DNA from: a virus
Reading direction: 5' to 3' (one strand)
DNA length: 53,708 bases
Virus record (IMG/VR): IMGVR_UViG_3300021519_000013
Coordinates: 1 to 53,708 of that record
Under the pieces are notes generated by a model that saw nothing but the letters and a program-made list of their open reading frames with translations, was not told the origin of the DNA and made no database searches. Shown here piece after piece: positions 1-53,708 of this stretch. The first letter of the stretch is position 1. Each line of letters starts with the position of its first letter. A program made the position numbers and the translations under genes.

Positions 1-63
1 GTAGAAGTCCGTTTGTATAGAAAAACCCAAGTGGGAGGTTGACCCAGCTCGTCAAAGCATTAT

Positions 64-138
64 GGAGCGTTCGTCTATCGGTTAGGATCCCGGATTTTCA
101 CTCCGGTAAGAGGGGTTCGACTCCCCTACGCTCTACCA
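64..138 (+). tRNA. tRNA-Glu (TTC)
   Basis: Complete cloverleaf with encoded CCA. The 7-bp acceptor stem has one G-T pair at 1:72, the anticodon stem is ccgga/tccgg, and the loop ttttcac places TTC at 34-36. The T-arm is aggggttcgactcccct-like. It is the first clear member of the tRNA array. Confidence 0.93.
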
Positions 139-143
139 AGTTT

Positions 144-224
144 GCTCGCATGAACTAATATGGAAGTTGCCCTGATAGAAAACTTAAAGCGGGGCTATGT
201 AGGTATCGATCCCTACTGCGAGCA
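144..224 (+). tRNA. tRNA-like element, anticodon arm abnormal
   Basis: A perfect 7-bp acceptor stem (gctcgca/tgcgagc) and a D-arm (aact/agtt) are present, with a T-arm-like gtagg/cctac hairpin. CCA is not encoded. No normal 5-bp stem with 7-base anticodon loop can be drawn. The best middle hairpin is gccct/ggggc (169-173/191-195) closing a 17-base loop. It may be a degenerate tRNA, a tRNA with a short insert, or a tRNA mimic. The amino acid cannot be assigned. Confidence 0.4.
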
Positions 225-233
225 ATACAATAT

Positions 234-308
234 GATCCTATACGCATCTGGTGAGGCGACCCCGCTGTCTACGGGGTGAGGAGGGTTCGATTCCCTTTAG
301 GATCGCCA
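234..308 (+). tRNA. tRNA-Asp (GTC)
   Basis: Perfect acceptor stem gatccta/taggatc, anticodon stem ccccg/cgggg with loop ctgtcta giving GTC, T-arm with ggttcgatt, discriminator G and encoded CCA. Confidence 0.95.
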
Positions 309-312
309 ATAC

Positions 313-388
313 GCTGCTTTAGCAAATGTGGTCATTGCGCCGGACTGAAAATCCGATCAACTTGGTTCGATCCCAAGAGGCAGCACCA
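313..388 (+). tRNA. tRNA-Phe (GAA)
   Basis: Acceptor stem gctgctt/aggcagc, anticodon stem cgga/tccg with loop ctgaaaa giving GAA, T-loop ttcgatc, discriminator A and encoded CCA. Confidence 0.92.
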
Positions 389-393
389 GTAAT

Positions 394-477
394 GGGCAAA
401 TGTGAGGGGAATGGCTAACAGATGGCGGGCTCGCAAGAGGTCTGTTAGAACGGGTTCAAGTCCCGATTTGTCCACCA
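394..477 (+). tRNA. tRNA-like element with encoded CCA, anticodon unclear
   Basis: Acceptor stem gggcaaa/tttgtcc (one G-T pair), T-arm cggg-ttcaagt-cccg, discriminator A and CCA are intact. The middle is abnormal: the strongest helix, acaga/tctgt (418-422/441-445), closes an 18-base loop that holds a nested gcg/cgc hairpin, and no T33-anticodon-purine loop fits. The length of 84 bases would suit a class II tRNA, but no usual class II fold was found. Identity is not assigned. Confidence 0.45.
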
Positions 478-483
478 TAATAC

Positions 484-560
484 GGACCGTTAGCTCAGTT
501 GGTTAGAGCGACCGCCTCTTAAGCGGTATGTCCGCAGTTCAAATCTGCGACGGTCTACCA
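484..560 (+). tRNA. tRNA-Lys (CTT)
   Basis: Acceptor stem ggaccgt/acggtct, canonical D-arm (tagctcagttggttagagc), anticodon stem accgc/gcggt with loop ctcttaa giving CTT, and encoded CCA. Confidence 0.94.
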
Positions 561-563
561 TAT

Positions 564-638
564 ACTCTCATCGTTTAATGGTTAGGACGCTGGGTTCTCA
601 ACCCGGAAACGAGAGTTCAATTCTCTCTGGGAGTACCA
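564..638 (+). tRNA. tRNA-Glu (CTC)
   Basis: Acceptor stem actctca/tgggagt, anticodon stem ctggg/cccgg with loop ttctcaa giving CTC, T-loop ttcaatt, encoded CCA. It complements the TTC glutamate tRNA at 64. Confidence 0.9.
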
Positions 639-740
639 TTAGTTGATCTGGATACACAGGCCGGTGGAGATACCGCTTTAGAAAGTGTGTCGCAATGCCA
701 GACAACATTCGAGACAACACGTGAGTCTTAGCCGATTTTA

Positions 741-814
741 GGGAGTCATAGCAGTGGGTTCTGCATAGAAAGATCCAAACTTTTGGTAAGGGTTCGAGTC
801 CCTGACGCCCGCCA
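741..814 (+). tRNA. probable second tRNA-Trp (CCA), irregular
   Basis: Acceptor gggagtc/gacgccc with an A-G mismatch, D-stem gcag/ctgc, anticodon stem gaaag/ctttt (one G-T) with loop atccaaa giving CCA, and an aggg/ccct T-stem of only 4 bp. Discriminator G and encoded CCA are present. The defects suggest a decayed or divergent copy next to the better tRNA-Trp at 3236. The 102 bases before it (639-740) hold no feature I can assign. Confidence 0.5.
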
Positions 815-821
815 TAATAAC

Positions 822-898
822 GCCTCCGTAGCTCAACTGGATAGAGCGGCGGTCTTCGAAACCGTAGGTTGGGAGTTCAAATCTCTCCGGGGGCGCCA
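822..898 (+). tRNA. tRNA-Arg (TCG)
   Basis: Acceptor gcctccg/cgggggc, D-arm tagctcaactggatagagc, anticodon loop cttcgaa giving TCG, T-arm ggagttcaaatctcc, encoded CCA. The convergent kinase-like gene ends immediately after it. Confidence 0.94.
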
Positions 899-1495
899 TT
901 AATCAGCAGCAGGGTCTGTTATAACAATGGTATTTCCGCGACGCATGATATTGTTCTCAGTTTCTAGGTCATCTAGATTAAATGGTTGTGTTGTCAGATC
1001 ATATAGTTGAGGGAAGTTCTTCTTTAAGAATGGTTGATTGGACTTAGCAAAAACTTTTTTTATAACAGTTCCCATATGCTTCGATGTGGGCTTGGGATCT
1101 ATGTATTTCGTAAAGATTGAATCGTCTTCTATTGGCTGCAATTGTTCCATTCTAACTGCATAAGCAGTGGCGCTTAGTTTAATCATCTTACCTCTTAACT
1201 TGGGAACGAATGGATTGGACTGATTGGCCATGATGTAGTTTAGATATTGCTTATATCCCACATCATCATGTGAGAATATTTTTAACACATAGTTAAATTT
1301 AGGATTTTCGTAAACTGCGGCATAGATACCGTGACCAGCTGGTCTCCATCCTAACTTTTTCAACTGTTTAGAAAGATTATCAAATTCAGCAGGAGAATAA
1401 GAATTATCCCAGATGTCATCAGGCTTTGCTGCAAATGTTTGTGCAGCTTTAAATGCTGGATGCTTTTTTGCACCTACTAGTTCACTTATTCTCAT
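899..1495 (-). CDS. Protein kinase-like fold protein
   Basis: This 198-residue protein resembles the small kinase-like (aminoglycoside phosphotransferase/Ser-Thr kinase fold) proteins of large phages. Visible are a glycine loop GHGIYAAVY (54-62), a candidate ATP-binding Lys in YVLKIF (72), a hinge-like VRMEQL (114-119), an ENN segment (180-182) like a catalytic-loop Asn, and ITDP (192-195) in place of DFG. A clear HxD is missing, so it may be a pseudokinase or an atypical kinase. The ATG at 1495 was chosen because a longer frame would run through the tRNA-His gene. An AATAAATA octamer lies 5 bases upstream of this ATG with no ribosome binding site. Substrate unknown. Confidence 0.7.
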   Translation of the reverse strand: MRISELVGAKKHPAFKAAQTFAAKPDDIWDNSYSPAEFDNLSKQLKKLGWRPAGHGIYAAVYENPKFNYVLKIFSHDDVGYKQYLNYIMANQSNPFVPKLRGKMIKLSATAYAVRMEQLQPIEDDSIFTKYIDPKPTSKHMGTVIKKVFAKSNQPFLKKNFPQLYDLTTQPFNLDDLETENNIMRRGNTIVITDPAAD

Positions 1496-1500
1496 ATGTT

Positions 1501-1508
1501 TATTTATT
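1501..1508 (-). promoter_or_regulatory. late promoter-like octamer AATAAATA
   Basis: On the minus strand the octamer is followed by AACAT and then the ATG of the kinase-like gene. With a T4-late-type -10 element, initiation would fall at or beside the start codon. Confidence 0.5.
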
Positions 1509-1509
1509 T

Positions 1510-1583
1510 GCTGTCTTAGTGTAATGGAAGCACAGGAGTTTGTGGAGCTCCTAGCACAGGATCGATACCTGTAGGCAGTACCA
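1510..1583 (+). tRNA. tRNA-His (GTG)
   Basis: Acceptor gctgtct/aggcagt, D-arm with gtaatggaagc, anticodon stem ggagt/gctcc with loop ttgtgga giving GTG, encoded CCA. It sits head-to-head with the minus-strand kinase-like gene. Confidence 0.88.
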
Positions 1584-1584
1584 C

Positions 1585-1613
1585 TTGACAACGGTTAGAT
1601 AAATGTATATAGT
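1585..1613 (+). promoter_or_regulatory. sigma70-like promoter upstream of tRNA-Tyr
   Basis: TTGACA (1585-1590), 17-base spacer, TATAGT (1608-1613), just before tRNA-Tyr. The promoter at 3321 before tRNA-Val has the same -10 and spacing. Confidence 0.55.
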
Positions 1614-1621
1614 AACAACAT

Positions 1622-1706
1622 GGGGAAGCGGCGCAGTTGGAGAGGCGCGGAGGACTGTAAATCCTTTCTGTACGGTGAGTTGGTTCGAATCCATCTTTCC
1701 CCACCA
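1622..1706 (+). tRNA. tRNA-Tyr (GTA)
   Basis: Class II tRNA with a long variable arm. Acceptor ggggaag/tttcccc, anticodon stem agga/tcct with loop ctgtaaa giving GTA, T-loop ttcgaat, encoded CCA. Confidence 0.92.
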
Positions 1707-1818
1707 TTAACCCCCAGGCGGGCTGGACGACTCTGAATCGTTCCAACAGAAAAAGCCTTCCTGATAGCAAAGGGTACAACTCGGCAGCTTAATAAGCGGA
1801 GCCCTTTGCTTCTTATAC
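1707..1818 (+). ncRNA. unassigned structured RNA spacer with tmRNA-H5-like hairpin
   Basis: This 112-base gap between tRNA-Tyr and tRNA-Cys holds two structures. One is a tRNA-Gln-like anticodon arm, gacga-ctctgaa-tcgtt (1726-1742). The other is a strong hairpin with a perfect 9-bp outer stem (1766-1774/1802-1810) and inner ctc/gag and gctt/aagc helices whose terminal loop contains TAATAA. The string GCAGCTTAATAA (1784-1795) equals the end of the tag frame and double stop of Escherichia coli tmRNA, which also sits in a helix loop. No tRNA-like domain is visible nearby, so a tmRNA call is not justified. Confidence 0.3.
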
Positions 1819-1900
1819 GCACCGGTACCAAAATGGGAATGGGGCGGTCTGCAAAACCGCTGCGAAAGTGGAGTAGGTTCGATTCCTACCCGGTGCTCCA
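1819..1900 (+). tRNA. tRNA-Cys (GCA)
   Basis: Perfect acceptor gcaccgg/ccggtgc, anticodon stem gcggt/accgc with loop ctgcaaa giving GCA, T-arm gtaggttcgattcctac, discriminator T and encoded CCA. The variable region is somewhat long. Confidence 0.92.
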
Positions 1901-1905
1901 TTATT

Positions 1906-1981
1906 GCCGCCAGGGAGGTCTTGGCGATTTCACTGCTCTCATAAGGCAGATAACCAGGTTCGATGCCTGGTGGCGGCACCA
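1906..1981 (+). tRNA. tRNA-Met (CAT), elongator type
   Basis: Perfect acceptor gccgcca/tggcggc including a G1-C72 pair, anticodon stem ctgct/ggcag with loop ctcataa giving CAT, encoded CCA. The paired 1:72 position argues against an initiator. An Ile(CAU) tRNA whose wobble C becomes lysidine cannot be excluded. Confidence 0.88.
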
Positions 1982-1990
1982 TAGCTAACT

Positions 1991-3136
1991 ATGAACATGG
2001 ATAACTTTTGCCCAGCACCTTGGATGTCTATGTTCTGTCAAATTGATAGAATTAGCGTATGTTGTGCCAATGGTGATAATCTTAAAATGTCACCCAACGA
2101 ATTTAGATCCAGTGACTATCTAAGTAATCTAAAAGCACAGTTTTTAGCAGGCGAAAAACCTAAAAGCTGTAATGGATGTTGGACTCGAGAACAAGCCAAT
2201 CTTATAAGCATAAGGTCACACTACAAGAATAACTTTCCAAAATATACTCGTGAGTTTTTCAATGAGCACACTGAGTTGCCTGTTGAACATATGGAATTAC
2301 GCACCAGTAACTTATGTAATTTCCAATGTAGAATGTGTCATCCAAAAAATAGTGTTGAAATTGCCAGAGAATTTGAAGATAACACTGAACTTCAGAAATA
2401 CTTTAAACCACAACCAAGCTCCATTATGGAAACTACCTCAGAGGATTGGAGTGAGATATTTGATATCAGTTTGGAAACAAAGCGTTTGTTTTTAACAGGT
2501 GGTGAGCCTCTTCTTATAAAACAGTATTACGATTTGTTAGATCATTTAATATTAAACAACAGATGCGAAACAACAGTATTGGATATCTACACCAACTGTA
2601 GTGTATACAATCCTAAATTTATGGATCGCATTGCTCAATTTAAAAGAGTAAAATTTAACCTTAGTATTGATGCTGTTGGTAAGGTTGCAGAGTACCAAAG
2701 ATATGGCACAGTTTGGAATACTGTCGAGGAGAACGCTTTAAAGTTTTGCAGTTTTCCTAATATATTTCCCGCAATACAAACTACAATAACTGCATACGCA
2801 GTACTGGGAATTTCCTCACTTGCAGATTTTTATTTGCAAATGTTAGAAAAAAATAGTAAAATGCAATTCATGGTACATGTGGCATACAATCCTAAAGGTA
2901 TTAACCATATGAACCTACCTATTGCCTTAAAGGAACAAGCAATAGAACAAATTGATTTGGCAGTGTCAAAATTAACGGCAAAGCCATTTGATACAGTGCG
3001 TGGTGAATTTCAATCAATTAAAAAACAACTACTGAACAATACAGATACAGATGTTGATTTTATTCACTTGACTAGAACATACGATCAATCAAGAAATCAG
3101 AAGTTTGAAGACGTTTTTAATTTCAAGCTTTACTAA
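1991..3136 (+). CDS. Radical SAM protein with N-terminal Cys-rich (SPASM/twitch-like) region
   Basis: A 381-residue radical SAM enzyme. The SAM/4Fe-4S motif CNFQCRMC (C109, C113, C116) and the SAM-binding TGGEP (169-173) are intact. Before the barrel, Cys 7, 16, 24, 25, 60 and 63 form a twitch/SPASM-like set likely to bind an auxiliary cluster. Such proteins occur in marine T4-like phages. The substrate is unknown; peptide or small-molecule modification is the usual role of SPASM relatives. The ATG at 1991 lies 9 bases after the CCA end of tRNA-Met with no Shine-Dalgarno sequence, and a second ATG at 1997 is possible. The message may therefore be released as a near-leaderless RNA by tRNA 3'-end processing. 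Confidence 0.88.
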   Translation: MNMDNFCPAPWMSMFCQIDRISVCCANGDNLKMSPNEFRSSDYLSNLKAQFLAGEKPKSCNGCWTREQANLISIRSHYKNNFPKYTREFFNEHTELPVEHMELRTSNLCNFQCRMCHPKNSVEIAREFEDNTELQKYFKPQPSSIMETTSEDWSEIFDISLETKRLFLTGGEPLLIKQYYDLLDHLILNNRCETTVLDIYTNCSVYNPKFMDRIAQFKRVKFNLSIDAVGKVAEYQRYGTVWNTVEENALKFCSFPNIFPAIQTTITAYAVLGISSLADFYLQMLEKNSKMQFMVHVAYNPKGINHMNLPIALKEQAIEQIDLAVSKLTAKPFDTVRGEFQSIKKQLLNNTDTDVDFIHLTRTYDQSRNQKFEDVFNFKLY

Positions 3137-3139
3137 TAA

Positions 3140-3147
3140 GTTAAATA
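3140..3147 (+). promoter_or_regulatory. possible late-type element GTTAAATA
   Basis: It carries the TAAATA core 6 bases before the first base of tRNA-Pro, so transcripts could begin at or near the mature tRNA 5' end. Weak on its own. Confidence 0.3.
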
Positions 3148-3153
3148 GTTTAT

Positions 3154-3230
3154 CCGTGTGTGGCTCAGCTTGGTAGAGCATCTGGTTTGGGACCAGAGGG
3201 TCGGGAGTTCGAATCTCTCCACACGGACCA
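3154..3230 (+). tRNA. tRNA-Pro (TGG)
   Basis: Perfect acceptor ccgtgtg/cacacgg, anticodon stem tctgg/ccaga with loop tttggga giving TGG, T-arm ggagttcgaatctcc, encoded CCA. Confidence 0.95.
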
Positions 3231-3235
3231 TCATT

Positions 3236-3311
3236 ATCGGTGTAGTGTTAATGGTTAGCACGATGGTCTCCAAAACCACAAGTCTGGGTTCGAATCCTAG
3301 CACCGGTGCCA
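3236..3311 (+). tRNA. tRNA-Trp (CCA)
   Basis: Acceptor atcggtg/caccggt, anticodon stem atggt/accac with loop ctccaaa giving CCA, T-loop ttcgaat, discriminator G and encoded CCA. Confidence 0.92.
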
Positions 3312-3320
3312 AAATAAAGT

Positions 3321-3349
3321 TTGACTTTTGTCAAATGAACATATATAGT
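3321..3349 (+). promoter_or_regulatory. sigma70-like promoter upstream of tRNA-Val cluster
   Basis: TTGACT (3321-3326), 17-base spacer, TATAGT (3344-3349), placed 14 bases before tRNA-Val. It resembles the element before tRNA-Tyr. Confidence 0.55.
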
Positions 3350-3362
3350 AATAATAAGTTAT

Positions 3363-3438
3363 GCGGGATTAGCTCAGTGGTAGTAGCGTCTGCTTTACAC
3401 GCAGAATGTCGGGAGTTCGACCCTCTCATCCCGCACCA
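3363..3438 (+). tRNA. tRNA-Val (TAC)
   Basis: Perfect acceptor gcgggat/atcccgc, anticodon stem tctgc/gcaga with loop tttacac giving TAC, encoded CCA. Confidence 0.95.
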
Positions 3439-3449
3439 CTTATACCAGT

Positions 3450-3525
3450 GCCTTTATAGCTCAGCTGGTAGAGCAACTGATTTGTAATCAGTAGGTCCCG
3501 AGTTCGATTCTTGGTGGAGGCACCA
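3450..3525 (+). tRNA. tRNA-Thr (TGT)
   Basis: Acceptor gccttta/tggaggc, canonical D-arm, anticodon stem actga/tcagt with loop tttgtaa giving TGT, encoded CCA. Its D-arm and anticodon stem are nearly identical to the next tRNA. Confidence 0.94.
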
Positions 3526-3527
3526 GA

Positions 3528-3603
3528 GCCCGATTAGCTCAGTTGGTAGAGCAACTGATTAGTAATCAGTAGGTCGGCGGTTCGAATCCGTCATCGGGCA
3601 CCA
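3528..3603 (+). tRNA. tRNA-Thr (AGT), unusual A34 anticodon
   Basis: Perfect acceptor gcccgat/atcgggc, anticodon stem actga/tcagt with loop ttagtaa giving AGT, T-arm gcggttcgaatccgt, encoded CCA. The D-arm and anticodon stem match tRNA-Thr(TGT) two bases upstream, which suggests duplication followed by anticodon change. An A34 threonine tRNA is unusual in bacteria. Confidence 0.9.
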
Positions 3604-3614
3604 TTTCTTTTTAT

Positions 3615-3691
3615 TGCGGGGTAGAGCAGTCCGGTAGCTTGACAGCCTCATAAGCTGTAGGTCGTTGGTTCAAATCCAACCCCCGCTTCCA
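3615..3691 (+). tRNA. initiator-type tRNA-Met (CAT)
   Basis: The D-arm agagcagtccggtagct and the T-arm are very like bacterial initiator tRNA. The six pairs gcgggg/ccccgc leave position 1 (T) opposite position 72 (T) unpaired, the mismatch that marks initiator tRNAs. Anticodon loop cctcataa region gives CAT. CCA is encoded. Confidence 0.85.
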
Positions 3692-3692
3692 A

Positions 3693-4013
3693 TTATATCA
3701 TATGTGCTTTAAGTAAACTCTTGAGTATAGGATCTTCACCATATCGCATTACAGCATACTCAACATCCAGTATTAGATCCTTTAGTACAACATCAAACCA
3801 TTCGCCATTGGTCTTATGCATCTTAAGATGACGATGTATGACAGTTTCCAGAAGTTTTGTCTTGCAAATATCAGTAGCTTTGCTATAATGCAACTGTAAT
3901 GGAAATGGGTAGCCAGTTTGAAGGCTCTTTAGTCTTTTGGCAGGATCTCGACTAATCCCTACCTTGTAAGGTGGATTATCACTGCCTATAACATAGATGT
4001 AACTGACTGACAT
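3693..4013 (-). CDS. GIY-YIG (T5orf172/Mug113-type) nuclease-domain protein
   Basis: A 106-residue protein with the pattern of the T5orf172/GIY-YIG family: YIYVIG at 5-10, then YKVGIS (16-21) and a basic DPAKRLKSLQTG stretch (23-34) carrying the conserved Arg. A Glu further on (NGEWFDV, near 70) fits the family metal site. These small proteins are thought to be nucleic-acid nucleases, some of them homing-type. It converges with tRNA-fMet, one base after its CCA, a typical site for a selfish endonuclease. CATAAATA (4022-4029) lies 8 bases before the ATG and no ribosome binding site is seen. Confidence 0.8.
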   Translation of the reverse strand: MSVSYIYVIGSDNPPYKVGISRDPAKRLKSLQTGYPFPLQLHYSKATDICKTKLLETVIHRHLKMHKTNGEWFDVVLKDLILDVEYAVMRYGEDPILKSLLKAHMI

Positions 4014-4021
4014 AGTGGTAT

Positions 4022-4029
4022 TATTTATG
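4022..4029 (-). promoter_or_regulatory. late promoter-like octamer CATAAATA
   Basis: Minus-strand element 8 bases before the start of the GIY-YIG gene, one mismatch from T4 late TATAAATA. Confidence 0.45.
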
Positions 4030-4068
4030 GTCTACCACGTGTTATAATTAATATAAAGGATGGCAGTA

Positions 4069-4299
4069 ATGTTGCTTTGGTTTCTTATTATTATATCCGT
4101 TAATTCCAATGGCACTGTTAATGCAGCTTTGGAATACCCAACCAGCTATCGATTCAATAGTGAATCACATTGCGAAACAAACGGTCGCAAGAAGGTTAAT
4201 GAACTACAAATGGAATTGGGTACAAAAAACAGTAAACTGTTTTACATCTGCAAACCACTTGATGTCAAGGAAGTAGCCAAGATGTTACCCCCAAGTTAA
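4069..4299 (+). CDS. Small secreted hypothetical protein
   Basis: A 76-residue protein with a likely signal peptide: a hydrophobic LLWFLIIISV run, then a small-residue region ending VNA. Two Cys remain in the mature part (ESHCETNG and YICKPLD), so a disulphide is possible. The ATG at 4069 was preferred over 4060 because AAAGGA (4055-4060) then lies 8 bases upstream. A TATAAT at 4043-4048 may be a -10 element but has no clear -35 partner. Export to the periplasm is inferred; function unknown. Confidence 0.6.
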   Translation: MLLWFLIIISVNSNGTVNAALEYPTSYRFNSESHCETNGRKKVNELQMELGTKNSKLFYICKPLDVKEVAKMLPPS

Positions 4300-4302
4300 A
4301 TA
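4295..4302 (+). promoter_or_regulatory. late-type element GTTAAATA
   Basis: The TAAATA core ends 4 bases before the ATG of the halogenase-like gene, and there is no ribosome binding site. It overlaps the stop codon of the preceding small gene. Confidence 0.4.
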
Positions 4303-4306
4303 AAAT

Positions 4307-5479
4307 ATGGCAAAAAAACTTACGATATTAGGCAAAGGAATGGCTGGTAGCTACACTGCCAGCCATTTTGCCAGACACAGTGATCTTGAAATTGATCTAT
4401 ACTTTGATCCCAATACTAGAGTACAATCTATAGCACTCAGTGGCAATATTAATTTGCCCATTGCCATGGATAAAAATGCTCGAATTAATTACTCACATTT
4501 GCCATTATTTGATGGCACATTTAAAATGGGTGTAACAAAGTTGAACTGGGGCAATGGCGAGCCACTTGGAAGTTGGTTTCGTCCAGGTATAACATCCTAT
4601 CATTTTTCAGGGGAAGGGTTGCAGAACCTAATACTTGATCAACTGGGCAACAGGATAAATGTTATTCCGCAACGTGTGGACATTAACGATATTGATTCAG
4701 ACTTTATAATGGATTGCACTGGCAAACCCACTGATCCTGATAAATTGATATACCTTAATGAAAAGGAAGATAGTATTCCTGTTGATAGTGTATTGATTAT
4801 TGATTGTCCATGGGATTTTCCAATTTACAATACTACGCATTCCGTCGCAAGACCATATGGATGGGTATTTGCTATACCATTAGCCAGTAAGATGAGCGTT
4901 GGATATCTATATAACAAAAGCATTAATACACTCGACGAAGTTAAAGAGGATATAAAGGAAGTCTTTAAGCAACTCGCAATTACTCCCGGTGATAAATCTG
5001 TTTCTTTTAGCTTCGATAGCTATTACCGAAAACAGAACTTTACAGGCCGCATTGCTTATAATGGGAATCAGTCTGCTTTCCTTGAACCACTTGAGGCAAC
5101 ATCAATTTGGTTAATGACTTTCAATCAGTTGGAGGCAATGGAAGTGTGGCTCAATAACAAACCCATTGATGAGGCAAATAAGCTTTATCAATCCAAGGTT
5201 GCAGGTATTGAAACCTGTGTAATGTTGCATTACTTTGCTGGTAGTATATTTGACACTGACTTTTGGCGCTTTGCCAAAGAACGATCTGAAAGACATATGC
5301 GTAATGCAATTAAAAATCCAGAGTTTCAACTTGCGCTGCGACAGATTGCCACAACCAATTTGAATAACCCTGGTGATGTTGGCATTAATGAAAAATACGG
5401 ACATTGGGCCATAACAATATGGGGAAACCATTTTAAAAAATGGGGAATCTTTGACAAATTAAAAAAATTATACGTTTGA
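4307..5479 (+). CDS. Compact flavin-dependent halogenase-like protein
   Basis: A 390-residue FAD protein related to tryptophan halogenases. It has an N-terminal FAD loop GKGMAGS (9-15), a Lys in FKMGVTKLNW (K73) where halogenases carry the catalytic Lys, DCTGK (136-140), a WVFAIP segment (186-191) matching the WxWxIP motif with Phe for the second Trp, and FLEPLEAT (258-265) matching the halogenase EPLEST segment with Ala for Ser. It is much shorter than the 500-odd residues of PrnA/RebH. It could be a halogenase with altered chemistry or a flavin monooxygenase. It leads a run of overlapping genes. Phage flavin halogenases are known (VirX1 of a cyanophage). Confidence 0.82.
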   Translation: MAKKLTILGKGMAGSYTASHFARHSDLEIDLYFDPNTRVQSIALSGNINLPIAMDKNARINYSHLPLFDGTFKMGVTKLNWGNGEPLGSWFRPGITSYHFSGEGLQNLILDQLGNRINVIPQRVDINDIDSDFIMDCTGKPTDPDKLIYLNEKEDSIPVDSVLIIDCPWDFPIYNTTHSVARPYGWVFAIPLASKMSVGYLYNKSINTLDEVKEDIKEVFKQLAITPGDKSVSFSFDSYYRKQNFTGRIAYNGNQSAFLEPLEATSIWLMTFNQLEAMEVWLNNKPIDEANKLYQSKVAGIETCVMLHYFAGSIFDTDFWRFAKERSERHMRNAIKNPEFQLALRQIATTNLNNPGDVGINEKYGHWAITIWGNHFKKWGIFDKLKKLYV

Positions 5480-5486
5480 TATCCAC

Positions 5487-5494
5487 AATAAATA
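5487..5494 (+). promoter_or_regulatory. late promoter-like octamer AATAAATA
   Basis: Followed by AACGC and then ATG at 5500. This is nearly the same arrangement as at the kinase-like gene (AACAT then ATG), which supports a leaderless start. Confidence 0.5.
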
Positions 5495-5499
5495 AACGC

Positions 5500-5994
5500 A
5501 TGTACATAAAGTATTTGGAGTATCCGCCGGTTCCTAATGAACTGCTACCTCCCATTGATCAAATTATTAATAGTAAAAAGATGGATATTCCACATTGTGG
5601 CAATGTAGATCCAAATGATGTGTTTAATAGTTTTAGTACAAGAACATTATCAAAAGAACTGGATCATTGGATTACAGACACGTTCAAATGTCAATATTAT
5701 GCCAACTATCAAATATTAATTGGCAATAATCCTATCCATATTGATTTGCAACATTTTCCAGGAGCTAGAATAGTTGCGTTTAACTATCTACTGGATCAGG
5801 GTGGCGATAATGTTATAACAACTGTATATGACAAAGATCATGCAGTATTACAATCGGAGAGAATAGATCTACACCGTTGGCATATGTTAAGAACAAGCAT
5901 GCCACATAATGTCATGGGAATAGAGCCTGGAAAAATTAGAGTTGCATTAAGTGTAACACCCATAATGCATCCCAAAGGCAATAAGAATGCTTGA
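5500..5994 (+). CDS. Fe(II)/2-oxoglutarate-dependent oxygenase-like protein
   Basis: A 164-residue protein with the facial-triad pattern of 2OG-Fe(II) oxygenases: HID (H80, D82), a distal His in MPHNV (H136) and an Arg in KIRVALS (R147) suited to 2-oxoglutarate. The surrounding RWHMLRT/PHNVMG/RVALSVTP pattern is typical of short phage and cyanobacterial members. The probable reaction is hydroxylation of an unknown substrate. The ATG at 5500 is favoured because a late octamer precedes it by 5 bases. A TTG at 5476, overlapping the upstream stop, would add 8 residues. The stop overlaps the next gene. Confidence 0.75.
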   Translation: MYIKYLEYPPVPNELLPPIDQIINSKKMDIPHCGNVDPNDVFNSFSTRTLSKELDHWITDTFKCQYYANYQILIGNNPIHIDLQHFPGARIVAFNYLLDQGGDNVITTVYDKDHAVLQSERIDLHRWHMLRTSMPHNVMGIEPGKIRVALSVTPIMHPKGNKNA

Positions 5995-7216
5995 TGAGGA
6001 AATCAAAGCGGCTCGCAATGGCTGCTATTATTATAATGGCAAGGTATACTTTCTCAGAGAAGATGCATTTGAGGACATGCTTGCCAATAAAGAATATGAC
6101 AGTAAGTTAAAATTTTTATTCAATGATCATATATTTTCCAAGTTGAATTGGTCCATTGAGCCGGATGTTAATTTGGATATATTGTATAAAATTAGAGCAC
6201 AGCAACTTAGAGACAAATACAAGTATCTAATATTAGGGTTCAGTGGCGGAAGTGATAGTACTCAAATTTTAGAAACATTCCTCAAGAATAATATTTTCAT
6301 TGACGAAATTCAAACTGCACACAATGTTAAAATGTCACGTGGCATAGATCAACAAGTGCTAATGTCAGACCCTGATCTAAATTTATTTTTGGAATATGAT
6401 CTTGCAGTGGAACCCATGCTTAAAAAAGTAAAGCAACTTAGTCCCAATACAAAAATTACAGTCATTGATAGTTCTGACTTTTTGCATCAGGAAATTCAAA
6501 AAAAGTCATACAAGTTTTTATCTATTGGCACAGGAAAAGAAAAAGGCATATCTCAGAGACTAACATCAACCATGGGCATTTCCATTGCACAGTATTATCT
6601 TTATAAACAACTAAATGTTTTTGAAAGTAAAGACAAGGATAATGTAGCAATTATAAGAGGCATTGAAAAACCACAGTTGTCGGTTGTTGATGGTAATCTA
6701 GTATTTCATTTTAATGACTTGTCGTTGTTGTCCATATCACAAATGTTTGCGGGCACACTTGATCCTACCTATACCATGGAAGATTTCTTCTGGTCGCCTG
6801 ATGCACCACTTATTCCCATAAAACAAAGTCACCTTATTAAAAAATGTCTTGAATCGGATAAAAATTTCCTAACATTTTTTCTGGAACAAAAATCGGAATT
6901 CAATGAATATTTCAAAAGTAATAAACTGGAATTGTCAAGACCCAAAGCAATAATGCTTGAGCGTTCATATAATTCCATAATCTATCCAGACTGGGATACA
7001 CGAACATTTGTTGCCCCAAAATCAACAACTGACATACCTGAGTTGAAACTATATAGTAAGGTAGTGGGGAAGCATAATACATATGGTGCGCTCAAAGATA
7101 ATTTAAAATACGTGGAATCACATTGGGGGAAACTTACCAATACAAGCCAACTATTAAAGAATCTACAGAGTAGGCCCTACAATTTAGGAGTACTAAATCT
7201 AAAATGTTTAACATAA
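5987..7216 (+). CDS. PP-loop ATP pyrophosphatase family protein
   Basis: A 409-residue protein with an N-type ATP-pyrophosphatase PP-loop, SGGSDS (86-91), after an 80-residue N-terminal region. The layout resembles the synthetase half of asparagine synthetase-like enzymes, which adenylate a carboxylate or carbonyl and then transfer an amine, but no glutaminase domain is present. Related folds also occur in tRNA-modifying enzymes. The start overlaps the 2OG oxygenase gene by 8 bases and the end overlaps the binding-protein gene by 13, so the genes are translationally coupled. A second PP-loop gene follows at 9172. Substrate unknown. Confidence 0.8.
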   Translation: MLDEEIKAARNGCYYYNGKVYFLREDAFEDMLANKEYDSKLKFLFNDHIFSKLNWSIEPDVNLDILYKIRAQQLRDKYKYLILGFSGGSDSTQILETFLKNNIFIDEIQTAHNVKMSRGIDQQVLMSDPDLNLFLEYDLAVEPMLKKVKQLSPNTKITVIDSSDFLHQEIQKKSYKFLSIGTGKEKGISQRLTSTMGISIAQYYLYKQLNVFESKDKDNVAIIRGIEKPQLSVVDGNLVFHFNDLSLLSISQMFAGTLDPTYTMEDFFWSPDAPLIPIKQSHLIKKCLESDKNFLTFFLEQKSEFNEYFKSNKLELSRPKAIMLERSYNSIIYPDWDTRTFVAPKSTTDIPELKLYSKVVGKHNTYGALKDNLKYVESHWGKLTNTSQLLKNLQSRPYNLGVLNLKCLT

Positions 7217-8124
7217 AAACTTTAATACTATCATTGGGATTGTATGCAGCAACACACACTGCTATGGCTGCCGAACAGGTAGTTATATACTCAAGATTTG
7301 TTGCCAATCAAGAATTTGGTATCATGAATCAATTCATTGCCGATGAACTTAATAAGATGCAAACAGATTATGAATTTAGAACCGCAGTGATTGCCGGTTC
7401 ACAAGGCATTGCGGCTGAATTGAGGGCATTAGCAGCCGTAAAAGAAGGTAAAAAAGTTCTTGTCGCTGGGACAATTAGTAACTTTACATTTAATAGATAT
7501 TTTAATCCTGAAACACCCAATCAACCAAACGTATTTGAGCCTGTGATTAACTTGGTGAGTCTTCCCGCTGGAATTCTTGTTAGTCCATCCAGCAATATTA
7601 ATTCAGTGGATGAATTAGTAAGCTATTTGAAAAGTAAGCCTGTAGCGTATAGAGCAACCAGTCTTGGTGCTATAAGTCATACATTTTTAGATTTAGTTTT
7701 TAGAAAGTACAAGGGTATAACAAATGTCAAGGATCTACAATATCCAATTAAAGAGATACCGCGTAACATACTAACAGGTGAAGCAGATTATACACTGTCG
7801 TCAATTGAAGGAAATGACCAATTGCTTAAGCCTATACTGATAACCAGTGGCGTAAAAAATAAAAAATATGCAAATATACCAACGGCAGATTCAGTTGGTA
7901 TGCCGGATCTGTTACCAGTTACGGCTTCTTTATTATATGTGCCAGTTGATCAACCCAAGTTATCAATTGATCTAAAGGATATGCTTCTTAAAATATGCCA
8001 AAACTCTAAATTTAGTGAACTAGCAGATAAATTTGATATGGATAGAGATTGTGTCATTGATGGGCAACAGTTATCTGATACAATGAATAAGCATCAAAAT
8101 TTTATTTTAAAGTACAAAGATTAA
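7204..8124 (+). CDS. Bug/TctC-type periplasmic substrate-binding protein
   Basis: A 306-residue protein with a clear signal peptide (K5, hydrophobic core, cleavage near TAMA-AEQ at 22/23). The mature part has the Bug/TctC plan: a start like VVIYSRFVANQ, a central VSLPAGILVSPSSNINSVDE region and YRATSLGAISH as a ligand-loop analogue. In bacteria these proteins deliver carboxylates and related small molecules to tripartite tricarboxylate transporters or act as sensors. No transporter gene is near. A phage copy could feed a host TTT transporter or scavenge a ligand. It is embedded in the oxygenase/PP-loop operon. Confidence 0.75.
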   Translation: MFNIKTLILSLGLYAATHTAMAAEQVVIYSRFVANQEFGIMNQFIADELNKMQTDYEFRTAVIAGSQGIAAELRALAAVKEGKKVLVAGTISNFTFNRYFNPETPNQPNVFEPVINLVSLPAGILVSPSSNINSVDELVSYLKSKPVAYRATSLGAISHTFLDLVFRKYKGITNVKDLQYPIKEIPRNILTGEADYTLSSIEGNDQLLKPILITSGVKNKKYANIPTADSVGMPDLLPVTASLLYVPVDQPKLSIDLKDMLLKICQNSKFSELADKFDMDRDCVIDGQQLSDTMNKHQNFILKYKD

Positions 8125-8693
8125 TAATTTAAACTCAAGCCAAATAAAATACTATGACGGTTATTGTTGGATCTATTAAATCCCTCGTGCCAAGAATCAT
8201 GCATATTAGCGGCCAGCCAACCTTTCCCCCATCCTGTAGTCATTCTAATGGGGTTATTGTAATGCTGGTCTGTGTAAAATATAGTGCTTTGCTGTGGATC
8301 ATCTCCTGTAATTAGATAACACATACCGGCAGCAACAAGCATACGACTATCAAGATGTATTGCAGTATTATGCCCTGGCTTGTCCAGCACTGGAGTACAG
8401 ATTGTTTTGGTGATGTTTTTCATTTCATTTGGGGACTTGGCCCAATAGCCAGCAAACAATGGCTCTGAATATAGAACATCAACTATTGTATTTTTAAATT
8501 CAACAGTGAAAAAATAATCAACTAATGACTTAAAAGCTGGATCCTTGACAGAATTTAATACGGATCTTAAATTAAAATCAGTCTGTCCATATGCAACTTC
8601 ATTTGTTACCCAATCCTCATTGGTAATATCAAATTTTGGTATGTTAAAATCAACTTCAAATACAAAATCACGCTGCTTATTAAATGTTAACAT
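8121..8693 (-). CDS. Fe(II)/2-oxoglutarate-dependent oxygenase-like protein
   Basis: A 190-residue protein carrying a 2OG-oxygenase triad: HLD (H113, D115), WHEGF (H169) and NRHSIL with Arg R179. PGHNTAIHLDSR and the WHEGFNRSNNNRHS tail look like the short-chain hydroxylases seen in marine phages. The ATG at 8693 is preferred over a TTG at 8735 because AATAAATA on the minus strand lies 4 bases before it. It is divergent from the fatty-acid-hydroxylase gene and convergent with the binding-protein gene, overlapping it by 4 bases. Substrate unknown. Confidence 0.75.
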   Translation of the reverse strand: MLTFNKQRDFVFEVDFNIPKFDITNEDWVTNEVAYGQTDFNLRSVLNSVKDPAFKSLVDYFFTVEFKNTIVDVLYSEPLFAGYWAKSPNEMKNITKTICTPVLDKPGHNTAIHLDSRMLVAAGMCYLITGDDPQQSTIFYTDQHYNNPIRMTTGWGKGWLAANMHDSWHEGFNRSNNNRHSILFGLSLNY

Positions 8694-8697
8694 CCAA

Positions 8698-8705
8698 TAT
8701 TTATT
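8698..8705 (-). promoter_or_regulatory. late promoter-like octamer AATAAATA
   Basis: Followed on the minus strand by TTGG and then ATG (8693). It is one half of a divergent pair with the plus-strand octamer at 8722. Confidence 0.5.
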
Positions 8706-8721
8706 GGGGCAAAATGTTCTA

Positions 8722-8729
8722 AATAAATA
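8722..8729 (+). promoter_or_regulatory. late promoter-like octamer AATAAATA
   Basis: Followed by TTGCAA and then GTG (8736), with a TTG directly at 8730. It forms a divergent promoter pair with 8698-8705, only 16 bases apart. Confidence 0.5.
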
Positions 8730-8735
8730 TTGCAA

Positions 8736-9185
8736 GTGGAATACATTTTTTGCTTTACTGCTTGGACGTTATTGATTTATTGGACACATAGGCTTGCTCA
8801 TGTGATTCCCATAATGAACTCGTGGCATAGAGATCATCACAGTCAAGTGTCAAATGGTACCTATAAAGGACTACACTGGACAAACCTATTTTTGTTTTTT
8901 GATAGTTGGCGTAGTACCGCAGATCAATGGGCAACTGAAGTTGTCCCCACACTACTTTTTGCCGCCATTACAGATGAATGGTGGATTGTTGCTTTTTATT
9001 ATATATGGGCAGCATTTATTCAAGAAGCGATAGAACATAATCACACATTTAACATATACCCATTTTTAACAAGCGGACAATGGCATCTAATTCATCACGA
9101 AAACAATGAAAAAAACTTTGGAGTATTTGTTCCCATATGGGATATATTGTTTGGGACCTATGAGACAGTAAATGACAACACATAA
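8736..9185 (+). CDS. Fatty acid hydroxylase/sterol desaturase superfamily membrane protein
   Basis: About 149 residues with the histidine boxes of the FA_hydroxylase superfamily: HRLAH, HRDHH, a HNH, and HLIHH followed by NFGVFVPIWDILFGTY, the family's hallmark ending. These His residues bind a di-iron centre that hydroxylates or desaturates lipids. Two or three hydrophobic segments (FCFTAWTLLIYW, VVPTLLFAAI, WWIVAFYYIWAAF) indicate a membrane protein. It is shorter than most cellular members. The start is either GTG 8736 or TTG 8730; no ATG lies before the second His box. A lipid or hydrophobic-substrate hydroxylase role is inferred. Confidence 0.8.
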   Translation: MEYIFCFTAWTLLIYWTHRLAHVIPIMNSWHRDHHSQVSNGTYKGLHWTNLFLFFDSWRSTADQWATEVVPTLLFAAITDEWWIVAFYYIWAAFIQEAIEHNHTFNIYPFLTSGQWHLIHHENNEKNFGVFVPIWDILFGTYETVNDNT

Positions 9186-9990
9186 TAATTGGATGACGCA
9201 TAACTTAAGTGAACGTTTCAATAACAAAAATGAACCTTTTGTTGTTGACCTACATCCCTATCAATTTACATCAATGAATTTTAGCGAAGCTTCTGATTAC
9301 ACCGCCAAGCTAATATATCAAAAATATTCCAAAATATTCTTAAGTTTTAGCGGAGGATTGGATAGTGATTATGTGTTTCATGTGTTTAAAAGGAATAACA
9401 TACCGTTTGATCCTATAATTGTTAAAACATCAGGCAATGCACTTGAAATGAAGTATGCGTTGCACACATGCAAAAAATTTGATGTGACTCCCATAATTTT
9501 AACTTTGGATGACCATGAATACTTGTCTTTCCTTGATTTACAAGTAATTGGGGAAATATCTGGCAGTGGTCTTTGTGCAATTCCTGGAATATTTGCATGT
9601 GAATATGCCAAAGCAAATTCCGGTATTTGTGTTATTGGCGAACATATGATTGACAATGATGATGAATCAATATTTCCTGGCATGAACGAATGGGATTTTT
9701 ACAATGAGGTCTTTGTGGGTGAGGAGCACAATGTTCCATTTTTCAATTATACTGTTGAGCTTACAAATGCCATGCTAGAATCCATGAACAATGATACAAT
9801 TGATGAATGGAAACATAAGCTTTACAATCTAACATATAGACCCATTATTGATTACCAATTTGATACAAAGTTTCAAATGATAAAGTATACCATGTTTAAA
9901 AAACAAAAACAAAGACCAGTGAATCACTTTGATCCAGGGAGTAAAGAACAGCTACTATCATTGTTTAGTAGGTTTAAAATTGATAAATAA
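9172..9990 (+). CDS. PP-loop ATPase family protein (asparagine synthetase-like)
   Basis: A 272-residue protein with PP-loop SGGLDS (60-65) in a KIFLSFSGGLDSDYV context, typical of N-type ATP pyrophosphatases. It is a compact relative of the PP-loop protein at 5987. Such domains activate a substrate as adenylate before amide, thio or amine transfer. The start overlaps the membrane hydroxylase by 14 bases; an ATG at 9193 is an alternative. No glutaminase or sulphur-transfer cysteine motif is apparent. Substrate unknown. Confidence 0.78.
   Translation: MTTHNNWMTHNLSERFNNKNEPFVVDLHPYQFTSMNFSEASDYTAKLIYQKYSKIFLSFSGGLDSDYVFHVFKRNNIPFDPIIVKTSGNALEMKYALHTCKKFDVTPIILTLDDHEYLSFLDLQVIGEISGSGLCAIPGIFACEYAKANSGICVIGEHMIDNDDESIFPGMNEWDFYNEVFVGEEHNVPFFNYTVELTNAMLESMNNDTIDEWKHKLYNLTYRPIIDYQFDTKFQMIKYTMFKKQKQRPVNHFDPGSKEQLLSLFSRFKIDK
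9982..9989 (+). promoter_or_regulatory. late promoter-like octamer GATAAATA
   Basis: Lies 22 bases before the ATG at 10012, with an AAAGGA ribosome binding site between them. This is the normal leader arrangement, unlike the neighbouring accessory genes. Confidence 0.5.
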
Positions 9991-10011
9991 TTCAGTAAAG
10001 GATTAACTGCC

Positions 10012-10509
10012 ATGAGTTTTGCTTACACATTGATTCAAACAGTACAAAAAACATCAGACAAGGGTTGGACTGCTGTTATAATGGGTAATATTACCAATAC
10101 ATATAGTTCAACTGTTGATTCAAGAGATGATCTTTGTTCTAATAGACCCGAAACATTAGCAAAGGCAGTTTCAGATTTTATGCTTGTATTGGATCCACCT
10201 CAGTTTCCTGTAAATTTTGATGGTAAACCTTGGGAATTCAAAAAACTTTGGGATAGACGCTGGGTAGATGACAATACCTTACAATTTTTAAATTATTTTG
10301 ACTCACTACAAGATGCTCAAAATTGGTATCTAAATTGGTTTTCCAGACCATTTGTTCCATACACATCAGGATATTATAATACAAGTTGGCAGATTGTTGA
10401 TGGTGAAGGCAACCAACATCCCTTGCCTGAAATTACTTTTGAATGGAAACGTTCAAAAGAATTTGTTGATCCTGAATTTACCCCAGGATTGAATCCCAAT
10501 TTAATTTAA
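10012..10509 (+). CDS. Hypothetical protein
   Basis: A 165-residue soluble protein that I do not recognise. It is rich in aromatic residues, with repeated Trp (DKGWTAV, KPWEFKKLWDRRWVDD, AQNWYLNWFS, EFEWKRS-like), and lacks Cys-rich or transmembrane segments. Good ribosome binding site AAAGGA and a late-type octamer upstream suggest expression in the virion-production phase. It is the last protein gene before tRNA-Asn. Its expression pattern would suit a virion or assembly role, but no motif supports one. Confidence 0.7.
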   Translation: MSFAYTLIQTVQKTSDKGWTAVIMGNITNTYSSTVDSRDDLCSNRPETLAKAVSDFMLVLDPPQFPVNFDGKPWEFKKLWDRRWVDDNTLQFLNYFDSLQDAQNWYLNWFSRPFVPYTSGYYNTSWQIVDGEGNQHPLPEITFEWKRSKEFVDPEFTPGLNPNLI

Positions 10510-10537
10510 TTGACATTTATAAAAAGACATATATAAT
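10510..10537 (+). promoter_or_regulatory. sigma70-like promoter upstream of tRNA-Asn
   Basis: TTGACA (10510-10515), 16-base spacer, consensus TATAAT (10532-10537), placed 15 bases before tRNA-Asn. Confidence 0.65.
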
Positions 10538-10552
10538 GACATAATAGTTCGT

Positions 10553-10628
10553 TTCCCGATAGCTCAGTTGGTAGAGCATTCGACTGTTAATCGAATGGTC
10601 CTAGGTTCGAGTCCTAGTCGGGGAGCCA
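10553..10628 (+). tRNA. tRNA-Asn (GTT)
   Basis: Acceptor ttcccga/tcgggga, D-arm tagctcagttggtagagc, anticodon stem ttcga/tcgaa with loop ctgttaa giving GTT, discriminator G and encoded CCA. Confidence 0.94.
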
Positions 10629-10632
10629 CTAA

Positions 10633-10706
10633 GCGGGTATGATGTAATGGCAGCCTGAAACCTTGCCAAGGTTTACGCAGCGGTTCGATTCCGCTTACCC
10701 GCTCCA
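10633..10706 (+). tRNA. tRNA-Gly (GCC)
   Basis: Perfect acceptor gcgggta/tacccgc, anticodon stem aaacc/ggttt with loop ttgccaa giving GCC, discriminator T and encoded CCA. Confidence 0.94.
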
Positions 10707-10931
10707 CTTTTATAGGATTCGCCACAACCACTACGTTGGAATCAGATGGGAGATGGTCACCTGTCCCAAAGTATGTTGTGCCTCTTGTACATTGTTGTTA
10801 TGACCGAAACAATGTATCGCAGGATGAGGGCGCTACTATCGAGTAGCAGGCTGGCGGAGTGGTTGAGACCCACAACTTAATTCACTTAGGTTTAGCAACG
10901 TCATCGGTAGCCTCCCCGCAAGGGAGGTTTT
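10707..10931 (+). ncRNA. candidate structured non-coding RNA ending in an intrinsic terminator
   Basis: No open frame with a good start explains this 225-base stretch. It holds several stable hairpins: tacattgtt/aacaatgta (9 bp, about 10789-10820), gctac/gtagc with a 6-base loop (about 10832-10847), gttg/caac with a 7-base loop (about 10863-10877) and a final GC-rich terminator. A tRNA-Ser-like D-arm string, tggcggagtggttgaga, is embedded without a matching acceptor. It follows tRNA-Gly and could be a separate small RNA processed from the tRNA transcript, or a decayed tRNA plus leader. No Rfam family is recognised. Confidence 0.4.
10911..10931 (+). terminator. intrinsic terminator
   Basis: CCTCCC-CGCAA-GGGAGG hairpin (6 GC-rich pairs) followed by TTTTCT. 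It lies 51 bases before the ANL gene and may end the tRNA-Asn/tRNA-Gly/ncRNA transcript or attenuate the ANL operon. Confidence 0.75.
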
Positions 10932-10981
10932 CTATTGATCAAGTATTTGACAGCATAATTACTGCTAAGGAAGGCTTTTCA

Positions 10982-12454
10982 ATGATTAATCAACAGTACA
11001 ACATCGCACAGAGAATTCTCGCCGAACTACAGAAAGACGCAAACAGAGTCGTATTTGAAACCAAGCGTGGTCCAATGACAGCTGGTAGGTTTGCCAACAT
11101 GATCATCAGCTTTGGCATCCATCTACAGCATCGCGGGGTTGTTCAAGGCAGCGTTATTGGATTAGACTGTGTACATGGACCTGTTGGATTTGCACTGACA
11201 TTAGCATCAACATTGAATGGTGCCACATGGGTAAATGTGAACAAAGCAATACTTAATGCCAAGTTACATATGGACATTGTTGTACATAACACTCCAAAAG
11301 AGATTATCGGAGCAAATGTACATAAGATTACACCAGAGTGGTTTAAAGCTCCAGAAGGATTTAAGCCTCCAGTCACATTCCCCGGGTATAAGACAGAAGA
11401 TGATATCTGGATGGTTGCTCAGAGCAGTGGCACAACTGGCAGTATTAAGTTCATGCCAATTACCTACAAGCAGTGGTTTGCTAGAGCAACTGACTTAGAA
11501 CGTCGTAAGGTACGCTTCCCTGGCAAGCACGGCCAGTTCTGTAGCTTGTTTCATCCATTAAAAAGTACAAGCCAAAGCGATGTGCAAGCAGCCGTGCTAA
11601 ATGGCACTAAGGTACTTCTAACATTTCCATCATACGATGATATGCGAACAGTTAAAGATCTCGTTGTAATGGGATCACTTAGCCAGATGGAGTTTACAAT
11701 TAAGGATGCTGCTGAGCCTACTACACCAATCGATACTTCAATCAATTTAAATGGCAGCGCAGTAAGCGCACAGCAGATTGATCGCTTCCTAAGATACTTC
11801 AAGTCAGTATGGGTTGAGTATGGCGCAACTGAGACCACAAAGACGGCAATGAAGCCCATCACAGAAGCAGGCACATACAACGGATCAGTTGGCGCTATCT
11901 TACCAGGTACTGAGTATCGCATTATTGACGATGAGGGTAACGATGCAGAAGAAGGGCAGTTGCTATTAAAAACTGAGGGAATGATCACTGGCTATATCAA
12001 CGAACCAGAACTAACAGCAGCACACTTTATTGATGGATGGTTCTACACGGGAGACATTGCTTCATATATCAATGGCGAATTGTTTCTCAAAGGTCGTCAG
12101 TCTGATAGTTTAAATATTGGTGGTGTCAAGATTGACCCTGCCAAGATTGATGCTGTACTCAAAGAAGTACCAGGTATCAAGGATGCTATAACATTTCAGA
12201 ATCCAGAGTTTCCCACATACAATCAATTACAGGCATTGATTGTCGCTGATGGTGATCACAAGATAATTGGGGATGCCGCTGCCGCTGCCATGATGGAAAA
12301 ATTTGGAATTACACGCTTACCACGTAGAGTGTTCTTTGTCAATAGCATTCCACAGAACGAGAATGGCAAACCTATGCGTAAGGAAGCAGCAGAGTTAGTT
12401 AAAGGGAAGGAGCCTGTTGTAATCATCAATTATAAGCCACAGGGTAAAGAATGA
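10982..12454 (+). CDS. ANL-superfamily adenylate-forming enzyme (first of two)
   Basis: A 490-residue ANL (acyl-CoA synthetase/adenylation domain) enzyme. Core motifs are in order: phosphate loop SSGTTGSIKF (148-157), YGATE (280-284), YTGD (355-358) with the ribose-binding Asp, hinge GRQSDS (371-376) leading into LNIGGVKIDP, and the C-terminal catalytic Lys in NENGKPMR (K463). It should activate a carboxylic acid as acyl-AMP; no carrier-protein or CoA-specific signature is evident. A GTG-initiated extension to 10859 runs through the terminator and was rejected in favour of the ATG preceded by AAGGAAGG. It overlaps its paralogue by 4 bases (ATGATAA). Confidence 0.85.
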   Translation: MINQQYNIAQRILAELQKDANRVVFETKRGPMTAGRFANMIISFGIHLQHRGVVQGSVIGLDCVHGPVGFALTLASTLNGATWVNVNKAILNAKLHMDIVVHNTPKEIIGANVHKITPEWFKAPEGFKPPVTFPGYKTEDDIWMVAQSSGTTGSIKFMPITYKQWFARATDLERRKVRFPGKHGQFCSLFHPLKSTSQSDVQAAVLNGTKVLLTFPSYDDMRTVKDLVVMGSLSQMEFTIKDAAEPTTPIDTSINLNGSAVSAQQIDRFLRYFKSVWVEYGATETTKTAMKPITEAGTYNGSVGAILPGTEYRIIDDEGNDAEEGQLLLKTEGMITGYINEPELTAAHFIDGWFYTGDIASYINGELFLKGRQSDSLNIGGVKIDPAKIDAVLKEVPGIKDAITFQNPEFPTYNQLQALIVADGDHKIIGDAAAAAMMEKFGITRLPRRVFFVNSIPQNENGKPMRKEAAELVKGKEPVVIINYKPQGKE

Positions 12455-13929
12455 TAAATCAACAATTTAACATCGCTTTTGACCTGTTTAAGTTTCTCAA
12501 TGAGAACCCAACACATATCTGTTTTGAAAGCGATCATGGCACAGTTAAAGGCAAGGAATTTGCCAATTTAATAACTGTGTTTGGCTTACAGTTACTAGTG
12601 CGTGAAGTAAAGCCCCGTGAACTAATAGGGTTAGATATTGACGATCCCATCATTGCTCATGTCATGACACAGGCAATAACTGCTATCGGTGCCAGTTGGA
12701 TCAAGATATCACAGCAAGCATTGGAAGCAGAGTTACCAATTAAGCATGTGATATACAATACCAAGCGCATGTATCATGGTGCCAGTGTTCATAAGATTGA
12801 TCAGTCTTGGTTTAAGGAACCTAATGGTCTCACAAATGACATGCGTATACGTGGCTACAAAGATCCTGATGATATTTGGATGATTGCTCAGAGCAGCGGG
12901 TCGACTGGTCTACCTAAATTTATTCCCATCACATATAGACAGTATTGGCATCGTGTGTGGGACATGAACATCAACATGTTTGATCGTCGCATTGAATATT
13001 TCTTCACAACATTCATGCCACTAAAGACCAGCGCACAGTATCACACTATCGCCGCCATCGTGAAGAAGATAACAGTATTGGTTGACATGATGCCTGATAA
13101 GGTAGTAACATATCCTAAATTATTCATGTTAGGCAGCATCATGCAGACACATAAGTTTGTCGGTCTGTTGGATGAACCCGCAGTACCTTATGATGTTGAT
13201 AGCGAGTCAGCTGGTGCTGCTATGAGCAAGAAGGACCTCGAGAAGTTCCTAAAGTATTTCAAGATCGTTCAGAGCAATTATGGATCAACTGAAACAACAA
13301 GAACATTTCAAAGTCGTTACACAACTGTAGATGAATATGTCGGTGACATTGGCCGAGCATTGTTAGATGATATCGTAGCAGAAATTGTTGATGACAATAA
13401 TCAACTAGTTGACGTTGATATTGTAGGTAGCATCCGTTTGAAAACTACACCGCGGCATGTCACTGGCTATTACAATGACCCCGAAGAAACTGCTGAGAAG
13501 TTTAAGACGGGTTACTTCTACCCAGGTGATCTTGCTCGCAGAGATGCTGCTGGTAAGATATTCATTGCTGGACGTAAGAATTCAGCAATGATCAACATCG
13601 GCGGCATTAAGTTGGATCCTGTAACAATCGAAGATGCAGCCCGCAAAGTTCTCGGTCTTAAAGATTGCTTGGTGTTCAAGAACACTGCTATGTCGATGGA
13701 TCGGCAATTGAATATGTTGGTTGTTGCTGATGAAGATGACAGAGAACGTGTGATGTATGCCATAACTGACAGCATTGCTAAAGAGATGGGTATCAGTCAT
13801 GTGCCACAAGCACTTTACTTTATCGATTCCATTCCATTAAATGACAATGGCAAGCCGTGGCGCAGTGCTGCGGAAAAGATTGCTGAAAAGTTAGAACCAA
13901 TTACAATAACACTTGACGAGATTAGATAA
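12451..13929 (+). CDS. ANL-superfamily adenylate-forming enzyme (second of two)
   Basis: A 492-residue paralogue of the preceding gene, alike from the first residues (MINQQFNIA versus MINQQYNIA) onwards. Motifs: SSGSTGLPKF (148-157), YGSTE (277-281), YPGD (357-360), GRKNSAM (374-380) and DNGKPW with K468. The hinge Asp normally in GRxxD is not conserved here, which could alter domain rotation or limit it to one half-reaction. The pair may act as a heteromer or on two acids. It is translationally coupled to the first gene, and tRNA-Leu follows directly. Confidence 0.84.
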   Translation: MINQQFNIAFDLFKFLNENPTHICFESDHGTVKGKEFANLITVFGLQLLVREVKPRELIGLDIDDPIIAHVMTQAITAIGASWIKISQQALEAELPIKHVIYNTKRMYHGASVHKIDQSWFKEPNGLTNDMRIRGYKDPDDIWMIAQSSGSTGLPKFIPITYRQYWHRVWDMNINMFDRRIEYFFTTFMPLKTSAQYHTIAAIVKKITVLVDMMPDKVVTYPKLFMLGSIMQTHKFVGLLDEPAVPYDVDSESAGAAMSKKDLEKFLKYFKIVQSNYGSTETTRTFQSRYTTVDEYVGDIGRALLDDIVAEIVDDNNQLVDVDIVGSIRLKTTPRHVTGYYNDPEETAEKFKTGYFYPGDLARRDAAGKIFIAGRKNSAMINIGGIKLDPVTIEDAARKVLGLKDCLVFKNTAMSMDRQLNMLVVADEDDRERVMYAITDSIAKEMGISHVPQALYFIDSIPLNDNGKPWRSAAEKIAEKLEPITITLDEIR

Positions 13930-13939
13930 TTAATATACT
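13913..13939 (+). promoter_or_regulatory. possible promoter for the tRNA-Leu cluster
   Basis: TTGACG (13913-13918), 15-base spacer, TATACT (13934-13939), 11 bases before tRNA-Leu(TAG) and overlapping the end of the second ANL gene. The spacing is short, so this is tentative. Confidence 0.35.
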
Positions 13940-13950
13940 ATATAGATAAT

Positions 13951-14027
13951 GCGCTTGTGATGGAATTGGTATACATACCAGTCTTAGAAACTGGGTCTTG
14001 CAGGTTCAAGTCCTGCCAGGCGCACCA
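13951..14027 (+). tRNA. tRNA-Leu (TAG) with short variable loop
   Basis: Acceptor gcgcttg/caggcgc, Leu-like D-arm (gatggaattggtatacat), anticodon stem ccagt/actgg with loop cttagaa giving TAG, T-stem gcagg/cctgc, encoded CCA. The variable loop is only about 5 bases (gtctt), unlike the long arm of normal bacterial leucine tRNAs. Confidence 0.9.
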
Positions 14028-14037
14028 TCTATGTACT

Positions 14038-14114
14038 GCCCTGGTGACGGAATTGGTATACGTATCTGACTCAAAATCAGAGTTTTGGGGGTTCAAGTCC
14101 CTCCCGGGGCACCA
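14038..14114 (+). tRNA. tRNA-Leu (CAA) with short variable loop
   Basis: Acceptor gccctgg/ccggggc, D-arm gacggaattggtatacgt, anticodon stem tctga/tcaga with loop ctcaaaa giving CAA, encoded CCA. As in its neighbour, the variable loop is about 5 bases (gtttt). Confidence 0.9.
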
Positions 14115-14121
14115 AGAATAC

Positions 14122-14211
14122 GGAAGAGTGGCCGAGTGGTTGATGGCTCTAGTCTTGAAAACTAGCATACCTGCAAGGGTATCGTGGGTTCGAATCCTAC
14201 CTCTTCCGCCA
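14122..14211 (+). tRNA. tRNA-Ser (TGA)
   Basis: Class II tRNA with a normal long variable arm (catacctgcaagggtatcg). Acceptor ggaagag/ctcttcc, anticodon stem ctagt/actag with loop cttgaaa giving TGA, discriminator G and encoded CCA. Confidence 0.95.
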
Positions 14212-14217
14212 TTTTAT

Positions 14218-14293
14218 TGGGGATTAGTTCAGTTGGTAGAACGCCAGACTCTGAATCTGGATGTCCGAGGTTCGAATCCTTGATCCCCAGCCA
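14218..14293 (+). tRNA. tRNA-Gln (CTG)
   Basis: Perfect acceptor tggggat/atcccca, anticodon stem ccaga/tctgg with loop ctctgaa giving CTG, discriminator G and encoded CCA. Confidence 0.94.
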
Positions 14294-14309
14294 ATATTAG
14301 GAGAGTGTA

Positions 14310-14498
14310 ATGTTTAAAATTGTTAAGCAAAATAAAAAGCAAGCAATCATAAATGGAGACAATCAAGTTCTCTATACACCTCCACAGTTCATTGCATTTA
14401 AAGGATATGATCTTAATAAACTCCTAACTGCAATGAATAAAAAGGGTTATAGAGACATTGAAGATGTTATCGCATTTGAAAGTGGAAAACTCAAGTGA
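14310..14498 (+). CDS. Small hypothetical protein
   Basis: A 62-residue basic, soluble protein with a good ribosome binding site (TAGGAG) and ATG. It starts 17 bases after tRNA-Gln and overlaps the next small gene (stop TGA shared with GTG start in GTGA). No recognised domain. It heads the operon that runs into purT. Confidence 0.72.
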   Translation: MFKIVKQNKKQAIINGDNQVLYTPPQFIAFKGYDLNKLLTAMNKKGYRDIEDVIAFESGKLK

Positions 14499-14656
14499 CA
14501 GAAATTGATTTAACAAAGATACAATTAACTTGGTGCCTGGACATCCTTTCCCGAGTCAAGAATATACTTGATTCAAAAGGCTGGACAGACGATCAAAAAC
14601 TCGTTAGTATCGATTGGTTAGTAAAGCAAGCACTCAAAGTAGAAAGAGAAGAATGA
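14495..14656 (+). CDS. Very small hypothetical protein (GTG start)
   Basis: A 53-residue protein starting at GTG 14495, inside the upstream stop, and ending in ATGA shared with the purT start. The tight overlaps at both ends and the charged, helix-compatible composition (start MTEIDLTKIQLTW, end KQALKVEREE) support a real gene. No recognised domain. Confidence 0.6.
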   Translation: MTEIDLTKIQLTWCLDILSRVKNILDSKGWTDDQKLVSIDWLVKQALKVEREE

Positions 14657-15798
14657 AACGCATCTTATTGTTGGGCTCAGGTGAACTGGGCAAGGAATTT
14701 GTTATTAGTGCAAAACGTCTAGGTTGCTATGTTGTTGCTGTTGATAGTTATGACAACGCTCCAGCTATGCAGGTTGCTGACAGATCAGCAGTTTGTGATA
14801 TGCTAAACCCAGATGCTCTTAGAAACGTCATTGACTTCTATCATCCAGATATCATCGTTCCTGAAATTGAAGCTATCCGTACTGAAGTTCTTAAGGAGTT
14901 TGAGGACAATGGCATCCAAGTTGTACCCAGTGCTAAAGCTGTCAATGCTACAATGAATCGCGATACAATCCGTAACATTGCTGTTGGACTTGGTATCCGT
15001 ACTGCTAAATTTGCTTATGCTGAAACAGCTGAAGAGCTAATTGAAGCAGCTAAGACTATCGGCTATCCAGTCGTAGTTAAGCCTGTCATGAGTTCTAGTG
15101 GCAAGGGACAGAGTGTAGTACAGGATCCCAATGACATCACAAGGGCCTGGATCTATGCCGTCGACAATAGCCGTGGTGATCGCAAGAAGGTTATTGTTGA
15201 GGAGTTTATCAACTTCCATACTGAGATTACTGTTCTCACAGTAAAGCAGAAGAATGGTGACGATACTATTTTCTGTAATCCAATTGGCCATGTACAGGAA
15301 CGTGGTGACTATCAGTACAGCTGGCAAACAGGTATGAGTCTTGACCATGTTCTAACATACCCTCAAATTGATGAAGCAGAACGTATCTCAAAGCTTATTA
15401 CCGATGAGCTGGGTGGTGCTGGATTGTTTGGTGTCGAGTTCTTTGTAACGCATAATGAGGTTATTTTCAGTGAACTAAGCCCTCGTCCACATGATACAGG
15501 CATGGTTACACTTATTAGTCAAAATGTTACAGAGTTTGATCTACATGCAAGAGCTATATTGGGTCTACCAATCCCTGCTATTGAGTATCGTAACGGGGCA
15601 AGTGCTGTGGTTCTTGGAGACGACTGGGGGCGTGTACGAACCTATAAGGGCATCGAGCAGGCATTGCTAATAGCACAGGATGTACGCATCTTTGGTAAGG
15701 AACACAGTAGACCCTATCGCAGAATGGGTGTAGTATTGGGTAAGAATTTGATGGAAACCAGGGATGCTGCTCATCTCATCAAAGTAATTACCGGTTGA
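14653..15798 (+). CDS. purT: Formate-dependent phosphoribosylglycinamide formyltransferase (PurT), ATP-grasp
   Basis: A 381-residue protein that matches bacterial PurT (392 residues in E. coli) along its length. It begins RILLLGSGELGKEF, continues YDNAPAMQVADRS and IVPEIEAIRT, then VVKPVMSSSGKGQSVV, the ATP-grasp central domain, and ELSPRPHDTGMVTLIS, which carries Mg-ATP ligands. PurT makes formyl-GAR from GAR, formate and ATP in purine synthesis, bypassing folate. A phage copy would raise the purine supply for replication. The start at 14653 couples to the 53-residue gene by ATGA. Its stop lies inside the -35 of the next promoter. Confidence 0.93.
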   Translation: MKRILLLGSGELGKEFVISAKRLGCYVVAVDSYDNAPAMQVADRSAVCDMLNPDALRNVIDFYHPDIIVPEIEAIRTEVLKEFEDNGIQVVPSAKAVNATMNRDTIRNIAVGLGIRTAKFAYAETAEELIEAAKTIGYPVVVKPVMSSSGKGQSVVQDPNDITRAWIYAVDNSRGDRKKVIVEEFINFHTEITVLTVKQKNGDDTIFCNPIGHVQERGDYQYSWQTGMSLDHVLTYPQIDEAERISKLITDELGGAGLFGVEFFVTHNEVIFSELSPRPHDTGMVTLISQNVTEFDLHARAILGLPIPAIEYRNGASAVVLGDDWGRVRTYKGIEQALLIAQDVRIFGKEHSRPYRRMGVVLGKNLMETRDAAHLIKVITG

Positions 15799-15822
15799 CA
15801 ACTACTCATAGCCTGTTATACT
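15795..15822 (+). promoter_or_regulatory. strong sigma70-like promoter
   Basis: TTGACA (15795-15800), 16-base spacer, TATACT (15817-15822), then AGGAGA and ATG at 15846. It shares the CCGGTTGACA context with the promoter at 23651, and the 16-base spacer with those at 17165 and 23651. Confidence 0.75.
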
Positions 15823-15845
15823 AATAAAGAATTAGGAGACAGGCT

Positions 15846-16031
15846 ATGAAGCTCATTGATGATCGTATTCAAAAGCAGGAAGTGACCGAGATCACTCAAG
15901 AGATGGTCCAGAATTTAATTGAAATCCTGGGCGAAGATTATGCTGTCTTCTTAACACAAGCTCAATCCTCATTCCTAACCAAAGAGTTAGGTTCTGTACT
16001 CAACAAGTTTTTCGACACTCGAAACAAGTGA
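15846..16031 (+). CDS. Small hypothetical protein
   Basis: A 61-residue acidic, helical-looking protein (ITQEMVQNLIEILGEDYAVF). It is the first gene after a strong promoter, with TAGGAG before ATG, so probably well expressed early. No recognised domain. It precedes the 3'-phosphatase gene by 7 bases. Confidence 0.75.
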   Translation: MKLIDDRIQKQEVTEITQEMVQNLIEILGEDYAVFLTQAQSSFLTKELGSVLNKFFDTRNK

Positions 16032-16038
16032 GGTAACC

Positions 16039-16488
16039 ATGTTCAATGGAAAAGTAATCGTGTTCGATCTGGACGGCACGATCTGTAACGTCGAGCATAG
16101 GCGTCACTGGGTCGCAAGCAAGCCTAAGAACTGGGCTGCTTGGGATGCCGGTCTTCCCAACGACACTCCCAATGAGGAGATCGTTTGGATGCTGAACAAC
16201 TTTGCTGACAATCCAGTTACTCGCATTGTGCTGTGCAGTGGTCGTGATAGCGGTCTGCGTGAGGCAACTGAGGCATGGCTGAAGAAGCATCATGTCTACT
16301 ACGATTCTCTGTACATGAGAGCAAGCGGTGACAACCGTAAGGACTCAATCGTTAAGGTTGAGCTGCTGCACGATATCCAGCGTGACTGGGCTTGGCCGTG
16401 GTTGTGGGTGGATGATCGACAGCAGGTTGTTGATGCTATCCGTGAGCAGGGCATCCGTGTATTGCAAGTGGCGCCGGGGGATTTCTAA
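16039..16488 (+). CDS. HAD-type polynucleotide 3'-phosphatase (T4 Pnk C-terminal-like)
   Basis: A 149-residue HAD phosphatase resembling the C-terminal half of T4 polynucleotide kinase. The nucleophile loop is DLDGT (10-14), then LCSGRDSG, RKDSIVKVE, WVDDRQQVVDAI and the ending QVAPGDF (QVASGDF in T4 Pnk). It should remove 3'-phosphate or 2',3'-cyclic phosphate from RNA ends, as in tRNA repair after anticodon-nuclease cutting. The 5'-kinase half of T4 Pnk is absent. Its neighbour at 17215 is an RnlA-type ligase, which fits a repair pathway. GAGGTAAC gives a strong ribosome binding site. Confidence 0.87.
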   Translation: MFNGKVIVFDLDGTICNVEHRRHWVASKPKNWAAWDAGLPNDTPNEEIVWMLNNFADNPVTRIVLCSGRDSGLREATEAWLKKHHVYYDSLYMRASGDNRKDSIVKVELLHDIQRDWAWPWLWVDDRQQVVDAIREQGIRVLQVAPGDF

Positions 16489-16790
16489 TGTCCCTCGGCA
16501 AGCTGGAAGTATTGGAGCGTCCTAAATCAAAGTGGCCGTACTGGCTTCTATATCGTTTTAAAGATACTTATTGGCCATATAATCATACTGAAGATCTAAA
16601 ACATATCTATCTTAAGATAGATCTTCTAACGAATAAAATTCCACATTGTGTCGAAAGGCAATGGGCACAGAACACTGGTGCTAATGGACGCAAGTTTAAG
16701 ACTCAGTATGGCATTCTATATAAGTTCCTAAAGGAAGAAGACAGACTAATTTTCCTTATGTCACAGGAGACAGACAATGAACTATCATAA
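16488..16790 (+). CDS. Hypothetical protein
   Basis: A 100-residue basic protein rich in Trp, Tyr and Lys (SKWPYWLLYRFKDTYWPYNHT). The start overlaps the phosphatase stop (TAATG), and the end overlaps the next gene by 14 bases. No recognised domain. Nucleic-acid contact is possible from its charge but not shown. Confidence 0.7.
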   Translation: MSLGKLEVLERPKSKWPYWLLYRFKDTYWPYNHTEDLKHIYLKIDLLTNKIPHCVERQWAQNTGANGRKFKTQYGILYKFLKEEDRLIFLMSQETDNELS

Positions 16791-17160
16791 TTACCAGTTG
16801 GTTAAGACGCTGGAAAAAATGGCTGAAGACTGTGGGTTTGAGATCCGTCGTTCCAGCTATGGTGGTGAACATATCAGTCTTATGACTCAGGATAAAGCCA
16901 CGGCTCTTCCAGTATATGCTCGTAACATCGCACTGTTCACTGGTACTGTCGAAGAGTCAGTATGCTTCCTACAGGGTTGGTACAAGCAGCGTGAATACAT
17001 TACGGTATTGCTCAAACTTAAGACTGATCGTATTAAGGATGCGGAACAGAAGTTGGTTGAAAAGTACGAGTCTGATCGTGTGATTGCCGCACTAAAAACT
17101 GGCAAGGATATTGGTTGGATGACCCCGGAAAAAGATGATCCAAATCACGCACCATTCTAA
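16777..17160 (+). CDS. Hypothetical protein
   Basis: A 127-residue protein. The N-terminal half (GFEIRRSSYGGEHISLM, then PVYARNIALFTGTVEESVCFLQGW) looks like a small alpha/beta fold, and residues about 68-105 are a charged helix. No catalytic motif is seen. It is the last gene of the operon from the 15795 promoter; a new promoter begins 5 bases after its stop. Confidence 0.7.
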   Translation: MNYHNYQLVKTLEKMAEDCGFEIRRSSYGGEHISLMTQDKATALPVYARNIALFTGTVEESVCFLQGWYKQREYITVLLKLKTDRIKDAEQKLVEKYESDRVIAALKTGKDIGWMTPEKDDPNHAPF

Positions 17161-17164
17161 CTAC

Positions 17165-17192
17165 TTGACAAGTGAGCGTTTGGTGCTATATT
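17165..17192 (+). promoter_or_regulatory. strong sigma70-like promoter
   Basis: TTGACA (17165-17170), 16-base spacer, TATATT (17187-17192), followed by GAGGTG and the rnlA start at 17215. Confidence 0.75.
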
Positions 17193-17214
17193 AGTAATAC
17201 AAACGAGGTGTGAA

Positions 17215-18474
17215 ATGAACTACGATTTTCCCATAATCAAGCATTTGGACGATGTTCGCCCTGCTATCGAGGGACGTGATGAGTTCATCATTGCCGAACG
17301 TGATTGGGGCTATGTAGTCAACTACATGGTCTCCATGACTGATACTTTCCCTCCCGTATTGGATGAGGAGTATTGGTGCCCGGGCTGTAAGCTTCCCATT
17401 GCAGAAACTGTGGGCTGTGGGTCACAGCGTTGCCCAGAAGTTGTAAACTTGGCTGCTATACGTCGAGAGTGCCGCGGACTGCTGTTCTATAAGGATGGCA
17501 GCATCATGATGCGTCGTCTGCACAAGTTCTTCAATGTTAACGAGCGTGATGAGACTCAGGTTGGAGTCATTGACTTTACTCAGCCTCATGTCATTCTTGA
17601 GAAGCTCGACGGCAGCATGATCACCCCTGTTGTCACTGATGCTGGCTTGCGTTGGGGTACGAAGATGGGCATCACTGATGTCAGCATGGGAGCAGAATTG
17701 TTTGTTGCAAATCATCCCAAGTATGAATGGATGGCTCGTGAATGTATCAAGTTTGGATTTACTCCTATCTTCGAGTGGTGTAGCCGCAAGCAGCGCATTG
17801 TGATCGACTACCCTGAGGATCGTCTAGTGCTTATTGCCATCCGAAATAACCGCACTGGAGCATATGAGCCTTACAACATTCTCACGATGTATGAGCGTGA
17901 TCATGACATCGAAGTCGTAAAGACTTACAAAGGTACTGCTGCTACTATGGAGCACCTTATGGGTGAGACTAAGGCTGCTGAAGGGCTCGAAGGTTATATC
18001 ATTCGTTTCGACGATGGGCATATGCTCAAGGTCAAGGGCGAGTGGTATCTGCGTATCCACAAGACCAAGGATAACCTCACTCATGAGAAGAACGTCATTG
18101 ATCTGCTTGTCAACGAGAAGATGGATGATGTTAAGGCTTTCATGATGGATGAAGACCGCAAGCGTGTGGATGAGTTCGAAGCTGTGTTCTGGGAAGGGTT
18201 TGCTCGTCAGGTAGAAGCATATGACAAGTACTTTGGTATGGTGCTTGCTTCAAAGATGGACCGTAAGGAATATGCTTTGAAGTGGATGCCTACTATTAAG
18301 GATCAGGATCCCTTTGCTGCTCAGATTGTCTTTGGCAAGTTTGATGGCAAGGATACTTGGGCTATGATGCTGGATATGGTTCGCAAGAACACTGGTACTA
18401 AGACTAAAATTGAAACTGTGCGTCATCTGTGGGGTGGTGCTCAGTGGAACTATCACTTTGACGGTGATGTATGA
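17215..18474 (+). CDS. rnlA: T4 RnlA-type RNA ligase 1
   Basis: A 419-residue ATP-dependent RNA ligase of the T4 Rnl1 family. The adenylated Lys is in EKLDGSM (K130), preceded by ECRGLLF (85-91) and HKFFNVNE. Later segments FEWCSRKQRIVIDYPEDRLVLIAIRN-like, EGYIIRF and KVKGEWYLRIHKTK correspond to motifs IIIa, IV and V of T4 RnlA. It seals RNA ends, classically tRNAs cut by host anticodon nucleases. Unlike T4, it carries Cys 55, 58, 68 and 73 in a CxxC-x9-CxxxxC insert before ECRG, likely a zinc site. It stands behind its own promoter, and the 3'-phosphatase lies in the upstream operon. Confidence 0.93.
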   Translation: MNYDFPIIKHLDDVRPAIEGRDEFIIAERDWGYVVNYMVSMTDTFPPVLDEEYWCPGCKLPIAETVGCGSQRCPEVVNLAAIRRECRGLLFYKDGSIMMRRLHKFFNVNERDETQVGVIDFTQPHVILEKLDGSMITPVVTDAGLRWGTKMGITDVSMGAELFVANHPKYEWMARECIKFGFTPIFEWCSRKQRIVIDYPEDRLVLIAIRNNRTGAYEPYNILTMYERDHDIEVVKTYKGTAATMEHLMGETKAAEGLEGYIIRFDDGHMLKVKGEWYLRIHKTKDNLTHEKNVIDLLVNEKMDDVKAFMMDEDRKRVDEFEAVFWEGFARQVEAYDKYFGMVLASKMDRKEYALKWMPTIKDQDPFAAQIVFGKFDGKDTWAMMLDMVRKNTGTKTKIETVRHLWGGAQWNYHFDGDV

Positions 18475-18728
18475 TTAACTGGTCAAATGTAAAAATTGTC
18501 TGGCATAGCGATGTGCCAGACACTCCCAATGTTGAACAAATTATCCTTGAAGACTGTGAACGCAGCCTTTGGGGATTGGACAATGTAAGTACACTGATTT
18601 TTCATACTATCTTCTTAGGCAAAGGCATGGATAATAATGTTGTCACTGCTTGGGGAGAGCTAGGCGATGAGCATCTACATTGTGAGTTTGAGTCAAATCC
18701 AATTTGGACAAGTATAGAAAATGAATGA
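18471..18728 (+). CDS. Small hypothetical protein
   Basis: An 85-residue acidic protein coupled by ATGA to rnlA and overlapping the phosphoesterase gene by 8 bases. It has several Trp and Asp/Glu but no recognised motif. Co-transcription with rnlA suggests an accessory role in the same early programme. Confidence 0.65.
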   Translation: MINWSNVKIVWHSDVPDTPNVEQIILEDCERSLWGLDNVSTLIFHTIFLGKGMDNNVVTAWGELGDEHLHCEFESNPIWTSIENE

Positions 18729-19236
18729 CACCTTACTAAGAAATATCTTTGTTGTCAGTGACACACACTTTGGACATGCAAATATCCTAAAGTTTACTGA
18801 CAGCACAACTGGGCTGCGTGTTCGTCCACAGTTTACCACTGTGGAAGAAATGGACGAATATATGGTTGAACGCTGGAATTCAGTTGTAAAAGACGAAGAC
18901 ATCGTGTATCATCTAGGGGATGTTTACTTTGAGCATGGGCATCGACTGTTACCTAGACTTAAAGGACGCAAGCGTTTGATACTGGGCAATCACGACAATG
19001 GAAAGTCAAGTTACATACAAGCCAACTTTCAAAAGGTACTGATGTGGCGAATGTTTCCTGAGTTTAACTGCGTACTAACTCATGTTCCCATTCACGAAAG
19101 TGGTATGGGCAAGGTACATTATAACCTACATGGGCATATACATCAGAATGCAAGCCCAAATGAACGATATATCAACTGTTGTGTTGAAGTACAAGATTAT
19201 ACACCACGAGCTATAGAGGAGTTGGTTCCACGATGA
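18721..19236 (+). CDS. Metallophosphoesterase (calcineurin-like)
   Basis: A 171-residue metallophosphoesterase with all five motifs: DTHFGH (14-19), GDVYFEHG, GNHD, THVPIH and LHGHIH. The His/Asp/Asn set binds two metal ions. Phage relatives have varied phosphodiesterase activity. Next to a 3'-phosphatase and RnlA, processing of 2',3'-cyclic phosphate RNA ends is a reasonable guess but not shown. Overlaps its neighbours at both ends. Confidence 0.87.
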   Translation: MNDTLLRNIFVVSDTHFGHANILKFTDSTTGLRVRPQFTTVEEMDEYMVERWNSVVKDEDIVYHLGDVYFEHGHRLLPRLKGRKRLILGNHDNGKSSYIQANFQKVLMWRMFPEFNCVLTHVPIHESGMGKVHYNLHGHIHQNASPNERYINCCVEVQDYTPRAIEELVPR

Positions 19237-19691
19237 ATGACATTGTAAAACGTGAATGTGGCGACTGTCATAAATGTTGTGAAGGTTATCTAGTAGGCGA
19301 AGTATATGGTTTCCAGTTTCAGCCTGGCAGACCCTGTCATTACTTGTCAGTTGGCAAGGGATGTTCCATCTATGACAAGCGACCTGAAAATCCTTGTAAG
19401 TCCTATCGCTGCGAATGGCTACAGAATCCTGAAGTGCCTGAATGGTTTAAACCCAATAAGGTAAATGCTATTCTCAGTCGTCGTAAGGTTGGTGAGTACG
19501 AGTATTGGGATCTGATGGAAGCTGGTGAGAAGCTTGATTCAGCAGTGCTCAACTGGATTTTCCTACAGTGTGTTAATACAGGCATGAATCTAGTTTATCG
19601 CATCAGCGGTGGTGTTAACTGGTTGGGGTCAGAAGCTTTTATTCTTGAGTACAAGCGTCAGGTAAGCGATCATACAGGAGTAGCAGGATGA
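19233..19691 (+). CDS. YkgJ-type CxxCxxCC cluster protein
   Basis: A 152-residue protein with the N-terminal CGDCHKCC (9-16) and further Cys in GRPCHYL, KGCSIYDKRPENPCKSYRC. This is the YkgJ/Fe-S or zinc-chelating cysteine-cluster pattern. Family function is poorly known; metal binding is expected. The start is coupled to the phosphoesterase (ATGA). Confidence 0.82.
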   Translation: MNDIVKRECGDCHKCCEGYLVGEVYGFQFQPGRPCHYLSVGKGCSIYDKRPENPCKSYRCEWLQNPEVPEWFKPNKVNAILSRRKVGEYEYWDLMEAGEKLDSAVLNWIFLQCVNTGMNLVYRISGGVNWLGSEAFILEYKRQVSDHTGVAG

Positions 19692-19933
19692 TAACACTTG
19701 AAATTAGTGACGACACCTTAGATAATCTTATCAAGGATGTTCTCGTCAAGGACTATCGTGGGTTTATTAATCGCATCAAGGAACTTGAAGCAATTGAAAA
19801 TCCAAAGCCTCATCATCAAGCAGATTTGGAAGATGAGAAATATTTTCTAAAAGCAATGAAGGTTATGCTTACATACTACCTCGAACACGACAGATATATG
19901 GAATTGTTCAATGAAACTTCAGATTATCAGTGA
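19688..19933 (+). CDS. Small hypothetical protein
   Basis: An 81-residue acidic, helical protein (LDNLIKDVLVKDYRGFINRIKELEAI) with ATGA overlap upstream and a 23-base overlap with the next gene. Such charged helical proteins are common in T4-like early regions. No recognised domain. Confidence 0.7.
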   Translation: MITLEISDDTLDNLIKDVLVKDYRGFINRIKELEAIENPKPHHQADLEDEKYFLKAMKVMLTYYLEHDRYMELFNETSDYQ

Positions 19934-20696
19934 TCTCCATCTTGAGTTCAATGACGTAACCATTAATAACGCTGGCGCAGACATTCTATGTCTTGCCGGC
20001 GATATTTCATTGGCTAAAGACCTACATAAGAATAATGCAAAAGGTGAGAAGTATCGTCAGTTCTTTGAGCATGTGTCAAAAGAGTTTGATACTGTGCTTT
20101 ATATCATGGGTAACCATGAACACTACAGCGGACGTTGGAATAACACTGCTACTCATTTACGTGAAGCATTAGAACCATGGGATAACATCACTCTTATGAA
20201 TGATGGCTGGCTTAACTTTGGCAATACACGTATTGTTGGTACTAGTCTTTGGACTAATATGAACAAAGGTGACCCAATTACTATGATGCATATTAAAAAT
20301 ATGATGAATGATTATCATGTCATTACTATCGAGCGTAATGGTGTTTATCATAAGCTAAGGCCAATTGATACGTTTGAAGCACATAATCGTGCTGTAGAAA
20401 CAATCAAACTTGCTGCTGAAACATGGGATGGTAATGTTGTTGTACTTGGGCATCATGCACCCAGCTTTCAAAGTGTTCACGAACGCTATAAGCATGATTG
20501 GGCAATGAATGGAGGCTATGTCAGCAATCTAGATGATTACATTCTAAGCCAGGAAAAGATTAAACTATGGATACATGGTCACGTTCATAATAGCTTCGAC
20601 TATATGATTGGGCAGTGCCGTGTTGTATGTAATCCTCATGGATATCATGATGAAAACGCTGTCAACTTCAACCCAAATTTAGTGATTGAAGTATGA
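19911..20696 (+). CDS. Metallophosphoesterase (second)
   Basis: A 261-residue calcineurin-like phosphoesterase with SDLHLEF (7-13), AGDISL (29-34), MGNHEHY, LGHHAPS and HGHVHNS in the right order. It differs from the 171-residue enzyme in motif details and is closer to the larger phage and bacterial phosphatases. The substrate cannot be told from sequence. Overlaps the preceding small gene and couples by ATGA to the next one. Confidence 0.88.
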   Translation: MKLQIISDLHLEFNDVTINNAGADILCLAGDISLAKDLHKNNAKGEKYRQFFEHVSKEFDTVLYIMGNHEHYSGRWNNTATHLREALEPWDNITLMNDGWLNFGNTRIVGTSLWTNMNKGDPITMMHIKNMMNDYHVITIERNGVYHKLRPIDTFEAHNRAVETIKLAAETWDGNVVVLGHHAPSFQSVHERYKHDWAMNGGYVSNLDDYILSQEKIKLWIHGHVHNSFDYMIGQCRVVCNPHGYHDENAVNFNPNLVIEV

Positions 20697-20878
20697 ATGA
20701 GCTAACAAAAGACGAAGCAGTTGTTCATATGCAGGTGCTTCGTCGTGAAATTAATATACTTAAAAGTCGTATTACCATGCACGACAGCGGACATCTTTAC
20801 ACGACTATAAATGTGTTGGAGGAACGCTGCGGCGAGTGTATGAAAATCATATTTACTGAGGACACCATTTCTCACTAA
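20693..20878 (+). CDS. Small hypothetical protein
   Basis: A 61-residue protein with a predicted charged helix (AVVHMQVLRREINILKSRI) and two Cys in CGEC. Coupled by ATGA to the phosphoesterase; last gene of the rnlA operon. No recognised domain. Confidence 0.68.
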   Translation: MNELTKDEAVVHMQVLRREINILKSRITMHDSGHLYTTINVLEERCGECMKIIFTEDTISH

Positions 20879-20881
20879 ATA
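20874..20881 (+). promoter_or_regulatory. possible late-type element ACTAAATA
   Basis: TAAATA core 22 bases before the ATG of the amidoligase-like gene, with a GAGAGA ribosome binding site between them. The spacing matches the element at 9982. Confidence 0.4.
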
Positions 20882-20903
20882 TATTTTTACTGAGAGATCA
20901 TCC

Positions 20904-23387
20904 ATGCGCCTTAACGATATTTTTGAAGAAAAACTTGATGAAGTAAACATGAGCCCAGGCGCATTAGCAGACTTTGCCAAGACTGAGTTTGCGCAGGCAA
21001 TGACTGCTGGATTTGAAGCAGAGCTTGTTATTCCCAATGCTCAAAGTGATGATGAAGGCGAAATGGAACCGGACTATGATGAAGATCGTCGTTGCCGTAG
21101 CACTGATGACATACGTAGATTCTTCGAAGGTGATTATAACAGCGAAAGGCAAATTGAACGAGCCATTGAACAGATTGACGAAGAATTTTTTGAATATGCC
21201 GACGAGCAGATTAGAAGTGATTTTGATGAAGACGAACGAGACGACATGATCCGTGAAATTCTCAAGGACATGGATAAAAGTCCTGAGGAAATTGAAGAGA
21301 TTATGGATGAACGTAGTAGTAAAGAATACGATCAAGCTGAAAGTTCAGCATGGGAATCGTATAGAGAAAACGCCGACTACGATCAATATGTAAGACAGTT
21401 CTTTGACCGTAACTATCGTTATATGAGTGATGTTGCTAATTCCGTCAGTTTAGATTGGCCTTACTGGACCAACGGTGGTAATGGAGAAGGCGAAAGCAGC
21501 GAGGATATTGCTAAAGATATTGCTGATACCATTGGCATGCCAGTCAAAGCCAGCAGTGGATATCATGGTGCAAAGCGTGGCACTGGCTTCTTTATCCTTG
21601 AACCAGATAGTAGTATTGATTCTGATGATGGCGAAGCAGGACTTGAACTCGTAAGTCCCCCAATGCCACTAGCACAATGCTTGGAATACTTGGATAAGGT
21701 ATTTGATTGGGCACAAATTAGAGGCTGTACCACTAATAGTTCAACTGGCTTTCATATGGGGATCAGTATTCCAGATCAGACCAGAGAGAATGTAGATCAT
21801 TTGAAATTTACATTGTTTCTTGGTGATGACTATGTTCTTCAGCAGTTTGGTAGAGAATCAAACACATATGCTAAAAGCATGATGAAGGAGATGTCTCAGA
21901 AATTAAAAAATCTATCTGCTGGATCTGGCAGAATGGATGCTGAAGGTATGCTACGAGCTTTTAAAGATGGCTTAAATTCATCTGCTGCTAAATTTGTAAA
22001 AACATCATTGACTACAACTCATGATCGTTATGTCACTGTTAATATCAAAGACAAGTATATTGAAGTTCGTAGTGCTGGTGGTGATTACTTAGGTGACTTG
22101 CCAAAGATTAAAAACACATTGCTACGTTATGTTCGTGCTATGGGATTAGCTGCTGATCCAGAAGCAGAGAAGCAAGAATACGCTAAGAAGTTGTATAAGT
22201 TTCTAAGTCCAATGGTTCGTGGCGATGAAGACATCATTAAGTATTTTACACAGTTTAGTGCTGGTACATTACCTTCTACTGCTCTTAAGAGTTTCATTAG
22301 ACAAGCACAGATGAAACGTGGCGGTAGAAAAGCTGCCGGTAGCGGAATTGAGTTGGGCGAAGGACCAAATCTATATCTATTCAAATATTACAGTGTCGTT
22401 GATCCAGCAGATGATCCTGAAAAATTTACCATTAATGTTCGTGGAGCAAGCCGTCGTGATGCCATTGCTAACTTCAGAAAGAAGTTTGAAGAAGGTGATT
22501 ACAATATCTTAGAGATTAAAGATATTGATATAACGGATAACAGTGCTTCACAGGCACAGGCACGAGCCAGCGCAGAAGCAACCGGTCTCTACAGAATAAT
22601 TGACAACAACGGTGCTTATCTGGCAACTATAACTGCTGATAATCCAATGGACGCCTATACTAAAGCTGTTCAACGAGTAACCACAGCAGGATTAGCCGAC
22701 GGCTCATGGAAATTAATAGCACCAGGTGGTCGTCAAATTTATCCAGATCCCGCATTTAGTCCAACAGCATCAAATACAACAACATATCGTATGTTGGATC
22801 GTGGGCATGGATATCTAGCAAGTGTAAATGCTGAGAATGTCATGGACGCTTATACACGAGCTTCCCAAATAGCAAGCAATGCCCAATTGGAGCAAGGATC
22901 TTGGAGATTAATAGATCCAAGTGGTCGTCAAGTATATCCTGAACCATCGTCCAGAATTGTATCAGTTGGACCTGGACGATCAGCATCAAATGAAAACAGG
23001 TATATTGTTACCTACACTAATGCCTATGGAGGTAGCACTATGGCCCCCAGAGTTATGGCTGCTACACCTCAACAAGCAGCTGAACAGATATTAGCACAAC
23101 ATCCTGGATCACAAGTTACCAGTGTTCAAGATTTTGCTTCTGGCGGTCTTGGTCCAAATTTACTTCGCAGCATTCAAACAAACGACGATGACATTCCAGA
23201 ACTTCCCGGCGAGTTTGTGGATGATCCAATGACACCTGGAACTTATATCATCAAATATACTGATATAAGTGGTGCGCGACATCAGACTGCTATAGATGCT
23301 AACAGTGCAGTTGAAGCTAAAGAATGGTTCCGATCTAATCATCCAGTTACATATCATATAACTGATGTTTATAGACATACTGCTTAA
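20904..23387 (+). CDS. Amidoligase-like protein with C-terminal repeat domains
   Basis: An 827-residue protein. After an acidic N-terminal region starting MRLNDIFEEK, the segment AGFEAELVIP (about 35-44) and the block GLELVSPP ... TNSSTGFHMGIS (about 245-290), then VNIKDKYIEVRSAGGDYL, resemble the glutamine-synthetase-fold putative amidoligases, which form amide bonds with ATP. The Asp/Glu-rich stretch between them is unusually long. From about 495 the C-terminus holds five related small units. Two are close copies: YRIIDNNGAYLATI ... GGRQIYPDP and YRMLDRGHGYLASV ... SGRQVYPEP. It may be a virion or peptidoglycan/protein-modifying protein; the fold assignment is moderate. Confidence 0.65.
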   Translation: MRLNDIFEEKLDEVNMSPGALADFAKTEFAQAMTAGFEAELVIPNAQSDDEGEMEPDYDEDRRCRSTDDIRRFFEGDYNSERQIERAIEQIDEEFFEYADEQIRSDFDEDERDDMIREILKDMDKSPEEIEEIMDERSSKEYDQAESSAWESYRENADYDQYVRQFFDRNYRYMSDVANSVSLDWPYWTNGGNGEGESSEDIAKDIADTIGMPVKASSGYHGAKRGTGFFILEPDSSIDSDDGEAGLELVSPPMPLAQCLEYLDKVFDWAQIRGCTTNSSTGFHMGISIPDQTRENVDHLKFTLFLGDDYVLQQFGRESNTYAKSMMKEMSQKLKNLSAGSGRMDAEGMLRAFKDGLNSSAAKFVKTSLTTTHDRYVTVNIKDKYIEVRSAGGDYLGDLPKIKNTLLRYVRAMGLAADPEAEKQEYAKKLYKFLSPMVRGDEDIIKYFTQFSAGTLPSTALKSFIRQAQMKRGGRKAAGSGIELGEGPNLYLFKYYSVVDPADDPEKFTINVRGASRRDAIANFRKKFEEGDYNILEIKDIDITDNSASQAQARASAEATGLYRIIDNNGAYLATITADNPMDAYTKAVQRVTTAGLADGSWKLIAPGGRQIYPDPAFSPTASNTTTYRMLDRGHGYLASVNAENVMDAYTRASQIASNAQLEQGSWRLIDPSGRQVYPEPSSRIVSVGPGRSASNENRYIVTYTNAYGGSTMAPRVMAATPQQAAEQILAQHPGSQVTSVQDFASGGLGPNLLRSIQTNDDDIPELPGEFVDDPMTPGTYIIKYTDISGARHQTAIDANSAVEAKEWFRSNHPVTYHITDVYRHTA

Positions 23388-23391
23388 TTCA

Positions 23392-23420
23392 TTGACATTG
23401 TCAGCATAAACCTTTATAAA
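23392..23420 (+). promoter_or_regulatory. sigma70-like promoter
   Basis: TTGACA (23392-23397), 17-base spacer, TATAAA (23415-23420), then GGGAG and the ATG at 23442. Confidence 0.6.
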
Positions 23421-23441
23421 CAATAGTACGGGAGTTTAGTA

Positions 23442-23624
23442 ATGCAAGCACAAGCAACAGCCGCCACTGAGAACTACAGCCTTGACACGATGATCCGATA
23501 CGCATTCCATTATGAAGTTCAAAATAACCTTCAAACCAAACCAAACCATAATGATCCCGATCTTCAAACAGTAATCAGGTATATGGAAGCCAGAATTGCT
23601 GAAATCGCTAAAAAATACAAGTAA
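23442..23624 (+). CDS. Small hypothetical protein
   Basis: A 60-residue soluble protein (start MQAQATAATENYSLDT, end EIAKKYK), single gene between two promoters. It has a clear GGGAG ribosome binding site. No recognised domain; probably an early host-takeover type protein judged only by its promoter and size. Confidence 0.68.
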   Translation: MQAQATAATENYSLDTMIRYAFHYEVQNNLQTKPNHNDPDLQTVIRYMEARIAEIAKKYK

Positions 23625-23650
23625 TTGAAATCATTGAAGAAAATAACCGG

Positions 23651-23678
23651 TTGACAGAAGCTCATTCCATGCTATATT
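23651..23678 (+). promoter_or_regulatory. strong sigma70-like promoter
   Basis: CCGG-TTGACA (23651-23656), 16-base spacer, TATATT (23673-23678). The CCGG context is shared with the promoter at 15795, and the spacer with those at 15795 and 17165. Confidence 0.75.
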
Positions 23679-23729
23679 AAGTGAGTAAGTTGAGCGTGGG
23701 GCTCACTACTAACAAATGGAGAGTAGAAT

Positions 23730-24002
23730 ATGACTAAGTTGTTTACGATTGCTGGTGTTTCCAGCGTGAATGGTGTTGCCAAGTATCGTGTTGCTAACGG
23801 TACAATTGCTAACCGTACCAAGCTTTTGGAACGTGCTGGCCAAACTGACATCAAGATGATTGAGCTGCCCAATCCAATGACGAAGGAAGATGCATTTGCA
23901 TTTGTTGCTTCTCATGCGGATTTCCAGGCGGTTAAGCCCAGTGTTAAGGGCGGGGTAGCTCCCAAGGCTAAGACTGAAAAGGCTGCTACTAAGGCAGCGT
24001 AA
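23730..24002 (+). CDS. Small basic-tailed hypothetical protein
   Basis: A 90-residue protein with a compact N-terminal part (FTIAGVSSVNGVAKYRVANG) and a Lys/Ala-rich tail (KAKTEKAATKAA) suited to nucleic-acid or ribosome contact. It is a single-gene unit between a strong promoter and a strong terminator, and its codons look more GC-rich than those of its neighbours, so it is probably very highly expressed. Function unknown. Confidence 0.78.
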   Translation: MTKLFTIAGVSSVNGVAKYRVANGTIANRTKLLERAGQTDIKMIELPNPMTKEDAFAFVASHADFQAVKPSVKGGVAPKAKTEKAATKAA

Positions 24003-24034
24003 TTTTTGGTTAGATGGTTCTCCTGTGTAAACTT

Positions 24035-24058
24035 GAGGGGCATTGCCCCTCTTTTTTT
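24035..24058 (+). terminator. intrinsic terminator
   Basis: GAGGGGC-ATT-GCCCCTC perfect 7-bp stem followed by seven T. It separates the early-type unit from the neck genes. Confidence 0.92.
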
Positions 24059-24073
24059 GTCTATGGCTGATCC

Positions 24074-24081
24074 AATAAATA
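24074..24081 (+). promoter_or_regulatory. late promoter-like octamer AATAAATA
   Basis: Just downstream of the terminator and 15 bases before the gp14-like start, with AGAGGA in between. A likely late promoter for the neck genes. Confidence 0.6.
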
Positions 24082-24096
24082 CTAAGAGGATTAGCA

Positions 24097-25239
24097 ATGC
24101 CCAGAATTAGTTTATGGAAAGAAAATCACGGGAACGATTACAAGTTCTTTGATAACCGTATCAGAGAAATGTTCACTGCTGGTGGTGTTGGTATTTGGAT
24201 TCATAAGCTATTGGGAACCAAATCTACAGTTACCAATGATGCAACTCAACCCAATTACCTAAATCAAAGTGAGAAGAACATACAGGATCTACTGTTCCTT
24301 GAAAATAGAGATCGTAAGTATGAGCCAGACATTTATAAACTACGTGGACACTACACACTCACAGACAATGACTTCAACCTAAGTCAATTTGGTATGTTTC
24401 TAAATAACGATACACTGTTCATTACATTCCATATCAATGACATGATTGAACGCATTGGACGTAAGCTTATGGCCGGTGATGTAATCGAGATGCCAAACAT
24501 GAGAGATTACTGGCCACTGGACGATGCCATGCCAGCAAGTCTTAAGAAGTTTTACGTTGTAAGTGAAATACTGCGAGCAGCAGAAGGCTACAGCCAAACA
24601 TGGTGGCCACACCTATATAGAGTTAAAGTTGTCCCAATGGTTGATGGGCAGGAGTTTAAAGATATCTTGGACCAAGCTGCTGTTGACAGTGATGGTAATG
24701 AAACAGGCAATTCGTTGAGAGATATTATGAGCCCTTATCTAAAGAACCTACAGATATCAGAAGCCATTGTTGAACAGGCTGAGCTGGATGTTCCCAAGAG
24801 TGGCTATGACACTTCAAAATATTTCGTACTGCCAGTTGATGCAAATGGAACCAGTCTACAAAATGCTATCAGTTCAAATGGCAGTATATTAAACTCCAAT
24901 GTTGTTACGCCCACTTCAGCTTTGAAATCATATTTAAATGGTGATGTTGTGGCACCCAATGGTTTTCCTGTTCGCAGCTTAACTAGGTTCCCTGAAAACC
25001 CTGTCACAGGTGAATATATACTGCGAACTGATATGTTTCCAAATGTATTATATCGCTGGAGTGGAGTTCGTTGGGGAATTGTAAACCCAGTGAACCGCAC
25101 ACCATTAACAGGCAACACCAATCAAACTCAAATTGGAACATTTGTTAATAACACAGGAACCACAACACTAAGTAGTGGTAATGTTATACCACAAAAGCAA
25201 GCATTGAGTAAAATACTGTCGCCCAAGAGTGACTATTAA
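24097..25239 (+). CDS. T4 gp14-like neck protein
   Basis: A 380-residue protein. Its first 230 residues (MPRISLWKENHGNDYKFFD, then LSQFGMFLNNDTLFITFHIND and GRKLMAGDVIEMPNMRDY) follow the pattern of neck protein gp14 of T4-like phages, where a SNFGM...DEVTLSI segment precedes EGDLIYFP. gp14 with gp13 forms the collar that joins the filled head to the tail. It is longer than T4 gp14 (256 residues), and the C-terminal 150 residues (TPLTGNTNQTQIGTF) look fibre-like. The gp15 gene follows 9 bases later, the T4 gene order. Confidence 0.82.
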   Translation: MPRISLWKENHGNDYKFFDNRIREMFTAGGVGIWIHKLLGTKSTVTNDATQPNYLNQSEKNIQDLLFLENRDRKYEPDIYKLRGHYTLTDNDFNLSQFGMFLNNDTLFITFHINDMIERIGRKLMAGDVIEMPNMRDYWPLDDAMPASLKKFYVVSEILRAAEGYSQTWWPHLYRVKVVPMVDGQEFKDILDQAAVDSDGNETGNSLRDIMSPYLKNLQISEAIVEQAELDVPKSGYDTSKYFVLPVDANGTSLQNAISSNGSILNSNVVTPTSALKSYLNGDVVAPNGFPVRSLTRFPENPVTGEYILRTDMFPNVLYRWSGVRWGIVNPVNRTPLTGNTNQTQIGTFVNNTGTTTLSSGNVIPQKQALSKILSPKSDY

Positions 25240-25247
25240 GGATAACG

Positions 25248-26672
25248 ATGGCTGAATATTTTTACGATGCGCAGATACGCAGATTTATTTTACAGTTCAT
25301 TAGATACTTTAGCCAATTTCAAGTTGAGTACGGCAAAGATGCCAATGGCAATCCTATATATTTGACAGTGCCTGTTCGCTATGCTGATAACAATAGAGTA
25401 GGATCAGCTATACTTCGCAACAACAGTGAGAACATGCTTAACAATGTTCCCATGATGGTTGTTTACGTTGAAAACTTAAAGTATCATCGTGAGCATATAC
25501 AAAACCCTACATTCTTTGAGAAGAAGTCAGTACGTGAACGTGCTATTGATCCCGATACTGGAAAATTAAAAACATACCAAAAGAATGTAATGACAGTTGA
25601 ACGCTTGATGCCTGTTCCCTATAGACTGGATTTAAAACTGGATATCTATACCAGTAACATTGATCAGAAGCTACAGCTATGGGAACAGATTGCAGTTATG
25701 TTTAACCCCAGTCTGGAAATTCAATCGACTGAAAATTATATTGATTGGACTAGCCTGAGTTGGATACAGTTAACAGATACCACATTTAGCAGTAGAAGTG
25801 TTCCAGTTGGCACTGATGATCCAATTGATGTAGCAACCATGACATTTGAAATTCCTGTTTACATCAGCGCACCTGCAAAGGTTAAGAAGCTTAATGCAGT
25901 AACAAGTATCGTCGCAAGCCTATATGACGCACATGGCAATTTGGCAGACGCTATTCTTCAGCAGTATGAGCTATTGGGCAATCGTCAATACTTCACACCC
26001 AGTGGCTATAATGCTATTGTAGCAGGCGGACAAGTAGTATTAAGTAAGCAGCCTAAAAAAGGCACTGATACTCTACTAACTGTTCCTGAACCAACAAATG
26101 AACCTGTACCATGGCGTGGTGTCATTAACTATATAGGTGAAATAACAAATGGCGTAAGTCAGATGGCGTTTGTTGACGATACCACAAATACGTTTGTTGT
26201 TGGTACTATTTCATATGATCCAACTGACGACAGTGTGTTGCTATTCAATGTTGACACCACTACTATACCCAGCAATAACCTAGCACCTGTTAATAATATC
26301 ATTGATCCTTTAGCTGCTGCTCCAGGTACTAACTTACCCGCCGCTGCTAATGGGCAGCGTTATCTTATTATTAATAATAGAATTGGTAATCCTACCAATG
26401 CACCAAATAACAATCCAACTGGTTGGCGTAATGCTGACAATTCGCCGGTGTTTGCTAATCCAAATGATATAATACAGTATGATGGAAGTCGATGGAACGT
26501 GGTATTTGATAGTCAAAATACTACGACAATATATAATTCAATTACAGATGCGGACGAAGTTCCTTACGTCACAAATCTATACAGTGAGGTTCAATTCAAA
26601 TGGCTGAACGGAAATTGGCAAAAAAGCTGGGAGGGGCTGTACAGGGAAGGCCTGTGGCTCCTAATAATATAA
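25248..26672 (+). CDS. T4 gp15-like tail terminator / sheath stabiliser
   Basis: A 474-residue protein whose start (EYFYDAQIRRFILQFIRYF, then VPVRYAD) aligns with T4 gp15 (GYFYNSSFRRY..., VPITYAS). Also VPYRLDLKLDIYTSNIDQKLQLWEQI ... FNPSLEIQ matches the gp15 core. gp15 caps the finished tail and fixes the sheath before head joining. It is much longer than T4 gp15 (272 residues). The extra C-terminal part (from about 240, Asn/Pro/Thr-rich, ending in WLNGNWQKSWEGLYREGLWLL) looks like a surface decoration. The end overlaps the Nudix gene by 73 bases. Confidence 0.88.
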   Translation: MAEYFYDAQIRRFILQFIRYFSQFQVEYGKDANGNPIYLTVPVRYADNNRVGSAILRNNSENMLNNVPMMVVYVENLKYHREHIQNPTFFEKKSVRERAIDPDTGKLKTYQKNVMTVERLMPVPYRLDLKLDIYTSNIDQKLQLWEQIAVMFNPSLEIQSTENYIDWTSLSWIQLTDTTFSSRSVPVGTDDPIDVATMTFEIPVYISAPAKVKKLNAVTSIVASLYDAHGNLADAILQQYELLGNRQYFTPSGYNAIVAGGQVVLSKQPKKGTDTLLTVPEPTNEPVPWRGVINYIGEITNGVSQMAFVDDTTNTFVVGTISYDPTDDSVLLFNVDTTTIPSNNLAPVNNIIDPLAAAPGTNLPAAANGQRYLIINNRIGNPTNAPNNNPTGWRNADNSPVFANPNDIIQYDGSRWNVVFDSQNTTTIYNSITDADEVPYVTNLYSEVQFKWLNGNWQKSWEGLYREGLWLLII

Positions 26673-27100
26673 AGCTATTCAAAGCATGTGGTGCAATACT
26701 GTTGGCTAACGATACCAGAAGAAGTTTGTTCTTATTGCGTGATAATGACACTCACAAAGATACGTGGGGTTTAGTAGGCGGCAAGGTTGAGAATAAAGAA
26801 ACTGTTATGCAGGCTCTCAACAGAGAAATACTTGAGGAAGTTGGAGTTGCAGTTGACCTTATCAAAACTATCCCATTGGAATTATTTCGCAGCGATGATG
26901 GCAAGTTTGAGTATCACACATTTATCTGTTTAATTGAGGAAGAGTTTATTCCCAAGCTAAGTGATGAGCATAAAGGATATTGCTGGTGTCAAGTTGACAG
27001 CTTTCCCAAGCCATTACATCCTGGATTGTGGAGCAGTTTAAATAATGATGATATTCAACAGAAGCTTAATACACTTAAGGATATATTAGAAATCGCCTAG
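26600..27100 (+). CDS. Nudix hydrolase
   Basis: A 166-residue Nudix protein. The Nudix box GKVENKETVMQALNREILEE-VGV is complete (Gx5Ex7REUxEExGU, about 62-84). It should hydrolyse a nucleoside diphosphate linked to another group, such as dNTP variants, ADP-ribose, dinucleotides or capped RNA ends; sequence alone does not decide. The start lies 73 bases inside the gp15 gene in another frame, with GAGGT as ribosome binding site. It ends tail-to-tail with the minus-strand genes, overlapping by 15 bases. Confidence 0.9.
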   Translation: MAERKLAKKLGGAVQGRPVAPNNIKLFKACGAILLANDTRRSLFLLRDNDTHKDTWGLVGGKVENKETVMQALNREILEEVGVAVDLIKTIPLELFRSDDGKFEYHTFICLIEEEFIPKLSDEHKGYCWCQVDSFPKPLHPGLWSSLNNDDIQQKLNTLKDILEIA

Positions 27101-27799
27101 TAGTACTGCTTGTCTAATGGTAACATCTTGAAAATTTGGTAAAGCTTGCCAACGATCTGGTGCTTCTTGCCCATCTAGTTGTATACGATAAAACTGTGTA
27201 TCCTTGTATACACTAATAACATTGTACATAAAGTCGTCCCACACCTTGTAATCTATATTGGTATCACCATTTTCATATGGGAATCTACCATCATACATCG
27301 TACGCCAAGTGCCTATGTATCCATCGAATCCAAATAGGAATACTTTTTTATGACCATCAAATGCAGAAAGGTAAGCAGCAGATGCACCACTGTCCAGATG
27401 ACTAACATAGGGCAATAAGTTGCATGTGTCTTTATAATCAAGAAACGCATCGTAGGGCAAGTATACTTGATTAAGTCTGGTAAGTGGTGTCTCAGCTAAG
27501 AACACTCTATGCTTTAGTACATAATAGTCGTAAGTTATAGGATCACTGATTGCACGATTACAGGCATAGACCAGTTTATAGCTTGCGCCAACCTTATTGG
27601 CGTTTGCCCCGATTAAATTCTGTACCTGTGGATTACCACGAGTAATTCCATTGCCTAATACAATTGCACTATCAACATTTGATGGGATGAATATGTTATC
27701 TCTAGGGTTGACAAAATAACTTATTGTTTTGCCATCCCTGACAGTATTAATAGTCTCGCCTACGTAATCAGTTCTGTATTTAGGGTTAATGAGTTCCAT
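27086..27799 (-). CDS. Rossmann-like protein, possibly glycosyltransferase (DUF115/GT42-like)
   Basis: A 237-residue protein. SAIVLGNGITRGNP (about 44-57) looks like a nucleotide-sugar Rossmann loop, and SGASAAYLSAFDGHKKVFLFGFDGY (about 138-162) recalls the SGxxA...A...G...I.L.GFD pattern of DUF115 and sialyltransferase-like enzymes. This could mean glycosylation of a phage or host component, but similarity is only by pattern. TATAAATA, the perfect T4 late octamer, lies 5 bases before the ATG, with no ribosome binding site. It lies directly downstream of the halogenase. Confidence 0.55.
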   Translation of the reverse strand: MELINPKYRTDYVGETINTVRDGKTISYFVNPRDNIFIPSNVDSAIVLGNGITRGNPQVQNLIGANANKVGASYKLVYACNRAISDPITYDYYVLKHRVFLAETPLTRLNQVYLPYDAFLDYKDTCNLLPYVSHLDSGASAAYLSAFDGHKKVFLFGFDGYIGTWRTMYDGRFPYENGDTNIDYKVWDDFMYNVISVYKDTQFYRIQLDGQEAPDRWQALPNFQDVTIRQAVLLGDF

Positions 27800-27804
27800 T
27801 GAAA

Positions 27805-27812
27805 TATTTATA
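27805..27812 (-). promoter_or_regulatory. late promoter octamer TATAAATA (perfect match)
   Basis: Minus-strand TATAAATA, followed by TTTCA and the ATG at 27799. Identical to the T4 late promoter consensus; it implies a leaderless transcript. Confidence 0.6.
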
Positions 27813-27823
27813 GTAATAACACA

Positions 27824-29428
27824 CTAGCTTTTATGTATGTTATCTTTTAAAAACTGGTAATGTGTTGGCAATGTTTCAATATGCTTTAATACTTGATCCC
27901 TGTGTTCTAGCCATTGCTGATGAATTACTTCTCGATAACCCGGCAACTCACAGAATTGTTCATCCATCATTGCAGCATGTGACACATCAATGGGATTATA
28001 TCCCATGCCAGCAGCAATATAAATAATACCGCTCATACTGGGATCAAAGTTACGATTCCTATGCAATCTAATTGCCATTTCAGGATAGCTGGTATATAGT
28101 TCAGGTATCATCTTATTCATATTATCATTGAAGTGATGACTGGTTACTGCTTTCCAATAAGGGGTGTCATCTCTCATACTAGATGAGTAATGCTGACTAA
28201 TAAAATCCTTGAAACCTTTGATCTCTTCATTGAATGCATGATTAAACAGGTCAATGTCATATTGTGTTACACGACTATCACGCATCTTTAGCATATTAAT
28301 AATTTTAACCAATGCTTCATGTGTCAGCATTAGCCCCGTTGACTCCAATGGCTCGATGAAACCATTTGATAACCCAACGCCCACAACATTCTTTTCCCAT
28401 GCACGACTATGAACACCATGCTTGATTTTAATATGTCTAAACTCAGCTGCATCTATCCTATCTGCATCTGAAAATATCATACGATTGGATTTAAGATGAC
28501 GTCTGAACTGTTCCTCTGCTTCAGATTCTGTTGCAAAGTCACTGCTATAAACATACCCTGTGCCAATGCGATGCCATAATGGAATATTCCAGACCCATCC
28601 ACTCTCAATGGCAGTACAACTGGTATAATTTTCCATTTCACTGGGCTTGTCAATATAAGGAATGGTAGTTGCTATTGCTCTGTCATTGAATAGTGTATCC
28701 TTGAAGCTTTTGAATGGCACTCCCATTGCCTGCTCCAGCAATAAACTCTTAAACCCAGTACAGTCAATGTATAAGTCTGCGGTTAAGTCGCCTGAATTCT
28801 TAGTAATGATATATGCAATTTCACCATCACTGCTAAGACTATGCCCAACAACATCATCAACTATATGTATCATACCAGCTGGCAAACATATATGATCTCT
28901 TAGATACAATCCAAAAGCAGTTGCATCCATGTGGTATGCAGTGTCTGTTTTGAACCTGAAGTTTCTTATTAATCCATCTTCATTACGTGAGAGTTTATTT
29001 GCATCCGTCATTAAAACACTGTCGTGAAAGAACTCAGCAAAGTTACTGCAATCAATATCGGGATTGTGTGCTTTAATTAAAAACCAATCCATTAACTGTC
29101 TGGGCTTGTCCTGAAAATCAAACTGTCCAAATGGATAATGAAACTTGTGTGGAGCTTCAGTTGGATTTTCTCTGAAGTCAATGAACTTGATACTGGTCTT
29201 ATAAGTGGCATTACAATGTGGCATCCAATCTTCATCTTTAAGCCCCAGTAGATGAAGATAGTTATTAATGTGTCCGATTGTACTTTCACCAACACCGATG
29301 ATGGGCACATTAGGACTTTCAATTAGTGTAAGTTTAATGTTGGGAAGTTGTTTTGCAATTGCCGCAGCAGTCATCCAACCACTTGAACCACCACCCACTA
29401 TTAATATGGAGTTAATTTTTCTTGTCAT
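27824..29428 (-). CDS. Flavin-dependent tryptophan halogenase family enzyme
   Basis: A 534-residue protein with the full set of tryptophan-halogenase marks: FAD loop GGGSSGW (12-18), the Lys in YKTSIKF (K77, equivalent to K79 of PrnA/RebH), WVWNIP (278-283; the WxWxIP motif that separates halogenases from monooxygenases) and FIEPLEST (357-364) with the active-site Glu and Ser. Length equals PrnA/RebH. It should oxidise halide with FADH2 and O2 and halogenate an electron-rich arene; the flavin reductase must come from the host or elsewhere. Phage members such as cyanophage VirX1 iodinate diverse substrates. The start is coupled to the U32-like gene (TAATG). Confidence 0.93.
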   Translation of the reverse strand: MTRKINSILIVGGGSSGWMTAAAIAKQLPNIKLTLIESPNVPIIGVGESTIGHINNYLHLLGLKDEDWMPHCNATYKTSIKFIDFRENPTEAPHKFHYPFGQFDFQDKPRQLMDWFLIKAHNPDIDCSNFAEFFHDSVLMTDANKLSRNEDGLIRNFRFKTDTAYHMDATAFGLYLRDHICLPAGMIHIVDDVVGHSLSSDGEIAYIITKNSGDLTADLYIDCTGFKSLLLEQAMGVPFKSFKDTLFNDRAIATTIPYIDKPSEMENYTSCTAIESGWVWNIPLWHRIGTGYVYSSDFATESEAEEQFRRHLKSNRMIFSDADRIDAAEFRHIKIKHGVHSRAWEKNVVGVGLSNGFIEPLESTGLMLTHEALVKIINMLKMRDSRVTQYDIDLFNHAFNEEIKGFKDFISQHYSSSMRDDTPYWKAVTSHHFNDNMNKMIPELYTSYPEMAIRLHRNRNFDPSMSGIIYIAAGMGYNPIDVSHAAMMDEQFCELPGYREVIHQQWLEHRDQVLKHIETLPTHYQFLKDNIHKS

Positions 29429-30660
29429 TATCTGGCCTTTCGAATCTGTAGAGCACTATCAATATCTTCCATGCCAAATGTACGCTCACATTCGTGACAA
29501 TCCCAACATTGGTTCTTACAGTTCATAAGAATCTTTTCCAAACGCTTACCCTTTGCAGTTGACCACATGCCTGTGTATGTCTTATAAGTTGTACGCCAAT
29601 CATTCTTTTCATAACGTGTATCAATAAACCCAGGGATCCAGCTGTGTATGGGTTCAAGATTATTTTCCAATATTTCGTTGAAACTATTTGCAAACACAGT
29701 TTGTCCAGCTTCACTGCTATTTTGTCTAAACTTTGCACCATTGGCATCGAAATACCAAACACTTTTGAAATGCACCATGTCTTCTGCTGTTGTGACAGGA
29801 GTTGTTAGTCTTCCTGAAAATTTAAAAATATCTACCAAGTCTCCGAATTTAGAGTAAGTTGATGCACTGCTTCCAATTACGTTAATGCCTGCTCTGGGAA
29901 GTTGTCCAAATACACCATGTGATCTCCAGCCATTGCAGCTTAAGTCTGCTGGTCCTCTAAAGTAATCAGTACTGATAATCTCACCAATGCTATCATGCTC
30001 CTTCTTAAAGGGACAATGATAAACACAGCTTTCAGCTACCAACAAGCTAGTAAGTACCTTCTTTTTAGGATTCTTATCGTTAAGATAATTTTGTGCTTTA
30101 CGTATACGCTTTAGTTCCTTAATATTTCTATTTAGGCTTCTATCCAATAGTATTGTGTTGTATCCTAGATATGCGTAATCCATAAACTGCTGTGAGTCAG
30201 CAACGATTTGATTTACTGTATTTTTCCAACGCATGTCAGGGCAACGATCTTGTAAAACTCCCATGCGCATGATATGTTCACTGCTGATAGTACAACTACG
30301 CAGACCTCTGTCATAGTATGCACCAACCCATTCAACAAACTGATTTCTTATTACATCATCAAAGATAACTTCATGTGGGACTTCAATAGTATTGAAAGTT
30401 AAACTGATTTCAACCCCAGTTTCCTCCTGTAACTTAAACAAATAATCTACTTGTTCATCACTGGCTTCAACACCCATGGGATTACCACATCGCTTGTCAA
30501 CACCATTGAATGTATAATAGAAGTATTTTCCAAAGTATACATCGTGGATATTATCCAGATACGACTTATCGGCCTTACGCATAATCTCATAAAAGTATGC
30601 TGCGTAAGTGCCGTGAAATTTATCATAGTGTGGTATACTAAATCGTTTTGAGAGGTTCAT
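29428..30660 (-). CDS. U32-peptidase-like / TIM-barrel protein with Cys clusters
   Basis: A 410-residue protein. VAESCVYHCPFKKEHD (about 208-223) resembles the E-C-x-C region of the U32 peptidase/UbiU-UbiV family, whose members bind a 4Fe-4S cluster and act in oxygen-independent hydroxylations. A C-terminal CKNQCWDCHEC (about 383-393) gives a further four-Cys set. Peptidase activity is not implied. The weak octamer TATAATTA (30665-30672) lies 4 bases before the ATG. Coupling with the halogenase suggests one pathway or one shared substrate. Family assignment is moderate. Confidence 0.6.
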   Translation of the reverse strand: MNLSKRFSIPHYDKFHGTYAAYFYEIMRKADKSYLDNIHDVYFGKYFYYTFNGVDKRCGNPMGVEASDEQVDYLFKLQEETGVEISLTFNTIEVPHEVIFDDVIRNQFVEWVGAYYDRGLRSCTISSEHIMRMGVLQDRCPDMRWKNTVNQIVADSQQFMDYAYLGYNTILLDRSLNRNIKELKRIRKAQNYLNDKNPKKKVLTSLLVAESCVYHCPFKKEHDSIGEIISTDYFRGPADLSCNGWRSHGVFGQLPRAGINVIGSSASTYSKFGDLVDIFKFSGRLTTPVTTAEDMVHFKSVWYFDANGAKFRQNSSEAGQTVFANSFNEILENNLEPIHSWIPGFIDTRYEKNDWRTTYKTYTGMWSTAKGKRLEKILMNCKNQCWDCHECERTFGMEDIDSALQIRKAR

Positions 30661-30664
30661 AACA

Positions 30665-30672
30665 TAATTATA
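30665..30672 (-). promoter_or_regulatory. weak late-type octamer TATAATTA
   Basis: Minus strand, one mismatch to TATAAATA, followed by TGTT and the ATG of the U32-like gene. Alternatively a sigma70 -10 (TATAAT). Confidence 0.35.
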
Positions 30673-30698
30673 TTACATTTTAACAGTCAAATCAATTT

Positions 30699-31124
30699 TT
30701 AAAATGGTGCTGCATTAGCTTGCATTGCCATGGTTTCCTCAAGTTTTTGTTGGTTCCAAGCAAGTACTGCTGCTGGGTCATTTTTAGGAATAGTTGCTTT
30801 GACATTTGCAATATGAGAAGCCCATGGACCAGTATTACTGACAGTACCAGTTGCTACAATTTCTTTATACAACATATCCAGTTGATTACCAATTGAGCCG
30901 TATTCTATTTCTCTGGCAATTCTATATGCATTTTCCGCAAATCCTGGTTGTGTTAACGGATCCCATTTAGATATAGTACCATCTTCATTATATCTGTCGG
31001 AACAAGTTGTGTCATCTGGTACAGTGACCCATGTAAAATTTTCATGGACGGCGAATTCTTGTCCGATTGGAACAATATCACAAATACGTCCTGGTTCTAA
31101 TGAATGCAATAAAGCACTTAACAT
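30699..31124 (-). CDS. Hypothetical phage protein next to tail adhesins
   Basis: A 141-residue protein. The segment DRYNEDGTISKWDPLTQPGFAENAYRIAREIEYGSIGNQLDMLYKEI (about 43-89, with internal breaks) is of a kind I associate with small proteins beside tail-fibre genes in marine myoviruses. Its role may be fibre assembly or a minor virion protein. TAGGAG precedes the ATG. It is the last gene of the adhesin run. Confidence 0.65.
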   Translation of the reverse strand: MLSALLHSLEPGRICDIVPIGQEFAVHENFTWVTVPDDTTCSDRYNEDGTISKWDPLTQPGFAENAYRIAREIEYGSIGNQLDMLYKEIVATGTVSNTGPWASHIANVKATIPKNDPAAVLAWNQQKLEETMAMQANAAPF

Positions 31125-31139
31125 TTTAATTCTCCTAAA

Positions 31140-31838
31140 TTAGCTATAAGCATAAACTACTACCATTCCAGATTCACCTGGCGCATAACCATTGCCGCCA
31201 GTTTGACTACCATCAGTCTGAGCGCCTGGACCACCTGTTCCCGGAGCACCACTTTTCATTTTTCCCTGATAGGCGGAGGATAAGTGACCATGGTTTCTAG
31301 TATTTGTGGCACCACCGCCAAAGTAGCTGCCGCCGCCTACGCCGCCGGTCCAACTTCCAACACCATTGTTATGCCCTCGACCTGCTGCGCCGTACAAATT
31401 TATTTGCCCACCAACACCGTTTCCACCGTGCCCGCCACTGTGGCTATAATTTCTATTGGCACCATATCCACCTGTTGCGTACAGATATCCACCAAAGCTT
31501 GTTGTTCCACCATCATTGGCTGCTTGATAGTATCCTGTTCCACCACCGCCTCCACCAACAGTTACAGCAACTGAACCAACTCCGGTAACATCATAATAAC
31601 CTTCAGCATACCCACCTGCACCGCCTGACTCACAGTAACCACAGCCACCGCCACCGCCGCCTACTAGTTTAACTTGTACATAAGTGCATCCTGTAGGTTT
31701 ATACCAGGTATAACTACCGCCAGCCATCCAAACTTGCATATCAATCAATGTACCACGATTTTGACTGGCGTTAAAGGCAGTAGTTTGATTGCTACTGTCT
31801 GAATAAGTTATTGATGTATTATCTAATGTTACTGCCAC
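31140..31838 (-). CDS. Glycine-rich tail adhesin-like protein (third of three tandem copies)
   Basis: A 232-residue protein with GTG start. The N-terminus MAVTLDNTSITYSDSS and ending VVVYAYS match the two upstream paralogues. The body carries long Gly runs (GGGGGGCGYCESGGAGGYAEG, VTVGGGGGGTGYY) of the Gly-rich domain found at tail-fibre tips. T-even gp38 adhesins use polyglycine helices to hold receptor-binding loops, a good analogue. AAGGAAT is the ribosome binding site. Confidence 0.78.
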   Translation of the reverse strand: MAVTLDNTSITYSDSSNQTTAFNASQNRGTLIDMQVWMAGGSYTWYKPTGCTYVQVKLVGGGGGGCGYCESGGAGGYAEGYYDVTGVGSVAVTVGGGGGGTGYYQAANDGGTTSFGGYLYATGGYGANRNYSHSGGHGGNGVGGQINLYGAAGRGHNNGVGSWTGGVGGGSYFGGGATNTRNHGHLSSAYQGKMKSGAPGTGGPGAQTDGSQTGGNGYAPGESGMVVVYAYS

Positions 31839-31847
31839 GTCTATTCC

Positions 31848-32498
31848 TTATGTGTACGCATAAATTATACATAATCCACCTGGGGCACCTGAACCAGAAT
31901 TAGAAGCCTGCGTTATACCGCCGGTTGCACCTGAACCAAATGTGCCACTGAAATTATGTGATGCACCTGTTCTTGCTTGTCCAGCACACCCCCCAAAGAA
32001 CCCTGCCCCACCGTGTGCAGTTTGTGCATGACTGCCACCATTCGCATGTCCAGTACCAGCCCCACCGTAAGTGTTCACTTGACCACCAGATCCTACACCA
32101 CCAACTCCACCAGCATGAGATGCCTGTTGGTTGGCACCATGTCCGCCTGTTGCACTTATATAACCACCGAAACTTGTAGTCCCACCTTGTCCACCGTTCC
32201 CATAATATCCAACACCGCCACCGCCACCGCCCACGGTGACATATATGGTTGCGCCAGGGGAAACAGAATACATGCCTTCCGCATAACCGCCAGCACCACC
32301 TGATTCATTGTATCCTGCGCTTCCGCCGCCGCCACCGATTAACTGTACATATACTAGTGTTGCATTTCCAGGTACCGTATAGTTTCCACTGCCTGTATAC
32401 GTGGCAATAGACACCAATTGTCCTCTATCTACTATTTTTGAGGTATTTGTTGTACCATCATCAAATGTAATACCACTTGATCCCAATGTTACTGCCAT
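31848..32498 (-). CDS. Glycine-rich tail adhesin-like protein (second of three tandem copies)
   Basis: A 216-residue paralogue of its neighbours: N-terminus MAVTLGSSGITFDDGTTN, central GGGGGSAGYNESGGAGGYAEG and end LCIIYAYT. The conserved frame with variable segments between Gly runs fits adhesins that differ in receptor. AAGGAAC precedes the ATG. Confidence 0.78.
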   Translation of the reverse strand: MAVTLGSSGITFDDGTTNTSKIVDRGQLVSIATYTGSGNYTVPGNATLVYVQLIGGGGGSAGYNESGGAGGYAEGMYSVSPGATIYVTVGGGGGGVGYYGNGGQGGTTSFGGYISATGGHGANQQASHAGGVGGVGSGGQVNTYGGAGTGHANGGSHAQTAHGGAGFFGGCAGQARTGASHNFSGTFGSGATGGITQASNSGSGAPGGLCIIYAYT

Positions 32499-32507
32499 GA
32501 TAGTTCC

Positions 32508-33200
32508 TTACCGATAAGCATAAACAACCACCATTCCACCCATGCCGACATATTGTCCTCTGTTTCCATAATGATTATTATTATCAGTTGTTCCACCAGC
32601 AGCGCCTGCACCTCTTGCAGCTGGATAAAAAGCATGAGATCCACCGTCGTGAAGATGTCTTATGCCATTACCACCACCATAATAACTTGCTCCACCTCTA
32701 CCAGTAGCAGCATATCCATGATGATTACCATGTCCTGTCCCACCACCGCCAATTAAACTAACAATACCACCTGATCCTTGACCACCAAAACCACCGGTAT
32801 GCCCATACTGTGAGTTTGCACCATGACCACCGGTTGCTGTAATCCACCCACCAAAAGTACTGGTGTGACCATTACCAGCCGCCGCATAATAATAAACAGA
32901 AGCACCCCCACCACCAACGGTAACTGCTACAGTATTACCCGGCACCACACCCTGTGCGGTGCCATTAAAATATCCTTCAGCATATCCACCACCACCACCA
33001 GACTCTAAATATCCTGCTGCGCCGCCACCGCCGCCTACACATTTAACAAGTAATGTTTTTGCACCCGTTGGAATTGTGTAAGTTCCCACATCTGTAAAGG
33101 TTGTAATGGATATTAATCCACCACCTTCAGAATCTGAAGATTGTGATAGTTGAGTGGAACCATCATTAAATGTTATACCAAGACCCAGTGTTACTGCCAC
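32508..33200 (-). CDS. Glycine-rich tail adhesin-like protein (first of three tandem copies)
   Basis: A 230-residue protein with GTG start, N-terminus MAVTLGLGITFNDGSTQLSQ, Gly-run body (GGGGGAAGYLESGGGGGYAEG) and end MVVVYAYR. The three copies share start, end and Gly-run spacing but differ in between. GGGGA is the ribosome binding site, and the S74 fibre gene lies 4 bases upstream. Confidence 0.78.
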   Translation of the reverse strand: MAVTLGLGITFNDGSTQLSQSSDSEGGGLISITTFTDVGTYTIPTGAKTLLVKCVGGGGGAAGYLESGGGGGYAEGYFNGTAQGVVPGNTVAVTVGGGGASVYYYAAAGNGHTSTFGGWITATGGHGANSQYGHTGGFGGQGSGGIVSLIGGGGTGHGNHHGYAATGRGGASYYGGGNGIRHLHDGGSHAFYPAARGAGAAGGTTDNNNHYGNRGQYVGMGGMVVVYAYR

Positions 33201-33203
33201 AGA

Positions 33204-34232
33204 TTATCCCCTCTTTATTATATCAATTTCCGCTTTAAGATCATCAACTTGTGAGCTTAATTCTTTTATTGCTTCTATCAATAGAGGTACCAGTTTTTCA
33301 TAATGTACAGTTAGGTAAGTTTCACCAGATTTACTTGAGCCGTCTTCAGCTCTATCAAATGGCGCAAGAACCACTGCTTCAGGTTGTACTGCTTGTACTT
33401 CCTGTGCAATAACACCTACCTGTTGACTGTCATCATCATACCCAAATGATTTTGCAATTTCGTTTTCAACATAAAGCACACCGTTTAATTGACGTACTTT
33501 AGTCAATGCATTTTTAATATTTCCACTTATAGTTTTTAAACGCTTGTCTGAATAATAAGCAGTAATTAAGCCTGTCGCCAGTATTGACCCTGTGCCGCCA
33601 GGAGTTGTGTTAATACCAATGGCAGGAGTCTGAAAGGATCCACCTGATTGATTAATGCGTCCAGTTGAAAAAGCATACAGACTACACCATTCTGAATTTT
33701 GTGCATAATTTGTAAATTGAAGTTTTGCATGTGCATCTGTACTATCAGCAACAATTCTAACACCGCGATCATTAATTGCTGTAATGAAGTCCCCAACGCC
33801 ACTTACTTGAAGTCTTCCAGTGACAATATGATTACCTTGTGTTCTTGCAGCACCATTTACATCAAGTTTATAACTGGGACTTGCTGTTGCAATACCTACA
33901 TTTTGACTTGCATCAATATAGATACCAACAGCACCCGATGTTGCTAAACCTAAAGTGCCTGATCCTGCATATAATCCGGTAGTTGTCGCTGTGCTAAAAG
34001 ATACACTGGGTGCCGTTACGTTGCCAGCAGCAAATTGCAAAGGTGTTGAATAACTTACTGAGCTTTGAAAGGTTACTGGACCAGTAAAGGTAGCGCCACC
34101 AGTAGTTACAACTGATGCGCCAGATACCCCCGCACTTGTTTTATTCCATGCACCCGTTGTACTATTATAGGTGTAGCTTACACCGTTAACTGTTGCAACT
34201 GCTCCGTTTGCTGGTCCTGATGGAAATGCCAT
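33204..34232 (-). CDS. Tail fibre protein with C-terminal S74 chaperone domain
   Basis: A 342-residue fibre protein. It has a beta-rich repetitive body (TTGLYAGSGTLGLATSGAVGIYIDAS) and a C-terminal intramolecular chaperone of peptidase family S74: AYYSDKRLKTISGNIKNAL, then VGVIAQEVQAVQPEAV, YLTVHYEKLVPLLIEAIKEL and a coiled-coil end. S74 domains trimerise the fibre and then cleave themselves off at a conserved Ser in the YSDKR context. The start shares TAATG with the upstream fibre gene. Confidence 0.88.
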   Translation of the reverse strand: MAFPSGPANGAVATVNGVSYTYNSTTGAWNKTSAGVSGASVVTTGGATFTGPVTFQSSVSYSTPLQFAAGNVTAPSVSFSTATTTGLYAGSGTLGLATSGAVGIYIDASQNVGIATASPSYKLDVNGAARTQGNHIVTGRLQVSGVGDFITAINDRGVRIVADSTDAHAKLQFTNYAQNSEWCSLYAFSTGRINQSGGSFQTPAIGINTTPGGTGSILATGLITAYYSDKRLKTISGNIKNALTKVRQLNGVLYVENEIAKSFGYDDDSQQVGVIAQEVQAVQPEAVVLAPFDRAEDGSSKSGETYLTVHYEKLVPLLIEAIKELSSQVDDLKAEIDIIKRG

Positions 34233-36736
34233 TATATTCTTCCCACTACTACTTCAATTAGTTTAGTTTCATCACTATTTATTTTCTCTAGACTCTTGCC
34301 TATTACACATCCTGGCTCGTACAGTGACTTAACAAGTTTTTGTGCAACGCCCGCATACTCACTGGCTGCTAATAAGTCACCTTTATCAACTGGGCCTTTA
34401 ACCATGCAGGGAACACGCCCTGTCAATGCAATGGGATAACCAGGTGAGGCGCTATTCATTAAGTAAGCTGGCTGTGTTGAAACAACTCCAGCTACCCTAG
34501 TATCATGTGATTGATTAGCAATAGTAATTTCTTTAAAGCCACCAAATACAACAACATCGCCGGGTGTTAGCTCACAATCAGCTTCATAATTTTCCGCCAA
34601 GTCAGCGTACTTTGCAGTTGTTGATGTACCGCTGAAAGTTACTGCATAAACTGTAGCCCAGTTGGCAGTTGTTGTTCCCAAATTATAAGTGTTATTGGCA
34701 TATGGCGTAAGTGAACTGTTAACATTGCCTGACACCGTTAAATTACCAGTTACTGTCAAGTTACCCATTGAGTTAGGTGTACTGACGATATCAAGCCAAA
34801 AACTACTTGTGCCATCGTTTGCTCTAATATAGAGAATGTCAGTTGAAGTGTTATACCACTCATCACCTAGTTTTGGACTTGAAGGCGCAGTGCCGCTTGC
34901 AGTATATGTTGTACCAGTACTTGACCAAGCTGTACCGTTAGCCCAGTAAACTCCGTTTGTAACATATAATCCACTGGCAGCAGTATTTGCAAGAGTTGTT
35001 TGACCATTAGTGGAAACATTACCAGATAAAGTAATAGCTGTTGCGTTAGCTATTGTAGATATTCTAAGGCCGCCAGTGGTAGTAGCCCATGGTGCTATAA
35101 CTAAGTTTGCATTTCCCTGACTGGCTCCCTGATGTCCAAGTAGTATATCTCCAGAACTTACTAAAGGATTATATGAGCCTGGGCCTGTATTACCAGTAAA
35201 CCAAACATTATTTGTGCCGCCCGTAATTGATAATGCTTTATTAAGGTATACCGATGATGCTAAATCAGTAATTGAAAGAATAGGATTAGCGTTTGCAGTA
35301 ACAGATAATGTAGTAAAAGCACCAGTATTAGCAGTATTAGCACCTATAGGCCCTGTATAATAGCCTGTCATTTGGCCACCGTATAATGTAGTATAACTGT
35401 TGGCTGTACTTGCTCCACTTACAGTTAATGAGGTAAACGCACCTGTATTAGCAACATTAGCGCCTATTGCACCAGTATGATAACCAAAAATTTGTCCGCC
35501 ACTATAGATATCGCCCACAATACCTGCGCCGCCAGACACACGCAATGCGCCTGTCGCAGTACTAGTTGATGCTGTACTGTTGGCGGCTACAAATTCACCA
35601 GTTTTGATAGTTCCATAAGTGCCACTGACAAACACGTTTGAGGAATTTTCAGATCCAGTTGTATAATATTCCATAAATCCACTGGAATTTACACGACCAA
35701 GAAATGACAGATTATCTCCACCAGCCAATGTACTATCAAAGTAATGTAATTTAAATCCAATATCTCTACCATCATTAACAGTCCATACTGCTAAGTTTGG
35801 ATATGTATGCAAGTTAATAACGCTGTCATTAACTGTCAAGTCTGTTGAACCAATAGTGGTACTTAACCCTTGTACTGCTAAGTTACCAACAACAGTTAAA
35901 TTACCGCCGATAAATGTATTCTTGCCTACTCCCAATCCACCTGTAATAACTAATGCACCAATACTTGAAGAAGTGGAATCTGTTGCATTAGTTATAGTAG
36001 TCAAGCCGCTTGATGTTAATGTTGTGAAAGCACCAGTATTTGCTGTGGTATTACCTATAGTTCCATTCATTGCACCATTTACAGAACCATTATATCCTGT
36101 TGTGGCAGTTAATGTTGTAAATGTACCAGTATTAGCAGTAGTTGCACCAACTGTGCCATTAAATGGACCACTTAATGCTCCCTGTATACCACCAGAACCA
36201 TATATAACTCCAGTTGCAGCAATTGTACTTGATGTCGTTAATGTTGTAAATGCACCTGTGTTAGCAGTAGTAGCACCAATTGTGCCATTCACTGGTCCAT
36301 TGACTGCGCCATTAAACCCACTGGTTGCTGTTAATGTGGTAAACACACCAGTGTTGGCATTGTTGGCTCCAACTGTTCCATTATGAGCACCACTGGTGTT
36401 GCCTTGATATCCAGTAGTTGCCGTTAATGTCGTAAAGACACCAGTATTAGCAGTAGTAGCGCCAACAGTTCCATTAAATGGACCATTCAATGATCCGTTA
36501 ACAGTATTGGCATTGATGGAACCACTTACACCCATACCTCCCACAACTATCAATGCACCATTTGTAGAATCAGAAGAGGCGGCGCCGCTGTTTGCTATTA
36601 TATTACCATTAAAAATTTCAGGATAACCGCCGGTGCTGGTAATACTACCCGACGTAATTAAATTACCTGTTGCTGCATCAATTGTCAACGGACCAACTGT
36701 AAGGCCGTTCTGTACTATAAAATTACTATTTGCCAT
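34232..36736 (-). CDS. Large repetitive tail fibre protein
   Basis: An 834-residue fibre. The body repeats a module of about 25-30 residues with core GxxGATTANTGxFTTLTATxGYxG at least seven times. Near residue 645 is PKLGDEWYNTSTDILYI. The C-terminal 130 residues (KYADLAENYEADCELTPGDVV ... HDTRVAGVVSTQPAYLMN ... GRVPCMVKGPVDKGDLLA) form a globular head common to marine phage fibres, in place of S74. A probable trimeric adsorption fibre. Confidence 0.85.
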   Translation of the reverse strand: MANSNFIVQNGLTVGPLTIDAATGNLITSGSITSTGGYPEIFNGNIIANSGAASSDSTNGALIVVGGMGVSGSINANTVNGSLNGPFNGTVGATTANTGVFTTLTATTGYQGNTSGAHNGTVGANNANTGVFTTLTATSGFNGAVNGPVNGTIGATTANTGAFTTLTTSSTIAATGVIYGSGGIQGALSGPFNGTVGATTANTGTFTTLTATTGYNGSVNGAMNGTIGNTTANTGAFTTLTSSGLTTITNATDSTSSSIGALVITGGLGVGKNTFIGGNLTVVGNLAVQGLSTTIGSTDLTVNDSVINLHTYPNLAVWTVNDGRDIGFKLHYFDSTLAGGDNLSFLGRVNSSGFMEYYTTGSENSSNVFVSGTYGTIKTGEFVAANSTASTSTATGALRVSGGAGIVGDIYSGGQIFGYHTGAIGANVANTGAFTSLTVSGASTANSYTTLYGGQMTGYYTGPIGANTANTGAFTTLSVTANANPILSITDLASSVYLNKALSITGGTNNVWFTGNTGPGSYNPLVSSGDILLGHQGASQGNANLVIAPWATTTGGLRISTIANATAITLSGNVSTNGQTTLANTAASGLYVTNGVYWANGTAWSSTGTTYTASGTAPSSPKLGDEWYNTSTDILYIRANDGTSSFWLDIVSTPNSMGNLTVTGNLTVSGNVNSSLTPYANNTYNLGTTTANWATVYAVTFSGTSTTAKYADLAENYEADCELTPGDVVVFGGFKEITIANQSHDTRVAGVVSTQPAYLMNSASPGYPIALTGRVPCMVKGPVDKGDLLAASEYAGVAQKLVKSLYEPGCVIGKSLEKINSDETKLIEVVVGRI

Positions 36737-36760
36737 AGTTCCATATTCCCTTGTGGCGTT

Positions 36761-39700
36761 TTATATTGCGTTATAAATTTGTTGTACACTTGCATAGCTA
36801 GTAGTACTTGAACTATTTGCCTGTAAGAGTACGTTTGATCCTGATATCACTGCTCCATATGTAACAAAAATACTTCCACTTGTACTTACAATTCCGTAAG
36901 TTGCTGCTGTGGCTGTAGTTCCATTATGTACAACCAACACTTCCGCTGTTTGATATTTTGCTCCTGCAAAGTCACTTATAGTCACAATATATTTTGCACT
37001 ACGGAACTTTGTTTTGCTGAATGTGTCCACAGTTGTAAGTGTATTCTGTGTTAAACTTGTATTGGAATTAAATGAGGTTATACCACCGCTGAAATATGTG
37101 CTGGTATTTGCAACCCATACATTACTACCTTGAACTGTTGCGTAAATTGATGGTTGAGAGTTAGCCACCGTGACTTCCGTTGTACCATCTGCTATTGAAG
37201 TTACCGATACTGTAGTAACAATAGTTCTGATATCAATATACGCAGATCCAGCAGGTGGTGATGTAAATGTTAATATTTTGCCTGACACACTGTATGCAAC
37301 ACTTGGAAGTTGTACCAAGCCATTGACTGAAACAATTACACCACTAGTTGTAGTATTTTGACTTAGTGTAAAGTTAGTCTGAGATCCATTTCCAACAAAC
37401 TCATCGGCTGTTATAACTGTGAATACTGCGCCGCCTGAATTCCAATTCGCGCCGTCCCAATATTCCATAAAGTTAGTGCTACTGTTGAAACGTAACATTC
37501 CTTTTTGTTCTTGCCCAACTGGCGGACGAGAGCCAGTTAACCCAACTGGAATCATTATTGAGTCCGTTGCATTTACTTGGAAGGATGTATAATTTGGAAT
37601 CAAATCAGGTGAAATTTTAACACCAACTTGTCCGGTTGCACCATTAGTTACCAGTAGATTGTTATATCCACTGCCATTAACAATTAAATTAGCAACAACA
37701 CCGTTGCCATTTACTACTAAGTTTCCATTAGCAGCTGGATTAATACTGATGTTTGCATTAGCATAAGCATTGATAACATTAGTTCTTGCAACTGGACTAT
37801 TAACACTAGTAGTTCCGTTTACATTAGGTGAGGTAAGATTACCCGCAAATGTACCAGTTGATCCTGAATAGATGTTTCCACCAATGTTGGCAGATTTAGC
37901 AATAGCAATGCCACCTGTTGCAATAACGCTACCATAGGTTGAACTAGATGCATCAGTAGAATTAGCAAAATATACACCACTGTTAATAGTTGCAACACCA
38001 GTTGGATTACCTATGTTTAATGAGTTTGCAGCGCCTGCAAAGTTTAAAGTTGTTGCAAACGTATTAAACAAATCCTGTGTTATCTGAGAGCCAACAACAA
38101 CTGGATTATTAAGTGTTAATGTTCCAGCAGTATTTCCCAATGATATCGCTGATGCATTTGCAAACGCACTAATAGTTGTTGGAGTATTGAACAGACTTGC
38201 ATTTGCAGTACTGGCAATTATATTACCGTTACCGAATAAATTTATACCATTACCAACATTTAATGTTCCGGTTATTGCAGCGCCACCATTGGAAATAAAT
38301 GCACCAGTTGTTAACCCTGCAGAAGCAGTTGAACGCATTGCGTATAATGTACCAGTTGAAGATATAGTAACTGCCGGAGGACCGGTTACAACTGATCCAA
38401 TAGCATTAACATATATGGATACATTTGTTCCTTGAGCAGTATCAGTAAAGTTTTCAGCAGCAATTACTCGCATACCACTTGAAGAAAAAGCATTACCATA
38501 TGTAAATCCAGTGGCGCCATAACCTCTGCCACTGAATGTTACAATATCATCATCTTTTTGCAGTGCAGATGGCGCACTGGGCGTTCCTCTAGATGCTCTA
38601 CCAACATAGTTGCTGGCAGAATTAGTACCAAAAGAGTCAATGCTAATTGAAGTAGATTTGTTGGTTGAGCCAGATATATGAAGAGTTGCATTGGAAAATA
38701 ATGGGGCATCTGTATTATAATTTAATGTTAATAAGTTATCAGCAGAAGCCTGTATTGATCCTTGACCAATTAACAAATTTCCTTGAATATTATGTAAACT
38801 TGTATTATATGTTCCAATATTTAAATTACCACTTGCGCCGATACCACCTCTAACTACCAATGCACCTGTTGAAATACCAGTTGATGCTGTTCCACTATTA
38901 GCAAATATATTACCACTTGCCACAACTGTTGTAAATGCAGCAGTATTTGCAACATTAGCACCAATTGGCCCTGTATGATACCCAGTTAACTGCCCACCAC
39001 TGACAGTTGTTACTGTCGTGAATACACCAGTGTTTGGAGTTGCAGCACCAATAGTTCCATTGAATGGACCATCCAGTGGGCCTTGCACACCATTTACTGC
39101 ATAAATTGTACCAGTTGAATTAATTGTACTTGATGTTGTTATTGTGGTAAACGCACCTGTGCTAGTTGTAGTTGCACCAACAGTCCCGTTAAACGCACCA
39201 TTTATAATACCACCAACATTTAAATTACCAACAACGCCAGCTCCGCCGGCTACTGTTAATGCACCAGTTGTGGTAGTTGTTGATGGTTTATTATTAGCCA
39301 CAGTGAGTGTACCAAGTTTCAATCCATCATATATTAAATTAGCACTTGAGAAGTTAACTGATCCAGCAGCCGGTTCAGTATCAATATTACTGAAAAGATA
39401 CCAGACATTATCTACATGGTTACGTATAAATCCACTGTGCCCATAGACATTAGCAGCACCAGTAAACATGTGACTGTAAAAGCCAATTTCGTAATTATAA
39501 TTTGCAGGATTACTTGCATTCAAGTAAATTAATGGATCATTAATTCCTAAAATTGTGCTGACTTGTGATGTAATATTACCGTAGATATTTCCACCAACCC
39601 ACAAGTCCTTTTGTATACTGGCGCCGCCATTGGTTATTTGTAAAGCGCCTGATGACATACTTGTAGCATTGGTAGCATCATTAATAGTAAGAGTAGTGAA

Positions 39701-41467
39701 TGTACCAACATTAGGAGTAGAGGCACCAACAGTTCCATTATGCGCACCGCTGATATTGCCTTGATAACCAGTTGTTGCTGTTAATGTTGTAAATGTACCA
39801 GTATTAGCAGTAGTTGCACCTACAGTGCCGTTGTGTGCGCCATTTGTTGCACCACTGTATCCTGATGTTGCTGTTAGTGTTGTGAATACACCTGTGTTTG
39901 CAGTGTTAGCGCCAATTGGTCCATTAAAATACGCAATAACATTACCAGCGACATGAAGTGCTGCTTGTGCGTCATCATTTAAATTAATACCAAGTCCTCT
40001 AGTAGTCCATGACCCATACTGCGCACCAGACCAACCCCAAGTAAATTTACCACCGGTCTGTATTGCAAATCCCATATTACCAGCAGGAGTTAAATTTCTA
40101 ATTACTGTTACAGTTCCGGTCTGATAAATGTCAGCATTGCCATCGTTTGCTGATCGTAATAATAGACCAGCATTATATCCACTAGTTGGATGATATATTT
40201 TTAAGTAATCAGTTGTGCTATCGCGCAGGTTTACATCAAGTTTAAATTCTGGACTACTTGTTCCAATGCCAACATTACCGGCAGAGGTAGACAAATAAGT
40301 GTTATTTGTTGAAGTCAGCGTTGTAAAGGTACCAGCAGATGCTGTACCGTTACCAATAATACCATTTATACCACCACTTACATATACATTTCCAGTGACA
40401 CCCAGTCCACCGGCAACAGTAAGAGCACCAGTTGAACTAGCAGTACTTGTTGTGGTTGATGTAATTCTAGTGTTGCCTGAAGAATTATAAAGAAGTATTG
40501 ATCCTGACTCAGTTAAATTAGTTAATCTTAGATCAGCAGTGGCGCCAGTTTTTATTCCAACATAAGATGATGTTGCTTGTATAATGCCGAAACTATTACC
40601 CAAAGTTACAATATCACCAGTGACACCAGTTGCCAATGATAATGCACCTGTTGTTGATAGCGTGGTAAATGCACCTGTATTGGCAGTAGTTGCACCAATT
40701 GTACCATTCATTGCACCATTAACTGCGCCTTGATATCCAGTGGTAGCAGTTAATGTTGTGAACACGCCGGTGTTGGCAGTAGTAGCACCAACAGTTCCAT
40801 TGAATGGCCCATTAAGAGGACCATTATGTGTACCAGTTATAGTAGCACCTGTGTTACCAATATTAAGTGCATTAATTGTTGCGGCTGTTAATGTGCCTGC
40901 AAAGTTAGCAGTACCAGTTGCATTGAGTGTAGTAACTACAGCAGAATTTGGAGTATTTGCACCAATGACTGTATTATCCAAATAACCATTTGTTATTCTT
41001 GCATTGCCACTTATTAAATTAGTAATTGTACTTGTAGTTGATGTTATGTTATTAAACAATCCACCATAGGCATGAACATTAGCATAACCTGCATTGGGCA
41101 CTGTGCCATAATAACTTTCTGCAGTGGTGGCGCTAGTATAAATGAAAGCAAATTCTTTATTGCTTTCGTTCCATAACATTGCAGTATTTGTTTGATTGCC
41201 TCTACCCAGTATTAATCCAACATCATATGTGTTGGAACCACTGAAGTTTCTATTTAGGATAATTGTGGGATCAGAACTTACAACACTTATAGTATCTAAA
41301 CTTGATGTGTTTCCATAGACAAATAGATTGCTTACAGTTAAGTTGCCAGTATATGTAATGGCGGGCGCAAAAAGTCCACCTGTTATAGAACCAGGTACAA
41401 TTTTAGCTGATGCATTGATATCACTATTGTAGACCTGGTTATTTCGAATTCTTGTAAGTGCAGCCAT
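36761..41467 (-). CDS. Giant repetitive tail fibre protein
   Basis: A 1568-residue fibre starting MAALTRIRNNQVYNSDINAS, the largest gene here. At least nine GxxGATTANTGxFTTL repeats are spread along it between other beta blocks (DPTIILNRN, SSTGALTVAGGLGVTGN repeated). The end holds a GxxRP...GMLRFNSSTNFMEYWDG module and a GNGSQTNFTLSQNTTTSG module also found in the 1159- and 135-residue genes. No S74 end is seen. The ATG at 41467 was chosen over a GTG two codons earlier. A late octamer lies 27 bases upstream. Confidence 0.87.
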   Translation of the reverse strand: MAALTRIRNNQVYNSDINASAKIVPGSITGGLFAPAITYTGNLTVSNLFVYGNTSSLDTISVVSSDPTIILNRNFSGSNTYDVGLILGRGNQTNTAMLWNESNKEFAFIYTSATTAESYYGTVPNAGYANVHAYGGLFNNITSTTSTITNLISGNARITNGYLDNTVIGANTPNSAVVTTLNATGTANFAGTLTAATINALNIGNTGATITGTHNGPLNGPFNGTVGATTANTGVFTTLTATTGYQGAVNGAMNGTIGATTANTGAFTTLSTTGALSLATGVTGDIVTLGNSFGIIQATSSYVGIKTGATADLRLTNLTESGSILLYNSSGNTRITSTTTSTASSTGALTVAGGLGVTGNVYVSGGINGIIGNGTASAGTFTTLTSTNNTYLSTSAGNVGIGTSSPEFKLDVNLRDSTTDYLKIYHPTSGYNAGLLLRSANDGNADIYQTGTVTVIRNLTPAGNMGFAIQTGGKFTWGWSGAQYGSWTTRGLGINLNDDAQAALHVAGNVIAYFNGPIGANTANTGVFTTLTATSGYSGATNGAHNGTVGATTANTGTFTTLTATTGYQGNISGAHNGTVGASTPNVGTFTTLTINDATNATSMSSGALQITNGGASIQKDLWVGGNIYGNITSQVSTILGINDPLIYLNASNPANYNYEIGFYSHMFTGAANVYGHSGFIRNHVDNVWYLFSNIDTEPAAGSVNFSSANLIYDGLKLGTLTVANNKPSTTTTTGALTVAGGAGVVGNLNVGGIINGAFNGTVGATTTSTGAFTTITTSSTINSTGTIYAVNGVQGPLDGPFNGTIGAATPNTGVFTTVTTVSGGQLTGYHTGPIGANVANTAAFTTVVASGNIFANSGTASTGISTGALVVRGGIGASGNLNIGTYNTSLHNIQGNLLIGQGSIQASADNLLTLNYNTDAPLFSNATLHISGSTNKSTSISIDSFGTNSASNYVGRASRGTPSAPSALQKDDDIVTFSGRGYGATGFTYGNAFSSSGMRVIAAENFTDTAQGTNVSIYVNAIGSVVTGPPAVTISSTGTLYAMRSTASAGLTTGAFISNGGAAITGTLNVGNGINLFGNGNIIASTANASLFNTPTTISAFANASAISLGNTAGTLTLNNPVVVGSQITQDLFNTFATTLNFAGAANSLNIGNPTGVATINSGVYFANSTDASSSTYGSVIATGGIAIAKSANIGGNIYSGSTGTFAGNLTSPNVNGTTSVNSPVARTNVINAYANANISINPAANGNLVVNGNGVVANLIVNGSGYNNLLVTNGATGQVGVKISPDLIPNYTSFQVNATDSIMIPVGLTGSRPPVGQEQKGMLRFNSSTNFMEYWDGANWNSGGAVFTVITADEFVGNGSQTNFTLSQNTTTSGVIVSVNGLVQLPSVAYSVSGKILTFTSPPAGSAYIDIRTIVTTVSVTSIADGTTEVTVANSQPSIYATVQGSNVWVANTSTYFSGGITSFNSNTSLTQNTLTTVDTFSKTKFRSAKYIVTISDFAGAKYQTAEVLVVHNGTTATAATYGIVSTSGSIFVTYGAVISGSNVLLQANSSSTTSYASVQQIYNAI

Positions 41468-41494
41468 TAACACACTACCCCAATTTTATCATAG

Positions 41495-41502
41495 TATTTA
41501 TT
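41495..41502 (-). promoter_or_regulatory. late promoter-like octamer AATAAATA
   Basis: Minus strand, 27 bases before the giant fibre start, with GGGG as a possible ribosome binding site in the leader. Confidence 0.55.
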
Positions 41503-41525
41503 TGGGTTTTGTGTATTCCAATTAC

Positions 41526-43373
41526 TTACTTTGATTTCAAAATTTCAATTTCAGATTTCAACTCTTTGATTGCCTCAATCAACAATGGAATTATTCTCTC
41601 ATACTTGACCGTCAAATAGTTTGCATCAACTGGAGCCGGACCAACAACTTCCGGAAGAACATTTTGTATTTCCTGTGCAGATACGCCAACTTCACGTTTA
41701 GTTGCATACCCCAATTCATTTGCTACAGAATTTGCTTCATAATAGAAACCGTTTAACTGTCCTACCTTATCCAATGCATTTTCAATATTGCCAATACGAG
41801 TCTTTAGTCTATCGTCTGAATAGTATGCTGTAATGTCACCTGTAAACAAGCCGCCGCCTGACACATAGAAATTAGCACCATCATATGTTAAGCCCGCGCC
41901 ACTTGTTAAAGTACTACCTGCACCAAAATATGCGATTCTAGTATTTGTTCCGGTAATAAGTGAATTATCAACCGTGGCCCAAGTCAGTACCCCAGAACCA
42001 TTGGTCTTTAAGAACTGTCCATTGGTACCACCAGTTAGTGTTAGGTTTGTTTGTGCGCCAAGATTTGTTGCACCGGAAACAGTTAATGCTGACAATGTAC
42101 CAACACTGTTGATATACGGTTGAGCATTAGTAGTTAATGTTCCACCTATAGTAGAAGCACTCATTACGCCAGCAACTGTTAATCCAGTCAATGTGCCAAC
42201 ACTTGTAATATTTGGCTGTGCAGCTGTCTGCAATGTGCCAGTTAACAATGTTCCAGTGTTACCAATAGTTGCACCAGTAATACTGGAATTGGAAACAATA
42301 TTTGCAGCTCTTACTTGGCCAACAAAGTTATTAAATGTTCCACCTGTATTAATATTTCCACCGATACCAACACCACCAAATGGCACTCTTAAGGCACCGG
42401 TTGTTGTACCTGTACTGCCTTCAGTAGCGGAAACAACTAAATTTAGTAATGGGTTAGAGAAGTTCAAGTTACCACTGATAGTAAGATCGTAGTTTGCTAC
42501 GAGATTACCGTTGGGATATATGTCAACTGCATTGATAGTTGCGCCTGCACCTGACTTCACTCTGAAGTTCATTACGCCGCCAGTTGTCTGACTGCTTACA
42601 ACACTGTTTGCACCAATAATTGACAAGTTTAAGTTATTTGCAGTACCAACATTCAAGCCAGCATTATTAAGAACATTTAGATTACCTGTCAAACTTGTAG
42701 TAATAACATCATTACGCATGAACTGACTTGCAGCGATACCTGTTAATGTAGCACTATCATTTGCCTGTCCATAAAATTTAGCATTGGATAGAAAACTTGT
42801 ATTTGCAATGTTTAATCCAGGATAAACTGTCTGGAATCCAGGAATTGGAGTCTTGGGCACAAACGCTGCACTTGCTGACAAGATAGCATATTTGTAATTG
42901 CCAATAGTCATGCTTAGAACGGCTCTGCCAGTGTCTCCAGAATCAATAATTGTTTCAGACGCTACACCTGCTGCTCCGCCAATTGGACCAATGAGCTTGT
43001 AGGTAGCTCCATCAAATCCATATAGCTGTCCACCGCCACTAGCAGTATTCCACCATAAATCACCAATATTACTTGTTACTGTATCAGGTGCAGTGCTGCC
43101 TGTTGTAGTTGAACCAACATTCTTCCAAATAGTACCAGTCCAAATCTGAAGTGTATTACTTGTGGTGTTCCACCATAATTCGCCAATTACTGGTGCTGTT
43201 GGAGGAGTACTCCACGCACTATTTTCCAATAATGTTAGAAAATTTTGTCCAAGTATTGAGCCATAATTAGGGTAGTTTTTACCCACCAGGATAACTGAAG
43301 TTTGTGTATTAATCTGCCCGTCAGGGATTACAATTGGATTCTGTCCATTTGTGTGGGTAATAGTATATGCCAT
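41526..43373 (-). CDS. Tail fibre/spike protein with S74 chaperone
   Basis: A 615-residue protein. The N-terminus (MAYTITHTNGQNPIVIPDGQ, then YGSILGQNFLTLLENSAW and two GELWWNT/GDLWWNT modules) is a virion-anchoring type seen in T4-like marine phages. The middle has SVGTLTGLTVAG/SVGTLSALTVSG repeats. The C-terminus is an S74 chaperone (AYYSDDRLKTRIGNIENAL, EVGVSAQEIQNVLPEVV, LTVKYERIIPLLIEAIKEL). AGGAGC lies before the ATG. Confidence 0.88.
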   Translation of the reverse strand: MAYTITHTNGQNPIVIPDGQINTQTSVILVGKNYPNYGSILGQNFLTLLENSAWSTPPTAPVIGELWWNTTSNTLQIWTGTIWKNVGSTTTGSTAPDTVTSNIGDLWWNTASGGGQLYGFDGATYKLIGPIGGAAGVASETIIDSGDTGRAVLSMTIGNYKYAILSASAAFVPKTPIPGFQTVYPGLNIANTSFLSNAKFYGQANDSATLTGIAASQFMRNDVITTSLTGNLNVLNNAGLNVGTANNLNLSIIGANSVVSSQTTGGVMNFRVKSGAGATINAVDIYPNGNLVANYDLTISGNLNFSNPLLNLVVSATEGSTGTTTGALRVPFGGVGIGGNINTGGTFNNFVGQVRAANIVSNSSITGATIGNTGTLLTGTLQTAAQPNITSVGTLTGLTVAGVMSASTIGGTLTTNAQPYINSVGTLSALTVSGATNLGAQTNLTLTGGTNGQFLKTNGSGVLTWATVDNSLITGTNTRIAYFGAGSTLTSGAGLTYDGANFYVSGGGLFTGDITAYYSDDRLKTRIGNIENALDKVGQLNGFYYEANSVANELGYATKREVGVSAQEIQNVLPEVVGPAPVDANYLTVKYERIIPLLIEAIKELKSEIEILKSK

Positions 43374-43394
43374 CTCTCAAAAGCTCCTACACTT

Positions 43395-43402
43395 TATTTA
43401 GC
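43395..43402 (-). promoter_or_regulatory. late-type element GCTAAATA
   Basis: Minus strand, 21 bases before the start at 43373, with TAGGAGC in the leader. Only the TAAATA core is conserved. Confidence 0.45.
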
Positions 43403-43445
43403 GGTTTACGCTGTATGATTATTTTGTATAATCGGTTGTTATTTG

Positions 43446-44378
43446 TTATCCAGCAAGGGATCCTCTAGTTCCAGTTGCTAACCAAGTAATTAAACTGCTG
43501 CCTTGAACTGCTACACCAGCACTGCCGACGCCGCCACCTCCCCATCCAAATACTCCTGACGGCGCTTCAGCATCGCCACCATCATAGCCTTGATAGCCGC
43601 CGCCGCCTGATGACCCAGGAGCACCGCCAGCTCCACCATTTCCCCAGGGATCAGCACGATAAAATGAGCCGCCATAAGCTGACCCAGCAGCACCCCCACC
43701 GCCACCTCCGGTCAATGAAGCAGTGCTGCCAGCTGACCCCGTAGTACGATAACCACTTATACCACTGCCTCCCGTGCCATTAGGAGCGCCACCACCACCA
43801 CCACCAGCGCCATACGCACGGTTTGATAAGGTTATTTCTACACCCATACCGCCTGAGCCACCACCGCCACCGCCACCATAAATGGTGCCATTGTTCCTAA
43901 AGGAAAGGGCATAGTTAGTGAAAAATGCAGGACCGCCGTTGCCACCAGTGCTGCCAGTACCAGTAGTTGAATTACCACCAGCACCACCACATCCATATAT
44001 AAGACCATTGTTTGTAATACTAATTACAGAGCTTGCAGGTATACTGGATACGTTAAATCCGTAAGTTCCGGTGGAAGTAGAATAAACATAAACGCCACTG
44101 TTAATAGTTATAGTTGCATTTACTTTAAGTGTACCGTTCCAACCGGCGGCAACCATGTCATTATATAAGTTATAATTTGTTGTATTGGCTGCTATAGTTT
44201 TATTAAAGGTAAATGTATTTGCTTTTGAATGTCCTGTATTAAGATCTATAGCACCTGATGCAGTAGCAAATAAAGTTCTAACAATTGCATCGTTCATTGA
44301 AATGGTTGTTGTACCTGTGAGACCCAACTCAACATTAATATCATACATACTGATAGCGCCAGAGGCGGGTAACGGCAT
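43446..44378 (-). CDS. Glycine-rich tail tip protein
   Basis: A 310-residue protein. The N-terminus MPLPASGAISMYDINVELGL is a common start of phage tail proteins. A middle beta region (NATITINSGVYVYSTSTG) precedes a C-terminal half made of Gly runs (YGGGGGGGSGGMG, GAGGGGGGAPNGTGG, GGGGYQGYDGGDAE). It probably forms a fibre tip with a polyglycine core, but is not a simple copy of the three 216-232 residue proteins. Starts just after the S74 fibre gene ends. Confidence 0.8.
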   Translation of the reverse strand: MPLPASGAISMYDINVELGLTGTTTISMNDAIVRTLFATASGAIDLNTGHSKANTFTFNKTIAANTTNYNLYNDMVAAGWNGTLKVNATITINSGVYVYSTSTGTYGFNVSSIPASSVISITNNGLIYGCGGAGGNSTTGTGSTGGNGGPAFFTNYALSFRNNGTIYGGGGGGGSGGMGVEITLSNRAYGAGGGGGGAPNGTGGSGISGYRTTGSAGSTASLTGGGGGGAAGSAYGGSFYRADPWGNGGAGGAPGSSGGGGYQGYDGGDAEAPSGVFGWGGGGVGSAGVAVQGSSLITWLATGTRGSLAG

Positions 44379-44379
44379 A

Positions 44380-47300
44380 TTACTTTCCTTCTAGGCGTTC
44401 AACTTTAGCCGTAAGTTCTTTTATTGCTTCAATTAATAATGGAATAAGTCTATCATAATGAACAGTTAGATACTTGTCATCAATTGGTGCAGGGACTACT
44501 GCACTAGGTAATACACGTTGTACTTCCTGAGCGGATACACCCACTTCATCTTTAATTTCATAACCCAGTGATTGTGCTATATCATTTGGTTGGTAATTAA
44601 AACCGTTAAGAGATACAAGCTTTTCCAAGGCATTTTCTATATTACCAAGTTTTGTTTTAAGTCTATCATCAGAATAGTACGCAGTTACGTTGTTAGTAGC
44701 ACGTATTTCACCTGTTGTGCCACTGCCTGCGGTACCAACGCCAATTGAGTTAAACTGAGAATTTTGTGATGTACTGGTAAAAGTAGTAGCAGAAGCTGCA
44801 TTGCCAGTTGTATTTTGATTAAGTGTTGGTACATCAGATGCTTGAATAGCAGCCATAACAACATTAGTTCCATTACCTCTCAAGTAATAACCAAGTGTTG
44901 TTGCGCCCGCAAAAGCATTTATTGCTGCTTGTGCTGTTGTAACCCCAGTGCCGCCGTAGCCAACACCAATCGCGGAACCATTCCATGTACCAGCAGTAAT
45001 AGTACTGAATGCTGCTGTGTTTGCAGTAGTCGCACCTATTGTTCCATTAAATGCTCCGCTGGTATTACCTTGATAACCAGTAGTCGCTGTAAGTGTTGTG
45101 AATACTCCACTATTAGCAGTTGTTGCACCAATAGTTCCATTGTGTGCTCCGCTTGTATTACCTTGATAACCACCTGTAGCTGTTAGTGTATTAAATGTTC
45201 CAGCAGCAGAAGAATTTCCAATTGTAGTTGCAGTTAAGGTAGCGGCTGTTAGCGTACCCGCAATAGTTCCACTTATTCCAGTTAATACTGTTGATGCATT
45301 ACCAATGGCAGTTGCAAGTAGAGAGGCTGCTGTTAATGTACCAGCAATTGTACCACTTGAACCAATTAGCGCCGCTGTTGCGTTACCAATAGTAGCCGCT
45401 GTTATAGTTCCTGAAATTGCTAAAGAATTTCCAGTTATGGCAGTCGATGAGTTGCCAATAGTAGTTGCCGACAAAGTAGCTGCTGTCACGGTACCGGCAA
45501 AATTAGCAGTTCCTGTAGCAGTTAATGTTGTAAATGCAGCACTATTAGCAGTATTAGCACCTATCGGTCCGGTATGGTAACCTGTAATCTGACCAGCATT
45601 TGTTGTTATTATGGAAGTTGCAACTACCGTATTTGGCTGAGTTCCACCTAATGCACCATTTAATGCACCAGTAGCACCAGCTGCCACTCCAGATACTACA
45701 GCACCAGTAATTTGACTATTCCCGGACCAAAGCTGAATAGTTCCTACAGTTAATGAGGTCGATGCAGATACTGTAGTAAATGCGCCAGTATTTGCAGCAT
45801 TTGCACCTATTGGTCCATTATGATAACCTGTAATTTGTCCACCGCTGCGTGTAATCAGTGAAGTGAACACCCCACTATTTGCTACAGTGCTACCAATAGC
45901 AGGAGCAGTACTTAAATCCAGTGCACCTGCCAATGCAATAGTTCCAGAGTTAGTAATTGTTCCACCACTTAAACTTAACCCACTGATAGGAGTTGCACTT
46001 GCTATAATACTCTGTACAGTACCGTATCCCGCATAGGGCGATCCATTTGGCCAAGTAATGCCGTTTGTGGTAACAAGATTTCCGCTGATATATGTATTTG
46101 CCGTTCCAACAATTAACTTGGTCACACCATTAACATCTGCTTTGATTGCATAGCTGTTAGCAGGATCAAAATAAACAGTACTGTTACCTTGAGTTAATGA
46201 TACGACTGATGAAGTTGTAGTCAATATACGTACTTCAATGATATCTGTTGAAACAGGGGCTTCAGTAAATGATAAAACATTGCCAGTAATAGTATAAACA
46301 GTGTCAGGAATTTGCGTAATACCGTTAATGCTTACAATAGAACCACTGGTAGTTGCATCTTGTGACAATGTAAAAGCAAGTGTTGATCCATCACCTGTAA
46401 ATGTGGAGCTCACAATTTGTGTTTGTGTTCCTCCCAATTGATTCCAGGTAAATCCATCATAAAGTTCAAGTGCGCCCGCAGCACTGTTGAATCTAATCAT
46501 ACCTCTAGTTGGTGCTGCTGGTCTACCAAATGTAGTTCCCACTGGCACTTGTAACGCAGTAGTAGTGTTAATATTGACTATACCATTCCCATTGGGGATA
46601 AGATTAATATTACCATCTGCATTAACAGCAGATATTGTATTACTGTTTAGATAAAAGTTAGCAATGTTTCCTGATGTTGAAGAAAGCGTAGTAAATGCAG
46701 CCGTATTTGCTGTGTTGGCGCCAATGGGACCATTAAAATATCCAGTTAACTGTCCACCATTGGTTGTAGTAATACTAGTTGCCACTACAGAATTAGGAGC
46801 ATTGGCACCAATTGCTCCTGTATGATAACCTAGTAATTGATTACTAACAGTAAAGTTTCCTGTACCTGTTAAAGTTGCAACAGAGTTAGCGTTAGCAAAC
46901 CATCTGAATAATTTTGTTTCATCATGAACACTATTCCAAAGAACGCCTGAAGTTAATCCAATGGCATAATCAACACCACTACCATCTATCTGAGGCCAAA
47001 GTGTAATTTTTGTTCCTGCACTTCTTGAGGAGGTACTTGGATCACCAAGCCCAACATTTGCAAAATCAATTCTATTGCTTGTAGCACCATTTAATGTAAG
47101 CTGGCCAACTGTTGTACTGCCCGCTGCTGTAGTTGTTATAGTTGTAAATGTACCAGTGTTGGCAATATTGGCACCAATTGCACCTGTTAAATAACCTAAT
47201 ACTTGTCCACCTGAGCCACTTGCAATTAAATTTGCACCGGATATATTACCAGTAGCTGTTGCAGTGGTAAACGCACCTGTATTTGCAACATTAGCACCTA

Positions 47301-47859
47301 TTGCACCTGTCAGATAACCGTTAAGCTGCCCGCCATTTGTTGTATTGAGATTGCCAATAACCAAATTGCTTGCTAATGTAAATGTTGCGGCATTTTCTGT
47401 TATGGCAACATTGATTTGATTAGTGTTACCAACTAAATTTAATGTTTCGGAATTTAAAACAACATTTGTATTACCAGTATTACTGTTACCAAGGTATAAA
47501 TTAGGATACCTAATTGCATCAACTACAACATCAACATATTGCTTATTAGTTGCATCTAGATTTCCAACTGGTGCTGCAACATAAGATATAATTTTATTGC
47601 TAACATTGATATTCCCTGTTAAAGAACTTAATACCAAGTTGCCGGTTAGTGCAGTTAAATTTGAATTAGTAATATATACGCTGCTTATAGTTGCTGCGCC
47701 ATTTACTGTTAGAGCATTACCTGGTGTAATTGTATTGATACCAACACGACGATTGGCTATGTCATAATACATCAAATTGCTATCAATTTGAAGATCAACC
47801 CCGTTACGAACGAGGTTATCCTTTAGCATAGTGCCAGCTACTTTACCTATAACACCCAT
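44380..47859 (-). CDS. Giant repetitive tail fibre protein with S74 chaperone
   Basis: An 1159-residue fibre. The N-terminus MGVIGKVAGTMLKDNLVRNG leads to about ten GxxGANxANTGAFTT-type repeats, an RPAAPTRGMIRFNSAAGALELYDGF module, a GDGSTLAFTLSQDATTSG module and IGNSSTAITG repeats. The C-terminal S74 chaperone is complete (AYYSDDRLKTKLGNIENAL, VGVSAQEVQRVLPSAV, LTVHYDRLIPLLIEAIKEL). A trimeric long fibre whose chaperone is removed after folding is the expected role. Confidence 0.88.
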   Translation of the reverse strand: MGVIGKVAGTMLKDNLVRNGVDLQIDSNLMYYDIANRRVGINTITPGNALTVNGAATISSVYITNSNLTALTGNLVLSSLTGNINVSNKIISYVAAPVGNLDATNKQYVDVVVDAIRYPNLYLGNSNTGNTNVVLNSETLNLVGNTNQINVAITENAATFTLASNLVIGNLNTTNGGQLNGYLTGAIGANVANTGAFTTATATGNISGANLIASGSGGQVLGYLTGAIGANIANTGTFTTITTTAAGSTTVGQLTLNGATSNRIDFANVGLGDPSTSSRSAGTKITLWPQIDGSGVDYAIGLTSGVLWNSVHDETKLFRWFANANSVATLTGTGNFTVSNQLLGYHTGAIGANAPNSVVATSITTTNGGQLTGYFNGPIGANTANTAAFTTLSSTSGNIANFYLNSNTISAVNADGNINLIPNGNGIVNINTTTALQVPVGTTFGRPAAPTRGMIRFNSAAGALELYDGFTWNQLGGTQTQIVSSTFTGDGSTLAFTLSQDATTSGSIVSINGITQIPDTVYTITGNVLSFTEAPVSTDIIEVRILTTTSSVVSLTQGNSTVYFDPANSYAIKADVNGVTKLIVGTANTYISGNLVTTNGITWPNGSPYAGYGTVQSIIASATPISGLSLSGGTITNSGTIALAGALDLSTAPAIGSTVANSGVFTSLITRSGGQITGYHNGPIGANAANTGAFTTVSASTSLTVGTIQLWSGNSQITGAVVSGVAAGATGALNGALGGTQPNTVVATSIITTNAGQITGYHTGPIGANTANSAAFTTLTATGTANFAGTVTAATLSATTIGNSSTAITGNSLAISGTITAATIGNATAALIGSSGTIAGTLTAASLLATAIGNASTVLTGISGTIAGTLTAATLTATTIGNSSAAGTFNTLTATGGYQGNTSGAHNGTIGATTANSGVFTTLTATTGYQGNTSGAFNGTIGATTANTAAFSTITAGTWNGSAIGVGYGGTGVTTAQAAINAFAGATTLGYYLRGNGTNVVMAAIQASDVPTLNQNTTGNAASATTFTSTSQNSQFNSIGVGTAGSGTTGEIRATNNVTAYYSDDRLKTKLGNIENALEKLVSLNGFNYQPNDIAQSLGYEIKDEVGVSAQEVQRVLPSAVVPAPIDDKYLTVHYDRLIPLLIEAIKELTAKVERLEGK

Positions 47860-47878
47860 GGGAAATCCTGCTTTTAAT

Positions 47879-47886
47879 TATTTATT
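47879..47886 (-). promoter_or_regulatory. late promoter-like octamer AATAAATA
   Basis: Minus strand, 19 bases before the 1159-residue fibre start; CAGGAT in the leader is the ribosome binding site. Confidence 0.55.
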
Positions 47887-47912
47887 GCAAATGATTCCAT
47901 TGGGGAATAGTT

Positions 47913-48320
47913 TTAATTGGCGTCTGTTGATGCAAAATTGTGGAACACAATAACGGTTTGTCCACTGGGAGGAGCATTATAGAACGTAATTTGATTACCA
48001 GCAAGTGTATAAGCATCATCTGGATTTTGATTTACGTTGCCCACAAATACAATAATAGTTTGCGTTGAAACTGGAGTCTGTGTAAGGGTAAAAGTTACCG
48101 TTGTGCCATCACCATTAAAAGTATCTTTAGCGATGGATACAGTACCATTAATTGCAATTTGCTTCCAAGCATTGTAGTAAATTTCAAATCTGCTGGAATC
48201 AGTGTTAAAACGCATCTGCCCATTAACCGGTGCTTCGGGCCGAGTTCCAGTGCTACCCACAGGAATTCTAATGGCATTTGATCCTGTGTCTATTTGTGCG
48301 TTTTTAAGAAATCTTCCCAT
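47913..48320 (-). CDS. Small fibre-module protein
   Basis: A 135-residue protein consisting of the two modules that also sit inside the giant fibres: GSTGTRPEAPVNGQMRFNTDS followed by FEIYYNAW, and DTFNGDGTTVTFTLTQTPVS ... IIVFVGNVNQNPDDAYTLAG. It may be a minor fibre, fibre connector or decoration protein. Tightly packed between other virion-type genes. Confidence 0.75.
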   Translation of the reverse strand: MGRFLKNAQIDTGSNAIRIPVGSTGTRPEAPVNGQMRFNTDSSRFEIYYNAWKQIAINGTVSIAKDTFNGDGTTVTFTLTQTPVSTQTIIVFVGNVNQNPDDAYTLAGNQITFYNAPPSGQTVIVFHNFASTDAN

Positions 48321-48330
48321 CTAACTTACC

Positions 48331-48645
48331 TTACTGTGTGAAGCTTGTGATTGTTGCTGTTATATAATTGTTGATATTTCCATATGCTTGAATGGAATCA
48401 CCGTTGCCCAAAATTATCTTTTCTCTATCCACAACAAAAGTATCTTTAGCTGCCACAGTTACATTATTATAAATCATTGTGAGATTCGCAACAGCGCCAC
48501 CGCTTGGAACAACCCAAACACTAACTTGTGTGGGAGTATTTTGATTTACGTTGCAGAAATGCATTGTTGAAATAACTGATGTTCCAGTGCTTGTAAAAAT
48601 AGCACTGGGATTAGTAGTCAAAGCTGTATTAGTAACCGTTGCCAT
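48331..48645 (-). CDS. Small virion-type beta protein
   Basis: A 104-residue protein (MATVTNTALTTNPSAIFTSTG, SVWVVPSGGAVANLTMIYNN, EKIILGNGDSIQAYG). This pattern recurs in phage structural gene runs as a small beta-sandwich protein, probably virion-associated. No catalytic features. Confidence 0.7.
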   Translation of the reverse strand: MATVTNTALTTNPSAIFTSTGTSVISTMHFCNVNQNTPTQVSVWVVPSGGAVANLTMIYNNVTVAAKDTFVVDREKIILGNGDSIQAYGNINNYITATITSFTQ

Positions 48646-48654
48646 TTTAAATCC

Positions 48655-49383
48655 TTAACTAAAAGCGATACCAAGCCAAGTGGCTTTTCTCTTACTAACT
48701 AACTCATCTGAGTAGTTGTTATTAACTATATATAGCCCAGTACCACCCTGACCTGGAGTATTAGCTAAAATTTGTACTGTACTAGCGACGTTAGTGGGAG
48801 TACTACCCGATTGGAAATCTAACTTTAAGACATCCTGTACGTAAACTACCCCAGTTCCACCAGCATTTAATTTAATATCATTGTTGCCAGTGCTGCTATA
48901 GATATTGGTATTTGATATTAGTGTCGTACCAAGCACAACATTACCGTTACTGTAATAACTAAACTGTGCATCTCCGCCTAATATGCCAGAATTATTATAT
49001 TCAATGGCTCTATACGCACCAACTGCAACTGCATTTGTAGACAGATAACTTTTAGTAACAACATCACTATTGGCGATTGGATCAGCTGAACGAAGATTTA
49101 TTAATGTGCTATTGATAGTTGCACTAAAATATGGTGTGGTATTCTCAGTGAACAACCATTTTGCATTTGGTTGAGTACCTCTTGCTATTTCCAATCCTGA
49201 TGTACCAGCAGTTACGCCTGCGCCAGTTTCACCGTTGTTAACAATAAGGGTATTGTCTTCAATTGTACTGTTGGCAACATAAACATTGGCAGAAGTACCA
49301 ACAATCTTTACGTTGCCATAAATTGTGGTATTATCTGCATATATGTTGTAGTCACCAGAGACTCGTTTATTGGTACTTGCCAT
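48655..49383 (-). CDS. Fibre-like virion protein
   Basis: A 242-residue beta-rich protein: repeated short strands at the N-terminus (NIYADNTTIYGNVKIVGTSA), ANSDVVTKSYLSTNA, and a C-terminus SKRKATWLGIAF. It resembles fibre or tail proteins of T4-like marine phages. A late octamer and a 10-bp hairpin lie upstream of it. Confidence 0.72.
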   Translation of the reverse strand: MASTNKRVSGDYNIYADNTTIYGNVKIVGTSANVYVANSTIEDNTLIVNNGETGAGVTAGTSGLEIARGTQPNAKWLFTENTTPYFSATINSTLINLRSADPIANSDVVTKSYLSTNAVAVGAYRAIEYNNSGILGGDAQFSYYSNGNVVLGTTLISNTNIYSSTGNNDIKLNAGGTGVVYVQDVLKLDFQSGSTPTNVASTVQILANTPGQGGTGLYIVNNNYSDELVSKRKATWLGIAFS

Positions 49384-49401
49384 ATCAATTTCCGTTTAAT
49401 G

Positions 49402-49409
49402 TATTTATT
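49402..49409 (-). promoter_or_regulatory. late promoter-like octamer AATAAATA
   Basis: Minus strand, 18 bases before the ATG at 49383, just downstream of the inverted repeat that follows the 336-residue gene. Confidence 0.55.
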
Positions 49410-49416
49410 GTCGTGG

Positions 49417-49445
49417 CTAGAGGCTGAACAAAGTCCAGCCTCTAG
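49417..49445 (-). terminator. inverted repeat, possible terminator or RNA-stability hairpin
   Basis: CTAGAGGCTG and CAGCCTCTAG pair perfectly (10 bp) around a 9-base loop, 10 bases after the stop of the 336-residue gene. No T run follows on either strand, so it may protect or process the mRNA rather than terminate it. Confidence 0.55.
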
Positions 49446-49454
49446 AAATAGCTA

Positions 49455-50465
49455 TTAAGCGTTTGGAATCTTGACGCTAACATCTTCTGATGCTGTGCCA
49501 AATGTCCACGGAACACTCTGATTTGCAACGAACTGAGTACCAGTACCTGGAACAACTGTGCAACGATGTGAGCTGATCTTAGTCACAAAGTATGTGCCGT
49601 CATCGCTGTCAGTTGCTGTGATAGTGCATTCGCCTGCTGCCGAGACTGCTGCTGCTTTTAGCAAGCAATTTGCTGTGCCGTCAGTAGTCATGATCTTGAA
49701 CACGCTACGACCTTTCTGGCTAACAATGTCACCTAGTAGGCTTGTGCCGCCGCTTGTAGTCTTAGCATAGATCAAGATAGCATTTTCGTCGTATGATGCA
49801 ACGTTCTGAGCACCACTCTGACTTGCATACTGATTACCACCAACTGTTTGTTCTGTAGTTAATGCTGGTGTGTTGCCACTTGGAGTTGTTTGAGTAGTAA
49901 ATGTATGACCGCTCCATGATAACACTGGAACTGCTGTGTAGCCAGATCCTTTTTCAAGAATAGTAATGCTTTTAACACGGTAAGTTACTGTAATCTGTAG
50001 GTCTGTGCCAGCATTAGGTGCCTGTAATACCTGATGAGTTGTGATGCCGGTACCGTCAAAGTCACCGCGACGGAATTCACCACGGTTGGTACCAGCAGTA
50101 GTTACGTCAACTGCGGTAACTTTATTAGCTACTTCAGTAATGTTGACGATTGCTCCGCCACCTAAACCAGTAATCGATGTTGAAAGACCAGCAACATAGT
50201 CAGAGTTAGTTTGGCCGCCTGAAGCAAATGTAACTGTGTTTAATTCAAATACTACATCAGCAGTTGCTTGTACACCACCTGGAAGATCCGGAGCACCGAT
50301 GTTTAATAGTGGAAAGTTTTTGTAAGTGTTTGTAACAACAAAACTACCTGCTGTGGCAACGGAAATGCTTTCAACACCTTCGCCGCCAATCTTATCGTCT
50401 GCTGTTGTGCTTGCTGAACCGACGTTGCGGTTACCGAAATATTTCTTGTTTAATGGGCGTCCCAT
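49455..50465 (-). CDS. Probable abundant virion structural protein
   Basis: A 336-residue protein starting MGRPLNKKYFGNRNVG. It is Gly/Thr/Ser-rich with beta-type segments (SITILEKGSGYTAVPVLSW, DDGTYFVTKISSHRCTVV). The codons look more GC-rich than those of its neighbours, and it has its own late octamer, a long leader with AGGAG and a strong 3' hairpin. All this suggests a highly expressed virion protein. It resembles no T4 protein that I can name. Confidence 0.72.
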   Translation of the reverse strand: MGRPLNKKYFGNRNVGSASTTADDKIGGEGVESISVATAGSFVVTNTYKNFPLLNIGAPDLPGGVQATADVVFELNTVTFASGGQTNSDYVAGLSTSITGLGGGAIVNITEVANKVTAVDVTTAGTNRGEFRRGDFDGTGITTHQVLQAPNAGTDLQITVTYRVKSITILEKGSGYTAVPVLSWSGHTFTTQTTPSGNTPALTTEQTVGGNQYASQSGAQNVASYDENAILIYAKTTSGGTSLLGDIVSQKGRSVFKIMTTDGTANCLLKAAAVSAAGECTITATDSDDGTYFVTKISSHRCTVVPGTGTQFVANQSVPWTFGTASEDVSVKIPNA

Positions 50466-50534
50466 TTGTTTCTCCTGTTAAGCCGTTCTAGGGGCTACGC
50501 GGCGGGTTATCCGCATAAGTCTAAAATGACAAGT

Positions 50535-50542
50535 TATTTATC
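50535..50542 (-). promoter_or_regulatory. late promoter-like octamer GATAAATA
   Basis: Minus strand, immediately after the subtilase stop and 69 bases before the start at 50465. The leader contains a small gcgg/ccgc hairpin and an AGGAG site. Confidence 0.5.
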
Positions 50543-50548
50543 AGGATA

Positions 50549-52177
50549 TCAGCAAACGCCTACAAATAGTGCTGGTTCAGTAGTCTTTATTGTTAGACTT
50601 GTGTCACTGTTGAACTTGTTGTACAATACTTTTGGCAACCCACCCCACAATGAATTCGTCACAGTATAATCATCATTTCCTAAGAAAAATGCTAATTGAG
50701 AGCCAACATTATTCATCAACCATGCCTTAAATTCTTCAGGTTTAGCAGCAGGATTCAGCTGTAGCATCAATGTGCTCATGCCGCATACCTGAGGACTTGC
50801 CATGCTTGTTCCTGATATACACCCTTGGCGCCAACCAGCGTCGAGATAATAAGCAGCATCGCTATAGCCTTCATCAGTAAATGTATTTGTATTCGAAGTT
50901 GCGCTGTAGATAGCAGTTCCACAAGCATATAGATCAACACCAGGTCCACCTTCGCTGAAATCTGCTTTCTGATCCTGTGTACTGCTATATGGAGTTAGAT
51001 CTAAGCAACCAACATTGATTGCTCTTGTGCTGTAGGGACTTGATCCGCGATTATAAAAGATTGTATAGTTCGTCCCAAATACATCGTATATAAAGTAATT
51101 GTTGTAGTCCGGACCGCCAGGGACATCAATCTTAACACCATCATTACCCGCAGCAATACAGATGTGAATGCCAGCATCAATCATTTCGTTAATGATACTA
51201 TCCAACGCTGGATCTCTAAAAGTAAATGTTCCAAAATCACCCATGCCATATTCGGGATGTACAAGAGTATCATTCCAAGTTGTGCCTCTATAACTGCCAC
51301 TAATTATATCAAAGAATTCATAATTACCACCAAGTCCCCAACTCATATTAACAACAGTGGGATTCTTGTAGCCTGTCGCCTCATTACCACCTTTATTTCT
51401 ATGCCAGCCAAGTATGAGATCCAATGCTTGAAATGTTTCGATGCCAGTGCTATCGCTGCTGAGATCATCTAACTTCATGCTGTAGATTGCTGCGTTGTTT
51501 GCCCATCCAAATGTCTTACCAGCAGCAGTACCAGCAACGTGTGTGCCGTGTCCGTCTATGTCAGTGTAGAAATCTGCCGGCATCGAACCACCTATTCCAG
51601 CAGCATCATACCAATCGATTTCCATCACACGACTTGCTTCATTAGAATTTTGAAACTCTGGATGATCAACTTCGAGTCCTGTGTCTACGATCACAACATC
51701 AACATTGGAACCATCTAATGTGTAAGTGTAACCGTTAGGAGCGGTAACCGTTGTGCCATAATTATTATCAGTGCTATTATGTCTTACAAGACCATAGTTT
51801 ACTTTATTGCCTGTTGATACCGAATCATTTGCTGGTTTGTTATAGTTACCAGTGCGTATAGCAGTAGTCTGTGGCTTGAATCCAAGATGTGCTGCGGGAA
51901 TGACAACGCTGGCAACTCTACTGTCATTGCGTAAGATATCTGCTTCAGCATCAGTTAACACATAATGACAACTGCGCTTGCTGAGAACTCGCTCATTGAC
52001 GAAGCGAACAGGACGACTGGGAACATGTCCATCGCCGTTAGAATCCTGTTCGATCTCCGTCCAGAAAGCATCATAATCAACACCAGGGTTCAGACTTACA
52101 ATGTATTCCTTGCCATCAGCATATGTAGGAATACTCGGTATTGTTCGTGATTTTACACCTAGTGTCTTCTTAATCAT
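50549..52177 (-). CDS. Subtilisin-like serine protease (S8 family)
   Basis: A 542-residue subtilase with catalytic triad in order: VIVDTGLE (D165), DGHGTHVAG (H210) and SGTSMASP (S458), plus the oxyanion Asn in AAGNDG (N345). The first 150 residues include a propeptide-like region (KEYIVSLNPGVDYDAFWTEI). No signal peptide is seen, so it acts in the cytoplasm or as part of the virion. Virion maturation or degradation of surface polymers or host proteins are options. It lies among structural genes. Confidence 0.9.
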   Translation of the reverse strand: MIKKTLGVKSRTIPSIPTYADGKEYIVSLNPGVDYDAFWTEIEQDSNGDGHVPSRPVRFVNERVLSKRSCHYVLTDAEADILRNDSRVASVVIPAAHLGFKPQTTAIRTGNYNKPANDSVSTGNKVNYGLVRHNSTDNNYGTTVTAPNGYTYTLDGSNVDVVIVDTGLEVDHPEFQNSNEASRVMEIDWYDAAGIGGSMPADFYTDIDGHGTHVAGTAAGKTFGWANNAAIYSMKLDDLSSDSTGIETFQALDLILGWHRNKGGNEATGYKNPTVVNMSWGLGGNYEFFDIISGSYRGTTWNDTLVHPEYGMGDFGTFTFRDPALDSIINEMIDAGIHICIAAGNDGVKIDVPGGPDYNNYFIYDVFGTNYTIFYNRGSSPYSTRAINVGCLDLTPYSSTQDQKADFSEGGPGVDLYACGTAIYSATSNTNTFTDEGYSDAAYYLDAGWRQGCISGTSMASPQVCGMSTLMLQLNPAAKPEEFKAWLMNNVGSQLAFFLGNDDYTVTNSLWGGLPKVLYNKFNSDTSLTIKTTEPALFVGVC

Positions 52178-52182
52178 CTAAA

Positions 52183-52692
52183 TTAACCTCTTGCTGCTAA
52201 AACTCTTGCTACTCTTGCTGCTGTATGTTCAGCACGGGCTGCTTTTGCTGCTACAGCACGAGCAAGTGCTGCTGCCTTTTGTTCTACTGTTGGCTGACTC
52301 TTACGACCTTTGACAGTCAAGTTTGAAGCAACAGCACGTTCTGCTGCGGCTGCTTTTTTGTTGTTCATCCAGTTAGTCTTGTTCTCAGCGGCTTTTGCTG
52401 TTCTTGCCGCATGATCTAACTTTGGCTTCTTAAGTTTTGCGCCAAGTTTAGGATGTGCCTTAACAGCAGCAAGATCACCAACTACTTCATTATCAACAAC
52501 GATCTGTGGAAGACTTGTGTAGCCAGGTACTGATGCTTCAACATCTGACTTCTTCCATTTACCTGAGTCAATATCTCTTACTTCAACTTTTGCGCCTGTG
52601 CGACGCAAAAGTGCTGCTGCTTTAATTCCATCTCTGTTCTCAGATTTAGTCCAGACTATAGCAGTCTTCTGTGGTGGTTTAGTTCTAATCAT
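52183..52692 (-). CDS. Glutaredoxin-like fold protein without active-site Cys, with basic Ala/Lys tail
   Basis: A 169-residue protein. Residues 8-80 look like a glutaredoxin: TAIVWTKSENRDGIKAAALL, AKVEVRDID, TSLPQIVVDNEVVGDLAAV. The TxPQIxxDxxxVG part is well kept, but the CxxC after the first strand is replaced by SENRD, so it cannot be a dithiol reductase. Residues 85-169 are a low-complexity Ala/Lys/Arg tail (KAARAEHTAARVARVLAARG) like histone-type tails. It may package or bind DNA, or act as a structural linker. Confidence 0.68.
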   Translation of the reverse strand: MIRTKPPQKTAIVWTKSENRDGIKAAALLRRTGAKVEVRDIDSGKWKKSDVEASVPGYTSLPQIVVDNEVVGDLAAVKAHPKLGAKLKKPKLDHAARTAKAAENKTNWMNNKKAAAAERAVASNLTVKGRKSQPTVEQKAAALARAVAAKAARAEHTAARVARVLAARG

Positions 52693-52705
52693 TTTTCAAT
52701 CCTTA

Positions 52706-53708
52706 TTATGTCTGAACAATCCACTTATCTGTATCAATCTTAAGGATTGTTACATAAGTGTCTGCTGGTACGTTAATGTTGTTATCACTACCAAACTTGC
52801 TGAGAATCAATGTTGTTGTCATATCATCTACTGGAACAATATGTGTTGCGTTAGTACTACCAGTTACAAGTGTGATGCAAGTTCCAATTGGGAAAGCAAC
52901 TGCTGCATTGGTTGGAATTAGAACATTTCCAGTACCTGTCTTATAAATGTGCTTACCACGATCCCCTATTACAAGTGTATAATCACCATTAGCACTTACT
53001 GCGTTCTGTGGAATATCTTGATTCAGAACACTCTGATCATCGCTATTAACAATGTCACCACCTGCTGGAAGTTTCAACTTAGCATTCTGTAGGAACTGCC
53101 ACTCTTTTGCGTCAGCTCTAATAACAATGTCTTTGACTTCTCCGCCAGTGACGATAGCATTAGCATAGATCTTAGCAGTGTCATTGCCGATTAGCCAGCG
53201 GCCATCAACATCAATGTTACCGCTTGGTGGTAGAGTTAAGTTACCATCACGGTTGAAGTACCAGTAGTTGTTATGAACTACTCTTGGTCCTGGGTCGCCA
53301 GGTGTAGTATAACCCGCTTGTATCACGAAGTCATAAGGGTCAGAATCAACATTGTTAGTTGCGCCAATGTATGGATACCCAGAAGTGCCATTTACTTCAC
53401 CAATGGTCCAGTAACCAGTAATGTCAATATCACTGTCGATCGGAGCATATAGCGTACCGCTATTATCACTAGTAAACTGCCAATCGTAACCATTATCAGT
53501 AAGCGTTACACCGTAACTATCGACTCTGACGTGAGCAGTATCATCCCAATGTATATGAACGCCGCCGCCATTATTGACAGGAGCAAACATATTGTAGATT
53601 GTTAGTTCGTAACCATCTGGAGTATAGATGTCTTGACCGTCAAAATGTATTTGATCAATATGATTGTATCCATAATAATCATAATAATCGTTACCATCAC
53701 CAATAGCG
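52706..53708 (-). CDS. Fibre-like virion protein, incomplete at window edge
   Basis: The frame is open from the stop at 52706 to the window end; an internal Met at 53590 is not the true start, because the upstream codons continue in frame with similar composition (YYDYYGYNHIDQIHFDG). At least 334 residues are present. The segments NNYWYFNRDGNLTLPPSGNIDVDGRWLIG and GEVKDIVIRADAKEWQF are typical of fibre or spike stem proteins in marine T4-like phages, and the C-terminus VPADTYVTILKIDTDKWIVQT is a common end. N-terminal part lies outside the window. Confidence 0.78.
   Translation of the reverse strand, partial: AIGDGNDYYDYYGYNHIDQIHFDGQDIYTPDGYELTIYNMFAPVNNGGGVHIHWDDTAHVRVDSYGVTLTDNGYDWQFTSDNSGTLYAPIDSDIDITGYWTIGEVNGTSGYPYIGATNNVDSDPYDFVIQAGYTTPGDPGPRVVHNNYWYFNRDGNLTLPPSGNIDVDGRWLIGNDTAKIYANAIVTGGEVKDIVIRADAKEWQFLQNAKLKLPAGGDIVNSDDQSVLNQDIPQNAVSANGDYTLVIGDRGKHIYKTGTGNVLIPTNAAVAFPIGTCITLVTGSTNATHIVPVDDMTTTLILSKFGSDNNINVPADTYVTILKIDTDKWIVQT

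Follow-up and report, generated by a model that had tools for sequence, protein, structure and literature searches.

Viral gene modules that pair an organic-acid-binding protein with an ATP-using PP-loop enzyme look like an undescribed metabolic pathway of uncultured phages

The question raised by this locus is why a phage should carry, side by side, genes for a halogenase-like flavoprotein, two 2OG-oxygenase-like proteins, two PP-loop enzymes, an exported binding protein and a membrane di-iron hydroxylase. The window, that is, the whole stretch of DNA analysed, comprises positions 1 to 53,708 (53,708 nucleotides) of the IMG/VR virus record IMGVR_UViG_3300021519_000013. All seven ORFs that an earlier note had grouped at 4307-9990 are present there, adjacent to or overlapping their neighbours, and both the gene identities it had given and its view that no known T4-like pathway accounts for the set were borne out (Table 1). 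The note had missed an eighth member, with which the cassette reaches 10509, and the link to a transporter described below. Moreover, the seven genes, taken in the note as one unit, are not a single fixed unit but two conserved submodules, PPA-TctC and FAH-PPD-f34, plus accessory genes, with the halogenase outside the conserved core. No published description of the cassette was found in the literature, and none of its eight proteins matched the PADLOC models of anti-phage and counter-defence systems.

Table 1. Features of the cassette interval in the window
Feature	Position	Strand	Evidence or remark
tRNA-Met	3615..3691	+	left border of cassette interval; same tRNA borders L007 and L172
HAL1, compact flavin-dependent-halogenase-like, 390 aa	4307..5479	+	Pfam Trp_halogenase 3.2e-22; accessory
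2OGw1, 2OG-Fe(II)-oxygenase-like	5500..5994	+	H80, D82, H136 and R147 invariant
PPA, virus-specific PP-loop enzyme, 409 aa	5987..7216	+	SGGxDS; model pLDDT 82; at least 504 viral relatives
TctC-like (Bug-type) binding protein for organic acids, exported; cognate to PPA	7204..8124	+	TctC 3e-5; adjacency; co-divergence
2OGw2, second 2OG-Fe(II)-oxygenase-like	8121..8735	-	HxD...H...R motif
FAH, membrane di-iron hydroxylase, fatty-acid-hydroxylase superfamily	8730..9185	+	PF04116 4.4e-15; invariant His
PPD, second PP-loop enzyme, 272 aa	9172..9990	+	SGGxDS; model; Foldseek LarE/NadE/TtuA 4e-6
f34-type small companion protein, 165 aa	10012..10509	+	hhalign to f34 family 98%
tRNA-Asn	10553..10628	+	right border of cassette interval; same tRNA in L007 and L172

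Pairs of these genes lie next to each other in relatives far beyond the frequency in gene-order shuffles, and the check for co-occurrence in related phages that the note had proposed found most of the families carried together and in order. The same families recur jointly in unrelated positions and phage backgrounds; in most loci the module sits between neck and tail-fibre genes, at a distance from tRNAs. This recurrence bears on the idea that the cassette is a loose collection of auxiliary genes without a common pathway, gathered in a hot spot that tRNA genes flank, near a homing-endonuclease-like gene. The interval between tRNA-Met and tRNA-Asn does differ in content, spanning 6.9 kb in the window versus 1.4 kb in the locus L007, the halogenase is unlinked to the module, and the GC content of the cassette (35.0%, versus 38.3-43.3% for every 6.2-kb stretch past position 14300) suggests recent acquisition. 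Joint recurrence far above shuffles and the co-divergence of cognate pairs, however, speak against such a collection, which we consider quite unlikely overall and disfavour for the core. Hundreds of uncultured bacterial viruses carry a matched binding protein and ATP-using enzyme, often beside oxygen-using enzymes, a combination that has the look of a viral metabolic pathway not described so far.

The family at the centre of this pattern, PPA, has relatives in at least 504 IMG/VR stretches versus a single one among 84,980 prokaryote genomes; in the 50,697 phage records tblastn with three representatives detected none. PPA is a virus-specific family with hundreds of uncultured members, for which no name came from Pfam, PHROG, NCBIfam or PADLOC. 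An SGGxDS-type loop is present in 153 of 156 PPA sequences, and the structural model, built from a 13-sequence alignment, weakly matched NadE, carbapenam synthetase and asparagine synthetase (best E 1.8e-3, low TM-scores). PPA and PPD have the SGGxDS ATP-binding loop in common with the N-type PP-loop ligases (asparagine, NAD, beta-lactam and carbapenam synthetases), and their models show a distant similarity to that fold, weak in the case of PPA, but they differ from these ligases in belonging to no Pfam, PHROG or NCBIfam family and in having no detected glutaminase domain; the asparagine synthetase, NAD synthetase and LarE family models of Pfam and NCBIfam matched neither protein. Not every PPA has the same neighbour: a short type pairs with FAH instead of TctC, some have neither, and one genome can hold several divergent copies.

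The gene that follows PPA in the window overlaps it by 13 bases. Its product scores 24.1 bits against Pfam PF03401, below the 27-bit cut-off, whereas relatives at the same position in other loci exceed it (51.8 in L005, 113.5 in L012 and 143.3 in L182). The N terminus is signal-peptide-like, but the glycine motif that is usual there is missing; by a home-made rule (not SignalP), a signal peptide was found in 143 of 155 TctC-type proteins versus 5.8% of the remaining proteins with a length of 200 aa or more. In three loci (L045, L046 and L075) the TctC position is occupied by DctP, a different carboxylate-binding family, and these DctP proteins have no signal peptide, so that this subset may not be periplasmic. 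A tblastn search with TctC against the 50,697 phage records gave no match, and 3 of the 50,697 records contained TctC as judged with one TctC query; scanning IMG/VR with a TctC profile returned only contigs already known. Bug proteins bind aspartate, glutamate, nicotinate and other acids (PMC5812351).

PPA followed directly by TctC was found in 28 + 13 loci, versus means of 4.3 + 2.2 in gene-order shuffles, counts in which the loci are not independent. The distances of the two proteins correlate (0.57 and 0.48; 0 of 2000 permutations), a co-divergence to which shared descent of linked genes contributes in part, and pairs duplicated within one genome form identical groups in both trees. TctC is present in 15 of the 16 long PPA contigs, compared with the 3 of 50,697 phage records given above. 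In one viral contig (L063) a TctC-TctB-TctA transporter operon ends in PPA, and in another (L116) TctA lies next to PPA. Since the T4 portal and terminase families, used as phage markers, were matched nowhere or once, the contig of L063 is taken to be viral from its place in IMG/VR and from the genes it has in common with the other contigs. Coupling of PPA-TctC to transport and co-evolution of the pair are well supported; its substrate, product and chemistry are what we infer.

Based on these findings, it seems possible, with a likelihood a little short of even, that the locus is an uptake-and-activation cassette. The Bug/TctC-type protein would be exported to the periplasm, catch a small organic acid and hand it to a TTT permease (TctAB), usually that of the host and occasionally the phage's own. 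Cytoplasmic PPA would then use ATP to activate the carbonyl or carboxylate of the acid by adenylation, in the manner of asparagine, NAD and beta-lactam synthetases, before joining the activated compound to an amine or other nucleophile; the FAH-PPD-f34 unit, which is separable, may contribute a di-iron hydroxylation at the membrane plus a further step that needs ATP, while the 2OG oxygenases would tailor the product. This reading is supported by the gene identities, the conserved adjacency, the co-divergence of PPA and TctC, the occurrence of TctCBA or TctA with PPA and the near absence of the family from cellular genomes, and from these we infer the direction of import, the shared substrate, the PP-loop chemistry, the order of the steps and the product.

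Most phage TctC proteins come without TctAB, each PPA has its own TctC, and a signalling role is possible for many orphan Bug proteins (PMC5812351), all of which would also fit exported binding proteins acting as periplasmic decoys, sensors or exclusion factors, for which the PP-loop enzyme makes the signal or ligand. Given that TctCBA and TctA accompany PPA in two viruses and that there is no constant receptor gene, we regard this as improbable. Another use of an imported acid would be salvage of NAD or pyridines, in which nicotinate or quinolinate enters with the help of a Bug27-like protein, and the synthesis of NAD or of a cofactor related to it is finished by a NadE-like PP-loop enzyme, as a counter to NAD-depleting defences. 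Quinolinate is bound by Bug27 and Bug69 (PMC11452294), and among structures PPA matches NadE best, with NadE also a close match for PPD, but the match is weak and no better than that to other PP-loop enzymes, PADLOC and NCBIfam gave no match, and the several divergent PPA copies per genome argue for several substrates, making salvage very improbable.

The second submodule is headed by FAH, which scores 56.7 bits against PF04116 (cut-off 31) and in which the di-iron histidine set is invariant, counted as eight residues in some 60 relatives and listed as H20, H24, H33, H36, H37, H103, H119, H122 and H123. FAH followed by PPD is the tightest pair of all (35 loci) and co-diverges (0.64), and the f34-type gene holds the same place behind it in L172 and L173. 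The SGGxDS-type loop is present in 104 of 105 PPD sequences, and the PPD model (pLDDT 82, pTM 0.85), built from an 8-sequence alignment, matched 140 PDB chains at E <= 0.001; at the sequence level PPD matched NadE only by profile (7e-5) and had only weak PHROG matches (0.0025). Neither PPD nor FAH had a tblastn match in the 50,697 phage records, and an IMG/VR scan with FAH alone returned no relative. PPA is also present in 15 of the 18 contigs retrieved by PPD alone, and L172, retrieved by 2OGw1 alone, carries FAH-PPD-f34 plus PPA-TctC 57 kb away.

Enzymes of the FAH superfamily usually act on lipids, and desaturases lie near PPD in other phages. Together with the tightness of the FAH-PPD pair, this suggests that FAH and the PP-loop enzymes might alter a host lipid or head group, for instance against superinfection, with the binding protein merely supplying a building block. 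There is no constant acyltransferase, however, and PPA-TctC also occurs without FAH, and the units can lie 57 kb apart, so that modification of lipids or the envelope, unlikely for the cassette as a whole, is possible mainly for its FAH part. The presence of TtuA among the structural matches of PPD, and of the window cassette within a cluster of 22 tRNA genes, brings to mind that the PP-loop and 2OG enzymes, along with radical SAM proteins, might modify phage tRNAs or other nucleic acids. Neither a binding protein that is exported nor a hydroxylase in the membrane suits that task, for which reason we rate it as highly improbable, and the location of the module away from tRNAs in most loci also argues against it.

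Both 2OG-like genes recur next to PPA-TctC in relatives, whereas the halogenase never does. The 2OGw1 ORF opens at TTG 5476, but relatives align from ATG 5500, the likely start. Its HxD...H...R motif (facial triad and 2OG-binding Arg) is invariant in four relatives, and the gene immediately precedes PPA also in L008 and lies two genes ahead of it in L089. The motif of 2OGw2 is shared with its one relative (L055:4398-4991, minus strand), which also adjoins PPA-TctC. Neither protein matched a family in Pfam, PHROG, NCBIfam, PDB or PADLOC, or any of the 50,697 phage records by tblastn, and the assignment of 2OGw1 as an oxygenase therefore rests on the motif.

Several known systems share parts of this arrangement. 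Orphan Bug/TctC proteins coded beside arylmalonate decarboxylases, thought to import the substrate of that enzyme, likewise place a TTT-family carboxylate binder next to a presumed acid-using enzyme (PMC5812351), but that system is bacterial, involves another enzyme class and has no demonstrated co-divergence of the pair, whereas here it is viral and includes a PP-loop enzyme. Cyanophage PstS, among other auxiliary metabolic genes, is similarly a phage periplasmic binding protein that would use a host permease, but this phosphate gene is host-like and has no partner enzyme of its own (PMC3037559), while PPA is a virus-specific family. Viral contigs of SUP05 with tctA and 2OG oxygenase genes contain the same two function classes, although as separate genes, with tctA reported as a domain hit only and no PP-loop pairing described (PMC4164917).

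Auxiliary genes of phages are commonly read singly, as copies of host genes. PPA is tied through gene order and tree shape to organic-acid binders, and once to a complete transporter, which turns an odd list of genes into a testable unit. If this reading is true, some orphan Bug-type proteins would gain a partner enzyme and phages would reprogram the imports of the cells they infect. A broader proposal, which we put forward as rather doubtful but conceivable, is that T4-like and other large uncultured phages have a modular biosynthesis of their own, in which virus-specific PP-loop ligases, each with an imported organic acid (via a cognate TctC, DctP or TctCBA), and interchangeable oxygenases (di-iron, 2OG, Rieske, desaturase, nitronate-monooxygenase-like and B12/radical SAM) would make, in the course of infection, small molecules outside known pathways.

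The genes elsewhere in the window that the earlier note had suggested as helpers fared unevenly. Radical SAM genes do recur around the modules, PPA included, yet at a frequency that does not exceed the shuffled gene orders, and were not retained as core members. For the ANL pair there is a single distant parallel, in L063, and the U32 label of 29428-30660 was rejected, given that neither Pfam nor PDB supports it. As for the halogenase of the cassette, it was ruled out as a core member because it is missing from all other module loci, and we consider HAL1 an accessory, a local addition in this phage. It has a PHROG match (3e-54) and keeps the FAD motif GxGxxG (GKGMAG), the EPLEAT motif and the catalytic Lys73, invariant in four aligned proteins, but has WVFAIP in place of the WxWxIP motif. 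No relative was found in an IMG/VR scan with the halogenase alone; the closest, at 38%, is a lone gene of cyanophage S-RIM4, which has WVFGVP. The second halogenase (HAL2, 27824-29428), also put forward as a helper, exists but turned out to be a full-length homologue (6e-145) of VirX1, an iodinating cyanophage halogenase according to the account of Gkotsi et al. 2019 in PMC10452541 (PDB 6qgm), to which the shorter HAL1 is distantly related (2.8e-7).

In the 123 loci that remained after genes were called on about 160 loci related to the cassette, proteins clustered and overlapping loci dropped, the PP-loop gene PPA was followed by TctC, encoding a Bug-type organic-acid-binding protein, in 28 loci (mean 4.3 and maximum 10 in 1000 within-locus shuffles), and by a second TctC group in 13 (2.2 and 8), these counts coming from contig fragments of common ancestry, mostly retrieved via PPA or PPD, with proteins clustered by simple rules. 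PPA preceded FAH, a membrane di-iron hydroxylase gene, in 26 loci (3.7 and 12), and FAH preceded the second PP-loop gene, PPD, in 35 (2.5 and 8). In one clade the orders 2OG7-2OG5 (25 loci; 1.5 and 6) and TctC8-2OG7 (18 loci; 1.3 and 7) were found in the tail/neck region. The most frequent arrangement, sited between tail-fibre and neck genes, was f4, a short PPA, FAH, PPD, PPA and TctC, with 2OG5, 2OG7 and TctC8 on the opposite strand. The f4 family (about 143 aa) immediately precedes the short PPA in 28 loci, with tail-fibre genes beyond.

In the window and in two related contigs, L007 and L172, the same parts lie in a tRNA cluster instead of at the tail-fibre/neck site. The tRNA DNA flanking the cassette is 80-100% identical between L007 and the window; apart from 2OGw1, the tRNA-Met to tRNA-Asn interval of L007 contains a single gene, and the PPA-TctC pair, still together, stands upstream of the tRNA cluster. 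L172, retrieved by 2OGw1 alone, has FAH-PPD-f34 intact and PPA-TctC about 57 kb away. Given these layouts, and since PPA is present in 15 of 18 contigs retrieved by PPD alone, the cassette consists of two separable submodules travelling together. Several PPA and PPD paralogs form arrays in the large uncultured phages L103, L116 and L075, with Rieske, desaturase, ATP-grasp and carbamoyltransferase-like genes. For other loci, Rieske, desaturase, NMO, ATP-grasp and DctP names rest on Pfam matches of single representatives, and QueD, GNAT and further names were assigned by eye only.

For neighbouring PPA and TctC genes the protein distances were correlated (0.57 with one TctC group and 0.48 with the other; 0 of 2000 permutations as high), as were those of FAH and PPD (0.64), whereas PPA and FAH, just as near on the DNA, gave an unclear 0.21, reached in 117 of 2000 permutations. 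Five loci carry two PPA-TctC pairs. With 11 pairs, both trees recovered identical groups (the first copies from L010, L011 and L019; L017a with L019 copy 2; the window, L005 and L017b); it is these small groups that have starred or near-starred branches, and the TctC tree is weak at deeper forks. Therefore each PPA seems to retain its own TctC.

A link to transport is also found in gene neighbourhoods. In L063, a 99.5-kb contig, an exported TctC-group gene is followed by TctB (PF07331, 3e-5, below its cut-off), TctA (PF01970, 7e-139) and, 4 bases on, PPA; in L116 PPA precedes TctA (6e-49) and a gene with a signal-peptide-like start. Of 16 long PPA contigs, 15 had a TctC match, 12 of them over the curated cut-off; one TctC query matched only 3 of 50,697 phage records, among them a 691-kb Salmonella assembly. 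DctP, the binding protein of the unrelated TRAP carboxylate transporters, follows PPA in L045, L046 and L075. DctP genes without a signal peptide stand beside PPA in these three and in L165 and L166, and a cytoplasmic role is possible for them.

PP-loop enzymes use ATP to activate a carbonyl oxygen, which is then attacked by ammonia, an amine or sulfur. The acids bound by Bug proteins include Asp, Glu, nicotinate and citrate, and it has been proposed that many orphan TctC proteins share a small number of TctAB permeases (PMC5812351). Joining this ligand range to PP-loop chemistry, we infer that the cassette most likely brings an organic acid into the cell, that the imported acid, as a shared substrate, would most likely be converted to an amide-like or related product, and that the oxygenases would most likely tailor it. 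We found no description of the PPA-TctC pairing in the open-access literature.

The earlier note had counted a halogenase as part of a dense modification cluster; we do not place it in the conserved module. HAL1, a compact halogenase-like flavoprotein, was absent from all other module loci examined, and its closest relative, at 38%, occurs as a lone gene in cyanophage S-RIM4. HAL2 is a full-length homologue, here in a different T4-like phage, of VirX1 (PDB 6qgm, 6e-145), a characterised viral iodinating halogenase (Gkotsi et al. 2019, cited in PMC10452541). For these reasons halogenation is no property of the conserved module.

Both 2OG-like proteins matched no Pfam model and have an HxD...H...R motif invariant across their relatives, and FAH has the di-iron histidine set. 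PPA and PPD share an SGGxDS motif; their AlphaFold models, built on shallow phage alignments, have a mean pLDDT of 82. The PPD model matched LarE, NadE and TtuA (E 4e-6), and the top matches of PPA, NadE and carbapenam, beta-lactam and asparagine synthetases, were weak (E 1.8e-3 and above). The window TctC, a divergent member of the Bug type, has, by a simple rule, a signal-peptide-like N terminus.

A profile built from the 11 viral loci found with PPA alone detected at least 504 viral stretches in IMG/VR, and one match in 84,980 prokaryote genomes, a 3.2-kb contig of a methanotroph bin in which PPA copies flank a DctP gene; the two scans had only one of their two peptide patterns in common, which rules out a strict comparison of the counts, but the difference is large. 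The PPD search gave 98 viral matches. PPA, PPD, FAH and both 2OG proteins had zero matches among the 50,697 phage records.

The window, a 53.7-kb IMG/VR virus record, carries T4-like genes (T4 RNA ligase 1, gp15 tail sheath stabiliser) and 22 tRNA genes. The tRNA-Met to tRNA-Asn interval contains the seven genes reported earlier, an eighth cassette gene and a GIY-YIG-type gene. Neighbouring open reading frames share a few bases (PPA/TctC 13, TctC/2OGw2 4, FAH/PPD 14), as in an operon, and cassette GC (35.0%) is lower than in every 6.2-kb stretch past position 14300 (38.3-43.3%). The ANL ligases could act on the same carboxylates as the cassette. A close copy of the GIY-YIG-type gene stands between other tRNA genes in L007, and this gene thus seems mobile within the tRNA cluster.

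Positions of features in the window and, where a locus is named, in related loci
Feature	Position	Strand	Remark
PHROG 15752-like gene	899-1591	-	within tRNA cluster; 1e-15; T7 0.7-like protein kinase inhibiting host transcription
Radical SAM protein	1991-3136	+	many loci have a family relative a few genes away from PPA (e.g. L011, L063, L108)
tRNA-Met	3615-3691		left border of cassette interval
GIY-YIG-type gene (T5orf172/MUG113)	3693-4013	-	cassette border
HAL1	4307-5479	+	
2OGw1	5500-5994	+	
PPA	5987-7216	+	
TctC	7204-8124	+	
2OGw2	8121-8735	-	
FAH	8730-9185	+	
PPD	9172-9990	+	
Eighth cassette gene (f34 type)	10012-10509	+	
tRNA-Asn	10553-10628		right border of cassette interval
AMP-binding (ANL) ligases	10859-12454, 12451-13929	+	tandem pair immediately past cassette
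ATP-grasp protein	14614-15798	+	PurK/PurT-like
Amidoligase-domain protein	20904-23387	+	827 aa
HAL2	27824-29428	-	
Subtilase-family protease	50549-52177	-	amid tail-fibre genes
f4 (L005)	10917-11354	-	equivalents in other loci
Third PP-loop family, fam24 (L158; L154)	13444-14886; 11941-13380		fused to GNAT acetyltransferase-like domain, beside PPA
ANL-like gene (L063)	9101-10042		after PPA
Small amidoligase (L009)	7129-7980		adjoins module, as in other loci
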